A stretch of DNA of 40,252 nt from a virus: positions 1 through 40,252 of the IMG/VR virus record IMGVR_UViG_3300047510_003204; one strand, 5' to 3'. Below, piece after piece: positions 1 to 40,252 of the stretch. Positions within the stretch are counted from its first letter, which is position 1, and each line of letters begins with the position of its first letter. Both the position numbers and the translations under genes were made by a program. Below the pieces are notes generated by a model. It did not search any database. It saw only the letters and a program-made list of their open reading frames with translations, and was not told the origin of the DNA.

Positions 1-946
1 CTTCTTGAGTTATCTTTTTAACTCCAGTTCCAGATACATGTTCTGCAGCTGTCGTATTGTCTGCACCTCTAATTACCGTTAGTTTATTTCCTGTTTTTGA
101 ATCTACAAAAATTTCTTCCTCATCGATGTAAATATAACTATTCTCAGGAATATTTGTTGCATCAGTAACTTCAATGATGGTATCAATTTCTGAAATATTT
201 GTGGATAGAGTAGTTGTAACTTCTCCCGTATAGTCTTTTATTGCTCTCTTTTCAACACTATAAACAAGATCTCTAGATGGAGTATCTGTTTTGTGTCCAG
301 CAACAAATCCAACAGATACTTTTTTGATGATATCGGAAGATGCAGTAGAAATTGGTCCAAAGAGATAAGTTTTTGCTGTAAATCTTAGTGTATAAATTAG
401 TGCTCTTCTGGTTGAAAAATCACCTTCATAATCATCTGACATACTAATGCTATTCAAAACAACAGGAACATCCCTTTTCTCACCAATTTCCTTTACTAGA
501 TCAATTGTAATAGTGTATGAGGGTTGAAAATATGGCAAAATCTGTTCTACTATTTGTAGCATATCGTCATTTAGTTTGGTCATCACACTTAGTTCAAAAT
601 CCAAATTATATGGAACAGGTAAATATGCTTTTTTCTCTTGTTTTTTATTTGATGTTGGTGAAGTTATAAAAGTTTGAGTAGTTGTAGATTTTCTAGCAGA
701 GTCATATGATAAACCAATAAGTTCAAATGACATTCTAGGCAAACTCATTTGAACTGGTTTATTTAAATTTGGTGACTGTTCTAATCTAGCTAAAAACTTT
801 TGAGTTGGTCCATAAGCTAAAGGAACCTTCATAATACTAGTAGTATTACCACTATTATCTGCGTGTTTAATTGTTATGTTATTAAACAAAGAACCGAAGG
901 AAACAACAGTTCTTCTTAAGATTTCGTAGTAAAAGTATTCAAACAT
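1..946 (-). CDS. gp15: gp15-like tail sheath stabiliser / tail completion protein, partial (C-terminus outside window)
   Basis: The reading frame opens at the ATG at 946 (MFEYFYYEILRR...) and stays open to the left edge, giving 315 residues of an incomplete protein. The start resembles T4 gp15, which opens with a similar MFxYFY...RR segment. In T4, gp15 caps the tail tube and sheath and joins the tail to the head-neck complex. Position agrees: it follows gp13 and gp14. A GAAGGA Shine-Dalgarno sequence lies 8 nt upstream. T4 gp15 is about 272 aa, so this copy is longer. Residues from about 250 form an extra module (IDEEEIFVDSK..., VIRGADNTTAAEH) also seen in gp7 and the 834-aa protein. Identity is confident; the end cannot be seen. 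Confidence 0.85.
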   Translation of the reverse strand, partial: MFEYFYYEILRRTVVSFGSLFNNITIKHADNSGNTTSIMKVPLAYGPTQKFLARLEQSPNLNKPVQMSLPRMSFELIGLSYDSARKSTTTQTFITSPTSNKKQEKKAYLPVPYNLDFELSVMTKLNDDMLQIVEQILPYFQPSYTITIDLVKEIGEKRDVPVVLNSISMSDDYEGDFSTRRALIYTLRFTAKTYLFGPISTASSDIIKKVSVGFVAGHKTDTPSRDLVYSVEKRAIKDYTGEVTTTLSTNISEIDTIIEVTDATNIPENSYIYIDEEEIFVDSKTGNKLTVIRGADNTTAAEHVSGTGVKKITQE

Positions 947-993
947 TTTTATATCCTTCGTTAATACTATAATTTAGTTATAATAAAATATAT

Positions 994-2376
994 TTATGGC
1001 ATTCCAAATGGGTTATTTTCACTGAAATCTATTATAGTGTCAGCAAGTTCCTCTATATTATCATTATCGGCATATGGATCAACAATATTATCAGTATTTA
1101 ATACACGCAATTCATAAGTAGCACCACTATCTTGTCCAGTTATTATTTCTCCCGGAACAAAAGTTCCAGTAATTATTGAAACTTTTAATTCTCTACTGAC
1201 AACGTTCCACGACTTAACTTTTGCAGAAGAACCACTTATGGATCCAATAATTTCTTCATTAAATTTATATGTGCCAATACCAGATGAATATGGAGATTCG
1301 ATTGTTATAGTAGGTGCTGTCGTATATCCAACCCCAGCATCTAAAATTCTAATCTGCGATATAGAACCCGAAGAATTTACTACCGCATATCCAATAGCTG
1401 TTGTCCCTATTCCTGGACCGCTAAAAGTAACAGTTGGTGGTGAAATATTAGTATATCCAGAACCACCATTTGTTATTGTTACAATTCCAACCAATCCATT
1501 TCCTATCACAGATGTTGCTGCAGCTCCAGATCCGCCGCCACCAACAAAAACTACATTTGGAGCTAAAGTATATCCAATTCCAGGATTTATAAGTTCTACA
1601 CCTTGAACTCTTGAAGATTTTATTCCAACACAATCAACTAAACTATTAATCATAGTTGCAACCCCAACAGCATTCCTGCCACCGAAAGGTGCTGAAGATA
1701 TTGCTACTTGTGGTGTGGATGTATATCCATTTCCTCTATTAGTAACTCTAATAGATCTTACTCCACCATTAACTACTGAGGTTATGGCAGTTGCAGTTAC
1801 TCCAGCTCCAATTAAAGTTAAAGTTTGAATATAGCCTTCATTTACTACATTATCATCTATAAAATCAATGCTAGTATCTAAATCTTCATCTTCATATCTG
1901 AATAGTTCGCATCTCAATTCATAAACATAATTTTTTTGAAGTTGATAAAATGGTTTTTCGTGTTCTACATATTTTATCTCAAATAGTCTATCGCCAAGAG
2001 GAAAATAAATTAAGTCACCCTCCTTTGGTCTATTTCCTAACTTTATATTAGGATTATTTCTAATTAAAGGGGCAATATAAGTGTCAAATCTATCTTTAGA
2101 AATAATCAAGGTCAAGTCATCAACATCTTGAATTCCAAACTTAGATAAAATTGTTCCATTGCCACCGTAACCTTCATAATTATCGATGTAAGCCTCAATG
2201 GGGTGCGATATATCAAATTTTGATTCTATTACTTCTTTAATTACAGTTTTTTCCGTTATATACTTTCTTGGAAGATAGTATACATCTACGCCATATATTT
2301 TAAGTTGTTCGTTAATTAAATCCTGAATTAAACTTTGTTCACCAAAAGAACCTTGTTGAAAAAATGGATTAAGCAT
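994..2376 (-). CDS. gp14: gp14-like neck protein, enlarged by inserted repeat modules
   Basis: 460 aa. The N-terminal 170 residues (NPFFQQGSFGEQSLIQDL, DVYYLPRKY, GDLIYFPLGDRLFEIKYVEH) look like T4-like gp14, a head-completion protein that forms the neck with gp13. T4 gp14 is only about 256 aa. The extra length sits between residue 185 and about 420 and consists of three copies of a GxGYTxxPxVxI unit (RGNGYTSTPQVAI, GGSGYTNISPPTVTF, AGVGYTTAPTITI) and two copies of a GExIxGxxSGA unit. Similar units occur in gp7, gp8 and the 834-aa protein. The C-terminus (DNDNIEELADTIIDFSENNPFG) returns to a gp14-like tail. It starts 4 nt after the gp13 stop codon, so the two are likely co-translated. Confidence 0.85.
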   Translation of the reverse strand: MLNPFFQQGSFGEQSLIQDLINEQLKIYGVDVYYLPRKYITEKTVIKEVIESKFDISHPIEAYIDNYEGYGGNGTILSKFGIQDVDDLTLIISKDRFDTYIAPLIRNNPNIKLGNRPKEGDLIYFPLGDRLFEIKYVEHEKPFYQLQKNYVYELRCELFRYEDEDLDTSIDFIDDNVVNEGYIQTLTLIGAGVTATAITSVVNGGVRSIRVTNRGNGYTSTPQVAISSAPFGGRNAVGVATMINSLVDCVGIKSSRVQGVELINPGIGYTLAPNVVFVGGGGSGAAATSVIGNGLVGIVTITNGGSGYTNISPPTVTFSGPGIGTTAIGYAVVNSSGSISQIRILDAGVGYTTAPTITIESPYSSGIGTYKFNEEIIGSISGSSAKVKSWNVVSRELKVSIITGTFVPGEIITGQDSGATYELRVLNTDNIVDPYADNDNIEELADTIIDFSENNPFGMP

Positions 2377-2380
2377 ATGA

Positions 2381-3229
2381 TTAACCTATCATATCATAAG
2401 GTGGTAATTCATAAGTATTAGACATTCTTTCCATCAACATATCAATTTCTCTCTGAGCATCATCATACATCTGTCTTCCATTCAATTCCACTCCACCTGG
2501 AAGTCTAACTCCATTAAATTTCATCATATTTTGTCCCCACTGTCTTTTAATCAGAGAAGTTAGATATGGTTTAATAAAAGAATCATTCCAAACTTGACTG
2601 TAACTATTTGGATCCAAAGTTGCATAACAGTCTATTATAATATACTGGTCATTTCTTACTGAAGACCAATCAATATCTAAGTATAATCTATCTTGCCTTT
2701 TATTAAATCTGATTTGTTTTTGTGTATTAAGGAGAAAATCTAAATCTTCGAGGTAAGTTTTTACCATTGCATAAGTCAGAAGTTCAGTCGTCCCCCAATA
2801 ATAAATATCATTTAAAAATAATTGATACTTAACACTGAACATATTATTGGTAATATTATTTGCACCATCAAAAAGGAAAATCTTATTTACTCCTATCACT
2901 GAAGGTGGCATTTGTAAATAATTTCCATTTTCTTCATAATTAAATGTAGTAGAAATACCAGCAATCGATGTTGAAACACTAGTAGTTGTTATACCAATAG
3001 TAGAAGAATTTATTCCCCTTGCTCTTCCTCTTTCAATATCATTTTGAGTTAATTTGTATTTAAAAAAAGTAGGGTAAACTCCATCAAAATGCCTCTCTTG
3101 GAAAAATTGAATAGCATCATCTACCAAGTCTTCTATTTGCTCGTCTGCCACATTAATTTCCAGAACGGGAGCACCTAGTTTTCTCTTACAATAATCAATT
3201 AATTCTTGTCTGGTAGATGGTTGAGCCAT
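2381..3229 (-). CDS. gp13: gp13-like neck protein
   Basis: 282 aa, close to T4 gp13 (309 aa). The start (TRQELIDYCKRKLGAPVLEINV, DEQIEDLVDDAIQFFQERHFDG) and the middle (TYLEDLDFLLNTQKQIRFN) are typical of cyanophage gp13. It seals the packaged head with gp14 and provides the tail docking site. It carries a short GITTTSVSTSIAGISTT insertion near residue 75. It is followed at once by gp14 and preceded by a degenerate late-promoter box. Recognition is by sequence pattern and gene order. Confidence 0.87.
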   Translation of the reverse strand: MAQPSTRQELIDYCKRKLGAPVLEINVADEQIEDLVDDAIQFFQERHFDGVYPTFFKYKLTQNDIERGRARGINSSTIGITTTSVSTSIAGISTTFNYEENGNYLQMPPSVIGVNKIFLFDGANNITNNMFSVKYQLFLNDIYYWGTTELLTYAMVKTYLEDLDFLLNTQKQIRFNKRQDRLYLDIDWSSVRNDQYIIIDCYATLDPNSYSQVWNDSFIKPYLTSLIKRQWGQNMMKFNGVRLPGGVELNGRQMYDDAQREIDMLMERMSNTYELPPYDMIG

Positions 3230-3248
3230 TTATTTCTACTTTTAGAAG

Positions 3249-3255
3249 TATTTAG
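3249..3255 (-). promoter_or_regulatory. Probable late promoter box (CTAAATA) for gp13-gp14-gp15
   Basis: On the minus strand the heptamer CTAAATA lies about 20 nt before the gp13 ATG, in an AT-rich gap. It shares the TAAATA core of the T4-type late promoter TATAAATA, which the gp55/gp33-modified polymerase recognises. It is a one-base variant, so less certain than the perfect boxes elsewhere in the window. Confidence 0.4.
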
Positions 3256-3277
3256 TAAAAATATCATATAGTATGAC

Positions 3278-3442
3278 TTAAAATTTGGAAATAATTTCTT
3301 GTTGCTTTAAGTACAATTTGAAATAACATTTTGCAACATTTTTAACATCCTCAATATTTTCTAGAGAATCTATTTCCGCTGCCATTTTAAAATATTCAAA
3401 ATTTTTACTTAAATCTTCCAATACAAGTTGCTCAGGATTCAT
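3278..3442 (-). CDS. Small unrecognised protein, 54 aa
   Basis: The frame runs MNPEQLVLEDLSKNFEYFKM ... AKCYFKLYLKQQEIISKF. It is hydrophilic and predicted helical, with no membrane segment. It overlaps the last 11 nt of the upstream 74-aa gene, a sign of translational coupling. Its codon composition matches its neighbours. Being set among virion genes suggests a structural or assembly role, but no family is recognised. Confidence 0.65.
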   Translation of the reverse strand: MNPEQLVLEDLSKNFEYFKMAAEIDSLENIEDVKNVAKCYFKLYLKQQEIISKF

Positions 3443-3656
3443 TTGCCAGTCTCCTTAGAAGATTTTTAATTTCATTTAAGTCATCTTTTATATTTGAAAC
3501 TTCTTTTTCAATTGAATTTATTTTTTGAGTTTCCTTTTCCTTTAACTTTTTTTGCATAATATAGTTGTTATAGTCCGTCATGCTCGTATTAATAATTGCT
3601 TTAGTTTCACCATCTCTAATTAGATTTGAGTGTCCTTCTACTTTTGATTTGTTCAT
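3432..3656 (-). CDS. Small coiled-coil protein, 74 aa
   Basis: The protein has a polar N-terminus (HSNLIRDGETKAIINTSM) and a Lys/Glu-rich C-terminal half (KKLKEKETQKINSIEKEVSN, DDLNEIKNLLRRLANES) with hydrophobic residues spaced like a coiled coil from about residue 35. It starts 6 nt after the stop of the 834-aa virion gene and overlaps the next gene. I infer a small oligomeric assembly or connector protein. T4 has a coiled-coil protein (fibritin) just before gene 13, but this one is far shorter and no homology is claimed. Confidence 0.65.
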   Translation of the reverse strand: MNKSKVEGHSNLIRDGETKAIINTSMTDYNNYIMQKKLKEKETQKINSIEKEVSNIKDDLNEIKNLLRRLANES

Positions 3657-3662
3657 GATTTA

Positions 3663-6167
3663 TCATGCTAATGCAATTACCCTTAAATCTTTTACTCTTG
3701 GTGGATAAGCCTGATTTGTTGAAGTTCCAATTAACTTAATACCAAAATATCTAAAGGAAGGTAAATTTTCTACGGTAAATTCATATTCTTTAAAGTCTGT
3801 TAGAGAATCGTTGTCAAATCCAACTTGATCTGTCTTCGAAACTCTTCTATCCGATAAACCATTACTGTCCGCTACATTAATTACATCTCCGCTTGGAGTT
3901 AAATTTGTATGCCCTGGGAATGGGAAATAAATTAATTCTGAATTTGGTTCTTGCGTTATTGAGTAGAAGCATCTTAAATCACTATAGGTATTGATATATG
4001 CTGTCAGAATTATCTTAATAGAAGATGCTGGTGTTTCTAGGGAAATTGGTTTAGTTGCATAAACAAAAGCAGTTGGATCATCTTTCAAAGTAGAAACTCT
4101 ATCATCTGTAGCATAGTCTAATATTGGACTATTGACTCTGTTTGAAGTAAAGATCATACCAACCCTATCCAAATCAATAACCGGAGAAATATAAGAGTTG
4201 GTTGTTGATAGATTTAAATTTAATGTTAGTGATTTATTAGCTGGTAAATTTGTATTTCTTAGATTTTCATTTATCTTTGCTCCAACCAATCTTGGTGTTG
4301 AAAAATAATTAGTTGCGTCCAAACTAATAGGTTCAAATCCTTGATCAATAAAAGGTATTTCATTACCAGATATACTACTTCCGCTAACCGTTCTCAAAGA
4401 AGCATTTATATTTGTACCTCTTAATGTTAGTGTTTGAACTACTGGTCTTACCAATTCAAATGGTATATTTTGTGTGGCATTGATTTCAGAACCACCTGCA
4501 GATTTTGATTCGTTTAAAAATAATTTGGGAAGTCCAACAGATAAAGTCCTATTTGCCATTCTACCATCTTGATCACTCATATCCAATTTTATATTGTAAA
4601 AATCCAAATCATATGGATCAGCAATAGTAACGTCCTCAAAGTTGTGAGTTTTATTAATTCTGCGTAAAGATACTGATGAAAGTTCGTATTTGTATACAGG
4701 AGTTCCTGCAGTGTAGTTAAACGAATTTGTTTGATCTACTGCTCTAGTAATTCCTGTTAGGACTGGTGGAGATACTGAAGTATTAACTCCAGTATACGAA
4801 ATAATTTCATTTTCTATTCTAATATATCCAGGATTTGTTGCTGCCACAGATACATTTTCAAAAATATCAAAACTTGCGATTTCGACACTTTCTATTGAGA
4901 TAGAGTCTGTTGATGTAGAACTATAATCAAAAGATAGTTTAGTAGGTTTTAAATCAGAAGCAACATTACTTATTGATACCAAATTTTGAGTTGAGTTCAT
5001 TCCATGATTTTTATGATATACCTTAATGTTCAATCCATCATTTATAACTTCAATTCCATCGGCAGGAATAATAACATTTGCTCCAGTACCATTTAAATCT
5101 GTAGTTACTCCGGCATTATTAATAAATCTTAAAGTATTTCCTACTCCTGTTATATATTCTCCCTGAACTTGATCTATAATTAATTCGTTAACTCCGGAAA
5201 TTTCAGAAACAGATAGTCTTAGATTTGTTCCCAAATTTTGAGATCCTATGCTAGTTATGCCAACAACATCTCCGGCAGAATATCCCATTCCCCCATTAGA
5301 AATAGTCGCGGCAATAGCAACTCCATTTTCAATTGTAATATTTGCTTTTGCATCTCTTCCACTACCTGTTATAGATCTTAGAGAAACATTATTAAAGACA
5401 AAAGCTCCAGATGATGGTGTATATCCTATACCGGAATTAATTATACCAAGATCCCCAAATGCAGATCCCGCTGAACCTACAAAATTGCCCGTTCCATTAC
5501 TATTTGCTTGAATAATCGTATTTCCCAAAGAAGGTAATTTTGAATTTGCAATAGTTGTTCCTATACCCACCTTTATTTTTTTGGAATTTAATTCCAAAGA
5601 ATCTTTGACTAAGGTTGCTATTTGATTATTTCCAAGACTAAGATCTGGGTTATAGAAGTTTATATTACCACTACCGACAAAATTAGCTCTGTTTAATTTG
5701 AATTTTAGATCTTCAAGTTGACTTGGATTCCAAGTAACACCATTTTGTGATTTGAATAAAGAACCTGTTAATGGTTGCTTTGAAACTAAAACTTGCTCCT
5801 CATCTTCCAAATTATTTGTGCTAACATCAATTTCCGTCAGTCTAGATATCCATACATTATAGATATTTGATGCAGATAATATAGCTAATGCGTGAAATTG
5901 TTTTCCTGCAAGATAAACCGGCGACTCAAAAGTAACTCTAGTTGGTAAGGATGCATCAGAAGAGATTTGAATATCCTTAGGATCAATTACTACCTCACTG
6001 AATGGGTAAACTTCATTAGTTGGAAGACCTAATTGCATAGGTCTTAATTGAACGGTAACTGGCAACTCTGGGTCTCTGGAGAAAAAATATAAGTCTACCG
6101 AAGTGGCAAAAATGCCACTTTCCGGTTCAACATAAAAAGACTGTGCTAAAGGATCTACTAGTTTCAT
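3663..6167 (-). CDS. Virion (baseplate or tail-fibre) protein, DPLAQ-type, 834 aa
   Basis: It starts MKLVDPLAQSFYVEPESGIF, followed by SVDLYFFSRD and PVTVQLRPMQLGLPTNEVYP. In many tailed phages this segment is the C-terminal part of one large protein whose N-terminal part is a DUF4815 domain; here it is a separate gene just downstream of the DUF4815 gene. Residues about 230-320 carry GxGY-type repeats (INSGIGYTPSSG, ISNGGMGYSAGD). Residues about 440-500 carry an IENEIISYTG...GITRAVDQTNS module shared with gp7 and gp15. The C-terminal third (ETPASSIKIILTAY..., PSFRYFGIKLIGTSTNQAYP) looks like a beta-sandwich tail-surface domain. A perfect late promoter and an AGGATAAAG ribosome site precede it. 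A T4 counterpart cannot be assigned; gp9 to gp12 occupy this position. Confidence 0.75.
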   Translation of the reverse strand: MKLVDPLAQSFYVEPESGIFATSVDLYFFSRDPELPVTVQLRPMQLGLPTNEVYPFSEVVIDPKDIQISSDASLPTRVTFESPVYLAGKQFHALAILSASNIYNVWISRLTEIDVSTNNLEDEEQVLVSKQPLTGSLFKSQNGVTWNPSQLEDLKFKLNRANFVGSGNINFYNPDLSLGNNQIATLVKDSLELNSKKIKVGIGTTIANSKLPSLGNTIIQANSNGTGNFVGSAGSAFGDLGIINSGIGYTPSSGAFVFNNVSLRSITGSGRDAKANITIENGVAIAATISNGGMGYSAGDVVGITSIGSQNLGTNLRLSVSEISGVNELIIDQVQGEYITGVGNTLRFINNAGVTTDLNGTGANVIIPADGIEVINDGLNIKVYHKNHGMNSTQNLVSISNVASDLKPTKLSFDYSSTSTDSISIESVEIASFDIFENVSVAATNPGYIRIENEIISYTGVNTSVSPPVLTGITRAVDQTNSFNYTAGTPVYKYELSSVSLRRINKTHNFEDVTIADPYDLDFYNIKLDMSDQDGRMANRTLSVGLPKLFLNESKSAGGSEINATQNIPFELVRPVVQTLTLRGTNINASLRTVSGSSISGNEIPFIDQGFEPISLDATNYFSTPRLVGAKINENLRNTNLPANKSLTLNLNLSTTNSYISPVIDLDRVGMIFTSNRVNSPILDYATDDRVSTLKDDPTAFVYATKPISLETPASSIKIILTAYINTYSDLRCFYSITQEPNSELIYFPFPGHTNLTPSGDVINVADSNGLSDRRVSKTDQVGFDNDSLTDFKEYEFTVENLPSFRYFGIKLIGTSTNQAYPPRVKDLRVIALA

Positions 6168-6206
6168 TTTATTTCTTTATCCTATTTTTCTGACCCATTT
6201 ATATTA

Positions 6207-6214
6207 TATTTATA
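6207..6214 (-). promoter_or_regulatory. Late promoter TATAAATA before the 834-aa virion gene
   Basis: A perfect minus-strand match to the T4 late promoter octamer, lying in the gap between the DUF4815 gene and the 834-aa gene, about 40 nt before the ATG at 6167. It overlaps no coding sequence, so it is a convincing late start site. Confidence 0.75.
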
Positions 6215-6222
6215 GTACACTT

Positions 6223-9200
6223 TTATCTCCTATTCCTATTCCTAGTATTATTACTTTGACCTCTATTTGCTTGAGGTTGGGTTGGTGTTCGCCTATTATT
6301 TGTTATCAAGTTGCCTACTCCTCCCACCTGTCTTGGTGTTAGAAGTTTATCCCTTACTTGTTGTACGGCAAGTTTTCTTTGAGATTGTACACCTACATTA
6401 GGTAAATTAAATTTCGGCGCCTTGGTTGTACTCGCAATAACTGAAAATCCGCGTCCTATTGGTACATTCCTTCCCCTATCAGATTTTGTTACTTTAACCT
6501 CTGCATTTTTAAATATCTTGTTAGCTTTTTTGGCTCCAACTTTGGATTTAGTCTCAAGGTAAGTCTTACCATTAACTGTGTTAACTGCAACTGACCGCCT
6601 AAAGGTTTTCGCAGGACCTTTAGAATTTCCAGGTTTACCATCAAGACCTACAATATTGATAAATCTCTTACCAGTATTTTTAGGCTTATTTTTTCGGCCT
6701 CCCCTTGGTTCATCAATTCTCTGCGTGTCATTATCTTCTCCTATAGGTTCAGGATCAGGTTCAGGTTCAGGTTCAGGTAGTGGAGATATTGGGAAATCGT
6801 CACCACCACCAAAATCAGGAATAAATGGTTCTGGTGATGGGAAGTCAAAGGATGGAGTCTCAATTGGTTCTGGGAATGTAGGTTCTGGAATTTCTTGTTC
6901 GAAGTCTATTTCTTCTTGTGGATCTTCAGGAACAACAGGAGGTGGTGGGCTTAATGGAACAATTGGCGGTAAAGTATTTCCAACAATTGTAGTTGCCACA
7001 ACTGCTGTTGGTCCGGTTATGCTTTCTGGTCTACTTTCTATTACAGTTTGTGTTTCTGTTCTCACAGTTCTTACTGAGAGAATATTTTCCTGAACCTTAT
7101 TAACCTTTCCTTCAGAGAAATACCTTTCTTCGGCACTGGTTAACGCAGGTTCAATAGTAGAATTTGTGGAACTATTTGTAATTCGGAATAATTTTGGACC
7201 AGTTTCAAATCTTGGGTTGCCAAATATATTTGGATTTGGAATATAGAAAGATCCTATTACAACACCAATCTTATCAGTGATTAATCTTAGATTTGTTACT
7301 ACAGCTTCAGATCCACTAGTCAATCCTCTCAATTTCATTCCCACATCAACATATCCAAAATAATCTCCCTGTGCTTGGAGTGAGAGACTAAATGTATCTA
7401 CATTCAGAATAGTTGATGTTGAAGAATACGCTTCCGGAATTGGTTGACCTACCTCATATGGATTTGCACTAAACACTTGAGTTGGTGCATTAAATGGACC
7501 ATACTTATGATTCGAATTAGCGACTCTAAAAGTTATTTTTGGATATGGTCTAACTGGAGATATAGTTAAGGAAGAGAAGTTAGCAGGTATATCAACAATA
7601 CCCTCTACGGTCTCTCCAACTTCAAATACCCCTGTTGACATTTGAATTTCAAGAAGTTTGGGTACAATAAAATTATTTACGTCTATGCCATTAAAGAATG
7701 AATAAACTCTGGTAAATGGTTTTAGTCTCTGAGCGACAAATTCGACATTTCTAGATCTCATAAAAGCACTTATTTCGGTGCTTAATACAGTATCACCAAG
7801 AGAAACATTTTTAAATTCATCTTTGGTTATTTTTCGAATTCCATTTCTTGTAGAAGTACCAGTTCTAGTTACTGTTTCTAAATCTTCTTTAATAATATAA
7901 TATCCAACATTAACTGTTCTGGAGTCTTTTACTGTAGAAGAACCAGTCCAAACAGTTTCCCAAGAACCCCAAGTTACGGGCCCAAATCCACTTTGGTTAT
8001 CTAATTCGGAAGCTAAAATTTGAGATTCTGATTGAATGTAATTAGTAGCAACTTCAGTACTATTGGCTTCTAATCTAATAACGTCCACCCAAATATCTGA
8101 TGAAGGTGTAAGTTTAATTGTTCCGCCATAGAATCCAACTCTAAATGGAGATACAGATTCTGTTCTTGTTGCAAAAGGTTGATTTATTTCCTCAACTTCA
8201 AAATAATCTAATGTTATTAAACTTCCAGTTTTTGAAACATTTGTACCAATTAAATCATTTACAAAATTTGCATCGGGATTTGCATCTAAGTTATTTCCCA
8301 ATCTGATGAGAGAATTTGACCCCAAAATTAAATCAACTTGCGTCGTATATGGAGCTGGTCTTAATTCTGAATTAACTACATCAATACTATTTTTTACTAT
8401 AGTTACTTTTTTCTGAGAAGAAGTGGTAGAAAAATCATCTACAAAAAATCCAGACTTAAACCTATTCAGTCCATTCGTATCTCTGATAAAGAGATTTGAA
8501 GTATCAGATTCTAGTAATGATAAAGAAGTATAGTACTCTAGATTTTTAATCCTATCCTCAAGAACTTTAATATCTTTCATTCTATATCTTTTATGTTCGG
8601 CAAGATTCAAAGTTGCCTCACTAACATTGCAAAGATAAGCTGGTAATGTGATAGTTGCTATATTTAAAGCGTCATCAATATCTGCAGGTGGTTGCGGATT
8701 ATCCGCAGGTTCTCCTTTATTTAATTGGAAAACTCCATCTTTTGTTAGATAAATTTTATCAACCCTTGGTAAGTAATATGAATAGTCTAGAAGAATAGAC
8801 TCATCTGATGCTAAAATGCTTGAAGAAGAACCACTGCTTGTGAAGTTTCTTGCACTAAATTCGAAAGGAGATAGTGAAGAGTCTGTAACTGTAAAGTTAG
8901 AAACCCTTGGTCTAATATCAATTATATCAGTATTTCTTATTCCATTAACCGCAGAAATATCGCAATAATCAAATTGATTGTATGAACTTGCTGTAGTTAG
9001 ATCTCCTGTATCTGATGAAGAAAAACTAGCAGATTCAAATACGACTTTTATTTTTCTAGTTGGTTCTTTTGAAGTTGATTTTCTGATTATCCTAGAATAA
9101 TCATAAATTGTTTCTCTCTGTCCGTTATCAAAGGTATAATTTGAAATAATATTGTTATCTCCAGCATCAATACCAGTAATTGTGGCTGTTATACCAGACT

Positions 9201-11949
9201 CTTTAAATGTTATAGGTTCATTTATTCTAAATGTATTGGAATTTCTGGATACATATGAAATTTTCAAAGAATTTAATCTTTCTGCATATACTCCAACTGC
9301 ACCACTAAAAGAACCAACAAACTCTTCACCAATTAATAAATCATCGGTTTTTGCTGTTGGACCATTTATAGATGTTAATATTAGATTTGGAAGTTCTGGA
9401 TCCGAAGTATCATTTGACTCATAAATTCCATAAACGAATGTTACATCTGGTTGCAATAAACAAATTTCCTCGTCCTGAACTCTAGTACCATATGGATATG
9501 TACCAAAGACTAATCCGTCATTGTTTGTGGTTGAACCAGTTCCAGAATAACCATACTTAGATTTGTCAACAATGATAGATTGAACTCTGTTTTTGTTTTT
9601 GACTTTAGAGTCAATATCAGTCTTTCTTAGTGTGGCAATTAATTTACCTGTTCCAGAAGAAGTTTCTAGTCCAAATACTGTCAATTCTCTCCCACCACTG
9701 GAGAATATAAGTTTATCTGAACTTAGTCTTTCAGTAGTTCCGTCAGTTGAAATTAAAACATATCTTTCTTCATCATATGGTAAAAATGTCTCATCTGATT
9801 CTGCAATAATTGTATTGGTTGCATTACTACTAATAGTAACATCATATTGCTTTCTTATAGTTAATGTAGAACTTGTTAGATCTACCGATGCAATATTTCT
9901 ACTAGGTAGAGTTGTATATAATGTATTATCAGATGAAGATTGAAAATTGGAAAATAGGATTCTAAAATCACTTGGTGTAATATCTGTGGTAGGCAAACCA
10001 CCATCACATACGCCAGATACAGTTGCTATTCCAGAAATTGTTAGTTCGCTATCAGATACTGTTTCAATTTTTGCAAAAGAAACAACAGATAGTCCCGGAT
10101 TTGAAAATGCGACAGTATTTCCGGAGGTTGCAATTCCAGTGAAAATAAAATCTGATGAAGTTACTGTACTTATTCCACCTGCACCTGCAGTAATTTCTAC
10201 AGGGCCAACATTTCTTAAAGTAGATTGCTTAACATCTGCAGTAAATGTTGATGCTCCACCAACAATTCCATAAAGAGATTTTACGTCATTTGTTGAATAT
10301 GCAGTTATTGCCGTAGAAACTCTACTGTTTTCTATTCCATCAAATATAAATCTTTCACCAACAACAAAAGTACCCTTTGTATTATATGCAGTAATAATAC
10401 CCGAATTGGATGCATTAAATCTTAAAAATCCTACAGCTCCACTAGATTTTCCTTTAATATATGTCGGTGCAGTTAGTGTTATTGGTTCATTGAGTGAAAT
10501 TTCAGTATAAGTTTGAATATCATATAAAGAAATATCCCATTCATTTGCATCTGGTACTGAAGTATTATATGAACCAGATTCTAGTGCGAAATCATAAACT
10601 CTAGCAAGTCCAATTTCTTTTCCTGCGGCATTTATAGAACTTGTCCCAACTCTAGAATTTCTTAGACTCAAAGAATATGAGGTAGAAATTCCCAATGAAG
10701 GAGACCCGTGAACTCTATTGAGAGTATATGTTGGGCCAGTCACATAATTTAAACTCTGACCCTGCAAAAGTTTTGTTTGTCTTGGTTTTTCAAAGTCAAG
10801 ATATGTAGTCCCCAAAACATCAATTTCAAAACCACTAACAAATGCTTTAAGTGGGGAAATAACATATGTTCCCAAATCTTCCGATGCTGCATTGCTATTG
10901 TAAGTTAATTGATTTTCTTTAAATACTCCATTGTTTCCTTTTAGATTGTCTAAAGTCTCTTTTACAAAAACTGAAGGAGATTTTACATAATAATTTCCGG
11001 ATTCATCAAATGTTCTTCTTGCAAATTCCTTTTCTATTTCATTATAATCTGGATTATTAATTTGTCTTTGTAAAACTCCATTTCTAACTTCCAAAATCTG
11101 TACAAAATTTACAGATGAAGTCTTTATAGGTTCATTTAATGGAATTTTTGTTAATACTGCATCTATTACTAAACGATCAGCACCGGGTGCAGAAAAATTA
11201 GTAAATCCACTAGCATTATCATTAAGATCAAAATTATCAGATGAAGATTCTATAGTTTCAAAAATTTCAAATCCTATTCTATAACTTGGAGTGTTTGAAT
11301 ACTGATCAAGTATAATTACTTGATCTTCAACAGTGACAAAATGCCCCCTTAAGTAATAGACACCCTCCGATAAACTAACAGCAGAACCAATTGAGTTTGG
11401 ATTGCCTTCAATAGTTAAAGCAAAACCTTGATTTGCTGGAATAATAATTTCCAAATCATCTTCAATTGTACTATTTTCAATTAATGATTGCTCTAAAATC
11501 AAAGTTTCTGCTGAAGAAAATCCCTGAAAACTATTAGTAGAAGTATCTGAATTTAAAAAATTGACATATAAAGTATCAGTTCCTCTTACTGAATTATCTG
11601 CAGTAATAACTCCAACTACAATAGCTCTTACTCCACTATTCGATCCTCTAATAGTCTTTCCGATTAAATATGGAAGATAAGATAGTACCAGAGACCCAAG
11701 ATAACTTTCTTGAATCTCTACTGCATAATAATTATCGATATAATTTATATTTCCTGGAATTATAATAGAACCTTCTTTAAAGAAGTGATCTCCAAATTGT
11801 TCAATTTGGTTTTGGAGAATTGACTGTAGGGTTGTTAGCTCTCTTGCTTGAACGGGTTGTCCAGGTTTAAAAAGAACCCTGTAGTATTGATTTTCCTTAT
11901 CAAAGTCGTCAAAATATGGCGATACGTCTAGATTAGTTTGCTGTGGCAT
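6223..11949 (-). CDS. Large DUF4815-type virion protein with Pro-rich and basic tail, 1908 aa
   Basis: The N-terminus (SPYFDDFDKENQYYRVLFKP, QARELTTLQSILQNQIEQFG, GSIIIPGNI) matches the DUF4815 pattern found in tail proteins of myoviruses. Later blocks (residues about 1330-1600: MRSRNVEFVAQRLKPFTRVY, PRFETGPKLFRITNSSTNST, TSAEERYFSEGKVNKVQENI) are also usual for this family. Several GxxSGA units recur. From about residue 1650 the protein changes: a Pro/Glu/Asp-rich segment (EPEPEPDPEP), then a Lys/Arg/Asn-rich tail ending NNTRNRNRR. It follows gp8 by 5 nt. Its position fits a baseplate-rim or short-fibre part (T4 gp9/gp10 region). That role is inferred. Confidence 0.78.
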   Translation of the reverse strand: MPQQTNLDVSPYFDDFDKENQYYRVLFKPGQPVQARELTTLQSILQNQIEQFGDHFFKEGSIIIPGNINYIDNYYAVEIQESYLGSLVLSYLPYLIGKTIRGSNSGVRAIVVGVITADNSVRGTDTLYVNFLNSDTSTNSFQGFSSAETLILEQSLIENSTIEDDLEIIIPANQGFALTIEGNPNSIGSAVSLSEGVYYLRGHFVTVEDQVIILDQYSNTPSYRIGFEIFETIESSSDNFDLNDNASGFTNFSAPGADRLVIDAVLTKIPLNEPIKTSSVNFVQILEVRNGVLQRQINNPDYNEIEKEFARRTFDESGNYYVKSPSVFVKETLDNLKGNNGVFKENQLTYNSNAASEDLGTYVISPLKAFVSGFEIDVLGTTYLDFEKPRQTKLLQGQSLNYVTGPTYTLNRVHGSPSLGISTSYSLSLRNSRVGTSSINAAGKEIGLARVYDFALESGSYNTSVPDANEWDISLYDIQTYTEISLNEPITLTAPTYIKGKSSGAVGFLRFNASNSGIITAYNTKGTFVVGERFIFDGIENSRVSTAITAYSTNDVKSLYGIVGGASTFTADVKQSTLRNVGPVEITAGAGGISTVTSSDFIFTGIATSGNTVAFSNPGLSVVSFAKIETVSDSELTISGIATVSGVCDGGLPTTDITPSDFRILFSNFQSSSDNTLYTTLPSRNIASVDLTSSTLTIRKQYDVTISSNATNTIIAESDETFLPYDEERYVLISTDGTTERLSSDKLIFSSGGRELTVFGLETSSGTGKLIATLRKTDIDSKVKNKNRVQSIIVDKSKYGYSGTGSTTNNDGLVFGTYPYGTRVQDEEICLLQPDVTFVYGIYESNDTSDPELPNLILTSINGPTAKTDDLLIGEEFVGSFSGAVGVYAERLNSLKISYVSRNSNTFRINEPITFKESGITATITGIDAGDNNIISNYTFDNGQRETIYDYSRIIRKSTSKEPTRKIKVVFESASFSSSDTGDLTTASSYNQFDYCDISAVNGIRNTDIIDIRPRVSNFTVTDSSLSPFEFSARNFTSSGSSSSILASDESILLDYSYYLPRVDKIYLTKDGVFQLNKGEPADNPQPPADIDDALNIATITLPAYLCNVSEATLNLAEHKRYRMKDIKVLEDRIKNLEYYTSLSLLESDTSNLFIRDTNGLNRFKSGFFVDDFSTTSSQKKVTIVKNSIDVVNSELRPAPYTTQVDLILGSNSLIRLGNNLDANPDANFVNDLIGTNVSKTGSLITLDYFEVEEINQPFATRTESVSPFRVGFYGGTIKLTPSSDIWVDVIRLEANSTEVATNYIQSESQILASELDNQSGFGPVTWGSWETVWTGSSTVKDSRTVNVGYYIIKEDLETVTRTGTSTRNGIRKITKDEFKNVSLGDTVLSTEISAFMRSRNVEFVAQRLKPFTRVYSFFNGIDVNNFIVPKLLEIQMSTGVFEVGETVEGIVDIPANFSSLTISPVRPYPKITFRVANSNHKYGPFNAPTQVFSANPYEVGQPIPEAYSSTSTILNVDTFSLSLQAQGDYFGYVDVGMKLRGLTSGSEAVVTNLRLITDKIGVVIGSFYIPNPNIFGNPRFETGPKLFRITNSSTNSTIEPALTSAEERYFSEGKVNKVQENILSVRTVRTETQTVIESRPESITGPTAVVATTIVGNTLPPIVPLSPPPPVVPEDPQEEIDFEQEIPEPTFPEPIETPSFDFPSPEPFIPDFGGGDDFPISPLPEPEPEPDPEPIGEDNDTQRIDEPRGGRKNKPKNTGKRFINIVGLDGKPGNSKGPAKTFRRSVAVNTVNGKTYLETKSKVGAKKANKIFKNAEVKVTKSDRGRNVPIGRGFSVIASTTKAPKFNLPNVGVQSQRKLAVQQVRDKLLTPRQVGGVGNLITNNRRTPTQPQANRGQSNNTRNRNRR
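6745..6777. repeat. Hexanucleotide tandem repeat encoding EPEP/DPEP
   Basis: A short run of imperfect 6-bp units (plus strand GGTTCA) within the 1908-aa gene encodes an alternating Pro and Glu/Asp stretch. Such tracts can change length by slippage, and would then alter the linker before the basic C-terminus. Confidence 0.7.
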
Positions 11950-11954
11950 AATTT

Positions 11955-13511
11955 CTAAAACTGCAAGATGACTTTGATATCTTCTTTTTGATTTGATGAC
12001 CTTGTTATTGAAGGTCTATTATCAACATAAATTATATTTCCTGAGTGCTTTTCCACTTCGGGATTAGCAACACCATCAACAAAATTTTGGCCAAGAAAAT
12101 ATTTTCTATTATTTATTGTAGTAGTTACACCAGTAAAAGATGTATCTATTCCGAGTCCACTTACATTAGGAGATTCAATAATTATTGAACCACCATCACC
12201 CGGATTTGCGGTAAATAAGTTACGATTAAAACCATAAAGTGGATTTGCATTCGATGTACCATTACTATTAAAACCAACTAGTGTTCTATCCTGCCAATAT
12301 TTTAAAACACCTGTGTTTTTATCATAAGATACTACTCTCCCAAATGCAGTTGAACCTAATCCAACTGTCTGAGTGAAGTAAGAATTTTCTGGAAAATTTG
12401 CAGAACTATATCCAACTCCAACCAATTTAAGAGCTGATAAGGCACTTGCTTTGCTTAGTGCTAAAGCATCATCAGAATTAAACGATAGGGGATTTTCTAC
12501 AATTCCAACTCTTGCTACTTTATTTCCAATGATAAAGTCTGGATTTTCTACATCATTTTCTAATCTTGAATAGATCAGTACTCTATACGCTCCCAATTCT
12601 CTATAAATGTCATATCCGTGACCTCTCTGCGGTGGTATAATAACTTTAAAAGATGGAGAAGATGAACCAGAAGGAACTCCACCAGAAACTAAATCAACAG
12701 TTCCATATGTATATCCTGACCCACCACTAGTTACAATTGCAGATTCTACTACAGAATCGCTGTTAACAACTATAGTACACTCTGCACCAGAACCATCCCC
12801 ATATATTGGAACATTTGTGTATGTCCTATTTGCAGTTCCAATACCAATACCTCTATCCAAAACTCTTATGATTTTAATCTGCCCACCATTTATTGCATTA
12901 TCCCTTATTGGAGCATAGTCTGAGTTTGTTTCCCAATCTATAGGAACAGGAATAAAATTAGTAGAATCAAATTTTATCAATTCACTTGGTTTAATAGTAT
13001 ATAAGTATTTCCAAATATAACCGTCTTCACTATCTCCTGCAGGCCTAGGTTCCAAATCTGTGAATCTTGGTTCATCTAAAGAAGGTCTACCCGATGGATT
13101 TTCCGGATCAATACCATTATACAAGCAAATATAAACTCTAAAATCACTATTTACAACGTAAAAGTTAGAAGAATATAAACTTGTGGAGTTTGATGGGATA
13201 GCTAAATTAGTTCTGCTAATATCATTGCTATACATATCATAAGTAGTTCCAGTCTTCCAAATATTCTTTCTAACTACCTGCCTAACGTCCCCACTTGTAA
13301 TTTTTTTCAATGCAATCATTGTATCCCAATATTCATTTTCCTGGTCAAAATTATCTTTTGGCGCAGGAGGTAATGAGTCCCAATTGGAATCATAATCTGT
13401 TGCATTTGTTAATCCAACAAAAGTATAATAATTATTTGTAGTTGACGTTGCTGCCGAAACAAAGTTTTTGGCATTTAATATTCTAAGTTGATCAGTTATA
13501 ATCGCAGACAT
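11955..13511 (-). CDS. gp8: gp8-like baseplate wedge protein
   Basis: 518 aa. The N-terminal half (SAIITDQLRILNAKNFVSA, YYTFVGLTNATDYD, FDQENEYWDTMIALKKI, DSEDGYIWKYLYTIKPSELI) is the usual gp8 pattern of T4-like cyanophages. gp8 joins gp7, gp10 and gp6 in the baseplate wedge. T4 gp8 is 334 aa; the increase is due partly to a repeat-bearing region at residues 210-290 (RTYTNVPIYGDGSGAECT, TSGGSGYTYGTVDLVSGG) and a C-terminal extension. It sits directly after gp7 behind its own late promoter. Confidence 0.85.
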   Translation of the reverse strand: MSAIITDQLRILNAKNFVSAATSTTNNYYTFVGLTNATDYDSNWDSLPPAPKDNFDQENEYWDTMIALKKITSGDVRQVVRKNIWKTGTTYDMYSNDISRTNLAIPSNSTSLYSSNFYVVNSDFRVYICLYNGIDPENPSGRPSLDEPRFTDLEPRPAGDSEDGYIWKYLYTIKPSELIKFDSTNFIPVPIDWETNSDYAPIRDNAINGGQIKIIRVLDRGIGIGTANRTYTNVPIYGDGSGAECTIVVNSDSVVESAIVTSGGSGYTYGTVDLVSGGVPSGSSSPSFKVIIPPQRGHGYDIYRELGAYRVLIYSRLENDVENPDFIIGNKVARVGIVENPLSFNSDDALALSKASALSALKLVGVGYSSANFPENSYFTQTVGLGSTAFGRVVSYDKNTGVLKYWQDRTLVGFNSNGTSNANPLYGFNRNLFTANPGDGGSIIIESPNVSGLGIDTSFTGVTTTINNRKYFLGQNFVDGVANPEVEKHSGNIIYVDNRPSITRSSNQKEDIKVILQF

Positions 13512-13531
13512 TTTTTTGTCATTTTTTTATC

Positions 13532-13539
13532 TATTTATA
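13532..13539 (-). promoter_or_regulatory. Late promoter TATAAATA before gp8
   Basis: A perfect T4-type late octamer in the 35-nt gap between gp7 and gp8, with its end 20 nt from the gp8 ATG. That leaves a leader of about 15 nt. Confidence 0.75.
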
Positions 13540-13546
13540 GTTGTTT

Positions 13547-16500
13547 TTATAAAGTTGTTGAGTATCCAATATAACTTAGTGGATTTAATCTTTGTACTAG
13601 AGTTGATGTATTTAATCCCGAAATTCCGTTGGTATTGTAAGAATTAAAGTTTAACGGATTTTTTCTAATGAAATTACTTAATCTACCCCAACTGAATTCT
13701 CCATAAAAACCGCTGTATCCATAACCAACCAAACCATTATAATCTAAAACACTTACAACAACTCGGGTCACATCTGTTATTCCGATTCCAAGGACGCTAG
13801 TTTGTGCTATAGAAACACTAGAGGCTTTATAAACATTATCAAGGCATGAAGTTCCAACTCCAACGATATTATTTGTAGAATCTAAAGATGTTAGACCAAA
13901 ACCAATATTTGAATTGAAAATTGTAAAGTAATAATCTGTTTTTATCCCGCTAATCCCTGTAGTTGCAATTCCAACATTGATATTAGTATTTCTCAAATAA
14001 GACTCTGTTGGGATAAACAAATCAAAAACTACAGCTGTAGATGCCACTCCAACTGATGTTGTTGAAACTCCAACAACTATTCCAAAATCTCCTTCATAAT
14101 CAACATCTACAATTTCCTCTACGATAACCTTTGGATATTCAATTAAAACTTGTGGAGGATTTGAAGTTGTGTACCCAGATCCTGGATTTATAATAGTAAG
14201 TGAGGTAACAATTCCCGAAGAAATAGAAGCAATGGCAGTAGACGTTGATCCAAATCCAACAGGATTGCTAATTTTGACGACTGGATCTGTTGTAAATCCT
14301 ATTCCACCTTCAACTAAATTTAGAGAAGAAATTGTGCCAGATGTGGAAACATTAGCGGTTGCGTAAGAACCTTCCTGTGGATCTTGTGATATCAAGATAA
14401 TTTCTGATTTGAGTGTTTGGCTAGTATTTTCTCTAAAATCGTCAAAGAATATTTTGACACTCTGGACAAAAATTTCAGTTGAAGCAGATCCAACATTTTG
14501 TATAATATTTGTTGCAGGTTGAATTAATGGCTCATATATTTCTCTATCTTTACCAATTTCCTGTCCACTTATTATCAAGTCTTCTGTTTGCCTACACCAA
14601 AGTAGTGGTCTTAATATAGTTTCATCTTCAAATAATCCTGCACCAGTATATGGATTTGTTATCAAAAGATCAGAAGATATAATATCTGTAATTAACCTAT
14701 TATTTTGGTTTTGCTCTGCAATATCACTAGTTACCCTAACAAGATCTCCAATCTTAATAGTCTGCAAAACATCTTCACTTAAAACATCAACGTTACCCGT
14801 TCCTTTATAGAATAGTATTTTGCAAGTATCGCCAACATTTGGAGCATCTAAGAAAGTAAAAGTACTTCCTCCATTAAATGTATAAGAAACATCCGGAACT
14901 TGTAGTATATCATTCAAAAATATTAATAGTGTATATTGAATCTCAACATTTGATCCTGTTCTAGATCTAATTGATGATTGAATTCCATTAATTTTTATTG
15001 GGAAATTCCTCCTTACACCATCAAATAGATTTTCAATTTTGTCAATAACTTGAAGATCCCCTATAGACCACCCGTAGAAAATATCAGAGAATATTTCATC
15101 TATAGTTAATTCAAAATTAATAAATGGTTTTGATGCATCAGTTGGTATTCCAGTTAATCCACCAGTAGGTACTGTCAAAATTTGTGAGGTATTGTATCCA
15201 TATCCCAAATTTTCCAATTCAAAATCAATTACACTGGAATTTTGTCCAACTATAATATTAACAGTTGCTTCGGTTCCTAATCCAGAAGATCCAGAAGAAT
15301 ATATTAGTGGAATATTATCGTAATTATTTGGACCATCAAAAACAACTATTGGAGGATTTGCTGATGTATATCCAGAACCGGGATTTGTGATATTAATATT
15401 TGATGAAATGTTACCAGTTCCTGGAATTACTGTTGCAAATCCTATAAATTCATAATTTAATATTCCATTACTAGATGTTTTGACGCCAACATCAACTAAT
15501 CCAACATAAGGAGAGTTTAGAGATACCAAAACAGACTTTTCGGATTCTATAGATTGGGAAATAGTGCTTCCAGATCCTATCAAAACATAGCTATTTCCAA
15601 TTCCCAAAATAGGAACATTTTGTGAACCTATTCCTATGGAATTTGAACTTGAATACGCCAATTTCTCAAATATTCCATTTTGATTGTCTATGTAAATTAT
15701 TGTACTTCCAGAACTAATAGTTGAAGAAGTTTTTGTAATTATTTCATATTTTTCTAGAGATCTATAACCTGAACCAGAATATCCCACACTAATATTAGAA
15801 ATCGTTCCTGCACTAGAAACTATAGAAGTTCCACCAGCAGAAATTAATGGTTGATATCCAAATCCTGTTGTTGACGCTACAGAAACTATAACACCACCTC
15901 TAGGAATACTTGAATTATTAATATCATAAGATGCAGATGATATTCCACCAATGAATTCTATCGTACTAATACCTGCATTTTCCGATATTTCATAATTTCC
16001 TACAATACTTACAGAACCTGTTCTTTTTGGCTCTTGGAATACATTATTAATTAAAACAATTGCGTTGCTAGTAGAAATACCCGTAACATCTTGTCCAGAA
16101 GACTTTAGAACAAATTCTTTGGTAACTCCATCAAATTGATCGGATAAACTATCTAAAACGTAGTTAGTAGAATATGTGTCTACAAATACACCTGAGGTTG
16201 TATTAATACCAGATCTCAAAAATACTCTTCCACCAAAAGTGGACCTTGTTGTAATGCCAATATAATCTCTTTGGTCAGGTCTATTTGTTTCGTCACTTGT
16301 TGGAGTGTTTCCGTATGGAGCATCTGCAAAATTAATTGTGTTGTTTACTATATTATAGTTTCCTAGTACTTTTGTAACTGTACTTCCTATAGAATGACTT
16401 TCCGCATTTGTTCCAACAAAACCACGATCAACTAATAGAGAATTTGTAGATCCAACTCCAACAGAGTTTACTCTAATAATTTCATCATTTATCTTCAACA

Positions 16501-19500
16501 AATCTCCACTAAAAATGGAAGTTATGTCAGATATTGTTATTTGCTCTTCACTGGATGAGGAACCTGATGCTAAAGTTGTGGTTACTGCAGTCGAAACTAT
16601 TGGTGATTGAATATGGTTATCTATTGTTATTAGACATCTTGCATTTTGTCTTGTTGAAGTAAATGTATGTATTCCAACACCAACAGAATTAATAATTAAC
16701 GGTTCTGGAACTGGTTTGAGACTATTTTCTGGAGATGATGCAAGTCTGATGCTCACATCATTTAATTTTATAACATAAACCGTCGATGGTAATTTATCCG
16801 TTAAACCAATGCCAGCTATCGTTGTTGTTTCTATTCCAACAGGATCCCCTTGACCAAAATCATATTTAAGTTCTTCACCCCCTACATAAAAATTATTTGT
16901 AATTTTAATTCTATTATTTTCAATATTGACGATGTTTGGGTCTGAAGATTGGAATGATCTTTGGAAGATTGGTACTCCTCTGTGAAGTAGGTCAAATGAT
17001 TTTCTAATAGAATTTGAAACACCATCAAATTCTGAAAAATCAGATTCAATATTTGCATTTGTTAGGTTTAAGGATGTAAAATCATTACCAGTATCAACTA
17101 CTCTTAATGCATTTCTATAAATTTTTACATTTATAGAAGCATCAGCAATTGGAGTAAAGTTTAATGTAGTTCCAGAAATTACATCATAATTTGCACCAAA
17201 AGTTCCCAAACCAGAAGAAGTTCCTATTCCACCAAACTCAGAGATATATGCGTTTGATCCATCATTAATAACTAGAATTTCTGATGCTTGATAATCTCCA
17301 TTTGTAACATCCTCAACAGACACAATATAATATGAACTTTCATAATCTGTAGAGAAAGTTGATATTCCTATTTGTGTTGGCGAAGGTGAGGATGATATTG
17401 CTACAAAATTCGAACTTATTTCGCAAGTATTAAACTCCAATGAAGAAGTGGTAATTCCAACATTAGTGCTTGCAATAGAAACTCTTAAAGTATTGACAAT
17501 ATACGTTGTTGCCAAACTTACATTTGGAGTAAAATCTAGATTTATCGTTGATCCGGATATATAAGCACTATATGTTCCTATTCCACCCGTAGAATATCCA
17601 ACTCTTGTTGCATTTGAAAGTTGTCCGTATTCCAAAATACTGACGTTATTACCATCACTTAATAAAGTTATTTCTTCAAACTGATAATAAGTTTCGTCGG
17701 AAGATGTAAACTGAACTAAAACTTTTGAAGTAGAATATGTTGAGCCAATACCAACAATATTTGTTTGAGAAGAAGTTCCTGAAGGAATTATTGTAGTCGA
17801 AGATCTTAAATCTACCAAATTTCCTATCGATGTACTTCCGATACCAGTATTGTCATCTTTTATTCCATATGATATAACATTAATAGTATAATCATCTGAT
17901 GTAAAATTATTTGGAAAATATCTTAATGTTCCCTCAACACTAAAGATAGAAAATTCAAATGATCCTAAATCAGTTCCGGTATTAAGACCCGAGTATTCAT
18001 TCAGAAATACTTCATTGTTGTCATGTATTAGTGTAACTAATGACGACTCTCTCAGCTCCGTAGAGTTTTTATCTTTAACATAAGTTATATATTTTTTCGA
18101 TCTAAAATCAGTTAATCTAAATGTATCTACAATTGAAAAAATTTGAGATGACTGTTCGCTGGAGAATCTATTGCCAATATCATCTATAGAAAGAACTCTA
18201 TTTCCAATTGATATAAATTCATCTTGTAAAGAACGGGAATTAAATACAAATTCTTTAGAAAATAATTGCGAATTAATATTTAAAGTTCTTTCCCTTACAA
18301 GATCAAAATCGTTTACACAATTTAAATCAATTTCCCTTACAAACTCTACTAAGCCAGAAAAATCACCTTCATTTTGGTCTGTAGATATTCCGCTTGAAAT
18401 TGAATCGATAGATTCTACTACCAAATCTCCAAACTTTTTAAATCCAGATGTATGATTTAAATTTCCTATAGAGTCGTTCCAAGTATCATAATCTACTTTA
18501 GATTTTATTGAATATGAGAAATTTTGATAGTAATCATTATCAGCTATGACCTGGAATTGATTATTTAAAAATCCGGTTTCTAGTTCCCATCCTTTTTTAA
18601 CTATTGCTGATGATTCAATATTATAAACTGCATCAAAGTTTGAATCTATACGAGTAATAATTCCCTTCGCATTAGAAGATTCGCCAACTATAATTGAATT
18701 CAATTCAAAGTCATCAGAAGTAGATAATTTCAATAGTTCTACATTTTTATTCCAATTTAAGACTATACCTCTTTGAGATTGAGTTTTCGCAACTTCTCCT
18801 CTTAAGAAACTAAACTTTTCCAAAACCGGATCAAATATTGGAAAATATTTTTCCGGAGTAACAATTCCTGCAGAATTATTAGAATCAAAACTTCCAGGAA
18901 CTTCCGAGTCTAACAAATCTTGACTGAGATTATAAACAATATTTGCTCCAGTTCCTCCAAATAGTGGATTAACTGAAGTTAAGGTAAATAACTTATATCC
19001 ATATTCTTTTGAATTGAAACCTTTTCCAGAATCAATATCAATATTTACATTCTCAACTAATACTTTATCACCAACGTTGAATGGGAAAACCTGGCCAAAA
19101 CTATAAGATTTATCAAGTTCAATAGTAACATTTTTAGAAATTTCATCAAAAGTTATTTCTTTAATTGGAACTCCATTTGAGTTATTTACTGGCAATATTG
19201 TTGGTTTTGAATTAAAAATTCCCTCAGTATTTCTTATAATTTTTACAGTATTTGTTTCTACATCATAATTTAATTCAACGTCATTGACAACGTTATTTGT
19301 TGTTGAATCTATCACTATGAGGTCTGGAGATATACTATAATCAATACCTACAGAAGATACTCCAATATTTTTAAATCTTGAGAGAGGATTTACCTTTATT
19401 ATCTGGGGTAATTTAGCTGATGGGTATAAAGTTTGGTCGGCAGGATAATTAAATCCAATATCTTCAATCTCAAAATTTGTAATTTTACCAATACTTGAGG

Positions 19501-22500
19501 AAATGGGATCCAAAATAGCATTTTTTCCATTTTCAGAAAATACTGAACTTATACCCGGAGAAGTATCATAATATCTACCTCTAGATGTTATTTCTAATTC
19601 TTTTATTCCACCAACTGCATTTTTGGAATTGGTAGAATAAACAAAATTTCCGTCAAACTTAGAATATGAATCAATTTCAGGAAAACTGAATATGTTAAAG
19701 TTAAACGAACTATCTTGGACTGAAGATAATAAGTGGAATCCAAAATAACCGCTTTTTCCCAAAAGTATTTTATTATTTTCTATAATATTCTGATCATCTA
19801 CTATGATATTCTTTTTAAGAAAAGAGTTATTTTCCAAATCAACTGGAACTAGTCTATAATACAAATCAAAATCTAAATTTTCTGTTCTTAGAGTAACAGA
19901 TGCATTTTCATCAACTCCTATCCTTCCAACTTTAGTAACATTTAATCTGGAAATTTCAGAATCTTCTACCTTGATAAACTCTTCAGTAAAATTAGAATCT
20001 TTATATAATACAAATTCAAAAGCTGGATATGGGACCGATTCTATACTATAAGAAAGAGATTCATCTGAAAGATCAAACTTTATAAATTGATTGGAAACTG
20101 CAAAAATTCTTGGATTTACTAAAGACAAAGTTCCATCAGAAGCACTAGTAAAATCAATTACTTCCGGAATATTCTTAATTGAATTGTAATAACTTGAAGA
20201 CAGTTTAATTTTATCTTTACTAAATCTGACAATATAATATATTTCATTATTTGATACCCCACCAATTGGAGAACTTTCTGCAGTATATACTACTTTTTCT
20301 CCGGTAGAATAACCGTGATTTTTTATAAAGATGATATTATTTGTAATATCAACATCAGAAGAGGTAAAAGATTTTGGATTAATTAGTAATCTACTATTCT
20401 TATCATTATATTTTACCACTACAGTAGTAGTAATGCCAGGAAGGGCTTCAAAGAAAACTATGTCATTCACTTTTAGTCCATGAGTTTCTGCTGTTGATAC
20501 AGTAACAACATTTTTAGTAACTTCTCCTGTTAAACTGTTTGAATAATTTGTTTTAAAACTATGATTATCACCAGATCCAACATTAGTAAAGAATAAGATG
20601 GAAGTTGTAATGCTACTATCAATACCAACAAAAGATCCTGTTGAACCGAGTCCAACTAGATTAGTTGAGATGCCAATTAAATCTTCTGAGACTTTCGCTG
20701 CATAAACAATTTGATTATCTAATAATTGGAAACTAGTTATATTATCATCAGAAACAAATATTGGAGATCCTCCATTGGTTGAATAAATTAATTCATTTCC
20801 AGTTTCTAACTTATGATTTGGTAGATAAATTGTTTTAGCTGGTGTAGAAATAATTGTTATTCCCGCTCCAGGATTTGAAAAAGATAAAGTCGATCCAGTT
20901 CCCAAAGAAACCGATTCCTTTGGATTAAAATATATTTCTTTATTAAGGTTAAAATTTATCTTCGGATCTTTTTCTATGCTAAATGTAAATTTTCTTGTTT
21001 TTTCAAATAAAACAGTAGATATTGTATGTGAAGTACCTACGGAAGAATCAAACTCTCTTAGTACTTTAATTCTAGATGATAATTTATCAACTGATAAGAT
21101 TTTAATTTTTTCTGTATCCAATTCATAAATATCATTTTCTCTAATTTTGGGAAAATCTAGAGAACCATTTACATCAAAATATGTAACAATGCCAGTTGCA
21201 GACGGAGCATCAACATTTTTAGATAGAGTGAGAGTATCTGAGCGAACACCTATTTGCAATACTGCATTAAGAAATTGAGTACTTGTACTTAATCCACCAA
21301 TCGATACAATATCATTATTGAGGAAATTATGTGGTATTGTACTGAAAGCTACAAAAGATCCAGAATTTATTGGATAAAATTCCACATCATTATAAGTTGT
21401 AGATGCACAACTTATAGAAGTTACTTCTTTTCCTTCTAAGAAAGAAACTCTGGCATAAGCATCTGAACCACTTGTATTTGTATTATCAAATATTGCTTTA
21501 TCGCCAACTTTATAACCGGTTCCACCAGAAGTTATTTCAACATCATCAATTCCGGATAATAAAGTTGATTCTATTTTAATCAAAGGTTCCTTTATTTTTA
21601 AAGGATTAAATACAAAATCGTATTGTGAATTTTCACTAGAAAGGTTATATGGAGAAGTATTTCTAAGTAGACTAAACTCGGAGAATATAGATGAATTTTG
21701 TTGTGATGTAAAATTTATTTGATAATTTTGTGTATTTGGGATAGAATTAAAAGTATTACCCACAAGATATGGGAATACTGGTTTTTTATAATTTTTAAAT
21801 ATTCCAGAAGTTTCTGTGGAACCATCACTAATTGTTGCAAAATAGGCATAAGTTCCTTCTGGAAATTCGGGTGTTATACAAAATCTTCCATTATGTTCAT
21901 CCAGATCACTATCACTCGAATTATTAAATTGATAATCTTCTACAAAAAATCCAGGAGGGTAAATTCTTCCAGCAGACTCCGATATTGGATCTGGTCTATC
22001 TTCAGAAATTTTTTGTATATATCCAGGTTTCATCTCTCTAACAACGCCACCCGAAGGAGACGAGAATCCGTATGGTCCATATATCGGATTTCCATCATAA
22101 GCCCAACCTATTATTGGAGAATGGGCTTTTGACCTTACCTCAACATTTCTAACAATATTTAAATCTTGTATTAAAACTTTCTTACCATTTACAAAATCTG
22201 TACCAAAAACGCTTCTCCTTAATTTTCTTGGTGCATAAAAATGACAATATTGCAGTCCTTTTTGTGTTCCTTGATATCTATCGAGGACTCCATCATCTTC
22301 TAATATTTTATTGGAATTTAAATTTTTCTCAACTTTATTAATAGTCCAAGATTTTATCTTACAATCATATTTAAACCCATTTCCGGGAGTAAAAACTTCA
22401 AGCGATGTTCCAATTGTACTAAATCCAACTCCAGAATTTTGAACTTTAACATCAACTATTCTACCATTACTAATTACCGGAACCAAACTTGCTGTTGTAC

Positions 22501-25500
22501 TATTTCCAAAAATACTAATATCTGGCGGTGAATTATAATTACTTCCACCATTCAAAACTAAAACTTGAGTTATTCTTCCATTATTAACTATCGGAGAAAG
22601 TTGAGCCCCCGTTCCAATTCCCAATACAACATTAGGTTGTCTTTCATAATTTATAATTTCGGATGAACCATACCCAACACCAGAATTGTTAACAAATACT
22701 TTACTGATTGAACCCCTAAAAATTGGTTGAATTACTGCATTAAAATCTTGACCAGTCCTCGTGGAAACTCCCACAATTCCATCAACAGATACCACAATAT
22801 CTTCATAATTAAAAATGTGTTCTGAAGATCCTATTGATGTCAAATTTACAGTTTGATTTGTTCTAAAATAAAAATCTTTAGATGTTGATCCAATTCCAAC
22901 CTCAGATAACCTAAATTGATTATCATTTACTTTTATTGCATAATAAGACTTACCATTCTCCAGTCCACCTATCGGTAGACTGGTTGAAGTATATTTCAAT
23001 ATTTCACCAGTTTTATACCCGTGTTCTGGAATGTTTATTATATTAGAAGTAGTGCTTACTCCGGAAGAAAAACATGAAGTCTTTTTATTCGAATAGTTAG
23101 AACCTCTATCAATTATAGAAAAACTAGAAATTTTTCTCTTAATAGAAGTTGCTTCAAATTCATGAACACCTACTCCATATGAAGTTAAATTTATCGTGTT
23201 AATTCCGGAAACAGAATCATTTAAAGTTTTATGCAATCTAATATTAAAAGAATCCTGAACGTTTACATAATATTGTGCTTTGGATGTCAATCCACCAACA
23301 GGAGTTTGTCCATTTGGCAAATATATCACTTGTTCATTATCTCTAAATTTGTGATAAGTGGAAAATCCTATTGTATTTGTAGATAAATTGACGAATAGTG
23401 AAGACTCAATAGAATTAAATGAAACTTTATGCCTGAAACTAGTTAGATTTACTTTTGCAACCGCTCCAGAACCATTTCCTCCAGAGATGGTTACTATTGG
23501 ATCTGAAATATAATCAAATCCAGGATCAATAATATCAATAGAATTTAATTCACCAGTAACTTGAACATATGCAGTTGCATTTGAACCGTTTTCATCCAAT
23601 ATTTCAATATTTGGAGGATTGATTACATCATAGTCATCTCCACCATCTATTACATTGATTTTATCAATTCCACCATAATAAACTTTATCTTCTGATTTAT
23701 AACTAAAAGCTTCAACACCATTAACAAATATTCCAACAGGACCAACAGGAGTTTCAAATTTTTTCCCATTTACGGGTTTTGATATATTTTTTATAAAATT
23801 TTGCGAAGAAAAGGTAGAAAATTTTATTTTATTTTTTGAGAATATATTATTAGTTACTGATACATTATTTTCGATAGAAACATATCTTTTTTTGAAAAGA
23901 TCTAATTTGCTATTGGCAAGTTTTATTCTCGTATTATCGACTTTTTCAACATAATATACTTTACTCAGAATTCCCAGATTATTTCGTAGGTCAGAAGTAT
24001 TTGTATCTTTGTAAATTACGGAGTCTCCAGTATAAAGTCCATGATAATTATTTGGATTTCCTGAGCTAAGGTCTAAAATTTCTCCACCGAAAGTGCCGGA
24101 AAAAACAATATCGGGGTTTTTTATATCAATATTTTCATTTAAATAATTTGGCAGTGAATTTGAAGCGACAAAAATTCCTGCATTCTCATTGGAATTTGGT
24201 ATATAAACATTTTGGACATTAGCAGAGTATTGATTTATGTAATCAAAGTTAGTAAATTTTGGTTTTACTATGCTCCTCTCTATCAAAAATTTTAAATTTA
24301 AATTTCCTATTGAAGGACCTTCTATACTTACAGAATTTTCATTGTTAATTCCCCTTATGGTATAATCATTAATATTTCCATCAGATGAAATTAGTTTAAC
24401 AATATCACCAATATAAAAATTATTTTTATCTATGGTTATAACTTCATATGAAAATAAATTTAAAGATGCGTTAGAGGATTTTGGTCCTATAATTTGTTTT
24501 ACTTTAAACTTATTGGCAATATTGAATATCCAATTGTTAGCAAGAACACCTTTTGCAGGATATCCTAGTGTATTGACTTTAAAAGTCTCTCCCTTTGACA
24601 TCAAATAGTTATTTTTATCAAAAGAAACATCGGAGATAACTCCGGTGATTCTTACTTTTACAATATTCCCACCAAATTCAGAGTAAGCAAAATTGTTTAT
24701 TTTTATATCAGTTCCTTTTGGTATTTCTACATCAGTTGTACCAAATAAAGAAAATTGTGTAATATTTTCTATTATATATGAATTGATGTATTCTTGACCA
24801 TTAACAGAATACGTCAATTCACCAGTTTTTGGAAATCCGATTGTAGAATCTACAGTCAAGACTGCAGAATTTAAGTCAGCATTTGTAGTTAATTTTGTAC
24901 TTGGATGTATCTTAAAATTTCCGTAAACAGTTCCATCAACTGTCAGATCTTTAGAATAGTCTGCATCCAAACTCAGTACATAATAATTTTTATTTAATCT
25001 TTGTATTTTTTCTACTCTTGTAATAGTCCCATATGCTTTAGAGAAAAACTGAGATTCTTCTGATCCAGATTCATCTTGATATAGAGTTCTGTTAAGGAGA
25101 GACATTGGATCCCCTGATACAGATTCTACTACCAAATCTCTTGTTATTCTATAGTTTGCATCAGAAGGTTTAAACAAATAATCTCTTGGTCTTAAAATTT
25201 CAATATTTTCACCAAAAAGTGCTTTAAATATAACCTGATAGGAATCTTCAGTTCCTTTTGAACTATAAAAATCCTTTACTTGCTTTATAAAAGTACTTTG
25301 ATTTACTCCATCAACAAAAGTTTTGTTTTCAAATCCCGGAGTTAGTTGTTTTTTAATTTTTAATAAAAATTCCTTTAGCAGCAAAAGGCTTAAATTTTCT
25401 ACAGAAGAATTATTTTCATGATTCTCTACTTGAGAAGTTGAAAAAGTTAATTGATCTGTCGTATTTTCTGTCCTATATGATGTTATTCCACTAAAACCTC

Positions 25501-26056
25501 TTTTACAATCTACAAAAGAAGTTTCCGTTTTGCTTTTATATAAAATAATTTCAGAATCAATTTTTATTATTCCATTCGATTCTGGGAACCCGTAAGTTGA
25601 TTCAACATTTATCACATCATCAGTAAAACCAACTTCACTTTTCAAAAATGTTGTGGATGGAGTTTGGATATAAAACTCCAAAATATCTCCATTAATACAT
25701 TCTTCTACTAATGACAGTTCAGTACTTGAAAATACAAAGTAGTCAGTATTTAAAAGTAGTCTGGTTCCGTTTTTAAATACGATCAATTCATTAACCGAAA
25801 ATCCACCACTTATAGTAAAGAATGATTGCGGATCCTGTATTCTTACAGTAATTATTCTACCAGAAAGAGATTTTGTTAATTCGTCAATTTTAACATATCT
25901 GTCAATATTCTGAAGAACATCCAAGGTTCCTCCCGATACTTCAAGAGAATTGTAATATTCTTTTAAAAATTCACTTACAAGTGGATATTCCTCTCTAACA
26001 AAATCGGGAAGTTGACTTTGTACAATTGAAGCAATTTTAACTCTCGTATTTGACAT
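13547..26056 (-). CDS. gp7: Giant gp7-like baseplate wedge protein, 4169 aa, with YHYH-type domain
   Basis: The start (VKIASIVQSQLPDFVREEYP, LVSEFLKEYYNSLEVSGGTL) is that of the large cyanophage protein between gp6 and gp8 that is annotated as gp7. T4 gp7 is 1032 aa; this is four times longer. The body is a patchwork of repeats: GxGYTxxPxVxI units (residues about 850, 1120-1210, 1510, 3430-3630, 3920-3960), HGxxTGExVxY...PxGG...YYV units (about 670, 900, 1010, 1745, 1910, 3055) and an IDSEIILYKS...RGF module (about 160 and 3170). Residues about 1280-1410 form a YHYH-type domain (GWAYDGNPIYGPYG; DLDEHNGRFCITPEFPEGTY). It starts 1 nt after the gp6 stop. Role as baseplate wedge follows from gene order; the extra mass may form tail decorations. 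Confidence 0.8.
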   Translation of the reverse strand: MSNTRVKIASIVQSQLPDFVREEYPLVSEFLKEYYNSLEVSGGTLDVLQNIDRYVKIDELTKSLSGRIITVRIQDPQSFFTISGGFSVNELIVFKNGTRLLLNTDYFVFSSTELSLVEECINGDILEFYIQTPSTTFLKSEVGFTDDVINVESTYGFPESNGIIKIDSEIILYKSKTETSFVDCKRGFSGITSYRTENTTDQLTFSTSQVENHENNSSVENLSLLLLKEFLLKIKKQLTPGFENKTFVDGVNQSTFIKQVKDFYSSKGTEDSYQVIFKALFGENIEILRPRDYLFKPSDANYRITRDLVVESVSGDPMSLLNRTLYQDESGSEESQFFSKAYGTITRVEKIQRLNKNYYVLSLDADYSKDLTVDGTVYGNFKIHPSTKLTTNADLNSAVLTVDSTIGFPKTGELTYSVNGQEYINSYIIENITQFSLFGTTDVEIPKGTDIKINNFAYSEFGGNIVKVRITGVISDVSFDKNNYLMSKGETFKVNTLGYPAKGVLANNWIFNIANKFKVKQIIGPKSSNASLNLFSYEVITIDKNNFYIGDIVKLISSDGNINDYTIRGINNENSVSIEGPSIGNLNLKFLIERSIVKPKFTNFDYINQYSANVQNVYIPNSNENAGIFVASNSLPNYLNENIDIKNPDIVFSGTFGGEILDLSSGNPNNYHGLYTGDSVIYKDTNTSDLRNNLGILSKVYYVEKVDNTRIKLANSKLDLFKKRYVSIENNVSVTNNIFSKNKIKFSTFSSQNFIKNISKPVNGKKFETPVGPVGIFVNGVEAFSYKSEDKVYYGGIDKINVIDGGDDYDVINPPNIEILDENGSNATAYVQVTGELNSIDIIDPGFDYISDPIVTISGGNGSGAVAKVNLTSFRHKVSFNSIESSLFVNLSTNTIGFSTYHKFRDNEQVIYLPNGQTPVGGLTSKAQYYVNVQDSFNIRLHKTLNDSVSGINTINLTSYGVGVHEFEATSIKRKISSFSIIDRGSNYSNKKTSCFSSGVSTTSNIINIPEHGYKTGEILKYTSTSLPIGGLENGKSYYAIKVNDNQFRLSEVGIGSTSKDFYFRTNQTVNLTSIGSSEHIFNYEDIVVSVDGIVGVSTRTGQDFNAVIQPIFRGSISKVFVNNSGVGYGSSEIINYERQPNVVLGIGTGAQLSPIVNNGRITQVLVLNGGSNYNSPPDISIFGNSTTASLVPVISNGRIVDVKVQNSGVGFSTIGTSLEVFTPGNGFKYDCKIKSWTINKVEKNLNSNKILEDDGVLDRYQGTQKGLQYCHFYAPRKLRRSVFGTDFVNGKKVLIQDLNIVRNVEVRSKAHSPIIGWAYDGNPIYGPYGFSSPSGGVVREMKPGYIQKISEDRPDPISESAGRIYPPGFFVEDYQFNNSSDSDLDEHNGRFCITPEFPEGTYAYFATISDGSTETSGIFKNYKKPVFPYLVGNTFNSIPNTQNYQINFTSQQNSSIFSEFSLLRNTSPYNLSSENSQYDFVFNPLKIKEPLIKIESTLLSGIDDVEITSGGTGYKVGDKAIFDNTNTSGSDAYARVSFLEGKEVTSISCASTTYNDVEFYPINSGSFVAFSTIPHNFLNNDIVSIGGLSTSTQFLNAVLQIGVRSDTLTLSKNVDAPSATGIVTYFDVNGSLDFPKIRENDIYELDTEKIKILSVDKLSSRIKVLREFDSSVGTSHTISTVLFEKTRKFTFSIEKDPKINFNLNKEIYFNPKESVSLGTGSTLSFSNPGAGITIISTPAKTIYLPNHKLETGNELIYSTNGGSPIFVSDDNITSFQLLDNQIVYAAKVSEDLIGISTNLVGLGSTGSFVGIDSSITTSILFFTNVGSGDNHSFKTNYSNSLTGEVTKNVVTVSTAETHGLKVNDIVFFEALPGITTTVVVKYNDKNSRLLINPKSFTSSDVDITNNIIFIKNHGYSTGEKVVYTAESSPIGGVSNNEIYYIVRFSKDKIKLSSSYYNSIKNIPEVIDFTSASDGTLSLVNPRIFAVSNQFIKFDLSDESLSYSIESVPYPAFEFVLYKDSNFTEEFIKVEDSEISRLNVTKVGRIGVDENASVTLRTENLDFDLYYRLVPVDLENNSFLKKNIIVDDQNIIENNKILLGKSGYFGFHLLSSVQDSSFNFNIFSFPEIDSYSKFDGNFVYSTNSKNAVGGIKELEITSRGRYYDTSPGISSVFSENGKNAILDPISSSIGKITNFEIEDIGFNYPADQTLYPSAKLPQIIKVNPLSRFKNIGVSSVGIDYSISPDLIVIDSTTNNVVNDVELNYDVETNTVKIIRNTEGIFNSKPTILPVNNSNGVPIKEITFDEISKNVTIELDKSYSFGQVFPFNVGDKVLVENVNIDIDSGKGFNSKEYGYKLFTLTSVNPLFGGTGANIVYNLSQDLLDSEVPGSFDSNNSAGIVTPEKYFPIFDPVLEKFSFLRGEVAKTQSQRGIVLNWNKNVELLKLSTSDDFELNSIIVGESSNAKGIITRIDSNFDAVYNIESSAIVKKGWELETGFLNNQFQVIADNDYYQNFSYSIKSKVDYDTWNDSIGNLNHTSGFKKFGDLVVESIDSISSGISTDQNEGDFSGLVEFVREIDLNCVNDFDLVRERTLNINSQLFSKEFVFNSRSLQDEFISIGNRVLSIDDIGNRFSSEQSSQIFSIVDTFRLTDFRSKKYITYVKDKNSTELRESSLVTLIHDNNEVFLNEYSGLNTGTDLGSFEFSIFSVEGTLRYFPNNFTSDDYTINVISYGIKDDNTGIGSTSIGNLVDLRSSTTIIPSGTSSQTNIVGIGSTYSTSKVLVQFTSSDETYYQFEEITLLSDGNNVSILEYGQLSNATRVGYSTGGIGTYSAYISGSTINLDFTPNVSLATTYIVNTLRVSIASTNVGITTSSLEFNTCEISSNFVAISSSPSPTQIGISTFSTDYESSYYIVSVEDVTNGDYQASEILVINDGSNAYISEFGGIGTSSGLGTFGANYDVISGTTLNFTPIADASINVKIYRNALRVVDTGNDFTSLNLTNANIESDFSEFDGVSNSIRKSFDLLHRGVPIFQRSFQSSDPNIVNIENNRIKITNNFYVGGEELKYDFGQGDPVGIETTTIAGIGLTDKLPSTVYVIKLNDVSIRLASSPENSLKPVPEPLIINSVGVGIHTFTSTRQNARCLITIDNHIQSPIVSTAVTTTLASGSSSSEEQITISDITSIFSGDLLKINDEIIRVNSVGVGSTNSLLVDRGFVGTNAESHSIGSTVTKVLGNYNIVNNTINFADAPYGNTPTSDETNRPDQRDYIGITTRSTFGGRVFLRSGINTTSGVFVDTYSTNYVLDSLSDQFDGVTKEFVLKSSGQDVTGISTSNAIVLINNVFQEPKRTGSVSIVGNYEISENAGISTIEFIGGISSASYDINNSSIPRGGVIVSVASTTGFGYQPLISAGGTSIVSSAGTISNISVGYSGSGYRSLEKYEIITKTSSTISSGSTIIYIDNQNGIFEKLAYSSSNSIGIGSQNVPILGIGNSYVLIGSGSTISQSIESEKSVLVSLNSPYVGLVDVGVKTSSNGILNYEFIGFATVIPGTGNISSNINITNPGSGYTSANPPIVVFDGPNNYDNIPLIYSSGSSGLGTEATVNIIVGQNSSVIDFELENLGYGYNTSQILTVPTGGLTGIPTDASKPFINFELTIDEIFSDIFYGWSIGDLQVIDKIENLFDGVRRNFPIKINGIQSSIRSRTGSNVEIQYTLLIFLNDILQVPDVSYTFNGGSTFTFLDAPNVGDTCKILFYKGTGNVDVLSEDVLQTIKIGDLVRVTSDIAEQNQNNRLITDIISSDLLITNPYTGAGLFEDETILRPLLWCRQTEDLIISGQEIGKDREIYEPLIQPATNIIQNVGSASTEIFVQSVKIFFDDFRENTSQTLKSEIILISQDPQEGSYATANVSTSGTISSLNLVEGGIGFTTDPVVKISNPVGFGSTSTAIASISSGIVTSLTIINPGSGYTTSNPPQVLIEYPKVIVEEIVDVDYEGDFGIVVGVSTTSVGVASTAVVFDLFIPTESYLRNTNINVGIATTGISGIKTDYYFTIFNSNIGFGLTSLDSTNNIVGVGTSCLDNVYKASSVSIAQTSVLGIGITDVTRVVVSVLDYNGLVGYGYSGFYGEFSWGRLSNFIRKNPLNFNSYNTNGISGLNTSTLVQRLNPLSYIGYSTTL

Positions 26057-26057
26057 A

Positions 26058-27968
26058 TTATTCTCTTATGATAGAACCATTACTGTAACTTGTTGTTTTT
26101 ATGTAGGTTGAACCAGATCTATCTTCTCCAGAAGATATTTTATCTTGTATTACTTCAAGTTTTACATCATTTATACTCAGATTTAAATAAAGATCTTGCA
26201 ATCCAATAATATCATTAGAATCTGGAATGGCTGAAATTTCAATAATTGGTTCACCGTCTTCTTTAGATGTATTTAAAATTTCAATAGAATCTATATTTAT
26301 TTCGCCCTTTTCATAATCAATTGTTCCCGCATTTTCAATAATAATTTTAAAACCATCAAGTGAATCTTTTCTGAAGATACTTATAATTCCTGTCTTTTCA
26401 CCTTGATTGGGGAAATCTGTAAAGTAAACAGGATCTTGAATACCCCCAATAAAAAATCCAGAAGATTTTATATTAAAACCACCAGAATTTTTTATGTAAA
26501 ATTTGTTACCAAAGCATATTTCATATGTCGCTAAACTATTTAACAATGGTTTTAAATTACGTCTGATTTGAACCGTAGTTATGTTTGAAGTTATTGATTC
26601 GTCACTGTCATCGATTATTTTTAAAAACTTACTATACTTAAATCTTGCACCATATTTGTTCAGTTCTGAAGAATTTGCATATTTTTGTATATTTTTATAA
26701 ACAGTATCCGAAACAAAACTTGAAGAAGGTGCAAGATTGTTATCATAATAAATTTTACTTTGAATTTCAATCGAGAGATATTTTAGATCTATTATTTCGG
26801 GCAATATTCCACCAACTGCATATTTCTTCAATTCTCTTTTAATATTATCCTTAACTCCGTTTGATATAAAAAATCCACCTTCTGGCTTGATACTAATAAA
26901 AACTTTTCCAAATTGAGGGGGATCTAAATCTTCTCCACCAAATGCAGAAACTGATTCTGCCTCTGGATATATTATTGGTATTATCGCTTCATAATCGTTT
27001 GCAGTAACTGCTCTATTCTGAGCTGCATATATTCTTGTTGCATATTTTTTGATAGAATCTACCGATTCAATTTCTTTTCCTCCACCTGAAGCAATATTTG
27101 TTGTTAGGAGTGAAATTCCTCCCGAAACATCTAGATTGGTATTATCAACTATAGTCCCATTAAACAAGAATGAAGATACGCCATTTGCGCTTTCCCCACT
27201 AGTAACAATATAAGAAGCTTCGACAATATTTTCGTTAATCAATCTTTTACCAAATACACCATCACCAAATATTAATTCATATCTTTGATCTTCTATTTCT
27301 TGAATAAAAAATATTCTAGATTCAGAATCTATATCTAAAATATTATTTGCCTGAATATATTTTTTTCTTATTCCAAGTTGGCCATCTCTAACTTCAACTC
27401 TAATTAAAGAACTATCGATATTTGCATTATCCAGAATATACTTCTGATTTGGATTTAGGGAATCTACTGTAAATTTATTTGTAATATATGTGCCTTCATA
27501 TATTACAATATTATTAAATTCTGCAATTCCGTTTACAACGGGAACTGTTATATCATCGGGAATAGAATAAACAAAATTTTGATTTCCAAAAGAACCTGAA
27601 GAAGTCGCAATAATACCTTTTTTAAGCGTCAGAGTAAGTGGTTTTCTTGGAAGTGGCGTTAGAGAAGTATCTACGAAAAAAGAAATATTAGCTTTCGATG
27701 CAATTCTAGATTTAGGTGTGTATCCAATACTTCTTGCGATAGAAACAACATTTTCTCTCAATGTTGCACTGTCAATGAATACCTCATTGCTAACCATGTT
27801 AGCATTATATGAAGAGATGTATGTATTGTATGCAAGAACATCAATGATTGTCGAAAGGTTTGACCCCTCAAAATCATAATCAGTAAAATTTGAGTTTGAT
27901 CTCAGATAATCCCTAATTGAAGTTTTTATCTGATTAAAATCTAGATTTGTAAAATTTACTAGTGTCAT
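26058..27968 (-). CDS. gp6: gp6-like baseplate wedge protein
   Basis: 636 aa, close to T4 gp6 (660 aa). The N-terminal segment (NFTNLDFNQIKTSIRDYLRS, FEGSNLSTIIDVLAYNTYIS, NEVFIDSATLRENVVSIARS) is characteristic. The central GAxN-type region (KKYATRIYAAQNRAVTANDY, EAIIPIIYPEAESVSAFGGE) is the baseplate J-like core. gp6 dimers form the inner wedge ring and clamp the gp7 and gp25 subunits. Its ATG directly abuts the gp25 TAA stop and its stop is 1 nt from gp7, so gp25-gp6-gp7 form one tightly coupled unit. Confidence 0.9.
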   Translation of the reverse strand: MTLVNFTNLDFNQIKTSIRDYLRSNSNFTDYDFEGSNLSTIIDVLAYNTYISSYNANMVSNEVFIDSATLRENVVSIARSIGYTPKSRIASKANISFFVDTSLTPLPRKPLTLTLKKGIIATSSGSFGNQNFVYSIPDDITVPVVNGIAEFNNIVIYEGTYITNKFTVDSLNPNQKYILDNANIDSSLIRVEVRDGQLGIRKKYIQANNILDIDSESRIFFIQEIEDQRYELIFGDGVFGKRLINENIVEASYIVTSGESANGVSSFLFNGTIVDNTNLDVSGGISLLTTNIASGGGKEIESVDSIKKYATRIYAAQNRAVTANDYEAIIPIIYPEAESVSAFGGEDLDPPQFGKVFISIKPEGGFFISNGVKDNIKRELKKYAVGGILPEIIDLKYLSIEIQSKIYYDNNLAPSSSFVSDTVYKNIQKYANSSELNKYGARFKYSKFLKIIDDSDESITSNITTVQIRRNLKPLLNSLATYEICFGNKFYIKNSGGFNIKSSGFFIGGIQDPVYFTDFPNQGEKTGIISIFRKDSLDGFKIIIENAGTIDYEKGEINIDSIEILNTSKEDGEPIIEISAIPDSNDIIGLQDLYLNLSINDVKLEVIQDKISSGEDRSGSTYIKTTSYSNGSIIRE

Positions 27969-28370
27969 TTATCGTGTCGGTTGTAATGCAAATGATAACT
28001 GCTGAGGCAATAAATCTGCGCCAATTATGTTATACCTTACTCTAACGTCAAACTCATAATCATCAAATTTTGGTGTAACTGTTACATCAATCAAACTCAC
28101 TCTTGGCTCATAATTTCTTATCGTATTCTCAATCTCATCTTTAATAATAGAAGCACTTATCTCATCAATATTCTCAAAAAGAGATCTATTCACTTTAGAA
28201 CCCAAAATTGGATTAAAAAATCTTTCTCCAGGTTGAGTTAATACAAGATTTCTTACTGATCTTGCAATTGCAGTTTCATTTTTTATCGCAATCAAGTCAA
28301 AATTCAGGGGATTCACCTGAAAGGATAAACTAATATCTTTAAATTCTTTGCTTATCCTTTCAATAGGCAT
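27969..28370 (-). CDS. gp25: gp25-like baseplate wedge protein
   Basis: 133 aa, matching T4 gp25 (132 aa). The signature NETAIARSVRNLVLTQPGER (31-50), the FFNPxLGS segment and the NYEPRV motif (86-91) are those of the GPW/gp25 family. The EPR loop contacts gp6 and helps nucleate sheath assembly on the baseplate. It is the first gene of the tail module after an AATAAATA late box. Confidence 0.93.
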   Translation of the reverse strand: MPIERISKEFKDISLSFQVNPLNFDLIAIKNETAIARSVRNLVLTQPGERFFNPILGSKVNRSLFENIDEISASIIKDEIENTIRNYEPRVSLIDVTVTPKFDDYEFDVRVRYNIIGADLLPQQLSFALQPTR

Positions 28371-28400
28371 TTTTAGACTGGTAAGACTATAATATATTGT

Positions 28401-28408
28401 TATTTATT
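28401..28408 (-). promoter_or_regulatory. Late promoter box AATAAATA before gp25
   Basis: The minus-strand octamer fits the NATAAATA late consensus. It lies about 30 nt before the gp25 ATG and overlaps the TAA stop of the 53-aa gene. It is the plausible late start for the gp25-gp6-gp7 unit. Confidence 0.6.
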
Positions 28409-28568
28409 ACGGTTTTTTTGATTCATAAAGGGGTTCAGTGCCATATTCCCAGTCATCATAATCCTCATCATTGCGAATTTTCTCATGGATTTCGTTTTGA
28501 GTGTGAAAATCATGTTTTTTGGGAGTCAAATCGTCATTATTGATCTCTCGAAGCATTTTTTGGTCCAT
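28407..28568 (-). CDS. Small acidic unrecognised protein, 53 aa
   Basis: The frame reads MDQKMLREINNDDLTPKKHD ... IRNDEDYDDWEYGTEPLYES and ends KKP. It is very hydrophilic and acidic in the second half. A strong ribosome site (AGGAGG, 6-7 nt spacing) precedes the ATG and is flanked by a short perfect hairpin. No family is recognised. Confidence 0.7.
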   Translation of the reverse strand: MDQKMLREINNDDLTPKKHDFHTQNEIHEKIRNDEDYDDWEYGTEPLYESKKP

Positions 28569-28577
28569 TTTGCCCTC

Positions 28578-28594
28578 CTGATTTGTTAAATCAG
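28578..28594 (-). promoter_or_regulatory. Hairpin abutting the ribosome-binding site of the 53-aa gene
   Basis: A perfect 7-bp stem (CTGATTT / AAATCAG) with a 3-nt loop ends just where the AGGAGG ribosome site of the next gene begins. The first bases of AGGAGG belong to the stem, so folding could modulate access. A second hairpin (ACGGG / CCCGT, 28603-28620) lies just upstream, at the stop of the 199-aa gene. Neither has a U-run on the transcribed strand, so they are not intrinsic terminators. Confidence 0.45.
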
Positions 28595-28619
28595 AACTTT
28601 TTACGGGGTTGCTATCCCG

Positions 28620-29219
28620 TTAATCAATATAAAAACCTCTTCTTAAGTAATCTTTATCCTCAATAAACTCCAAATTTTTAATATTTTCTACTTTTTCATC
28701 ATTCCAGACAGGTATTGCTACTGAATTTCCATATCTAAAGTCCGGATTTCTTCTAAAATGCACTTCTATAAGGTGATTTCCAATAAATTCGCAGTTAATC
28801 CACTCATAATCACCCTTTAGACTATTTAATATAAGAGGAAAATCTACCTTACAGTCAATTTTAGTCCATTTTTTCCATCTATAGAAAGGATCTTCATCAT
28901 CTTTTTCACCCAATACAACCAATTTCGTCTCTCTATTTTGATAATCAACACTTAGATGATCTCCTTTGAATATTTCACACCAAAACTCAGAAGGATGAAA
29001 GTATTCTGTGTCTTCATCAATCCATTCTATACGAGAAAATCGTCCCATACCAAGTAAATTAATACTTGGTCGGACGATATAATACCCTGGATATGGAACA
29101 GGCACCCCTGTAGGTCCACAGAGATGCCCTAGACGATGATTTAGAATTAACTTACTATATACCCACAAATCATCTGAATGAATTGAATTCCACTCATCCA
29201 AACAATCTAAGTGGTACAT
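28620..29219 (-). CDS. Unrecognised protein, 199 aa
   Basis: A soluble, Trp- and Tyr-rich protein with no membrane segment or signal peptide. The most distinctive block is at residues 32-66 (LCGPTGVPVPYPGYYIVRPS, INLLGMGRFSRIEWID), where several Gly, Pro and aromatic residues look conserved in style. It ends DKDYLRRGFYID. It lies between two small genes upstream of gp25. I do not recognise the fold and assign no function. Confidence 0.75.
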   Translation of the reverse strand: MYHLDCLDEWNSIHSDDLWVYSKLILNHRLGHLCGPTGVPVPYPGYYIVRPSINLLGMGRFSRIEWIDEDTEYFHPSEFWCEIFKGDHLSVDYQNRETKLVVLGEKDDEDPFYRWKKWTKIDCKVDFPLILNSLKGDYEWINCEFIGNHLIEVHFRRNPDFRYGNSVAIPVWNDEKVENIKNLEFIEDKDYLRRGFYID

Positions 29220-29240
29220 ATGTAAACTTACATCTGTTAT

Positions 29241-29372
29241 CTATTTACCTTGGCCGCGATACTTTTTCTTCTTACCATTGCGAGAGGTTGCACTAAGTAA
29301 TGTGCGAGGAGAACGGCCTTGGCGAGTCTTCTTTGGTGCTCCGGGTTCAAAAATAGTTTTATTAAGTGCCAT
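29241..29372 (-). CDS. Small basic protein, 43 aa
   Basis: The sequence MALNKTIFEPGAPKKTRQGR ... NGKKKKYRGQGK is strongly basic and probably disordered. A GGAGG ribosome site lies 7 nt upstream, inside the preceding gene, whose TAA overlaps this ATG (TAATG). Basic proteins of this size may bind nucleic acid or RNA polymerase. I believe similar small proteins occur in other T4-like cyanophages, but I cannot check that here. Confidence 0.75.
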   Translation of the reverse strand: MALNKTIFEPGAPKKTRQGRSPRTLLSATSRNGKKKKYRGQGK

Positions 29373-29524
29373 TAGATTTCCTCCAGTTCGATTAAATTAG
29401 GATCAATATCAATTTCAGAAAAATAATCTTCTGAAAGTTCTTGAAGAACCTCAGTACATTCTTCTGCACTGAGGTCAGTATAAAGTTTTCTACCGTTATA
29501 CAAAAGATTGTATCTCTTTTCCAT
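29372..29524 (-). CDS. Small acidic protein, 50 aa
   Basis: The frame reads MEKRYNLLYNGRKLYTDLSA ... FSEIDIDPNLIELEEI. It is acidic, with a beta-hairpin-like N-terminus followed by a helix (SAEECTEVLQELSEDYF). Both ends overlap neighbours by TAATG junctions, so it is translated in one chain with the glycosyltransferase-like gene upstream and the 43-aa gene downstream. No family is recognised. Confidence 0.7.
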   Translation of the reverse strand: MEKRYNLLYNGRKLYTDLSAEECTEVLQELSEDYFSEIDIDPNLIELEEI

Positions 29525-30291
29525 TAGATTACGCGAGTTTTTTCATGCCCCACTCTAATACGAGGATCGCACCAGATTTCAAAACCTTCCTCTTTAGCAT
29601 CAAGACAGAATGAAACATCCTCACCACACATATCCTGAACATTGCCAGATTCAAAGACTTGCATCTTAGGAGCAAACCAAGGATATTCGAGATTCTCAAA
29701 GACTCCCTTCTTAATCAATACCCAACCAAATCCAGTGTAATCAACTGTGAAAGGCTTTCTACGCTTTGAAATAGACTCTACGGTTTCATGATTCATGACT
29801 CCACCATTCTTGCGGAAATCATCTTCTTCTAACCAGTGTGCGACAGAGGTTGTGTGACCATCTTCTGTTGCATACCAACCAGCAACAATTTCCTTCTCTT
29901 CACCTTCTTCGTTCAGAGCAAGATCACAGAGCTGCCAGAACTTGTTCGTGTCAAAGACAATATCCGAGTCAATCCAAAGTTGATAATCATACTCCAATCT
30001 ACCATCCCAAGGAATTTGCTTCGGACCACGAAGTACATTTGCACCCAAAACTTTACAACGTGCAAAGTTTACCATAGAAGAATAATCTTGTGAAATCTGA
30101 ATACTCATTCCATTCTGAACCATGTCAAAACATAGTTGTACGAAATTCTTCAGAAAAGTAAAAGAACATCCACGTCCAGGAAGACAGAATACAATACTCT
30201 TCCCTCGCATACGTTCTTTAATTGCTGCAATATCCCATTCTTGTTCTTTGGGTGCAGGTGCATTTGCTTTTACTGTAAATCCTTTTGCCAT
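29524..30291 (-). CDS. Glycosyltransferase-like protein (GT-A type), 255 aa
   Basis: The order of features fits a GT-A glycosyltransferase: a first strand and nucleotide loop (KSIVFCLPGRGCSFTFLKNF, 31-50), a DxD-like metal and nucleotide-sugar site in YDYQLWIDSDIVF (DSD at 108-110), an acceptor-side GFGWVLIKKGVFE block, and a C-terminal CGEDVSFCLDAKEEGFEIWC (ED pair at 224-225) followed by DPRIRVGH. In this fold the ED pair often includes the base and the final His binds metal. Substrate is unknown; phage enzymes of this type may glycosylate DNA, virion proteins or host surface sugars. A sigma70 promoter lies about 25 nt upstream. Confidence 0.7.
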   Translation of the reverse strand: MAKGFTVKANAPAPKEQEWDIAAIKERMRGKSIVFCLPGRGCSFTFLKNFVQLCFDMVQNGMSIQISQDYSSMVNFARCKVLGANVLRGPKQIPWDGRLEYDYQLWIDSDIVFDTNKFWQLCDLALNEEGEEKEIVAGWYATEDGHTTSVAHWLEEDDFRKNGGVMNHETVESISKRRKPFTVDYTGFGWVLIKKGVFENLEYPWFAPKMQVFESGNVQDMCGEDVSFCLDAKEEGFEIWCDPRIRVGHEKTRVI

Positions 30292-30315
30292 AAGAAAATT
30301 AAACCTTCAGTTCAA

Positions 30316-30345
30316 ATTTTATCAGTCTATATATGCCTTTGTCAA
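30316..30345 (-). promoter_or_regulatory. Sigma70-type promoter before the glycosyltransferase-like gene
   Basis: On the minus strand, TTGACA (30340-30345), an 18-bp spacer and TAAAAT (30316-30321). This is a near-consensus host-type (early) promoter, with a start about 18 nt before the ATG at 30291. Confidence 0.65.
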
Positions 30346-30357
30346 TGCCCCTCAGAG

Positions 30358-30549
30358 TTAATGTGAAGAATTCAGAATAGTATCCTTATTCACATATAAC
30401 TCTTCATATGTCAAATCATCAACATTATAGTCAGTCTTCATTAAGCCTACCATATTATTGAGAGTATTCCATGTTGCATGAAAATCTTCTTCTTTGATAG
30501 AGTGAAATAAACACTTATCCTTTGCGTATATGTGATAAACCTTTTCCAT
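30358..30549 (-). CDS. Small unrecognised protein, 63 aa
   Basis: The frame begins MEKVYHIYAKDKCLFHSIKE and continues EDFHATWNTLNNMVGLMKTD, ending DTILNSSH. The pattern (short strand, then helix with aromatic residues) suggests a compact soluble fold. It lies just upstream of the promoter of the next unit. No family is assigned. Confidence 0.7.
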   Translation of the reverse strand: MEKVYHIYAKDKCLFHSIKEEDFHATWNTLNNMVGLMKTDYNVDDLTYEELYVNKDTILNSSH

Positions 30550-30584
30550 ATAAAAAATATACCCGGGAATTTTTTTAGTAAACT

Positions 30585-30743
30585 TTAATTTACTAACGCA
30601 TTATATATCATCACAATCAAAAATCCGAGGGGGATAAATACAATTCTTCCCATACTCTTTGGATATCTGATTATCCAACCTGCGAGTATCACTCTCCAGA
30701 AATTCCAGTAGGGCGTTGTGCGGCGGTTTTTAAGTGCTCTCAT
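30585..30743 (-). CDS. Small membrane protein, 52 aa
   Basis: The frame opens MRALKNRRTTPYWNFWRVIL, with a basic N-terminus, an amphipathic middle and a hydrophobic C-terminal segment (GRIVFIPLGFLIVMIYNALV). This predicts one or two inner-membrane passes with the N-terminus in the cytoplasm. The start is supported only by GGAAG very close to the ATG. It sits about 140 nt downstream of a good sigma70 promoter. Its TAA stop lies in AATTAAAGTTTACT, which resembles the 5' half of the repeat described at 31651-39796. Confidence 0.55.
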   Translation of the reverse strand: MRALKNRRTTPYWNFWRVILAGWIIRYPKSMGRIVFIPLGFLIVMIYNALVN

Positions 30744-30831
30744 ACTTCCGGAAAATTTTTATGAATGTGATACTTCGAGGTCGATTTGTCACCTCTGTAG
30801 GTTAGGGTAGTTAGGCATTTTTATAACGCAA

Positions 30832-30843
30832 CGCCGCGCGGCG
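30832..30843. repeat. GC-only 12-bp palindrome in an AT-rich leader
   Basis: A perfect self-complementary dodecamer (CGCCGCGCGGCG) lies in the leader between the promoter at 30890-30918 and the 52-aa gene. Flanking bases (GCGTTG, CAACGCG) add further inverted symmetry. It is conspicuous in AT-rich surroundings and may be an operator or an RNA hairpin. Confidence 0.55.
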
Positions 30844-30889
30844 ATATAAACAACGCGCCAATATAACTGCCGAATACTGACACGAATAC

Positions 30890-30918
30890 ATCATAACATA
30901 TGCGTGCCCCAGTGTCAA
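30890..30918 (-). promoter_or_regulatory. Sigma70-type promoter upstream of the 52-aa membrane protein gene
   Basis: On the minus strand, TTGACA (30913-30918), a 17-bp spacer and TATGAT (30890-30895). The -35 box lies in the loop of an inverted repeat (TGCGTGC 30901-30907 / GCACGCA 30924-30930) just after the stop of the 46-aa gene. The predicted leader is about 140 nt and includes a possible 9-codon reading frame (MPNYPNLQR) at about 30786-30815. Confidence 0.65.
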
Positions 30919-30930
30919 CCAGAGCACGCA
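30901..30930 (-). repeat. Inverted repeat after the 46-aa gene
   Basis: A 7-bp perfect inverted repeat with a 16-nt loop lies 10 nt past the stop of the 46-aa gene. There is no U-run on either side, so it is not a standard intrinsic terminator. It may slow polymerase, stabilise the transcript 3' end or control the promoter that it encloses. Confidence 0.45.
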
Positions 30931-30939
30931 CAGTTAGTA

Positions 30940-31080
30940 TCAGAACTCGATCATATCTGCAGTGGGTTCGTTATCATAACCCTCCGAAGCTTGGTCTGCA
31001 ACGAGTGCATCAAGAATCGAAAGAATCTCAGTGCCAGTGTTACCTTGAGCCAGAAGGGAAAGGAGAACTTGCTTAGACAT
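30940..31080 (-). CDS. Small acidic protein, 46 aa
   Basis: The frame reads MSKQVLLSLLAQGNTGTEIL ... SILDALVADQASEGYDNEPT and ends ADMIEF. An amphipathic helix with a GNTGTEIL turn is followed by an acidic tail. The composition is clearly protein-like. It is the last gene of the unit that begins at the promoter at 31838-31866. No function is assigned. Confidence 0.7.
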   Translation of the reverse strand: MSKQVLLSLLAQGNTGTEILSILDALVADQASEGYDNEPTADMIEF

Positions 31081-31148
31081 TTTGTGTTGTTGTGTGTTAG
31101 TAACTGTGAGGTGCCTAGTTTATACTCTTGTGACAGGAGTAAGTTATA

Positions 31149-31331
31149 TCAGGCAGCGATATCTTCAGGGAGAAGATTAACTACTGCTTGCACTCCAGCG
31201 ATATGCAAAGTGTTGACAAATTGCATTGCTTGATTGATAGTGGGAAACTCTACAGTACGCTCCACATTGTCTTGTACGTTAGTGAAGGTGACGGTGCGTG
31301 ATTGTGTCATTTGAGTGTTAGAAACGAACAT
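31149..31331 (-). CDS. Small unrecognised protein, 60 aa
   Basis: The frame opens MFVSNTQMTQSRTVTFTNVQ and ends VQAVVNLLPEDIAA. The pattern (two strands, then a helix FPTINQAMQFVNTLHIAGVQ) suggests a small alpha/beta fold. The start may instead be the ATG at 31310 (MTQSRTVTF, 53 aa), since many nearby genes start MT. Neither start has a clear Shine-Dalgarno sequence. It lies 20 nt after the 84-aa gene. Confidence 0.6.
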   Translation of the reverse strand: MFVSNTQMTQSRTVTFTNVQDNVERTVEFPTINQAMQFVNTLHIAGVQAVVNLLPEDIAA

Positions 31332-31351
31332 GGAGTGAGTGATACTTAAGA

Positions 31352-31606
31352 CTAGAAATCGAACACGTCTGAGTTAATCTGAATCCTGTTAACTTTAGGG
31401 GATCCCCAAGATACGCCATCGGGGTTATGTTCGGGATAACCCATCAGAAACAGTGTGGTGATGAATGACTCATAATCACCACACTCAGCAGCAAGGTGAT
31501 ACAAACCCTCATCATTGTTGATCCACAGAGCAACATTCCAGGTCTCATAATTCTCCCAACCATTATACTCAGTGGAGAGGAGATTGCGTTGGTAAGTAAC
31601 AGTCAT
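31352..31606 (-). CDS. NYETWNV-motif small protein (DUF7249-like), 84 aa
   Basis: Residues 15-32 hold NGWENYETWNVALWINND, a block I recognise from a small family present in phages and bacteria. It is followed by GDYESFITTLFLMGYPEHNP and a short beta C-terminus ending FDF. Function is unknown. The ATG overlaps the TGA of a 16-aa upstream reading frame (ATGA), so its translation is probably coupled to that frame. Confidence 0.75.
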   Translation of the reverse strand: MTVTYQRNLLSTEYNGWENYETWNVALWINNDEGLYHLAAECGDYESFITTLFLMGYPEHNPDGVSWGSPKVNRIQINSDVFDF

Positions 31607-31653
31607 TGGTGGTTAGTTAGTGAATCTTTCGGGGTGAGTTGTGTGCCCCTCAT
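31603..31653 (-). CDS. Possible leader ORF opened by the repeat element, 16 aa
   Basis: The ATG provided by the repeat copy at 31651-31689 opens MRGTQLTPKDSLTNHQ, and the TGA overlaps the ATG of the 84-aa gene. It may act only to deliver ribosomes to that gene. Too short to be certain that it encodes a functional peptide. Confidence 0.4.
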   Translation of the reverse strand: MRGTQLTPKDSLTNHQ

Positions 31654-31689
31654 ACTATAAGTCCACTTTGCAGCTAAGCAACTTTATTT
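31651..31689 (-). repeat. Cassette-boundary repeat, copy R1 (diverged)
   Basis: The copy furthest downstream in the transcription direction, with several substitutions (GTTGCTTAG, CTGCAAAGTGGAC, TTATAGTATG). It ends in ATG, which opens the 16-aa leader frame rather than a full gene. No gene stop lies at its 5' side, unlike all the other copies. Confidence 0.85.
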
Positions 31690-31758
31690 GGTGCATCTCT
31701 ACGTATCACTTAGGTCCTTACAGTTCTCTACTCAATCACTCACTACGTTCGTGATTAC

Positions 31759-31809
31759 CTAACGGTGTTCTCTGGTGTATAATAAGACTGGTGGCTTAAG
31801 CTTACTCAT
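31759..31809 (-). CDS. Possible leader peptide, 16 aa
   Basis: Directly downstream of a sigma70 promoter, ATG at 31809 opens MSKLKPPVLLYTREHR, with GGAGG and AAGGGA upstream. It is followed by an inverted repeat (AATCAC / GTGATT) before copy R1. The arrangement resembles a regulatory leader, but a chance frame cannot be excluded. Confidence 0.35.
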   Translation of the reverse strand: MSKLKPPVLLYTREHR

Positions 31810-31837
31810 AGTTCCCTTATTAACCTCCACAAAGGTA

Positions 31838-31866
31838 ATTGTATCAGAAACAGTAAGGTATGTCAA
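31838..31866 (-). promoter_or_regulatory. Sigma70-type promoter for the 84-aa / 60-aa / 46-aa unit
   Basis: Minus strand TTGACA (31861-31866), a 17-bp spacer and TACAAT (31838-31843). It begins just past an intrinsic terminator, so it restarts transcription. The boxes and spacing are the same as in the promoter at 32128-32156. Confidence 0.75.
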
Positions 31867-31872
31867 GGCATT

Positions 31873-31897
31873 AAAAAAGACCCCACTAGGAGTCTTT
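31873..31897 (-). terminator. Intrinsic terminator after the 57-aa gene
   Basis: On the minus strand AAAGACTCC pairs with GGGGTCTTT around a TAGT loop, and the stem runs into six T. This is a clear Rho-independent terminator, 28 nt past the stop of the 57-aa gene. The plus strand has a weaker T-run, so it could work in both directions. Confidence 0.8.
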
Positions 31898-31924
31898 CAA
31901 GGAGTGTATATGAGGTTTTATAAG

Positions 31925-32098
31925 TTACCACCTATCAGGTCTACTTAGGTCTTCTACGTATGCTTCTACCTTCTCAGCTGGTTCCAACTTAAATACTTTC
32001 TCCCAGTCAAGTTGGTGCGGGTCGAAGTCTTCGAAGACCTCAAGTTCTAGGGTGACTCTATAACGCTGCTTCTGAGCTTTCTGATACGCAACCGACAT
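31925..32098 (-). CDS. Small acidic protein, 57 aa
   Basis: The frame opens MSVAYQKAQKQRYRVTLELE and ends LSRPDRW. Residues 12-20 form a likely strand; the rest is acidic and helical (FDPHQLDWEKVFKLEPAEKV). A good AAGGAG site lies 7 nt upstream, a sigma70 promoter about 30 nt upstream and a terminator downstream, so this is a complete single-gene early unit. Function is unknown. Confidence 0.75.
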   Translation of the reverse strand: MSVAYQKAQKQRYRVTLELEVFEDFDPHQLDWEKVFKLEPAEKVEAYVEDLSRPDRW

Positions 32099-32127
32099 AA
32101 GTGTGCTCCTTGAGTGTTACTGTAGGT

Positions 32128-32156
32128 ATTGTAAGATGCCTGGGAATTGTTGTCAA
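32128..32156 (-). promoter_or_regulatory. Sigma70-type promoter of the 57-aa gene
   Basis: Minus strand TTGACA (32151-32156), a 17-bp spacer and TACAAT (32128-32133), about 30 nt before the ATG. A NATAAATA late-type octamer (32168-32175) lies just upstream, so both early and late transcription are possible. Confidence 0.8.
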
Positions 32157-32342
32157 GTCCTTGGGGGTATTTATTCGGGGCGTGGAGATTTTATGAGGTA
32201 TGTGTGGGGATTTGATAACGCGGGGGTGCTTGACATTTGTGCGCGTGTGTGATAGCTTGCAGGCAAAGATCACAAGGTCTCAGCACATTTAAAAGGGTAT
32301 AAGTGTCAGGTCTAGAAGGGTTTAATAGGGTATAAAAGGTCA

Positions 32343-32397
32343 CTAATTCTCAATTAGAACCCTTATTGATTCTCAATAACTAACATCTTATTGAGAA
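32343..32397. repeat. Cluster of three inverted repeats in a non-coding stretch
   Basis: Within 55 bp there are three perfect inverted repeats: CTAATT-CTC-AATTAG (32343-32357), TTATTGA-TTC-TCAATAA (32363-32379) and TTCTCAATAA with TTATTGAGAA around 8 nt (32370-32397). The second and third share one arm, so they cannot form together. The whole stretch 32157-32482 has no convincing gene; it also holds short direct repeats of AGGGTATAA (about 32290-32335) and an AAAAAAGGCTTTTTT tract (32422-32436). Confidence 0.65.
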
Positions 32398-32482
32398 CAA
32401 ATAAACCGCTTAGCTATAATTAAAAAAGGCTTTTTTATTGATTTCATAACATTTAAGCATTAAAATAACGTTTTTTGGCAAT

Positions 32483-32511
32483 AAAAAAGAGAGGGTAACC
32501 ACTCCCTCTCT
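32483..32511 (-). terminator. Intrinsic terminator closing the small-gene array
   Basis: On the minus strand AGAGAGGG pairs perfectly with CCCTCTCT around an 8-nt loop, followed by six T. It lies about 115 nt past the stop of the 68-aa gene. A further GC-rich hairpin (CTCCC / GGGAG, 32523-32537) lies between. Confidence 0.85.
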
Positions 32512-32627
32512 CTATAATCCAACTCCCGAAGGGGGAGCGCAAGCGCCACCAAATGAATAGGAATTATCTATCACTTTACAGAGTCACTTTCTTTTGTAGA
32601 TGAGGCAAACTCCTTCCTCACTATGTG

Positions 32628-32834
32628 TTACTGATTGAGTGTGTCTCTACAATACTTGAACCTCTCCCATTCTTCATCAGTAAAGTTATCTGATGCATAT
32701 GGTATTCCTACAACATAGGCACAGAACTTGTTGACGTTTTCGTTATTGTTTGATTGTGCATTGACTGCTACTGTAGCAAGACAAGTGAGGACTAGAAGTT
32801 CAACAGCAAACGTGATGTTTAGAAAAGGTTTCAT
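32628..32834 (-). CDS. Small exported protein with signal peptide, 68 aa
   Basis: Residues 1-26 form a typical signal peptide (MKPFLNITFAVELLVLTCLA, then TVAVNA, with probable cleavage after A26). The mature part is about 42 aa, acidic, with Cys38 and Cys62 that could form a disulphide, and the helix DEEWERFKYCRD. It should act in the periplasm. Its ATG overlaps the stop of the upstream gene (ATGA). It is the last gene before the terminator. Function is unknown. Confidence 0.75.
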   Translation of the reverse strand: MKPFLNITFAVELLVLTCLATVAVNAQSNNNENVNKFCAYVVGIPYASDNFTDEEWERFKYCRDTLNQ

Positions 32835-33022
32835 TGAATAGTAGTGAGATCGATAACAGTAATGATTTCTAGTTGTTTAACATTAGGATCGAAATGTTCT
32901 TCCCATTCTTTATACAGAGCATAAGACTCTTCGATTAAATCTTGATCGACTAAATGTTCGATTTGAGATTGGACTTGCTCTAGGATGTTTGCGAGCATTG
33001 TATCCTTTTGTTGTTCGGTCAT
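32831..33022 (-). CDS. Small helical acidic protein, 63 aa
   Basis: The frame opens MTEQQKDTMLANILEQVQSQ and continues LIEESYALYKEWEEHFDPNV. It is mostly amphipathic helix and soluble. It begins immediately after the TAA of the 59-aa gene and ends in an ATGA overlap with the exported protein, so all three form one coupled module. No family is recognised. Confidence 0.7.
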   Translation of the reverse strand: MTEQQKDTMLANILEQVQSQIEHLVDQDLIEESYALYKEWEEHFDPNVKQLEIITVIDLTTIQ

Positions 33023-33202
33023 TTAGTTAAACCAGTGTGCTAATTCGGCAAGTTCTTCAGCAACATCATCTACATTATCTTCGGTGAGTTGAGATAACAG
33101 TTGGTCGATGTCTTCTTGTGGGACATAATACAAATCACCGTTGATTTCATTGGCAATTTGTTGTGCTTTGTCTAGGCAGATTTGCTGAAGTTGGTTGCTC
33201 AT
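33023..33202 (-). CDS. Small acidic protein, 59 aa
   Basis: The frame reads MSNQLQQICLDKAQQIANEI ... YYVPQEDIDQLLSQLTEDNV and ends ELAHWFN. The ATG lies at the very end of repeat copy R2. Predicted to be two helices around a short strand. Function is unknown. Confidence 0.72.
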   Translation of the reverse strand: MSNQLQQICLDKAQQIANEINGDLYYVPQEDIDQLLSQLTEDNVDDVAEELAELAHWFN

Positions 33203-33238
33203 ACTATAGGTCCACTTTGGAGCTAAGTAACTTTAATT
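33200..33238 (-). repeat. Cassette-boundary repeat, copy R2
   Basis: A consensus copy with loop AAAGT. Its 5' end touches the TGA stop of the 63-aa gene (33238-33429) and its 3' end is the ATG of the 59-aa gene. Confidence 0.95.
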
Positions 33239-33429
33239 CAGTCCAGTGAGAATACTTTAGAAGACACAAGTTGACCGTCTTGGTTATACTTTTCATAGGA
33301 CCAAGTGTTCTCATCTTGCTCTACATAAGAGTGCTCATTTCCATTGGCATCTGCTTTATGAAATGCACCACATTCAGGTTGGAAGTAATAACCAGATGCG
33401 ATAAGTGCTTCAGTAAATGTCATTGTCAT
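33238..33429 (-). CDS. Small unrecognised protein, 63 aa
   Basis: The frame opens MTMTFTEALIASGYYFQPEC and continues FHKADANGNEHSYVEQDENT, ending SSKVFSLD. It is rich in polar and aromatic residues and reads like a small beta protein with Gly-Asn turns (WSYEKYNQDGQLVSSKVF). The start could also be the second Met. The TGA stop abuts copy R2. Function is unknown. Confidence 0.7.
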   Translation of the reverse strand: MTMTFTEALIASGYYFQPECGAFHKADANGNEHSYVEQDENTWSYEKYNQDGQLVSSKVFSLD

Positions 33430-33440
33430 TTCAGTGAGTT

Positions 33441-33611
33441 TCAGTTAAACAGTGCGTGAATCTTGTTGCGGATGCTATACACATCTTCTGCATCAAAATC
33501 ATCATCATCGAGTGCATTTCCGACGAAGTTGTAGATCATATCCCACTGGTCTTCAGTGAAGAGATCGCGGAAGGTTTCCTTTTGCTTGGTAGTCATTTGA
33601 GTGTCAGTCAT
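33441..33611 (-). CDS. Small acidic protein, 56 aa
   Basis: The frame reads MTDTQMTTKQKETFRDLFTE ... WDMIYNFVGNALDDDDFDAE and ends RNKIHALFN. The DDDD tract and flanking helices give it a strong negative charge. The ATG is the last codon of repeat copy R3. It sits 11 nt before the 63-aa gene. Highly acidic small phage proteins sometimes mimic DNA, but nothing specific shows that here. Confidence 0.7.
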   Translation of the reverse strand: MTDTQMTTKQKETFRDLFTEDQWDMIYNFVGNALDDDDFDAEDVYSIRNKIHALFN

Positions 33612-33647
33612 ACTATAGGTCCGCTTTGGAGCTAAGTAACTTTAATT
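33609..33647 (-). repeat. Cassette-boundary repeat, copy R3
   Basis: A consensus copy with loop AAAGC. It joins the TGA stop of the 103-aa gene to the ATG of the 56-aa gene. Confidence 0.95.
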
Positions 33648-33958
33648 CAGTTCAACTTGATGGTATTGTAGAAAGGAACATCTCCATACTTAGTAGACAC
33701 AAACCATTCAAAGTTTTTCTGATAGACATACTCGCTATTCCCGTGCTCTGCAAGAATAGCATTGAGACGGGATTTGGTGGTGTTTGACTTATATCCGCCA
33801 TCAAACAATTCCAACCAAGTGTCACCTACCATTGCAATCAGATTGTTATACAGATAGACAAAGCTGACACCTTCAATGTTGACAACTTGTGTGTTGTCTT
33901 TCTTCCAATCAGTCTCAGTGCTGATTGCTTTATTCATTTGGCGTTCGATAACTCGCAT
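33647..33958 (-). CDS. Unrecognised protein, 103 aa
   Basis: The frame opens MRVIERQMNKAISTETDWKK. The core alternates strands and turns (VVNIEGVSFVYLYNNLIAMV, LELFDGGYKSNTTKSRLNAI) and ends YQKNFEWFVSTKYGDVPFYN. Soluble alpha/beta fold expected. It is the only gene of its module. The ATG of the upstream repeat copy is mutated to ATC, so translation must begin 21 nt further on. No family is recognised. Confidence 0.75.
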   Translation of the reverse strand: MRVIERQMNKAISTETDWKKDNTQVVNIEGVSFVYLYNNLIAMVGDTWLELFDGGYKSNTTKSRLNAILAEHGNSEYVYQKNFEWFVSTKYGDVPFYNTIKLN

Positions 33959-33979
33959 TTGGTTTTGGTTATGTGTGGT

Positions 33980-34018
33980 GATACTATAGGTCCACTTTGG
34001 AGCTAAGTAACTTTAATT
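33980..34018 (-). repeat. Cassette-boundary repeat, copy R4 (start codon lost)
   Basis: A consensus copy except that the terminal ATG is ATC. It supplies the TAA stop of the 61-aa gene at its 5' end. The following gene uses an ATG 21 nt downstream. Confidence 0.93.
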
Positions 34019-34202
34019 ACCTGCTCGGATAAAGACAAGAACTGATGCGACCTGGAGTAACAAGAACTTGTCCTCCTTTTGCAATACACTTTGCTTCGAT
34101 TTGTGGATTGCGAAAGTGTAAAATAGCAAAGGCAAGTGCGATGATGATAATGCCTACAACTGCTGCAAATACTGTTGCTTCAATGTTAGTTTGATTGTTC
34201 AT
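34017..34202 (-). CDS. Small single-pass membrane protein, 61 aa
   Basis: A short polar N-terminus (MNNQTNIE) is followed by a long hydrophobic segment (TVFAAVVGIIIIALAFAILH, residues 10-29) and a basic, Cys-containing tail (CIAKGGQVLVTPGRISSCLY). One membrane pass is clear; orientation is uncertain. The TAA stop lies in repeat copy R4. Possible roles include altering the host envelope, but this is speculation. Confidence 0.72.
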   Translation of the reverse strand: MNNQTNIEATVFAAVVGIIIIALAFAILHFRNPQIEAKCIAKGGQVLVTPGRISSCLYPSR

Positions 34203-34208
34203 TTGATG

Positions 34209-34496
34209 TCAGTGAGTGAAAGCACCGAGAGCATTAAACTCAGCAGCAATTTGCTTTTCTGCGATACGCTTACCGTTGATTTGGAAGGTATAACGCAACT
34301 GACCTTTTACAGTCTTGGCAACTTTACAGGTCAGGCAGATTTCGCCATCTCGTGTACCTTGCAAATCATACTTTGCGAAGTAGTGGTTACAAACTCCGGG
34401 CAACCGATAATCAACAACACCGTTGAGTTGTTGATAGTGTTCGAGAGCAATCTGCTCGCTGAGTTTGATGGAGTCGAAGAGGTCAGTGATGTTCAT
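34209..34496 (-). CDS. Unrecognised protein with CxxC and CN-H residues, 95 aa
   Basis: The frame opens MNITDLFDSIKLSEQIALEH. Residues 36-57 contain CNHYFAKYDLQGTRDGEICL followed by TCK, so Cys36, His38, Cys54 and Cys57 could bind zinc, and are followed by basic strands (KTVKGQLRYTFQINGKRIAE). A small zinc-binding fold is a reasonable guess. The ATG is the last codon of repeat copy R5, and it is followed by the membrane protein after 6 nt. Confidence 0.72.
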   Translation of the reverse strand: MNITDLFDSIKLSEQIALEHYQQLNGVVDYRLPGVCNHYFAKYDLQGTRDGEICLTCKVAKTVKGQLRYTFQINGKRIAEKQIAAEFNALGAFTH

Positions 34497-34532
34497 ACTA
34501 TAGGTCCGCTTTGGAGCTAAGTAACTTTAATT
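34494..34532 (-). repeat. Cassette-boundary repeat, copy R5
   Basis: A consensus copy with loop AAAGC. It supplies the TAA stop of the 46-aa gene (34527-34529) and the ATG of the 95-aa gene. Confidence 0.95.
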
Positions 34533-34667
34533 GACGATAACATCAGGTCCAATCACATCACAAAACTCTGACAAGTAATAGTCAATATTCACACCAGCTT
34601 CATCTGCAAGTGTGCTATACTCATTGAATTGTTCCTCATTCAGAAGAAAGAACTCAGTCTCAATCAT
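34527..34667 (-). CDS. Small acidic protein, 46 aa
   Basis: The frame reads MIETEFFLLNEEQFNEYSTL ... INIDYYLSEFCDVIG-type acidic C-terminus ending PDVIVN. Its start overlaps the last 8 nt of the 49-aa membrane-protein gene in another frame. The TAA stop is inside repeat copy R5. No family is recognised. Confidence 0.68.
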   Translation of the reverse strand: MIETEFFLLNEEQFNEYSTLADEAGVNIDYYLSEFCDVIGPDVIVN

Positions 34668-34809
34668 TGGTCGAAATAATGTCTGCTAATGTGTGTAGTG
34701 TGTTGGATGTTGTGTTGCGAACTCCTGGTGAGAGTATCATTGCAACGATGAAGACAAGTGCAATCGTTTTCACTTTCGATGGATTCCTAAGTGTTAGTCT
34801 CCTTGCCAT
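34660..34809 (-). CDS. Small membrane or exported protein, 49 aa
   Basis: A basic N-terminus (MARRLTLRNPSKVK) precedes a hydrophobic segment (TIALVFIVAMILSPG, 15-29) and a polar tail (VRNTTSNTLHTLADIISTND). It is either a single-pass membrane protein or an uncleaved signal-anchored peptide. Its ATG overlaps the TGA of the 58-aa gene (TGATG). Confidence 0.65.
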   Translation of the reverse strand: MARRLTLRNPSKVKTIALVFIVAMILSPGVRNTTSNTLHTLADIISTND

Positions 34810-34985
34810 CAATCGCGGTCAGAGATGTTCCAAACAGTTTCGGGGCAAGGAATATACTTCCCAGAGAGAATTGCTTGCCTACGTGCTTCTTCACGCTCCA
34901 ACTGTTTGACATAATTTGCCATTGCAAGTTGCACTGCAGCATCATTCTTTGCAGTGTCGTTGAGAATGAAAGCATTGTTAGTCAT
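34809..34985 (-). CDS. Small helical protein, 58 aa
   Basis: The frame reads MTNNAFILNDTAKNDAAVQL ... MANYVKQLEREEARRQAILS and ends PETVWNISDRD. A long charged helix occupies residues 15-42. It starts after the truncated repeat copy R6, then overlaps two further small genes. Function is unknown. Confidence 0.7.
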   Translation of the reverse strand: MTNNAFILNDTAKNDAAVQLAMANYVKQLEREEARRQAILSGKYIPCPETVWNISDRD

Positions 34986-35011
34986 AATGTGAGTCCTAAG
35001 TAACTTTAATT
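34983..35011 (-). repeat. Cassette-boundary repeat, copy R6 (hairpin lost)
   Basis: The first 16 nt (AATTAAAGTTACTTAG) are intact and supply the TAA stop of the 44-aa gene. The hairpin loop and 3' arm are replaced by an unrelated 10-nt spacer before the ATG. It is a natural deletion variant of the element. Confidence 0.85.
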
Positions 35012-35140
35012 GCAGTAGCTTGGATCTATCTGACAGAAGCGATCTGCTTGCTGTTCTTGATACTCATTCACTGTAGCATGAGCACTCAAACCAAGGCGAA
35101 GTCCCAGTGCTAAAGTTGCAATCAGAAAAGCAATTCTCAT
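35006..35140 (-). CDS. Small exported protein, 44 aa
   Basis: An N-terminal signal peptide (MRIAFLIATLALGLRLGLSA, cleavage probably after HA at 22) leaves a mature peptide of about 22 aa, TVNEYQEQQADRFCQIDPSY followed by CN, with two Cys. The design resembles the 68-aa exported protein. It overlaps the upstream gene (TGATG) and its TAA stop is in copy R6. Confidence 0.7.
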   Translation of the reverse strand: MRIAFLIATLALGLRLGLSAHATVNEYQEQQADRFCQIDPSYCN

Positions 35141-35304
35141 CAGACTTCATCCTGCATTTCAGTGAGTTTGTCATAAAGATCTCTGCAGATGCCTACATCG
35201 TAACCAGTAATCTCAACCATTTCATGCCAACTTTCTTTTGTGTGATGTTCAATGAGTACCAGAAGAGCATCAATCTCCTCAAAAGTGAGAGTGGTTTGTG
35301 TCAT
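35140..35304 (-). CDS. Small acidic helical protein, 54 aa
   Basis: The frame reads MTQTTLTFEEIDALLVLIEH ... SWHEMVEITGYDVGICRDLY and ends MQDEV. Predicted three short helices. It lies between the 55-aa gene (6-nt gap) and the exported 44-aa protein. Function is unknown. Confidence 0.7.
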   Translation of the reverse strand: MTQTTLTFEEIDALLVLIEHHTKESWHEMVEITGYDVGICRDLYDKLTEMQDEV

Positions 35305-35310
35305 AATCAA

Positions 35311-35478
35311 TCAAACAACAGAGTAACAAGCAACAGAGGAAGGAATACCCGATAATGCTAACGAACTGTTGCGGTCATCAGCATAATCTTGTGCATCATC
35401 TTCAGAGTAGAAAGGTCCAATATACTCGGGAGAGTTGAGTGAAGGAGACTCGAAACGGACGGTGAAAGTGTTAGTCAT
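35311..35478 (-). CDS. Small unrecognised protein, 55 aa
   Basis: The frame reads MTNTFTVRFESPSLNSPEYI ... FYSEDDAQDYADDRNSSLAL and ends SSVACYSVV. The strand-helix-strand arrangement with EDDAQDYADDRN looks like a small alpha/beta domain. Its ATG is the last codon of repeat copy R7. Confidence 0.7.
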   Translation of the reverse strand: MTNTFTVRFESPSLNSPEYIGPFYSEDDAQDYADDRNSSLALSGIPSSVACYSVV

Positions 35479-35514
35479 ACTATAGGTCCGCTTTGGAGCT
35501 AAGTAACTTTAATT
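35476..35514 (-). repeat. Cassette-boundary repeat, copy R7
   Basis: A consensus copy with loop AAAGC, joining the TGA of the 60-aa gene to the ATG of the 55-aa gene. Confidence 0.95.
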
Positions 35515-35696
35515 CACAGACCGTTGATGAAGTCTGCGAGTGCTTCTTTGTACTCAGTTTCAGTAGCAAAAGTGCGACCGTGAATGGTACGAGGGTAGGT
35601 AACTTTCTGACGCCCAGCATCAGCAACCATTTGGCAGTCTTTCTCATCGTAACCCATTTCGATGAGGTTTTGAACGTAGGGATTGGAGTGTGTCAT
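35514..35696 (-). CDS. Small unrecognised protein, 60 aa
   Basis: The frame opens MTHSNPYVQNLIEMGYDEKD and continues CQMVADAGRQKVTYPRTIHG, ending YKEALADFINGL. The first half resembles a UBA-like helix pair (LIEMGYDEKDCQMVADAG), the second a short strand and helix. It is alone between copies R8 and R7, the smallest single-gene module. The resemblance is weak and no function is assigned. Confidence 0.72.
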   Translation of the reverse strand: MTHSNPYVQNLIEMGYDEKDCQMVADAGRQKVTYPRTIHGRTFATETEYKEALADFINGL

Positions 35697-35732
35697 ACTA
35701 TAGGTCCACTTTAGAGCTAAGTAACTTTAATT
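35694..35732 (-). repeat. Cassette-boundary repeat, copy R8
   Basis: One change from consensus: CTCC becomes CTCT in the 5' arm, turning the closing C-G pair into U-G. It supplies the TAA of the 52-aa gene and the ATG of the 60-aa gene. Confidence 0.94.
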
Positions 35733-35885
35733 GTCACCGAAGTTGTCGATAAGGAAGTCCTCAAGCTGAGTGATTTGAGATTTATTCAAACTCTTAATGT
35801 ATTCACCAATCACTACAGCAAGAAGTGCAGGACTTTCCATACACTTTTCGCGCAAAAAATCCTCAAGTTCGGTTATGTTAGTCAT
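35727..35885 (-). CDS. Small acidic protein with duplicated LEDFL motif, 52 aa
   Basis: The frame reads MTNITELEDFLREKCMESPA ... SLNKSQITQLEDFLIDNFGD and ends N. The TELEDFLREK and TQLEDFLIDN segments suggest an internal helix duplication. An in-frame ATG also occurs one codon earlier (35888). The TAA stop is inside copy R8. Function is unknown. Confidence 0.7.
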   Translation of the reverse strand: MTNITELEDFLREKCMESPALLAVVIGEYIKSLNKSQITQLEDFLIDNFGDN

Positions 35886-35891
35886 CATCAA

Positions 35892-36116
35892 TCAGGCAGG
35901 AAGGATACAGAAAGTGCCGCACCATTTGCGAACCCATTGTAGAGTTTCATCGTAGGAAGTGCGGGGTTTCGACATAGGCATCGAAACATTCTTTTCGGGG
36001 TTGTATGCAATAGCAACGAACTTGTCATTCACTTGCTGAATCCACATTTGATTCACTTTACCTTCTTTCCAGTTGGTGTGATAGTGGTAGACTTCGGGCA
36101 TTTCAGTGATGTTCAT
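35892..36116 (-). CDS. Small unrecognised protein, 74 aa
   Basis: The frame opens MNITEMPEVYHYHTNWKEGK and continues VNQMWIQQVNDKFVAIAYNP, then YDETLQWVRKWCGTFCILPA. Beta-rich first half, then a helix with two Cys. The ATG is the last codon of repeat copy R9. No family is recognised. Confidence 0.72.
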   Translation of the reverse strand: MNITEMPEVYHYHTNWKEGKVNQMWIQQVNDKFVAIAYNPEKNVSMPMSKPRTSYDETLQWVRKWCGTFCILPA

Positions 36117-36152
36117 ACTATAGGTCCACTTTGGAGCTAAGTAACTTTAATT
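36114..36152 (-). repeat. Cassette-boundary repeat, copy R9
   Basis: A consensus copy with loop AAAGT. It supplies the TAA of the 161-aa gene and the ATG of the 74-aa gene. Confidence 0.95.
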
Positions 36153-36632
36153 CTGCGTACTTTTCACTTCTGCAGGTGCATCAGGGACATCAAATCCTTT
36201 TTTGATTTCATCACCTTTGACGAAACCAAGTCCACCTAGAATAAGTGCAAGTGCAAGAACGATTGCTGCCTTTGAGTGTCCCAAATCATCATCACGTTCG
36301 TTATATTCTTCGATGCTTTGTCCTGTTACTTTCTCACCAACCCAAGTTCCGAAAGCACCACCTAAACCCATCAAAATCCAGGGAGTGAATGATACAAATG
36401 CCCATGCAGCTGCAACCAATCCGATGAGTCCTACAGTTCCACCAATACTACCAAAATCAGAACCTGAAGAACTGCCACTATTTCTAACCTCTCTCAGATT
36501 AGCAATTTGTTGAACGTCACCGTGCTTTGCATAGATTTGCTCTTTTGCACCAGAGAATGTCGAAGCTTGAACCTCAGTCGTGATACGTCCGACGCGGGAG
36601 TTTACGAATACATCTGCTCGCCAAGTTGCCAT
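36147..36632 (-). CDS. Membrane protein with soluble N-domain, 161 aa
   Basis: The frame starts at the ATG at 36632 (MATWRADVFVNSRVGRITTE); an upstream TTG is less likely because this ATG overlaps the previous stop (TAATG). Residues 1-50 look like a small alpha/beta domain (ASTFSGAKEQIYAKHGDVQQ). A Ser/Gly linker follows, then hydrophobic segments (GTVGLIGLVAAAWAFVSFTP and WILMGLGGAFGTWVGEKVTG) and a third (AAIVLALALILGGLGFVKG). It is probably an inner-membrane protein with two or three passes. Function is unknown. Confidence 0.7.
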   Translation of the reverse strand: MATWRADVFVNSRVGRITTEVQASTFSGAKEQIYAKHGDVQQIANLREVRNSGSSSGSDFGSIGGTVGLIGLVAAAWAFVSFTPWILMGLGGAFGTWVGEKVTGQSIEEYNERDDDLGHSKAAIVLALALILGGLGFVKGDEIKKGFDVPDAPAEVKSTQN

Positions 36633-36886
36633 TACCAAGTACCTCTTTGAATGTGAATTTTACGGATTTCAGAGTAAATGAAGCGTTGAAGTTTGGGGTC
36701 GGTAGTGTTATCAAAAGCATAATACAGACGATTTAAGTATTCGTCTTGTGTTGCTCCTATGTTACCATCACCACCGATGTCGTTGAGTGTAGAACCCGCA
36801 GAAACCTTTGGTTTTCCCCAATTTCCAGTTATGCGACCTTCAGTACGAAGTTTAGGACGAATCTTTGAGAGATTAGAGTAAGTCAT
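36632..36886 (-). CDS. Small basic protein, 84 aa
   Basis: The first half (MTYSNLSKIRPKLRTEGRIT, GNWGKPKVSAGSTLND) is basic and probably flexible. The second half (DEYLNRLYYAFDNTTDPKLQ) is helical and ends YSEIRKIHIQRGTW. It overlaps its neighbours on both sides by 1 to 4 nt, so it belongs to one coupled four-gene module (80, 85, 84 and 161 aa). No family is recognised. Confidence 0.7.
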   Translation of the reverse strand: MTYSNLSKIRPKLRTEGRITGNWGKPKVSAGSTLNDIGGDGNIGATQDEYLNRLYYAFDNTTDPKLQRFIYSEIRKIHIQRGTW

Positions 36887-37140
36887 TCATTCCACCCCTC
36901 AAAGTATTCAGTAAAAAAGTTAAAACTCAAATCATATTTACCAATCTGAAAATCTACTCCAAATAAAGAACTGGTAAAAAATGAGAGTAGGATATGAAGA
37001 CCACCAGAAGGATAAACTTGACAACTGGGGTTCTCATAATTCACCCACAGAAATGAATGATTTTTGAAGATACCAAACTGCCAAGTGCGTGAAGTTTCAC
37101 CACCTTCCCAAACTTTTTTATCGTATTGAAAGAGTTTCAT
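36883..37140 (-). CDS. Unrecognised protein, 85 aa
   Basis: The frame opens MKLFQYDKKVWEGGETSRTW and ends FFTEYFEGWNE. It is rich in aromatic residues and strands (QFGIFKNHSFLWVNYENPSC) with a hydrophobic middle (GLHILLSFFTSSLFGVDFQI) that is more like a buried core than a membrane segment. ATGA overlaps occur at both ends. Function is unknown. Confidence 0.7.
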   Translation of the reverse strand: MKLFQYDKKVWEGGETSRTWQFGIFKNHSFLWVNYENPSCQVYPSGGLHILLSFFTSSLFGVDFQIGKYDLSFNFFTEYFEGWNE

Positions 37141-37379
37141 CGTACAATAATCTCCAGGGATTCCAACAGCATCATAGAAAGTTCCATCTGGTTGTCTTCA
37201 TCAATCACAGGAATGTTTGATTCTACAAACTCACTTGCAAGTTGTGCTATAAGTTCTGTCATCCTTTCGTCATTGTAAGCAAAGGTCGCAAAATCACTTT
37301 TGAAACCATCACGCAGCAGGCGCAGGGAACGTGTTACTGTAAGGTCGTTAATAGTGTCGGTCATTTCAGTGGTTGTCAT
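37137..37379 (-). CDS. Small acidic helical protein, 80 aa
   Basis: The frame opens MTTTEMTDTINDLTVTRSLR and continues ELIAQLASEFVESNIPVIDE, ending MLLESLEIIVR. It is largely helical and soluble. It is the first gene of the four-gene module and its ATG is the last codon of repeat copy R10. No family is recognised. Confidence 0.72.
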   Translation of the reverse strand: MTTTEMTDTINDLTVTRSLRLLRDGFKSDFATFAYNDERMTELIAQLASEFVESNIPVIDEDNQMELSMMLLESLEIIVR

Positions 37380-37414
37380 ACTATAAGTCCACTTTGAAGC
37401 TAAGCAACTTTAAT
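37377..37414 (-). repeat. Cassette-boundary repeat, copy R10 (diverged)
   Basis: It shares GTTGCTTAG and GGACTTATAG changes with R1, and has CTTC for CTCC. Most changed stem positions can still pair as G-U. It joins the TGA of the 307-aa gene to the ATG of the 80-aa gene. Confidence 0.92.
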
Positions 37415-38337
37415 CACCCCCAATTCTTGGCGATGGTAAAGTTTGCGTGAGAGAATGTTTCACGGTCAACGACTTTGTAAGTACCAAACTTGTTGCGAAT
37501 GACATAACCTTCGTGGAAACTTACCTCATCACCAATAGAGCACTCAATCTCATCCAGTTCGTGAATGAAAAGGAACAAATCATCCTTGATAGACTTCACC
37601 AGTTTCCACAAAGAGATGAGATACTTGTCACAATCACATTTTTCTGCAATTTCATTTTCATCCACGACCTTTTCCTCACGGATGCAAGCGTTAATCTCTT
37701 TTTTGATTTGTGATGCTTTCTTATCGCTCACAAACTCACACAGAGTAGACATTTGCTTGGCAAACTTACACACATCCTCCAAATCCTCACGGAAAGGGTT
37801 AAGTTCGACTTCAGGCTGCACGAACAAGCAATGCTTAGTGCTGATGAGTTTGCTAGTCAGAGGAGCAGCAGTCATCTCACGAATGTCATCGGAACCGCTG
37901 TAGATTGTATGTGGAGCGATAACAATATCCTGGCGAACTGGCGCAGGGAACTTGTAAGTAATCGTATTGGGAGTAAATGTATCCAACCCACCACCAAAAC
38001 CAATCCAATCACCTTGCATCACTTGTTGAGTGCGAGGCAGGAAATCTAGGCAGAAAATGAGAATCTGTGTTACCCTTGGTTGTCCACCGAAATGGGTGAA
38101 GATGTCATCTTCGTTATAGCAAAGGCGAATCTTTTTCTTGTTAAATGCTGCTTTGGTGCAGACAAAGAACTTACCATTCTGAGGATTAGTTCCCCACACA
38201 ATAGCTGGGGCACCATCCATCTTCACACTGATAGTAGATTCTACCTCAGAGAACCAATCAAGCACTGACAGATTGCCAGTCAAAATCTCATCTTCTGGGT
38301 GCTCTAGGTGCTTGTTTTGCATCGGTTTGGTCTTCAT
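37414..38337 (-). CDS. Ligase / nucleotidyltransferase-like protein, 307 aa
   Basis: Four blocks fall in the order of the covalent nucleotidyltransferase fold shared by DNA ligases, RNA ligases and capping enzymes. They are a motif I-like VKMDGAP (Lys39, where the family carries the AMP-accepting Lys in KxDG), a motif III-like QGDWIGFGG (108-116), a motif IV-like HEGYVIRN (275-282) and a motif V-like YKVVDR (287-292). Between motifs III and IV lies an unusual Lys/Glu/Cys-rich helical insertion (about 180-265, including EKCDCDKYL). The ATG is the last codon of repeat copy R11. Length fits a minimal ligase or a mobile ligase-like protein. Whether it is active, and on DNA or RNA, is unknown. Confidence 0.6.
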   Translation of the reverse strand: MKTKPMQNKHLEHPEDEILTGNLSVLDWFSEVESTISVKMDGAPAIVWGTNPQNGKFFVCTKAAFNKKKIRLCYNEDDIFTHFGGQPRVTQILIFCLDFLPRTQQVMQGDWIGFGGGLDTFTPNTITYKFPAPVRQDIVIAPHTIYSGSDDIREMTAAPLTSKLISTKHCLFVQPEVELNPFREDLEDVCKFAKQMSTLCEFVSDKKASQIKKEINACIREEKVVDENEIAEKCDCDKYLISLWKLVKSIKDDLFLFIHELDEIECSIGDEVSFHEGYVIRNKFGTYKVVDRETFSHANFTIAKNWG

Positions 38338-38373
38338 ACTACAGGTCCGCTTTGGAGCTAAGTAACTTTAATT
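38335..38373 (-). repeat. Cassette-boundary repeat, copy R11
   Basis: One change, CCTATAG to CCTGTAG, turns a U-A stem pair into U-G. The loop is AAAGC. It ends in the ATG of the 307-aa gene; the methyltransferase TAG lies 13 nt upstream of it. Confidence 0.95.
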
Positions 38374-38386
38374 TGATAAAAGTTTG

Positions 38387-39157
38387 CTAGAATGAGGTAA
38401 CATCCACGGGAATCTGAGTGATTCTATCTTGAGCAATTTCAAAGTATCCAGGATCACTATCCATTCCAATAAACTTGCGACCAAGTTTAACAGCTGCTAC
38501 ACCAGTTGATCCAGATCCCATACAATTGTCAAGTACAGTTTCACCTTCGTTAGAATAAGTCTTGATCAACCATTCCATCAGAGGAACAGGTTTTTGTGTT
38601 GGATGAACTTGTTGCTGAGCACTGAAATCTCTAGAAATGTTGAGAACTGACTTTGGATACCTAGTACCATCATTGGAGAATGATTTGCGAGGTTTCATAC
38701 CATAACCGTGATCATTTTTTCTCCCAACGTAACCCTCAGGATTTTTACTTGTTCTTGAGTATGGTTCTCCTTTTTCCATCTGTGGGTTGTAAGTTCCACC
38801 TGATTCTTTGGAGAAGATCATTATATTCTCGTGGGTCTTCATTGGTCTGTATTTGGCAAGTCCAGGCGACCCACATTTGTTTTTGTTCCATACTAATTCG
38901 TACCTGAACCAGTTAATCTTTGAGCAGATAAGTTGTGCAGAGAAAGGTTGAGAACCAAACAGACAAATTATACCTTTCGGTTTAATGATTCTACCATACT
39001 GTTCCCACATCTCGTTGAAATCGAGAACAGAATCCCACTTAATGCTAGTAGTTCCATAAGGAGGATCGCAACAAATAAAATCAATAGATTCGTCTGGAAT
39101 TGATTGCATCAACTCCAAACAATCCCCAAATTGCAGATCAAAGTTGTTCAAAACCAT
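38387..39157 (-). CDS. DNA methyltransferase, beta-class (N6-adenine or N4-cytosine), 256 aa
   Basis: Catalytic motif DPPY (31-34) precedes the recognition region, followed by HPTQKP (185-190) and the SAM-binding motif in LDNCMGSGSTG (209-219) and GRKFIGMDSD. Motif IV before motif I is the beta-class order. The protein transfers a methyl group from SAM to an exocyclic amino group in DNA. The middle (GTYNPQMEKGEPYSRTSKNP) probably sets specificity; the site is unknown. Its start overlaps the end of the upstream gene by 20 nt. It may protect phage DNA from host restriction or from the product of that upstream gene. Confidence 0.92.
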   Translation of the reverse strand: MVLNNFDLQFGDCLELMQSIPDESIDFICCDPPYGTTSIKWDSVLDFNEMWEQYGRIIKPKGIICLFGSQPFSAQLICSKINWFRYELVWNKNKCGSPGLAKYRPMKTHENIMIFSKESGGTYNPQMEKGEPYSRTSKNPEGYVGRKNDHGYGMKPRKSFSNDGTRYPKSVLNISRDFSAQQQVHPTQKPVPLMEWLIKTYSNEGETVLDNCMGSGSTGVAAVKLGRKFIGMDSDPGYFEIAQDRITQIPVDVTSF

Positions 39158-39743
39158 CGTGTGCGTTAATCTTACGGCGTACTGATTCCTTGTAACATTC
39201 TATCAGAAACTCATACGATTGTCCATAGTCACGTTGAACAGGTTGAATGTTATCTTTCCACTTGATTTGGAATGGAAGATTGTTGCCGTTAGGAGTTAGC
39301 TTGTTCAGAGATTTAAGACTCTGCAAATAAACTTCGCGAGTCCCCTTATCAACTGCAATGATATAATAATCGCGGTCATTTTCTTTTCCGCCATGATTCT
39401 TCAGGGCATCCTGAAACTTACCCCAGGAGGAAACAATCACTTTATCCTCGGGAAGATCAGTCAAAGCATAAAGAATTGCTGCTTTAGATGAAAAGTTGTC
39501 TGATGCACCCTTAGCAAAGTCGGAAGACTTAATGTTGAGAGGATAACCAAATAATTTTACATCCCACCAGCAACGTGCTGCTGGTTTTTGTACATTTTCT
39601 TCACCATATTTTTCAATGAGGAGATCAATTACAGTATCTTCATCTGTGATACTATTCACACGACCATCCTCGTGATTCTCACTGATTGTTACAATGCCAG
39701 AAAGATAATTAACGGCATCAATGAGTTGTTGTGGGAAAGTCAT
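39138..39743 (-). CDS. Possible restriction endonuclease (PD-(D/E)XK-like), 201 aa
   Basis: Residues 60-74 (numbered from the ATG at 39743) read CWWDVKLFGYPLNIKSS. The Asp followed nine residues later by NIK resembles the type II restriction core, D...(D/E)xK; EcoRV has D...DIK. A later strand (DRDYYIIAVDKGTREVYLQS) also fits that fold. The gene overlaps a DNA methyltransferase by 20 nt, the usual layout of a restriction-modification pair. An Asn takes the place of the second acidic residue, which could mean a variant or inactive site. The ATG is preferred over an upstream TTG (39764) because it overlaps the mini-ORF stop. Confidence 0.5.
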   Translation of the reverse strand: MTFPQQLIDAVNYLSGIVTISENHEDGRVNSITDEDTVIDLLIEKYGEENVQKPAARCWWDVKLFGYPLNIKSSDFAKGASDNFSSKAAILYALTDLPEDKVIVSSWGKFQDALKNHGGKENDRDYYIIAVDKGTREVYLQSLKSLNKLTPNGNNLPFQIKWKDNIQPVQRDYGQSYEFLIECYKESVRRKINAHDGFEQL

Positions 39744-39760
39744 TGAAATTGGGTGATCAT
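39740..39760 (-). CDS. Mini-ORF opened by repeat copy R12, 6 aa
   Basis: The ATG at the end of R12 opens MITQFQ, whose TGA overlaps the ATG of the endonuclease-like gene. The arrangement matches the 16-aa frame after R1. It is probably a ribosome delivery device, not a peptide gene. Confidence 0.4.
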   Translation of the reverse strand: MITQFQ

Positions 39761-39796
39761 GCAATAGGTCCGCTTTGGAGCTAAGTAACTTTAATC
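39758..39796 (-). repeat. Cassette-boundary repeat, copy R12
   Basis: The stem arms and AAAGC loop are intact, but the segment before the ATG reads TATTGC instead of TATAGT. It supplies the TAA of the 58-aa gene (39791-39793). Confidence 0.92.
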
Positions 39797-39967
39797 GACA
39801 GGAAGCTTTGCCTGTGATTTACCCTTTTTGTGGTCGTCAATAAATTTTCGTGCTGATGCTTCGGTCCTACACACTTTGAGTTGCTCTCCGTTGTGAATGA
39901 TCATCAGTTGATTACCATAGGGCACGGCTGCATAGTTACCTTTGCCAACAATAAATCCTTCTTTCAT
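39791..39967 (-). CDS. Small basic protein, 58 aa
   Basis: The frame reads MKEGFIVGKGNYAAVPYGNQ ... RTEASARKFIDDHKKGKSQA and ends KLPVD. A small beta-sheet followed by a basic helix is likely. Its ATG overlaps the TGA of the gene upstream (ATGA). The TAA stop lies in R12. Function is unknown. Confidence 0.72.
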   Translation of the reverse strand: MKEGFIVGKGNYAAVPYGNQLMIIHNGEQLKVCRTEASARKFIDDHKKGKSQAKLPVD

Positions 39968-40252
39968 ACTAGAAACCTCTTCTCATATTCCAACAAATCT
40001 ACAGGTGCTGGAATAATGTTGTCATCATATTCTACAGCATTATCCCATCTTGCACCATTCTTCTGATATAGTTTGATGCCAAGATGCTGATACTTGAGAT
40101 TAGTTGGAACGTGAACTTTGTAGTTTGTGCCATCATTCTCTGTCAGCATACTTAGTCTCCTATTCTCATCCTTGGTCACTGTAATCGTAGAGCAAGATAA
40201 CCAAAACAGGTTCTCAAATACATCATAATCAGACAGGTATTTGTCTGGGTTA
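39964..40252 (-). CDS. Unrecognised protein, N-terminus probably outside window
   Basis: The frame ending at 39964 (YDDNIIPAPVDLLEYEKRFLV) is open for all 96 codons to the right edge (NPDKYLSDYDVFENLFWLSC...), so the gene may start beyond the window. An internal ATG at 40149 has a good AGGAGA site 7 nt upstream and would give a 61-aa protein (MLTENDGTNYKVHVPTNLKY). The upstream residues look like real protein, so I prefer a partial gene. No family is recognised. Confidence 0.55.
   Translation of the reverse strand, partial: NPDKYLSDYDVFENLFWLSCSTITVTKDENRRLSMLTENDGTNYKVHVPTNLKYQHLGIKLYQKNGARWDNAVEYDDNIIPAPVDLLEYEKRFLV

Follow-up and report, generated by a model that had tools for sequence, protein, structure and literature searches.

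Introduction

The closest described counterparts of the element reported here are the PeSLs, the promoter-early stem-loop cassettes of T4-like phages, reportedly the subject of work by Arbiol in 2010 and Comeau in 2014. Like the element, these are short repeated cassettes between small genes in the hyperplastic regions of T4-like phages, with modules gained and lost between them; unlike in them, neither a stem-loop of the terminator kind nor a canonical sigma-70 promoter was found in the element. PeSLs are further characterised by a strong sigma-70-like early promoter and by mini-circles that are packaged in virions. They are not known to have a counterpart of the lineage-private box described below, and the element is best read as working like a PeSL minus the terminator. 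A second point of comparison is the T4 middle promoter, which consists of a MotA box at about −30 plus a −10. It shares with the element the plan of a specific box replacing the −35, followed by a −10, but the box of the element is lineage-private and its sequence is unrelated to the MotA box.

PeSLs are mentioned in an excerpt of PMC4503421, and an excerpt of PMC5780444 describes MotA and AsiA. The intergenic repeats of halovirus HF2, which are conserved and lie among its early and middle genes, were shown to carry promoters, as in the reading proposed here, although these are archaeal TATA/BRE promoters and the excerpt of PMC8707807 describes no private box. The open-licence full text searched contained no description of the element; outside the reach of that search lay Fig. 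S5 of PMC3037559, which, according to the excerpt of that paper, gives logos of predicted cyanophage promoters and whose study included S-SM2.

The element array of the window

The window, i.e. the whole stretch of 40,252 nucleotides that was analysed, comprises positions 1 to 40,252 of the IMG/VR virus record IMGVR_UViG_3300047510_003204. The original prediction of eleven near-complete copies and one truncated copy in a single orientation was borne out at every start position. The 39-nt consensus matches eleven copies on the minus strand, at 31651–31689 (4 mismatches), 33200–33238 (0), 33609–33647 (1), 33980–34018 (1), 34494–34532 (1), 35476–35514 (1), 35694–35732 (1), 36114–36152 (0), 37377–37415 (4), 38335–38373 (2) and 39758–39796 (4). 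A 29-nt pattern with up to 3 mismatches recovered the same eleven copies, none on the plus strand, and the reversed control pattern gave no site. The degraded copy at 34983–35011, also on the minus strand, keeps its left part (AATTAAAGTTACTTAG) and the ATG but has lost the right core; the matching site in a related locus (L004:3004) holds an intact element.

The TAA of the element was thought often to be the stop codon of the preceding gene, which is true for four of the eleven copies (39758, 36114, 35694 and 34494). In five others (37377, 35476, 33980, 33609 and 33200) the preceding stop codon, TGA or TAA, shares one or two bases with the start of the element, and in the remaining two (38335 and 31651) it lies further upstream. 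The element ATG, expected usually to start the next gene, does so in eight copies. It opens the ORFs 33023–33202, 33441–33611 (with a second ATG at codon 6), 34209–34496 (no second ATG within the first 12 residues), 35311–35478 (its sole methionine), 35514–35696, 35892–36116 and, behind the variant copy at 37377, 37137–37379, and it gives the DUF6267 protein (37414–38337, minus strand) a 5-residue extension. Homologues of ORF 35892–36116 carry an upstream element in 59 of 59 testable occurrences, and the DUF6267 protein, also encoded in the array, has matches in the majority of loci, 138 of the 221 searched.

The expectation fails at three copies. The copy at 33980, which ends in TATAGTATC, has ATC in place of the start codon and differs by one base from the near-identical relative G001; the next ORF, Kyano_Gp96, starts at 33958, 24 nt past TATAGT. 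In the leader-type variant at 31651 the ATG runs into a stop after 16 codons, and the next ORF starts at 31606. At 39758, where TATTGC replaces TATAGT, the ATG is out of frame and ORF 39138–39743 begins behind it. This ORF falls in a two-gene module on the minus strand (38387–39743, between the elements at 38335 and 39758) that encodes a DNA methylase (PF01555) and a second protein. For the latter, the matching gene of relatives is annotated as a restriction endonuclease; its match to ThaI was below the cut-off of that model.

A shared core and a lineage-private box

The element belongs to a large cyanophage family that the original prediction had not seen. Of 227 related loci, 222 hold the element, with 1016 copies in all; most of the loci were retrieved by this same motif. 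Here and in the other family-wide counts (copies, identities, adjacencies, gene ownership, intervals, box versus flank) the units are loci, pairs or copies and not independent events, as some IMG/VR loci are pieces of the same genome or near-duplicates of each other (L004/L005 with L007/L012/L017; L026/L028; L108/L151, both S-SM2). All copies of a locus lie on the same strand in 186 of the 188 loci with more than one copy. Three isolate genomes carry 11, 12 and 12 copies, on one strand and in a single hyperplastic region; outside it no copy occurs even when 8 mismatches are allowed. Five typed consensuses were compared by BLAST with named phages. The first of these searches returned SynMITS9220M01, S-B05, RB11-B, S-SM2 and AG-345-O18, together with S-B43 and RN05-S as mere candidates at E 3 to 9; the later ones yielded no additional cyanophage. 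We set aside weak partial matches in Vibrio, Photobacterium, Mammaliicoccus, Pseudomonas, Streptococcus and gut phages, and one exact pattern had no match in a bacterial and archaeal genome collection.

With position 0 set to the first base of GTTACT, the element falls into two parts: a left 13-nt box, uniform only inside a locus, and a right core, AAAGTGTCCCTATAGTRTRAGCAC, which varies little from locus to locus. Box identity is 0.889 within a locus versus 0.469 between loci; for the right core the values are 0.904 and 0.852, the between-locus likeness of the core in identities and logo being partly built in, as most loci were retrieved, and all copies detected, via the core. Most retrieval searches fixed letters of both box and core and one fixed the core only, so that box letters are free in the loci from the latter. 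The box is constrained in kind, with C or G at position 4 in 99% and C at position 8 in 90% of copies, and has a G+C content of 0.57 versus 0.40 in the upstream gene. Within-locus identity is 0.91 at box positions 4–7 versus 0.59 in the adjoining A-tract (−7 to −1). The logo shows phased A-tracts, which extend into the upstream gene, then TATAGT and a G-poor stretch. The core is diverged in S-B05 and RB11-B, and some lineages (L056, L085) have TAGTAGT instead of TATAGT. Conservation far above spacer level, as first noticed in the window, is supported.

The element is owned by the gene behind it. Homologues of window genes that have an upstream element also have one in 333 of 459 occurrences, versus 9 of 432 for window genes without (L008, L010, L013, L014 and L018, which are near the window, are left out here and in the adjacency counts below). 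The distance from element to start codon varies, being 0 in 190 of 340 copies and 15–24 nt in 98 of the other 150. Of the 190 copies in which the ATG is part of the element, 97% have a reading frame of 40 codons or more behind it, and DUF6267 homologues start at this ATG. An open ATG frame with no other ATG, GTG or TTG in codons 2–13 was found in 188 of 1005 copies.

Module exchange at the elements

Recombination between elements shuffles modules. Among the related loci, 198 intervals between elements, not independent of one another, have a module present in one locus and absent in another; this analysis and that of box versus flank allowed 3 mismatches and include some false sites. The window array differs from G001 at 12 of 8,952 aligned bases, all in two clusters, of which one ends inside an element and the other within 7 nt of one. 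Misassembly at repeats could fake some metagenome junctions, a concern from which the comparison of the isolates S-B05 and RB11-B is free. Here, four segments vary, and three of them begin or end no more than 25 nt from an element (in S-B05, both ends do so in one segment, one end in two and none in one). In L001, L008 and L021, consecutive elements precede the same gene start. The proposed role as a module-exchange site is supported in that presence, absence and replacement of modules break at the element. Breaks also fall at plain gene junctions, conserved adjacencies amounting to 55 of 532 without an element versus 44 of 863 with one, and the element is therefore not the only joint.

Modules move between lineages while the box stays the recipient's. 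Copies whose flank is at least 95% identical to one in a locus with a different type of box still have the box of their own locus in 90 of 91 cases for the flank after and 43 of 49 for the flank before; over all identity bins the figures are 834 of 854 and 652 of 679 copies. This count may take one pair from both sides, and several of its "exceptions" are false sites.

Promoter reading and its rivals

On balance, we lean towards the element being a compact phage promoter cassette, with a −10-like TATAGT and a lineage-private activator box, that doubles as a recombination joint. This reading draws on the ownership by the following gene, the shared strand, the restriction to one region, the logo, the varying distance to the start codon and the box that stays with its genome. 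The A-tracts at about −18 to −14 (AAnTT) and −7 to −1 (AATTAAA) would be contacted, in the manner of an UP element, by the alpha subunits of RNA polymerase, and the box (0–12) would be the site of a putative trans-acting activator, about where the T4 middle promoter has its MotA box. TATAGT (23–28) would act as −10, with transcription starting some 7 bases past it (at the A of AGCAC) and running into a short G-poor leader. About a dozen such promoters could form one regulon over the hyperplastic array of small genes. Because it is nearly the same in all copies, the right core may serve as a homology patch at which phages take up, lose or duplicate modules and trade them with one another. A foreign box would be lost or replaced because, we propose, only the recipient's box is read. 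Promoter activity, start site and activator are all inferred, and gene conversion would be another possible source of uniform boxes.

The main difficulty for a promoter is the overlap of the supposed −10 with the start codon of many genes. If transcription began past TATAGT, genes with their ATG in the element would be readable only from an upstream promoter. No canonical −35 was seen: the elements have no TTGACA-like hexamer, and in no element of the eleven in the window did a sigma-70 scan name TATAGT as the second hexamer. The scan listed 17 sites, one of which (35737–35708) overlaps an element but with other hexamers, versus 21.0 sites in shuffles. A reader of the box was sought among the predicted proteins of S-SM2, SynMITS9220M01 and RB11-B, as proteins closer than expected between the two phages that have TTACTCACCTC in common. 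No regulator was seen among the ten candidates scanned (5 of 15 top rows and 5 of 31 one-sided pairs), which were outer-membrane-like, epimerase, glycosyltransferase, sliding clamp, AdoMet decarboxylase and unknown small proteins. The sigma-type domain PF04542 matched 8 of 10 records (4 over cut-off), element-free phages included, and so points to no particular reader.

In favour of a promoter, other cyanophages carry cassettes in the matching region. These are clear in S-CAM7 (a repeated cassette with TACAAT, 15 copies versus 4 in one shuffle) and S-SSM6a (inverted repeat plus TATAAT, 11 versus 4), weaker in Syn33 and Syn9 (ACTATAAGAG, 6 versus 4 and 6 versus 3) and hardly distinguishable from one shuffle in P-SSM2 (9 versus 7) and S-RIM44 (5 versus 4). 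Those of S-CAM7, S-SSM6a, Syn33 and Syn9 resemble the element in occupying the same genomic slot, in being repeated and in placing a −10-like hexamer before small genes. They differ in their TACAAT- or TATAAT-like hexamer and in the longer leader and Shine–Dalgarno-like run of many copies, those of S-CAM7 and S-SSM6a also in a hairpin or inverted repeat. Our confidence in a promoter is only slightly better than even, a little lower than it would be if the P-SSM2 and S-RIM44 cassettes were clearly above shuffle.

Alternatively, the element could act in RNA, as a translation-initiation, processing or protein-binding site in a polycistronic array mRNA whose ATG is a normal start codon. Copies do lie between stop and start codons, the ATG after TATAGT opens a gene in most ATG copies, and among 796 copies GTG rarely replaces it (11 versus 449), although 347 have no ATG there. 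Several G-rich box types fold well (down to −14.4 kcal/mol, z to −3.1), the window type weakly (−7.1 kcal/mol, z −1.2). Still, the 55 box-type consensuses tested have no fold in common (z −3.1 to +2.3), and an RNA hairpin was rejected as common feature, the pairs differing between box types; a terminator-like hairpin was likewise absent on the minus strand from all eleven window elements. As the start-codon distance is not fixed either, the functional RNA signal first suggested for the element is unsupported as stated. The A-tracts extending into the upstream gene fit DNA contacts better, and no reader of RNA suggests itself for a box that is private and uniform across a locus. We regard an RNA-level function as unlikely, and rate somewhat lower still a mainly recombinational repeat whose readerless, drifting box is kept uniform within a genome as its dozen copies convert one another ectopically. 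Such drive would suit the many presence/absence intervals, the difference clusters that end at elements between near-identical genomes and the consecutive elements before one gene start. It fits less well with a box whose uniformity within a locus is close to that of the core, next to a less uniform A-tract, or with its constrained positions and its G+C richness. The promoter of a single-subunit (T7/SP6-type) RNA polymerase, starting at the G of TATAG and yielding a nearly leaderless mRNA, would place the ATG inside the transcript and suit a compact core ending in CTATAG, which we take to resemble T7/SP6 promoters. This is very improbable: no PF00940 match at E 0.1 occurred in S-SM2, SynMITS9220M01, RB11-B or G001, with T7 as positive control at 9.9e-110, and the candidate was dropped for want of such a phage-encoded polymerase in this search. 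A search of ten records gave no match either, though nor did its controls.

Biological meaning

In these viruses of marine cyanobacteria, small genes that are often traded stand in a row, and many begin with a short, promoter-like DNA tag of one kind. Somewhat short of an even bet, the compact-promoter reading may extend to a private 13-bp promoter address that each lineage sets on its accessory-gene array and that its own putative regulator reads. Circulating genes would then be kept and expressed only with the recipient's address, giving a private regulon over a shared gene pool, and regulator specificity could diversify like an incompatibility system. The rule that the box follows the genome is directly testable. 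As a handle, the element marks array genes and defines module borders; in practice it can serve to delimit modules, and fresh imports in viromes would be recognisable by a foreign box.

Element copies and their genomic setting

A pattern search of the window, a 40,252-base virus record and a fragment of a T4-like cyanophage, recovered eleven 39-nt copies on the minus strand where the original prediction had placed them (0–4 mismatches to the consensus), and the twelfth is present in degraded form. The same search gave no copies on the plus strand and none with a reversed control pattern. Baseplate genes lie behind the array: 26058–27968 matches gp6 of S-SM2 (57% identity), and the next gene (13547–26056, 4169 aa) occupies, by position, the place of gp7. 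Near the array end there are two minus-strand sigma-70 promoter matches unlike the elements (32156–32128 and 31866–31838, TTGACA-17-TACAAT, 11/12), in a scan whose total is not above that of shuffles. The most widespread array gene encodes a DUF6267 protein (37414–38337), with matches in 138 of 221 loci; its K-DGAPAI stretch may be reminiscent of nucleotidyltransferase ligases.

Exact searches of IMG/VR returned 15 stretches for the window type, 99 when the pattern was loosened and at least 120 for the right half alone. Among 227 loci, most of them fetched by motif, 222 carry a total of 1016 copies (≤2 mismatches to the core), and the copies lie on a single strand throughout in 186 of 188 multi-copy loci. 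Named records with the element are SynMITS9220M01, S-B05, RB11-B, S-SM2 and the single-cell contig AG-345-O18; S-B43 and RN05-S gave weak BLAST matches only. S-SM2 holds 11 copies (42,683–57,113), SynMITS9220M01 12 (36,295–49,998) and RB11-B 12 (159,558–171,259), each set on one strand, and no copies at up to 8 mismatches were found elsewhere in these three whole genomes. In these phages and in S-B05, the copy-bearing region is a run of small ORFs that precedes gp25, gp6 and gp7.

A shared core and a private box

Positions are numbered with the initial G of the window type's GTTACT as 0. The right core (13–32) reads AAAGTG, variable bases and then CCTATAGTRTRA (in S-B05 and RB11-B, for example, AAAGGTCCACTATAGTGTAA) and varies little between loci, with identities of 0.904 within and 0.852 between them, a likeness due in part to the core letters having been the search key. 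The box (0–12) is 0.889 identical within a locus and 0.469 between loci, and the upstream flank 0.292 and 0.279 (1863 within-locus and 19,876 sampled between-locus pairs). There are 74 distinct locus consensuses of the box, many differing by just one or two bases; examples are GTTACTTAGCTCC (window), GTTACTCACCTCC, CTCTGGGGCCTTC, AACTGGGCCCCTG, AGGGGGGACGTGT, ACTTGGATCGTCC and TACTGAGCCACTT. The borders of this private signal are sharp: identity within versus between loci is 0.91 versus 0.39 at positions 4–7, 0.30 versus 0.26 at −13 to −8, and 0.37 versus 0.35 at 37–45. At box position 4, C and G together make up 99%. Weaker A-tracts precede the box at −18/−17 (A), −15/−14 (T) and −7 to −1 (AATTAAA), spaced by about one helical turn, and G is scarce downstream (2–10% at positions 36–45). 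TAGTAGT or similar forms replace TATAGT in some or most copies of four loci (L056, L078, L085, L102).

Gene ownership and module exchange

Homologues of window genes with an upstream element also carry one there in 333 of 459 testable cases, as against 9 of 432 for genes without. For a downstream element the same comparison gives 335 of 516 and 53 of 355. Of the two links the upstream one is more specific, as a promoter would require. Individual ORFs range from 35892–36116, with an element upstream in all 59 testable homologues, through 35514–35696 (32% of 47) and 37137–37379 (2% of 48) to 39138–39743 (0 of 2).

When the window array was aligned with other loci, 259 of 1273 alignment ends (20%) fell inside an element and 540 (42%) within 30 nt of one, compared with 5.0% and 12.6% of positions. 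Adjacency is the fairer test, because genes are better conserved than gaps: element junctions kept it in 44 of 863 tests and plain junctions in 55 of 532. Where a junction was broken, an element still stood next to the gene in the relative in 475 of 819 cases for element junctions and in 41 of 477 for plain ones. The region as a whole is therefore fluid, with about double the turnover at element joints, and the element itself is retained. That modules break at the element, as in the recombination site of the original prediction, is supported but not as an exclusive rule, as plain gene junctions break too.

In 198 intervals, which are not independent, one locus has a module between two elements where another joins the same outer flanks by a single element; the best are L155 versus L173 (flanks 98 and 99%, 1090 bp) and L072 versus L086 (96 and 97%, 500 bp). 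Four segments vary between the isolates RB11-B and S-B05; in one, both ends lie no more than 25 nt from an S-B05 element, in two a single end does and in one neither. Between the window array and its near-identical relative G001, 8,952 aligned bases contain 12 differences. Ten fall at 33,770–33,994, the last of them within element 33980, and the remaining two are no more than 7 nt from element 35694. In L001, L008 and L021 the same gene start (ACCGACAACATTATG) follows consecutive elements, as module duplication would give.

Promoter or RNA signal

Strand and position, gene ownership and TATAGT argue for a promoter, as do the phased A-tracts, which lie where UP elements would be expected. The distance to the start codon varies, again in favour of a promoter: it is 0 in 190 of 340 copies, and of the other 150, 98 lie at 15–24 nt, 9 at less than 15, and the rest further away or with no start found. 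Uneven support comes from different cassettes, also with a −10, that occupy this slot in some cyanophages; against one shuffle each, they number 15 versus 4 in S-CAM7, 11 versus 4 in S-SSM6a, 6 versus 4 in Syn33, 6 versus 3 in Syn9, 9 versus 7 in P-SSM2 and 5 versus 4 in S-RIM44.

Against a promoter, TATAGT is followed by ATG in 573 of 1005 copies; the frame stays open for 30 codons in 547 of these, and 188 lack a further ATG, GTG or TTG in codons 2–13. In several loci the element's ATG opens the DUF6267 protein (MQNKHLEHPED..., MKNTHLEHPED...), with a 5-residue extension instead in the window. For genes opening at this ATG, either the mRNA begins further upstream, and read-through along the terminator-free array could supply it, or transcription starts elsewhere than the −10 would imply. 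The functional RNA signal of the original prediction found no support in a fold test, RNA structure as a common feature having been examined on the box-type consensuses. A profile search of cyanophage genomes likewise did not support a T7-like polymerase. No reader, i.e. the proposed trans-acting protein recognising the box, was found when the predicted proteins of S-SM2, SynMITS9220M01 and RB11-B were compared and some candidates scanned.

Related cassettes and known systems

PeSLs are mobile promoter and stem-loop cassettes of T4-like phages. The element would work alike but lacks the terminator feature, and although it contains TATAGT, a standard sigma-70 scan chose this hexamer in no window copy. 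The layout is similar to that of a middle promoter. Before gp25 of S-SSM6a, P-SSM2 and Syn9 (L227, L232, L231), inverted repeats like GTGCCAGTT..AACTGGCAC occur near small-gene ends; some enclose stop codons, and TATAAT-like hexamers follow in several places. S-CAM7 (L228, 18016–23399) has a dozen or so cassettes made up of a G/C hairpin, TGCTACAATT and, in most, a leader that carries an AGGAAC-like run ahead of ATG, and a second family (TGCCCTATACTA) mainly upstream in the same region.

Only a few candidate PeSL parts are reported for the stretch that S-PM2 has lost (PMC4503421). Another paper describes repeats of halovirus HF2 that turned out to be promoters (PMC8707807), and predicted cyanophage promoters, with S-SM2 among the genomes, are drawn in Fig. 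S5 of a third (PMC3037559). Searches of open-licence full texts yielded no account of the element, nor any of a cyanophage promoter box private to a lineage.

Boxes match their own genome

This test took copies with flanking sequence (at least 70 of 160 nt aligned) homologous to that in a locus whose box type differs (consensus identity ≤8/13), and asked whether each box was nearer to the other boxes of its own locus or to that of the homologue. For the flank behind the element, the own locus was closer in 834 of 854 cases (other closer 14, ties 6), and at ≥95% flank identity in 90 of 91, with one tie. For the flank before it, the figures are 652 of 679 (other closer 24, ties 3) and, at ≥95%, 43 of 49 (other closer 6). 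The exceptions include false sites and, at L162:6140, a foreign AGGGGGGACGTGT box in a TCTGGGGGCCTTC locus that looks like a fresh module import.

A crossover in the shared core at both module ends would carry the donor box along with the following element. Since the donor box is seldom seen, the recipient's box must be favoured by selection or restored by rapid conversion. Conversion alone, without any reader, is a possible source of the box's uniformity. Still, the box is roughly the core's equal in uniformity, has clear borders and is restricted in the kind of base it admits, and on these sequence grounds we prefer selection, by a putative private reader, for the recipient's box.
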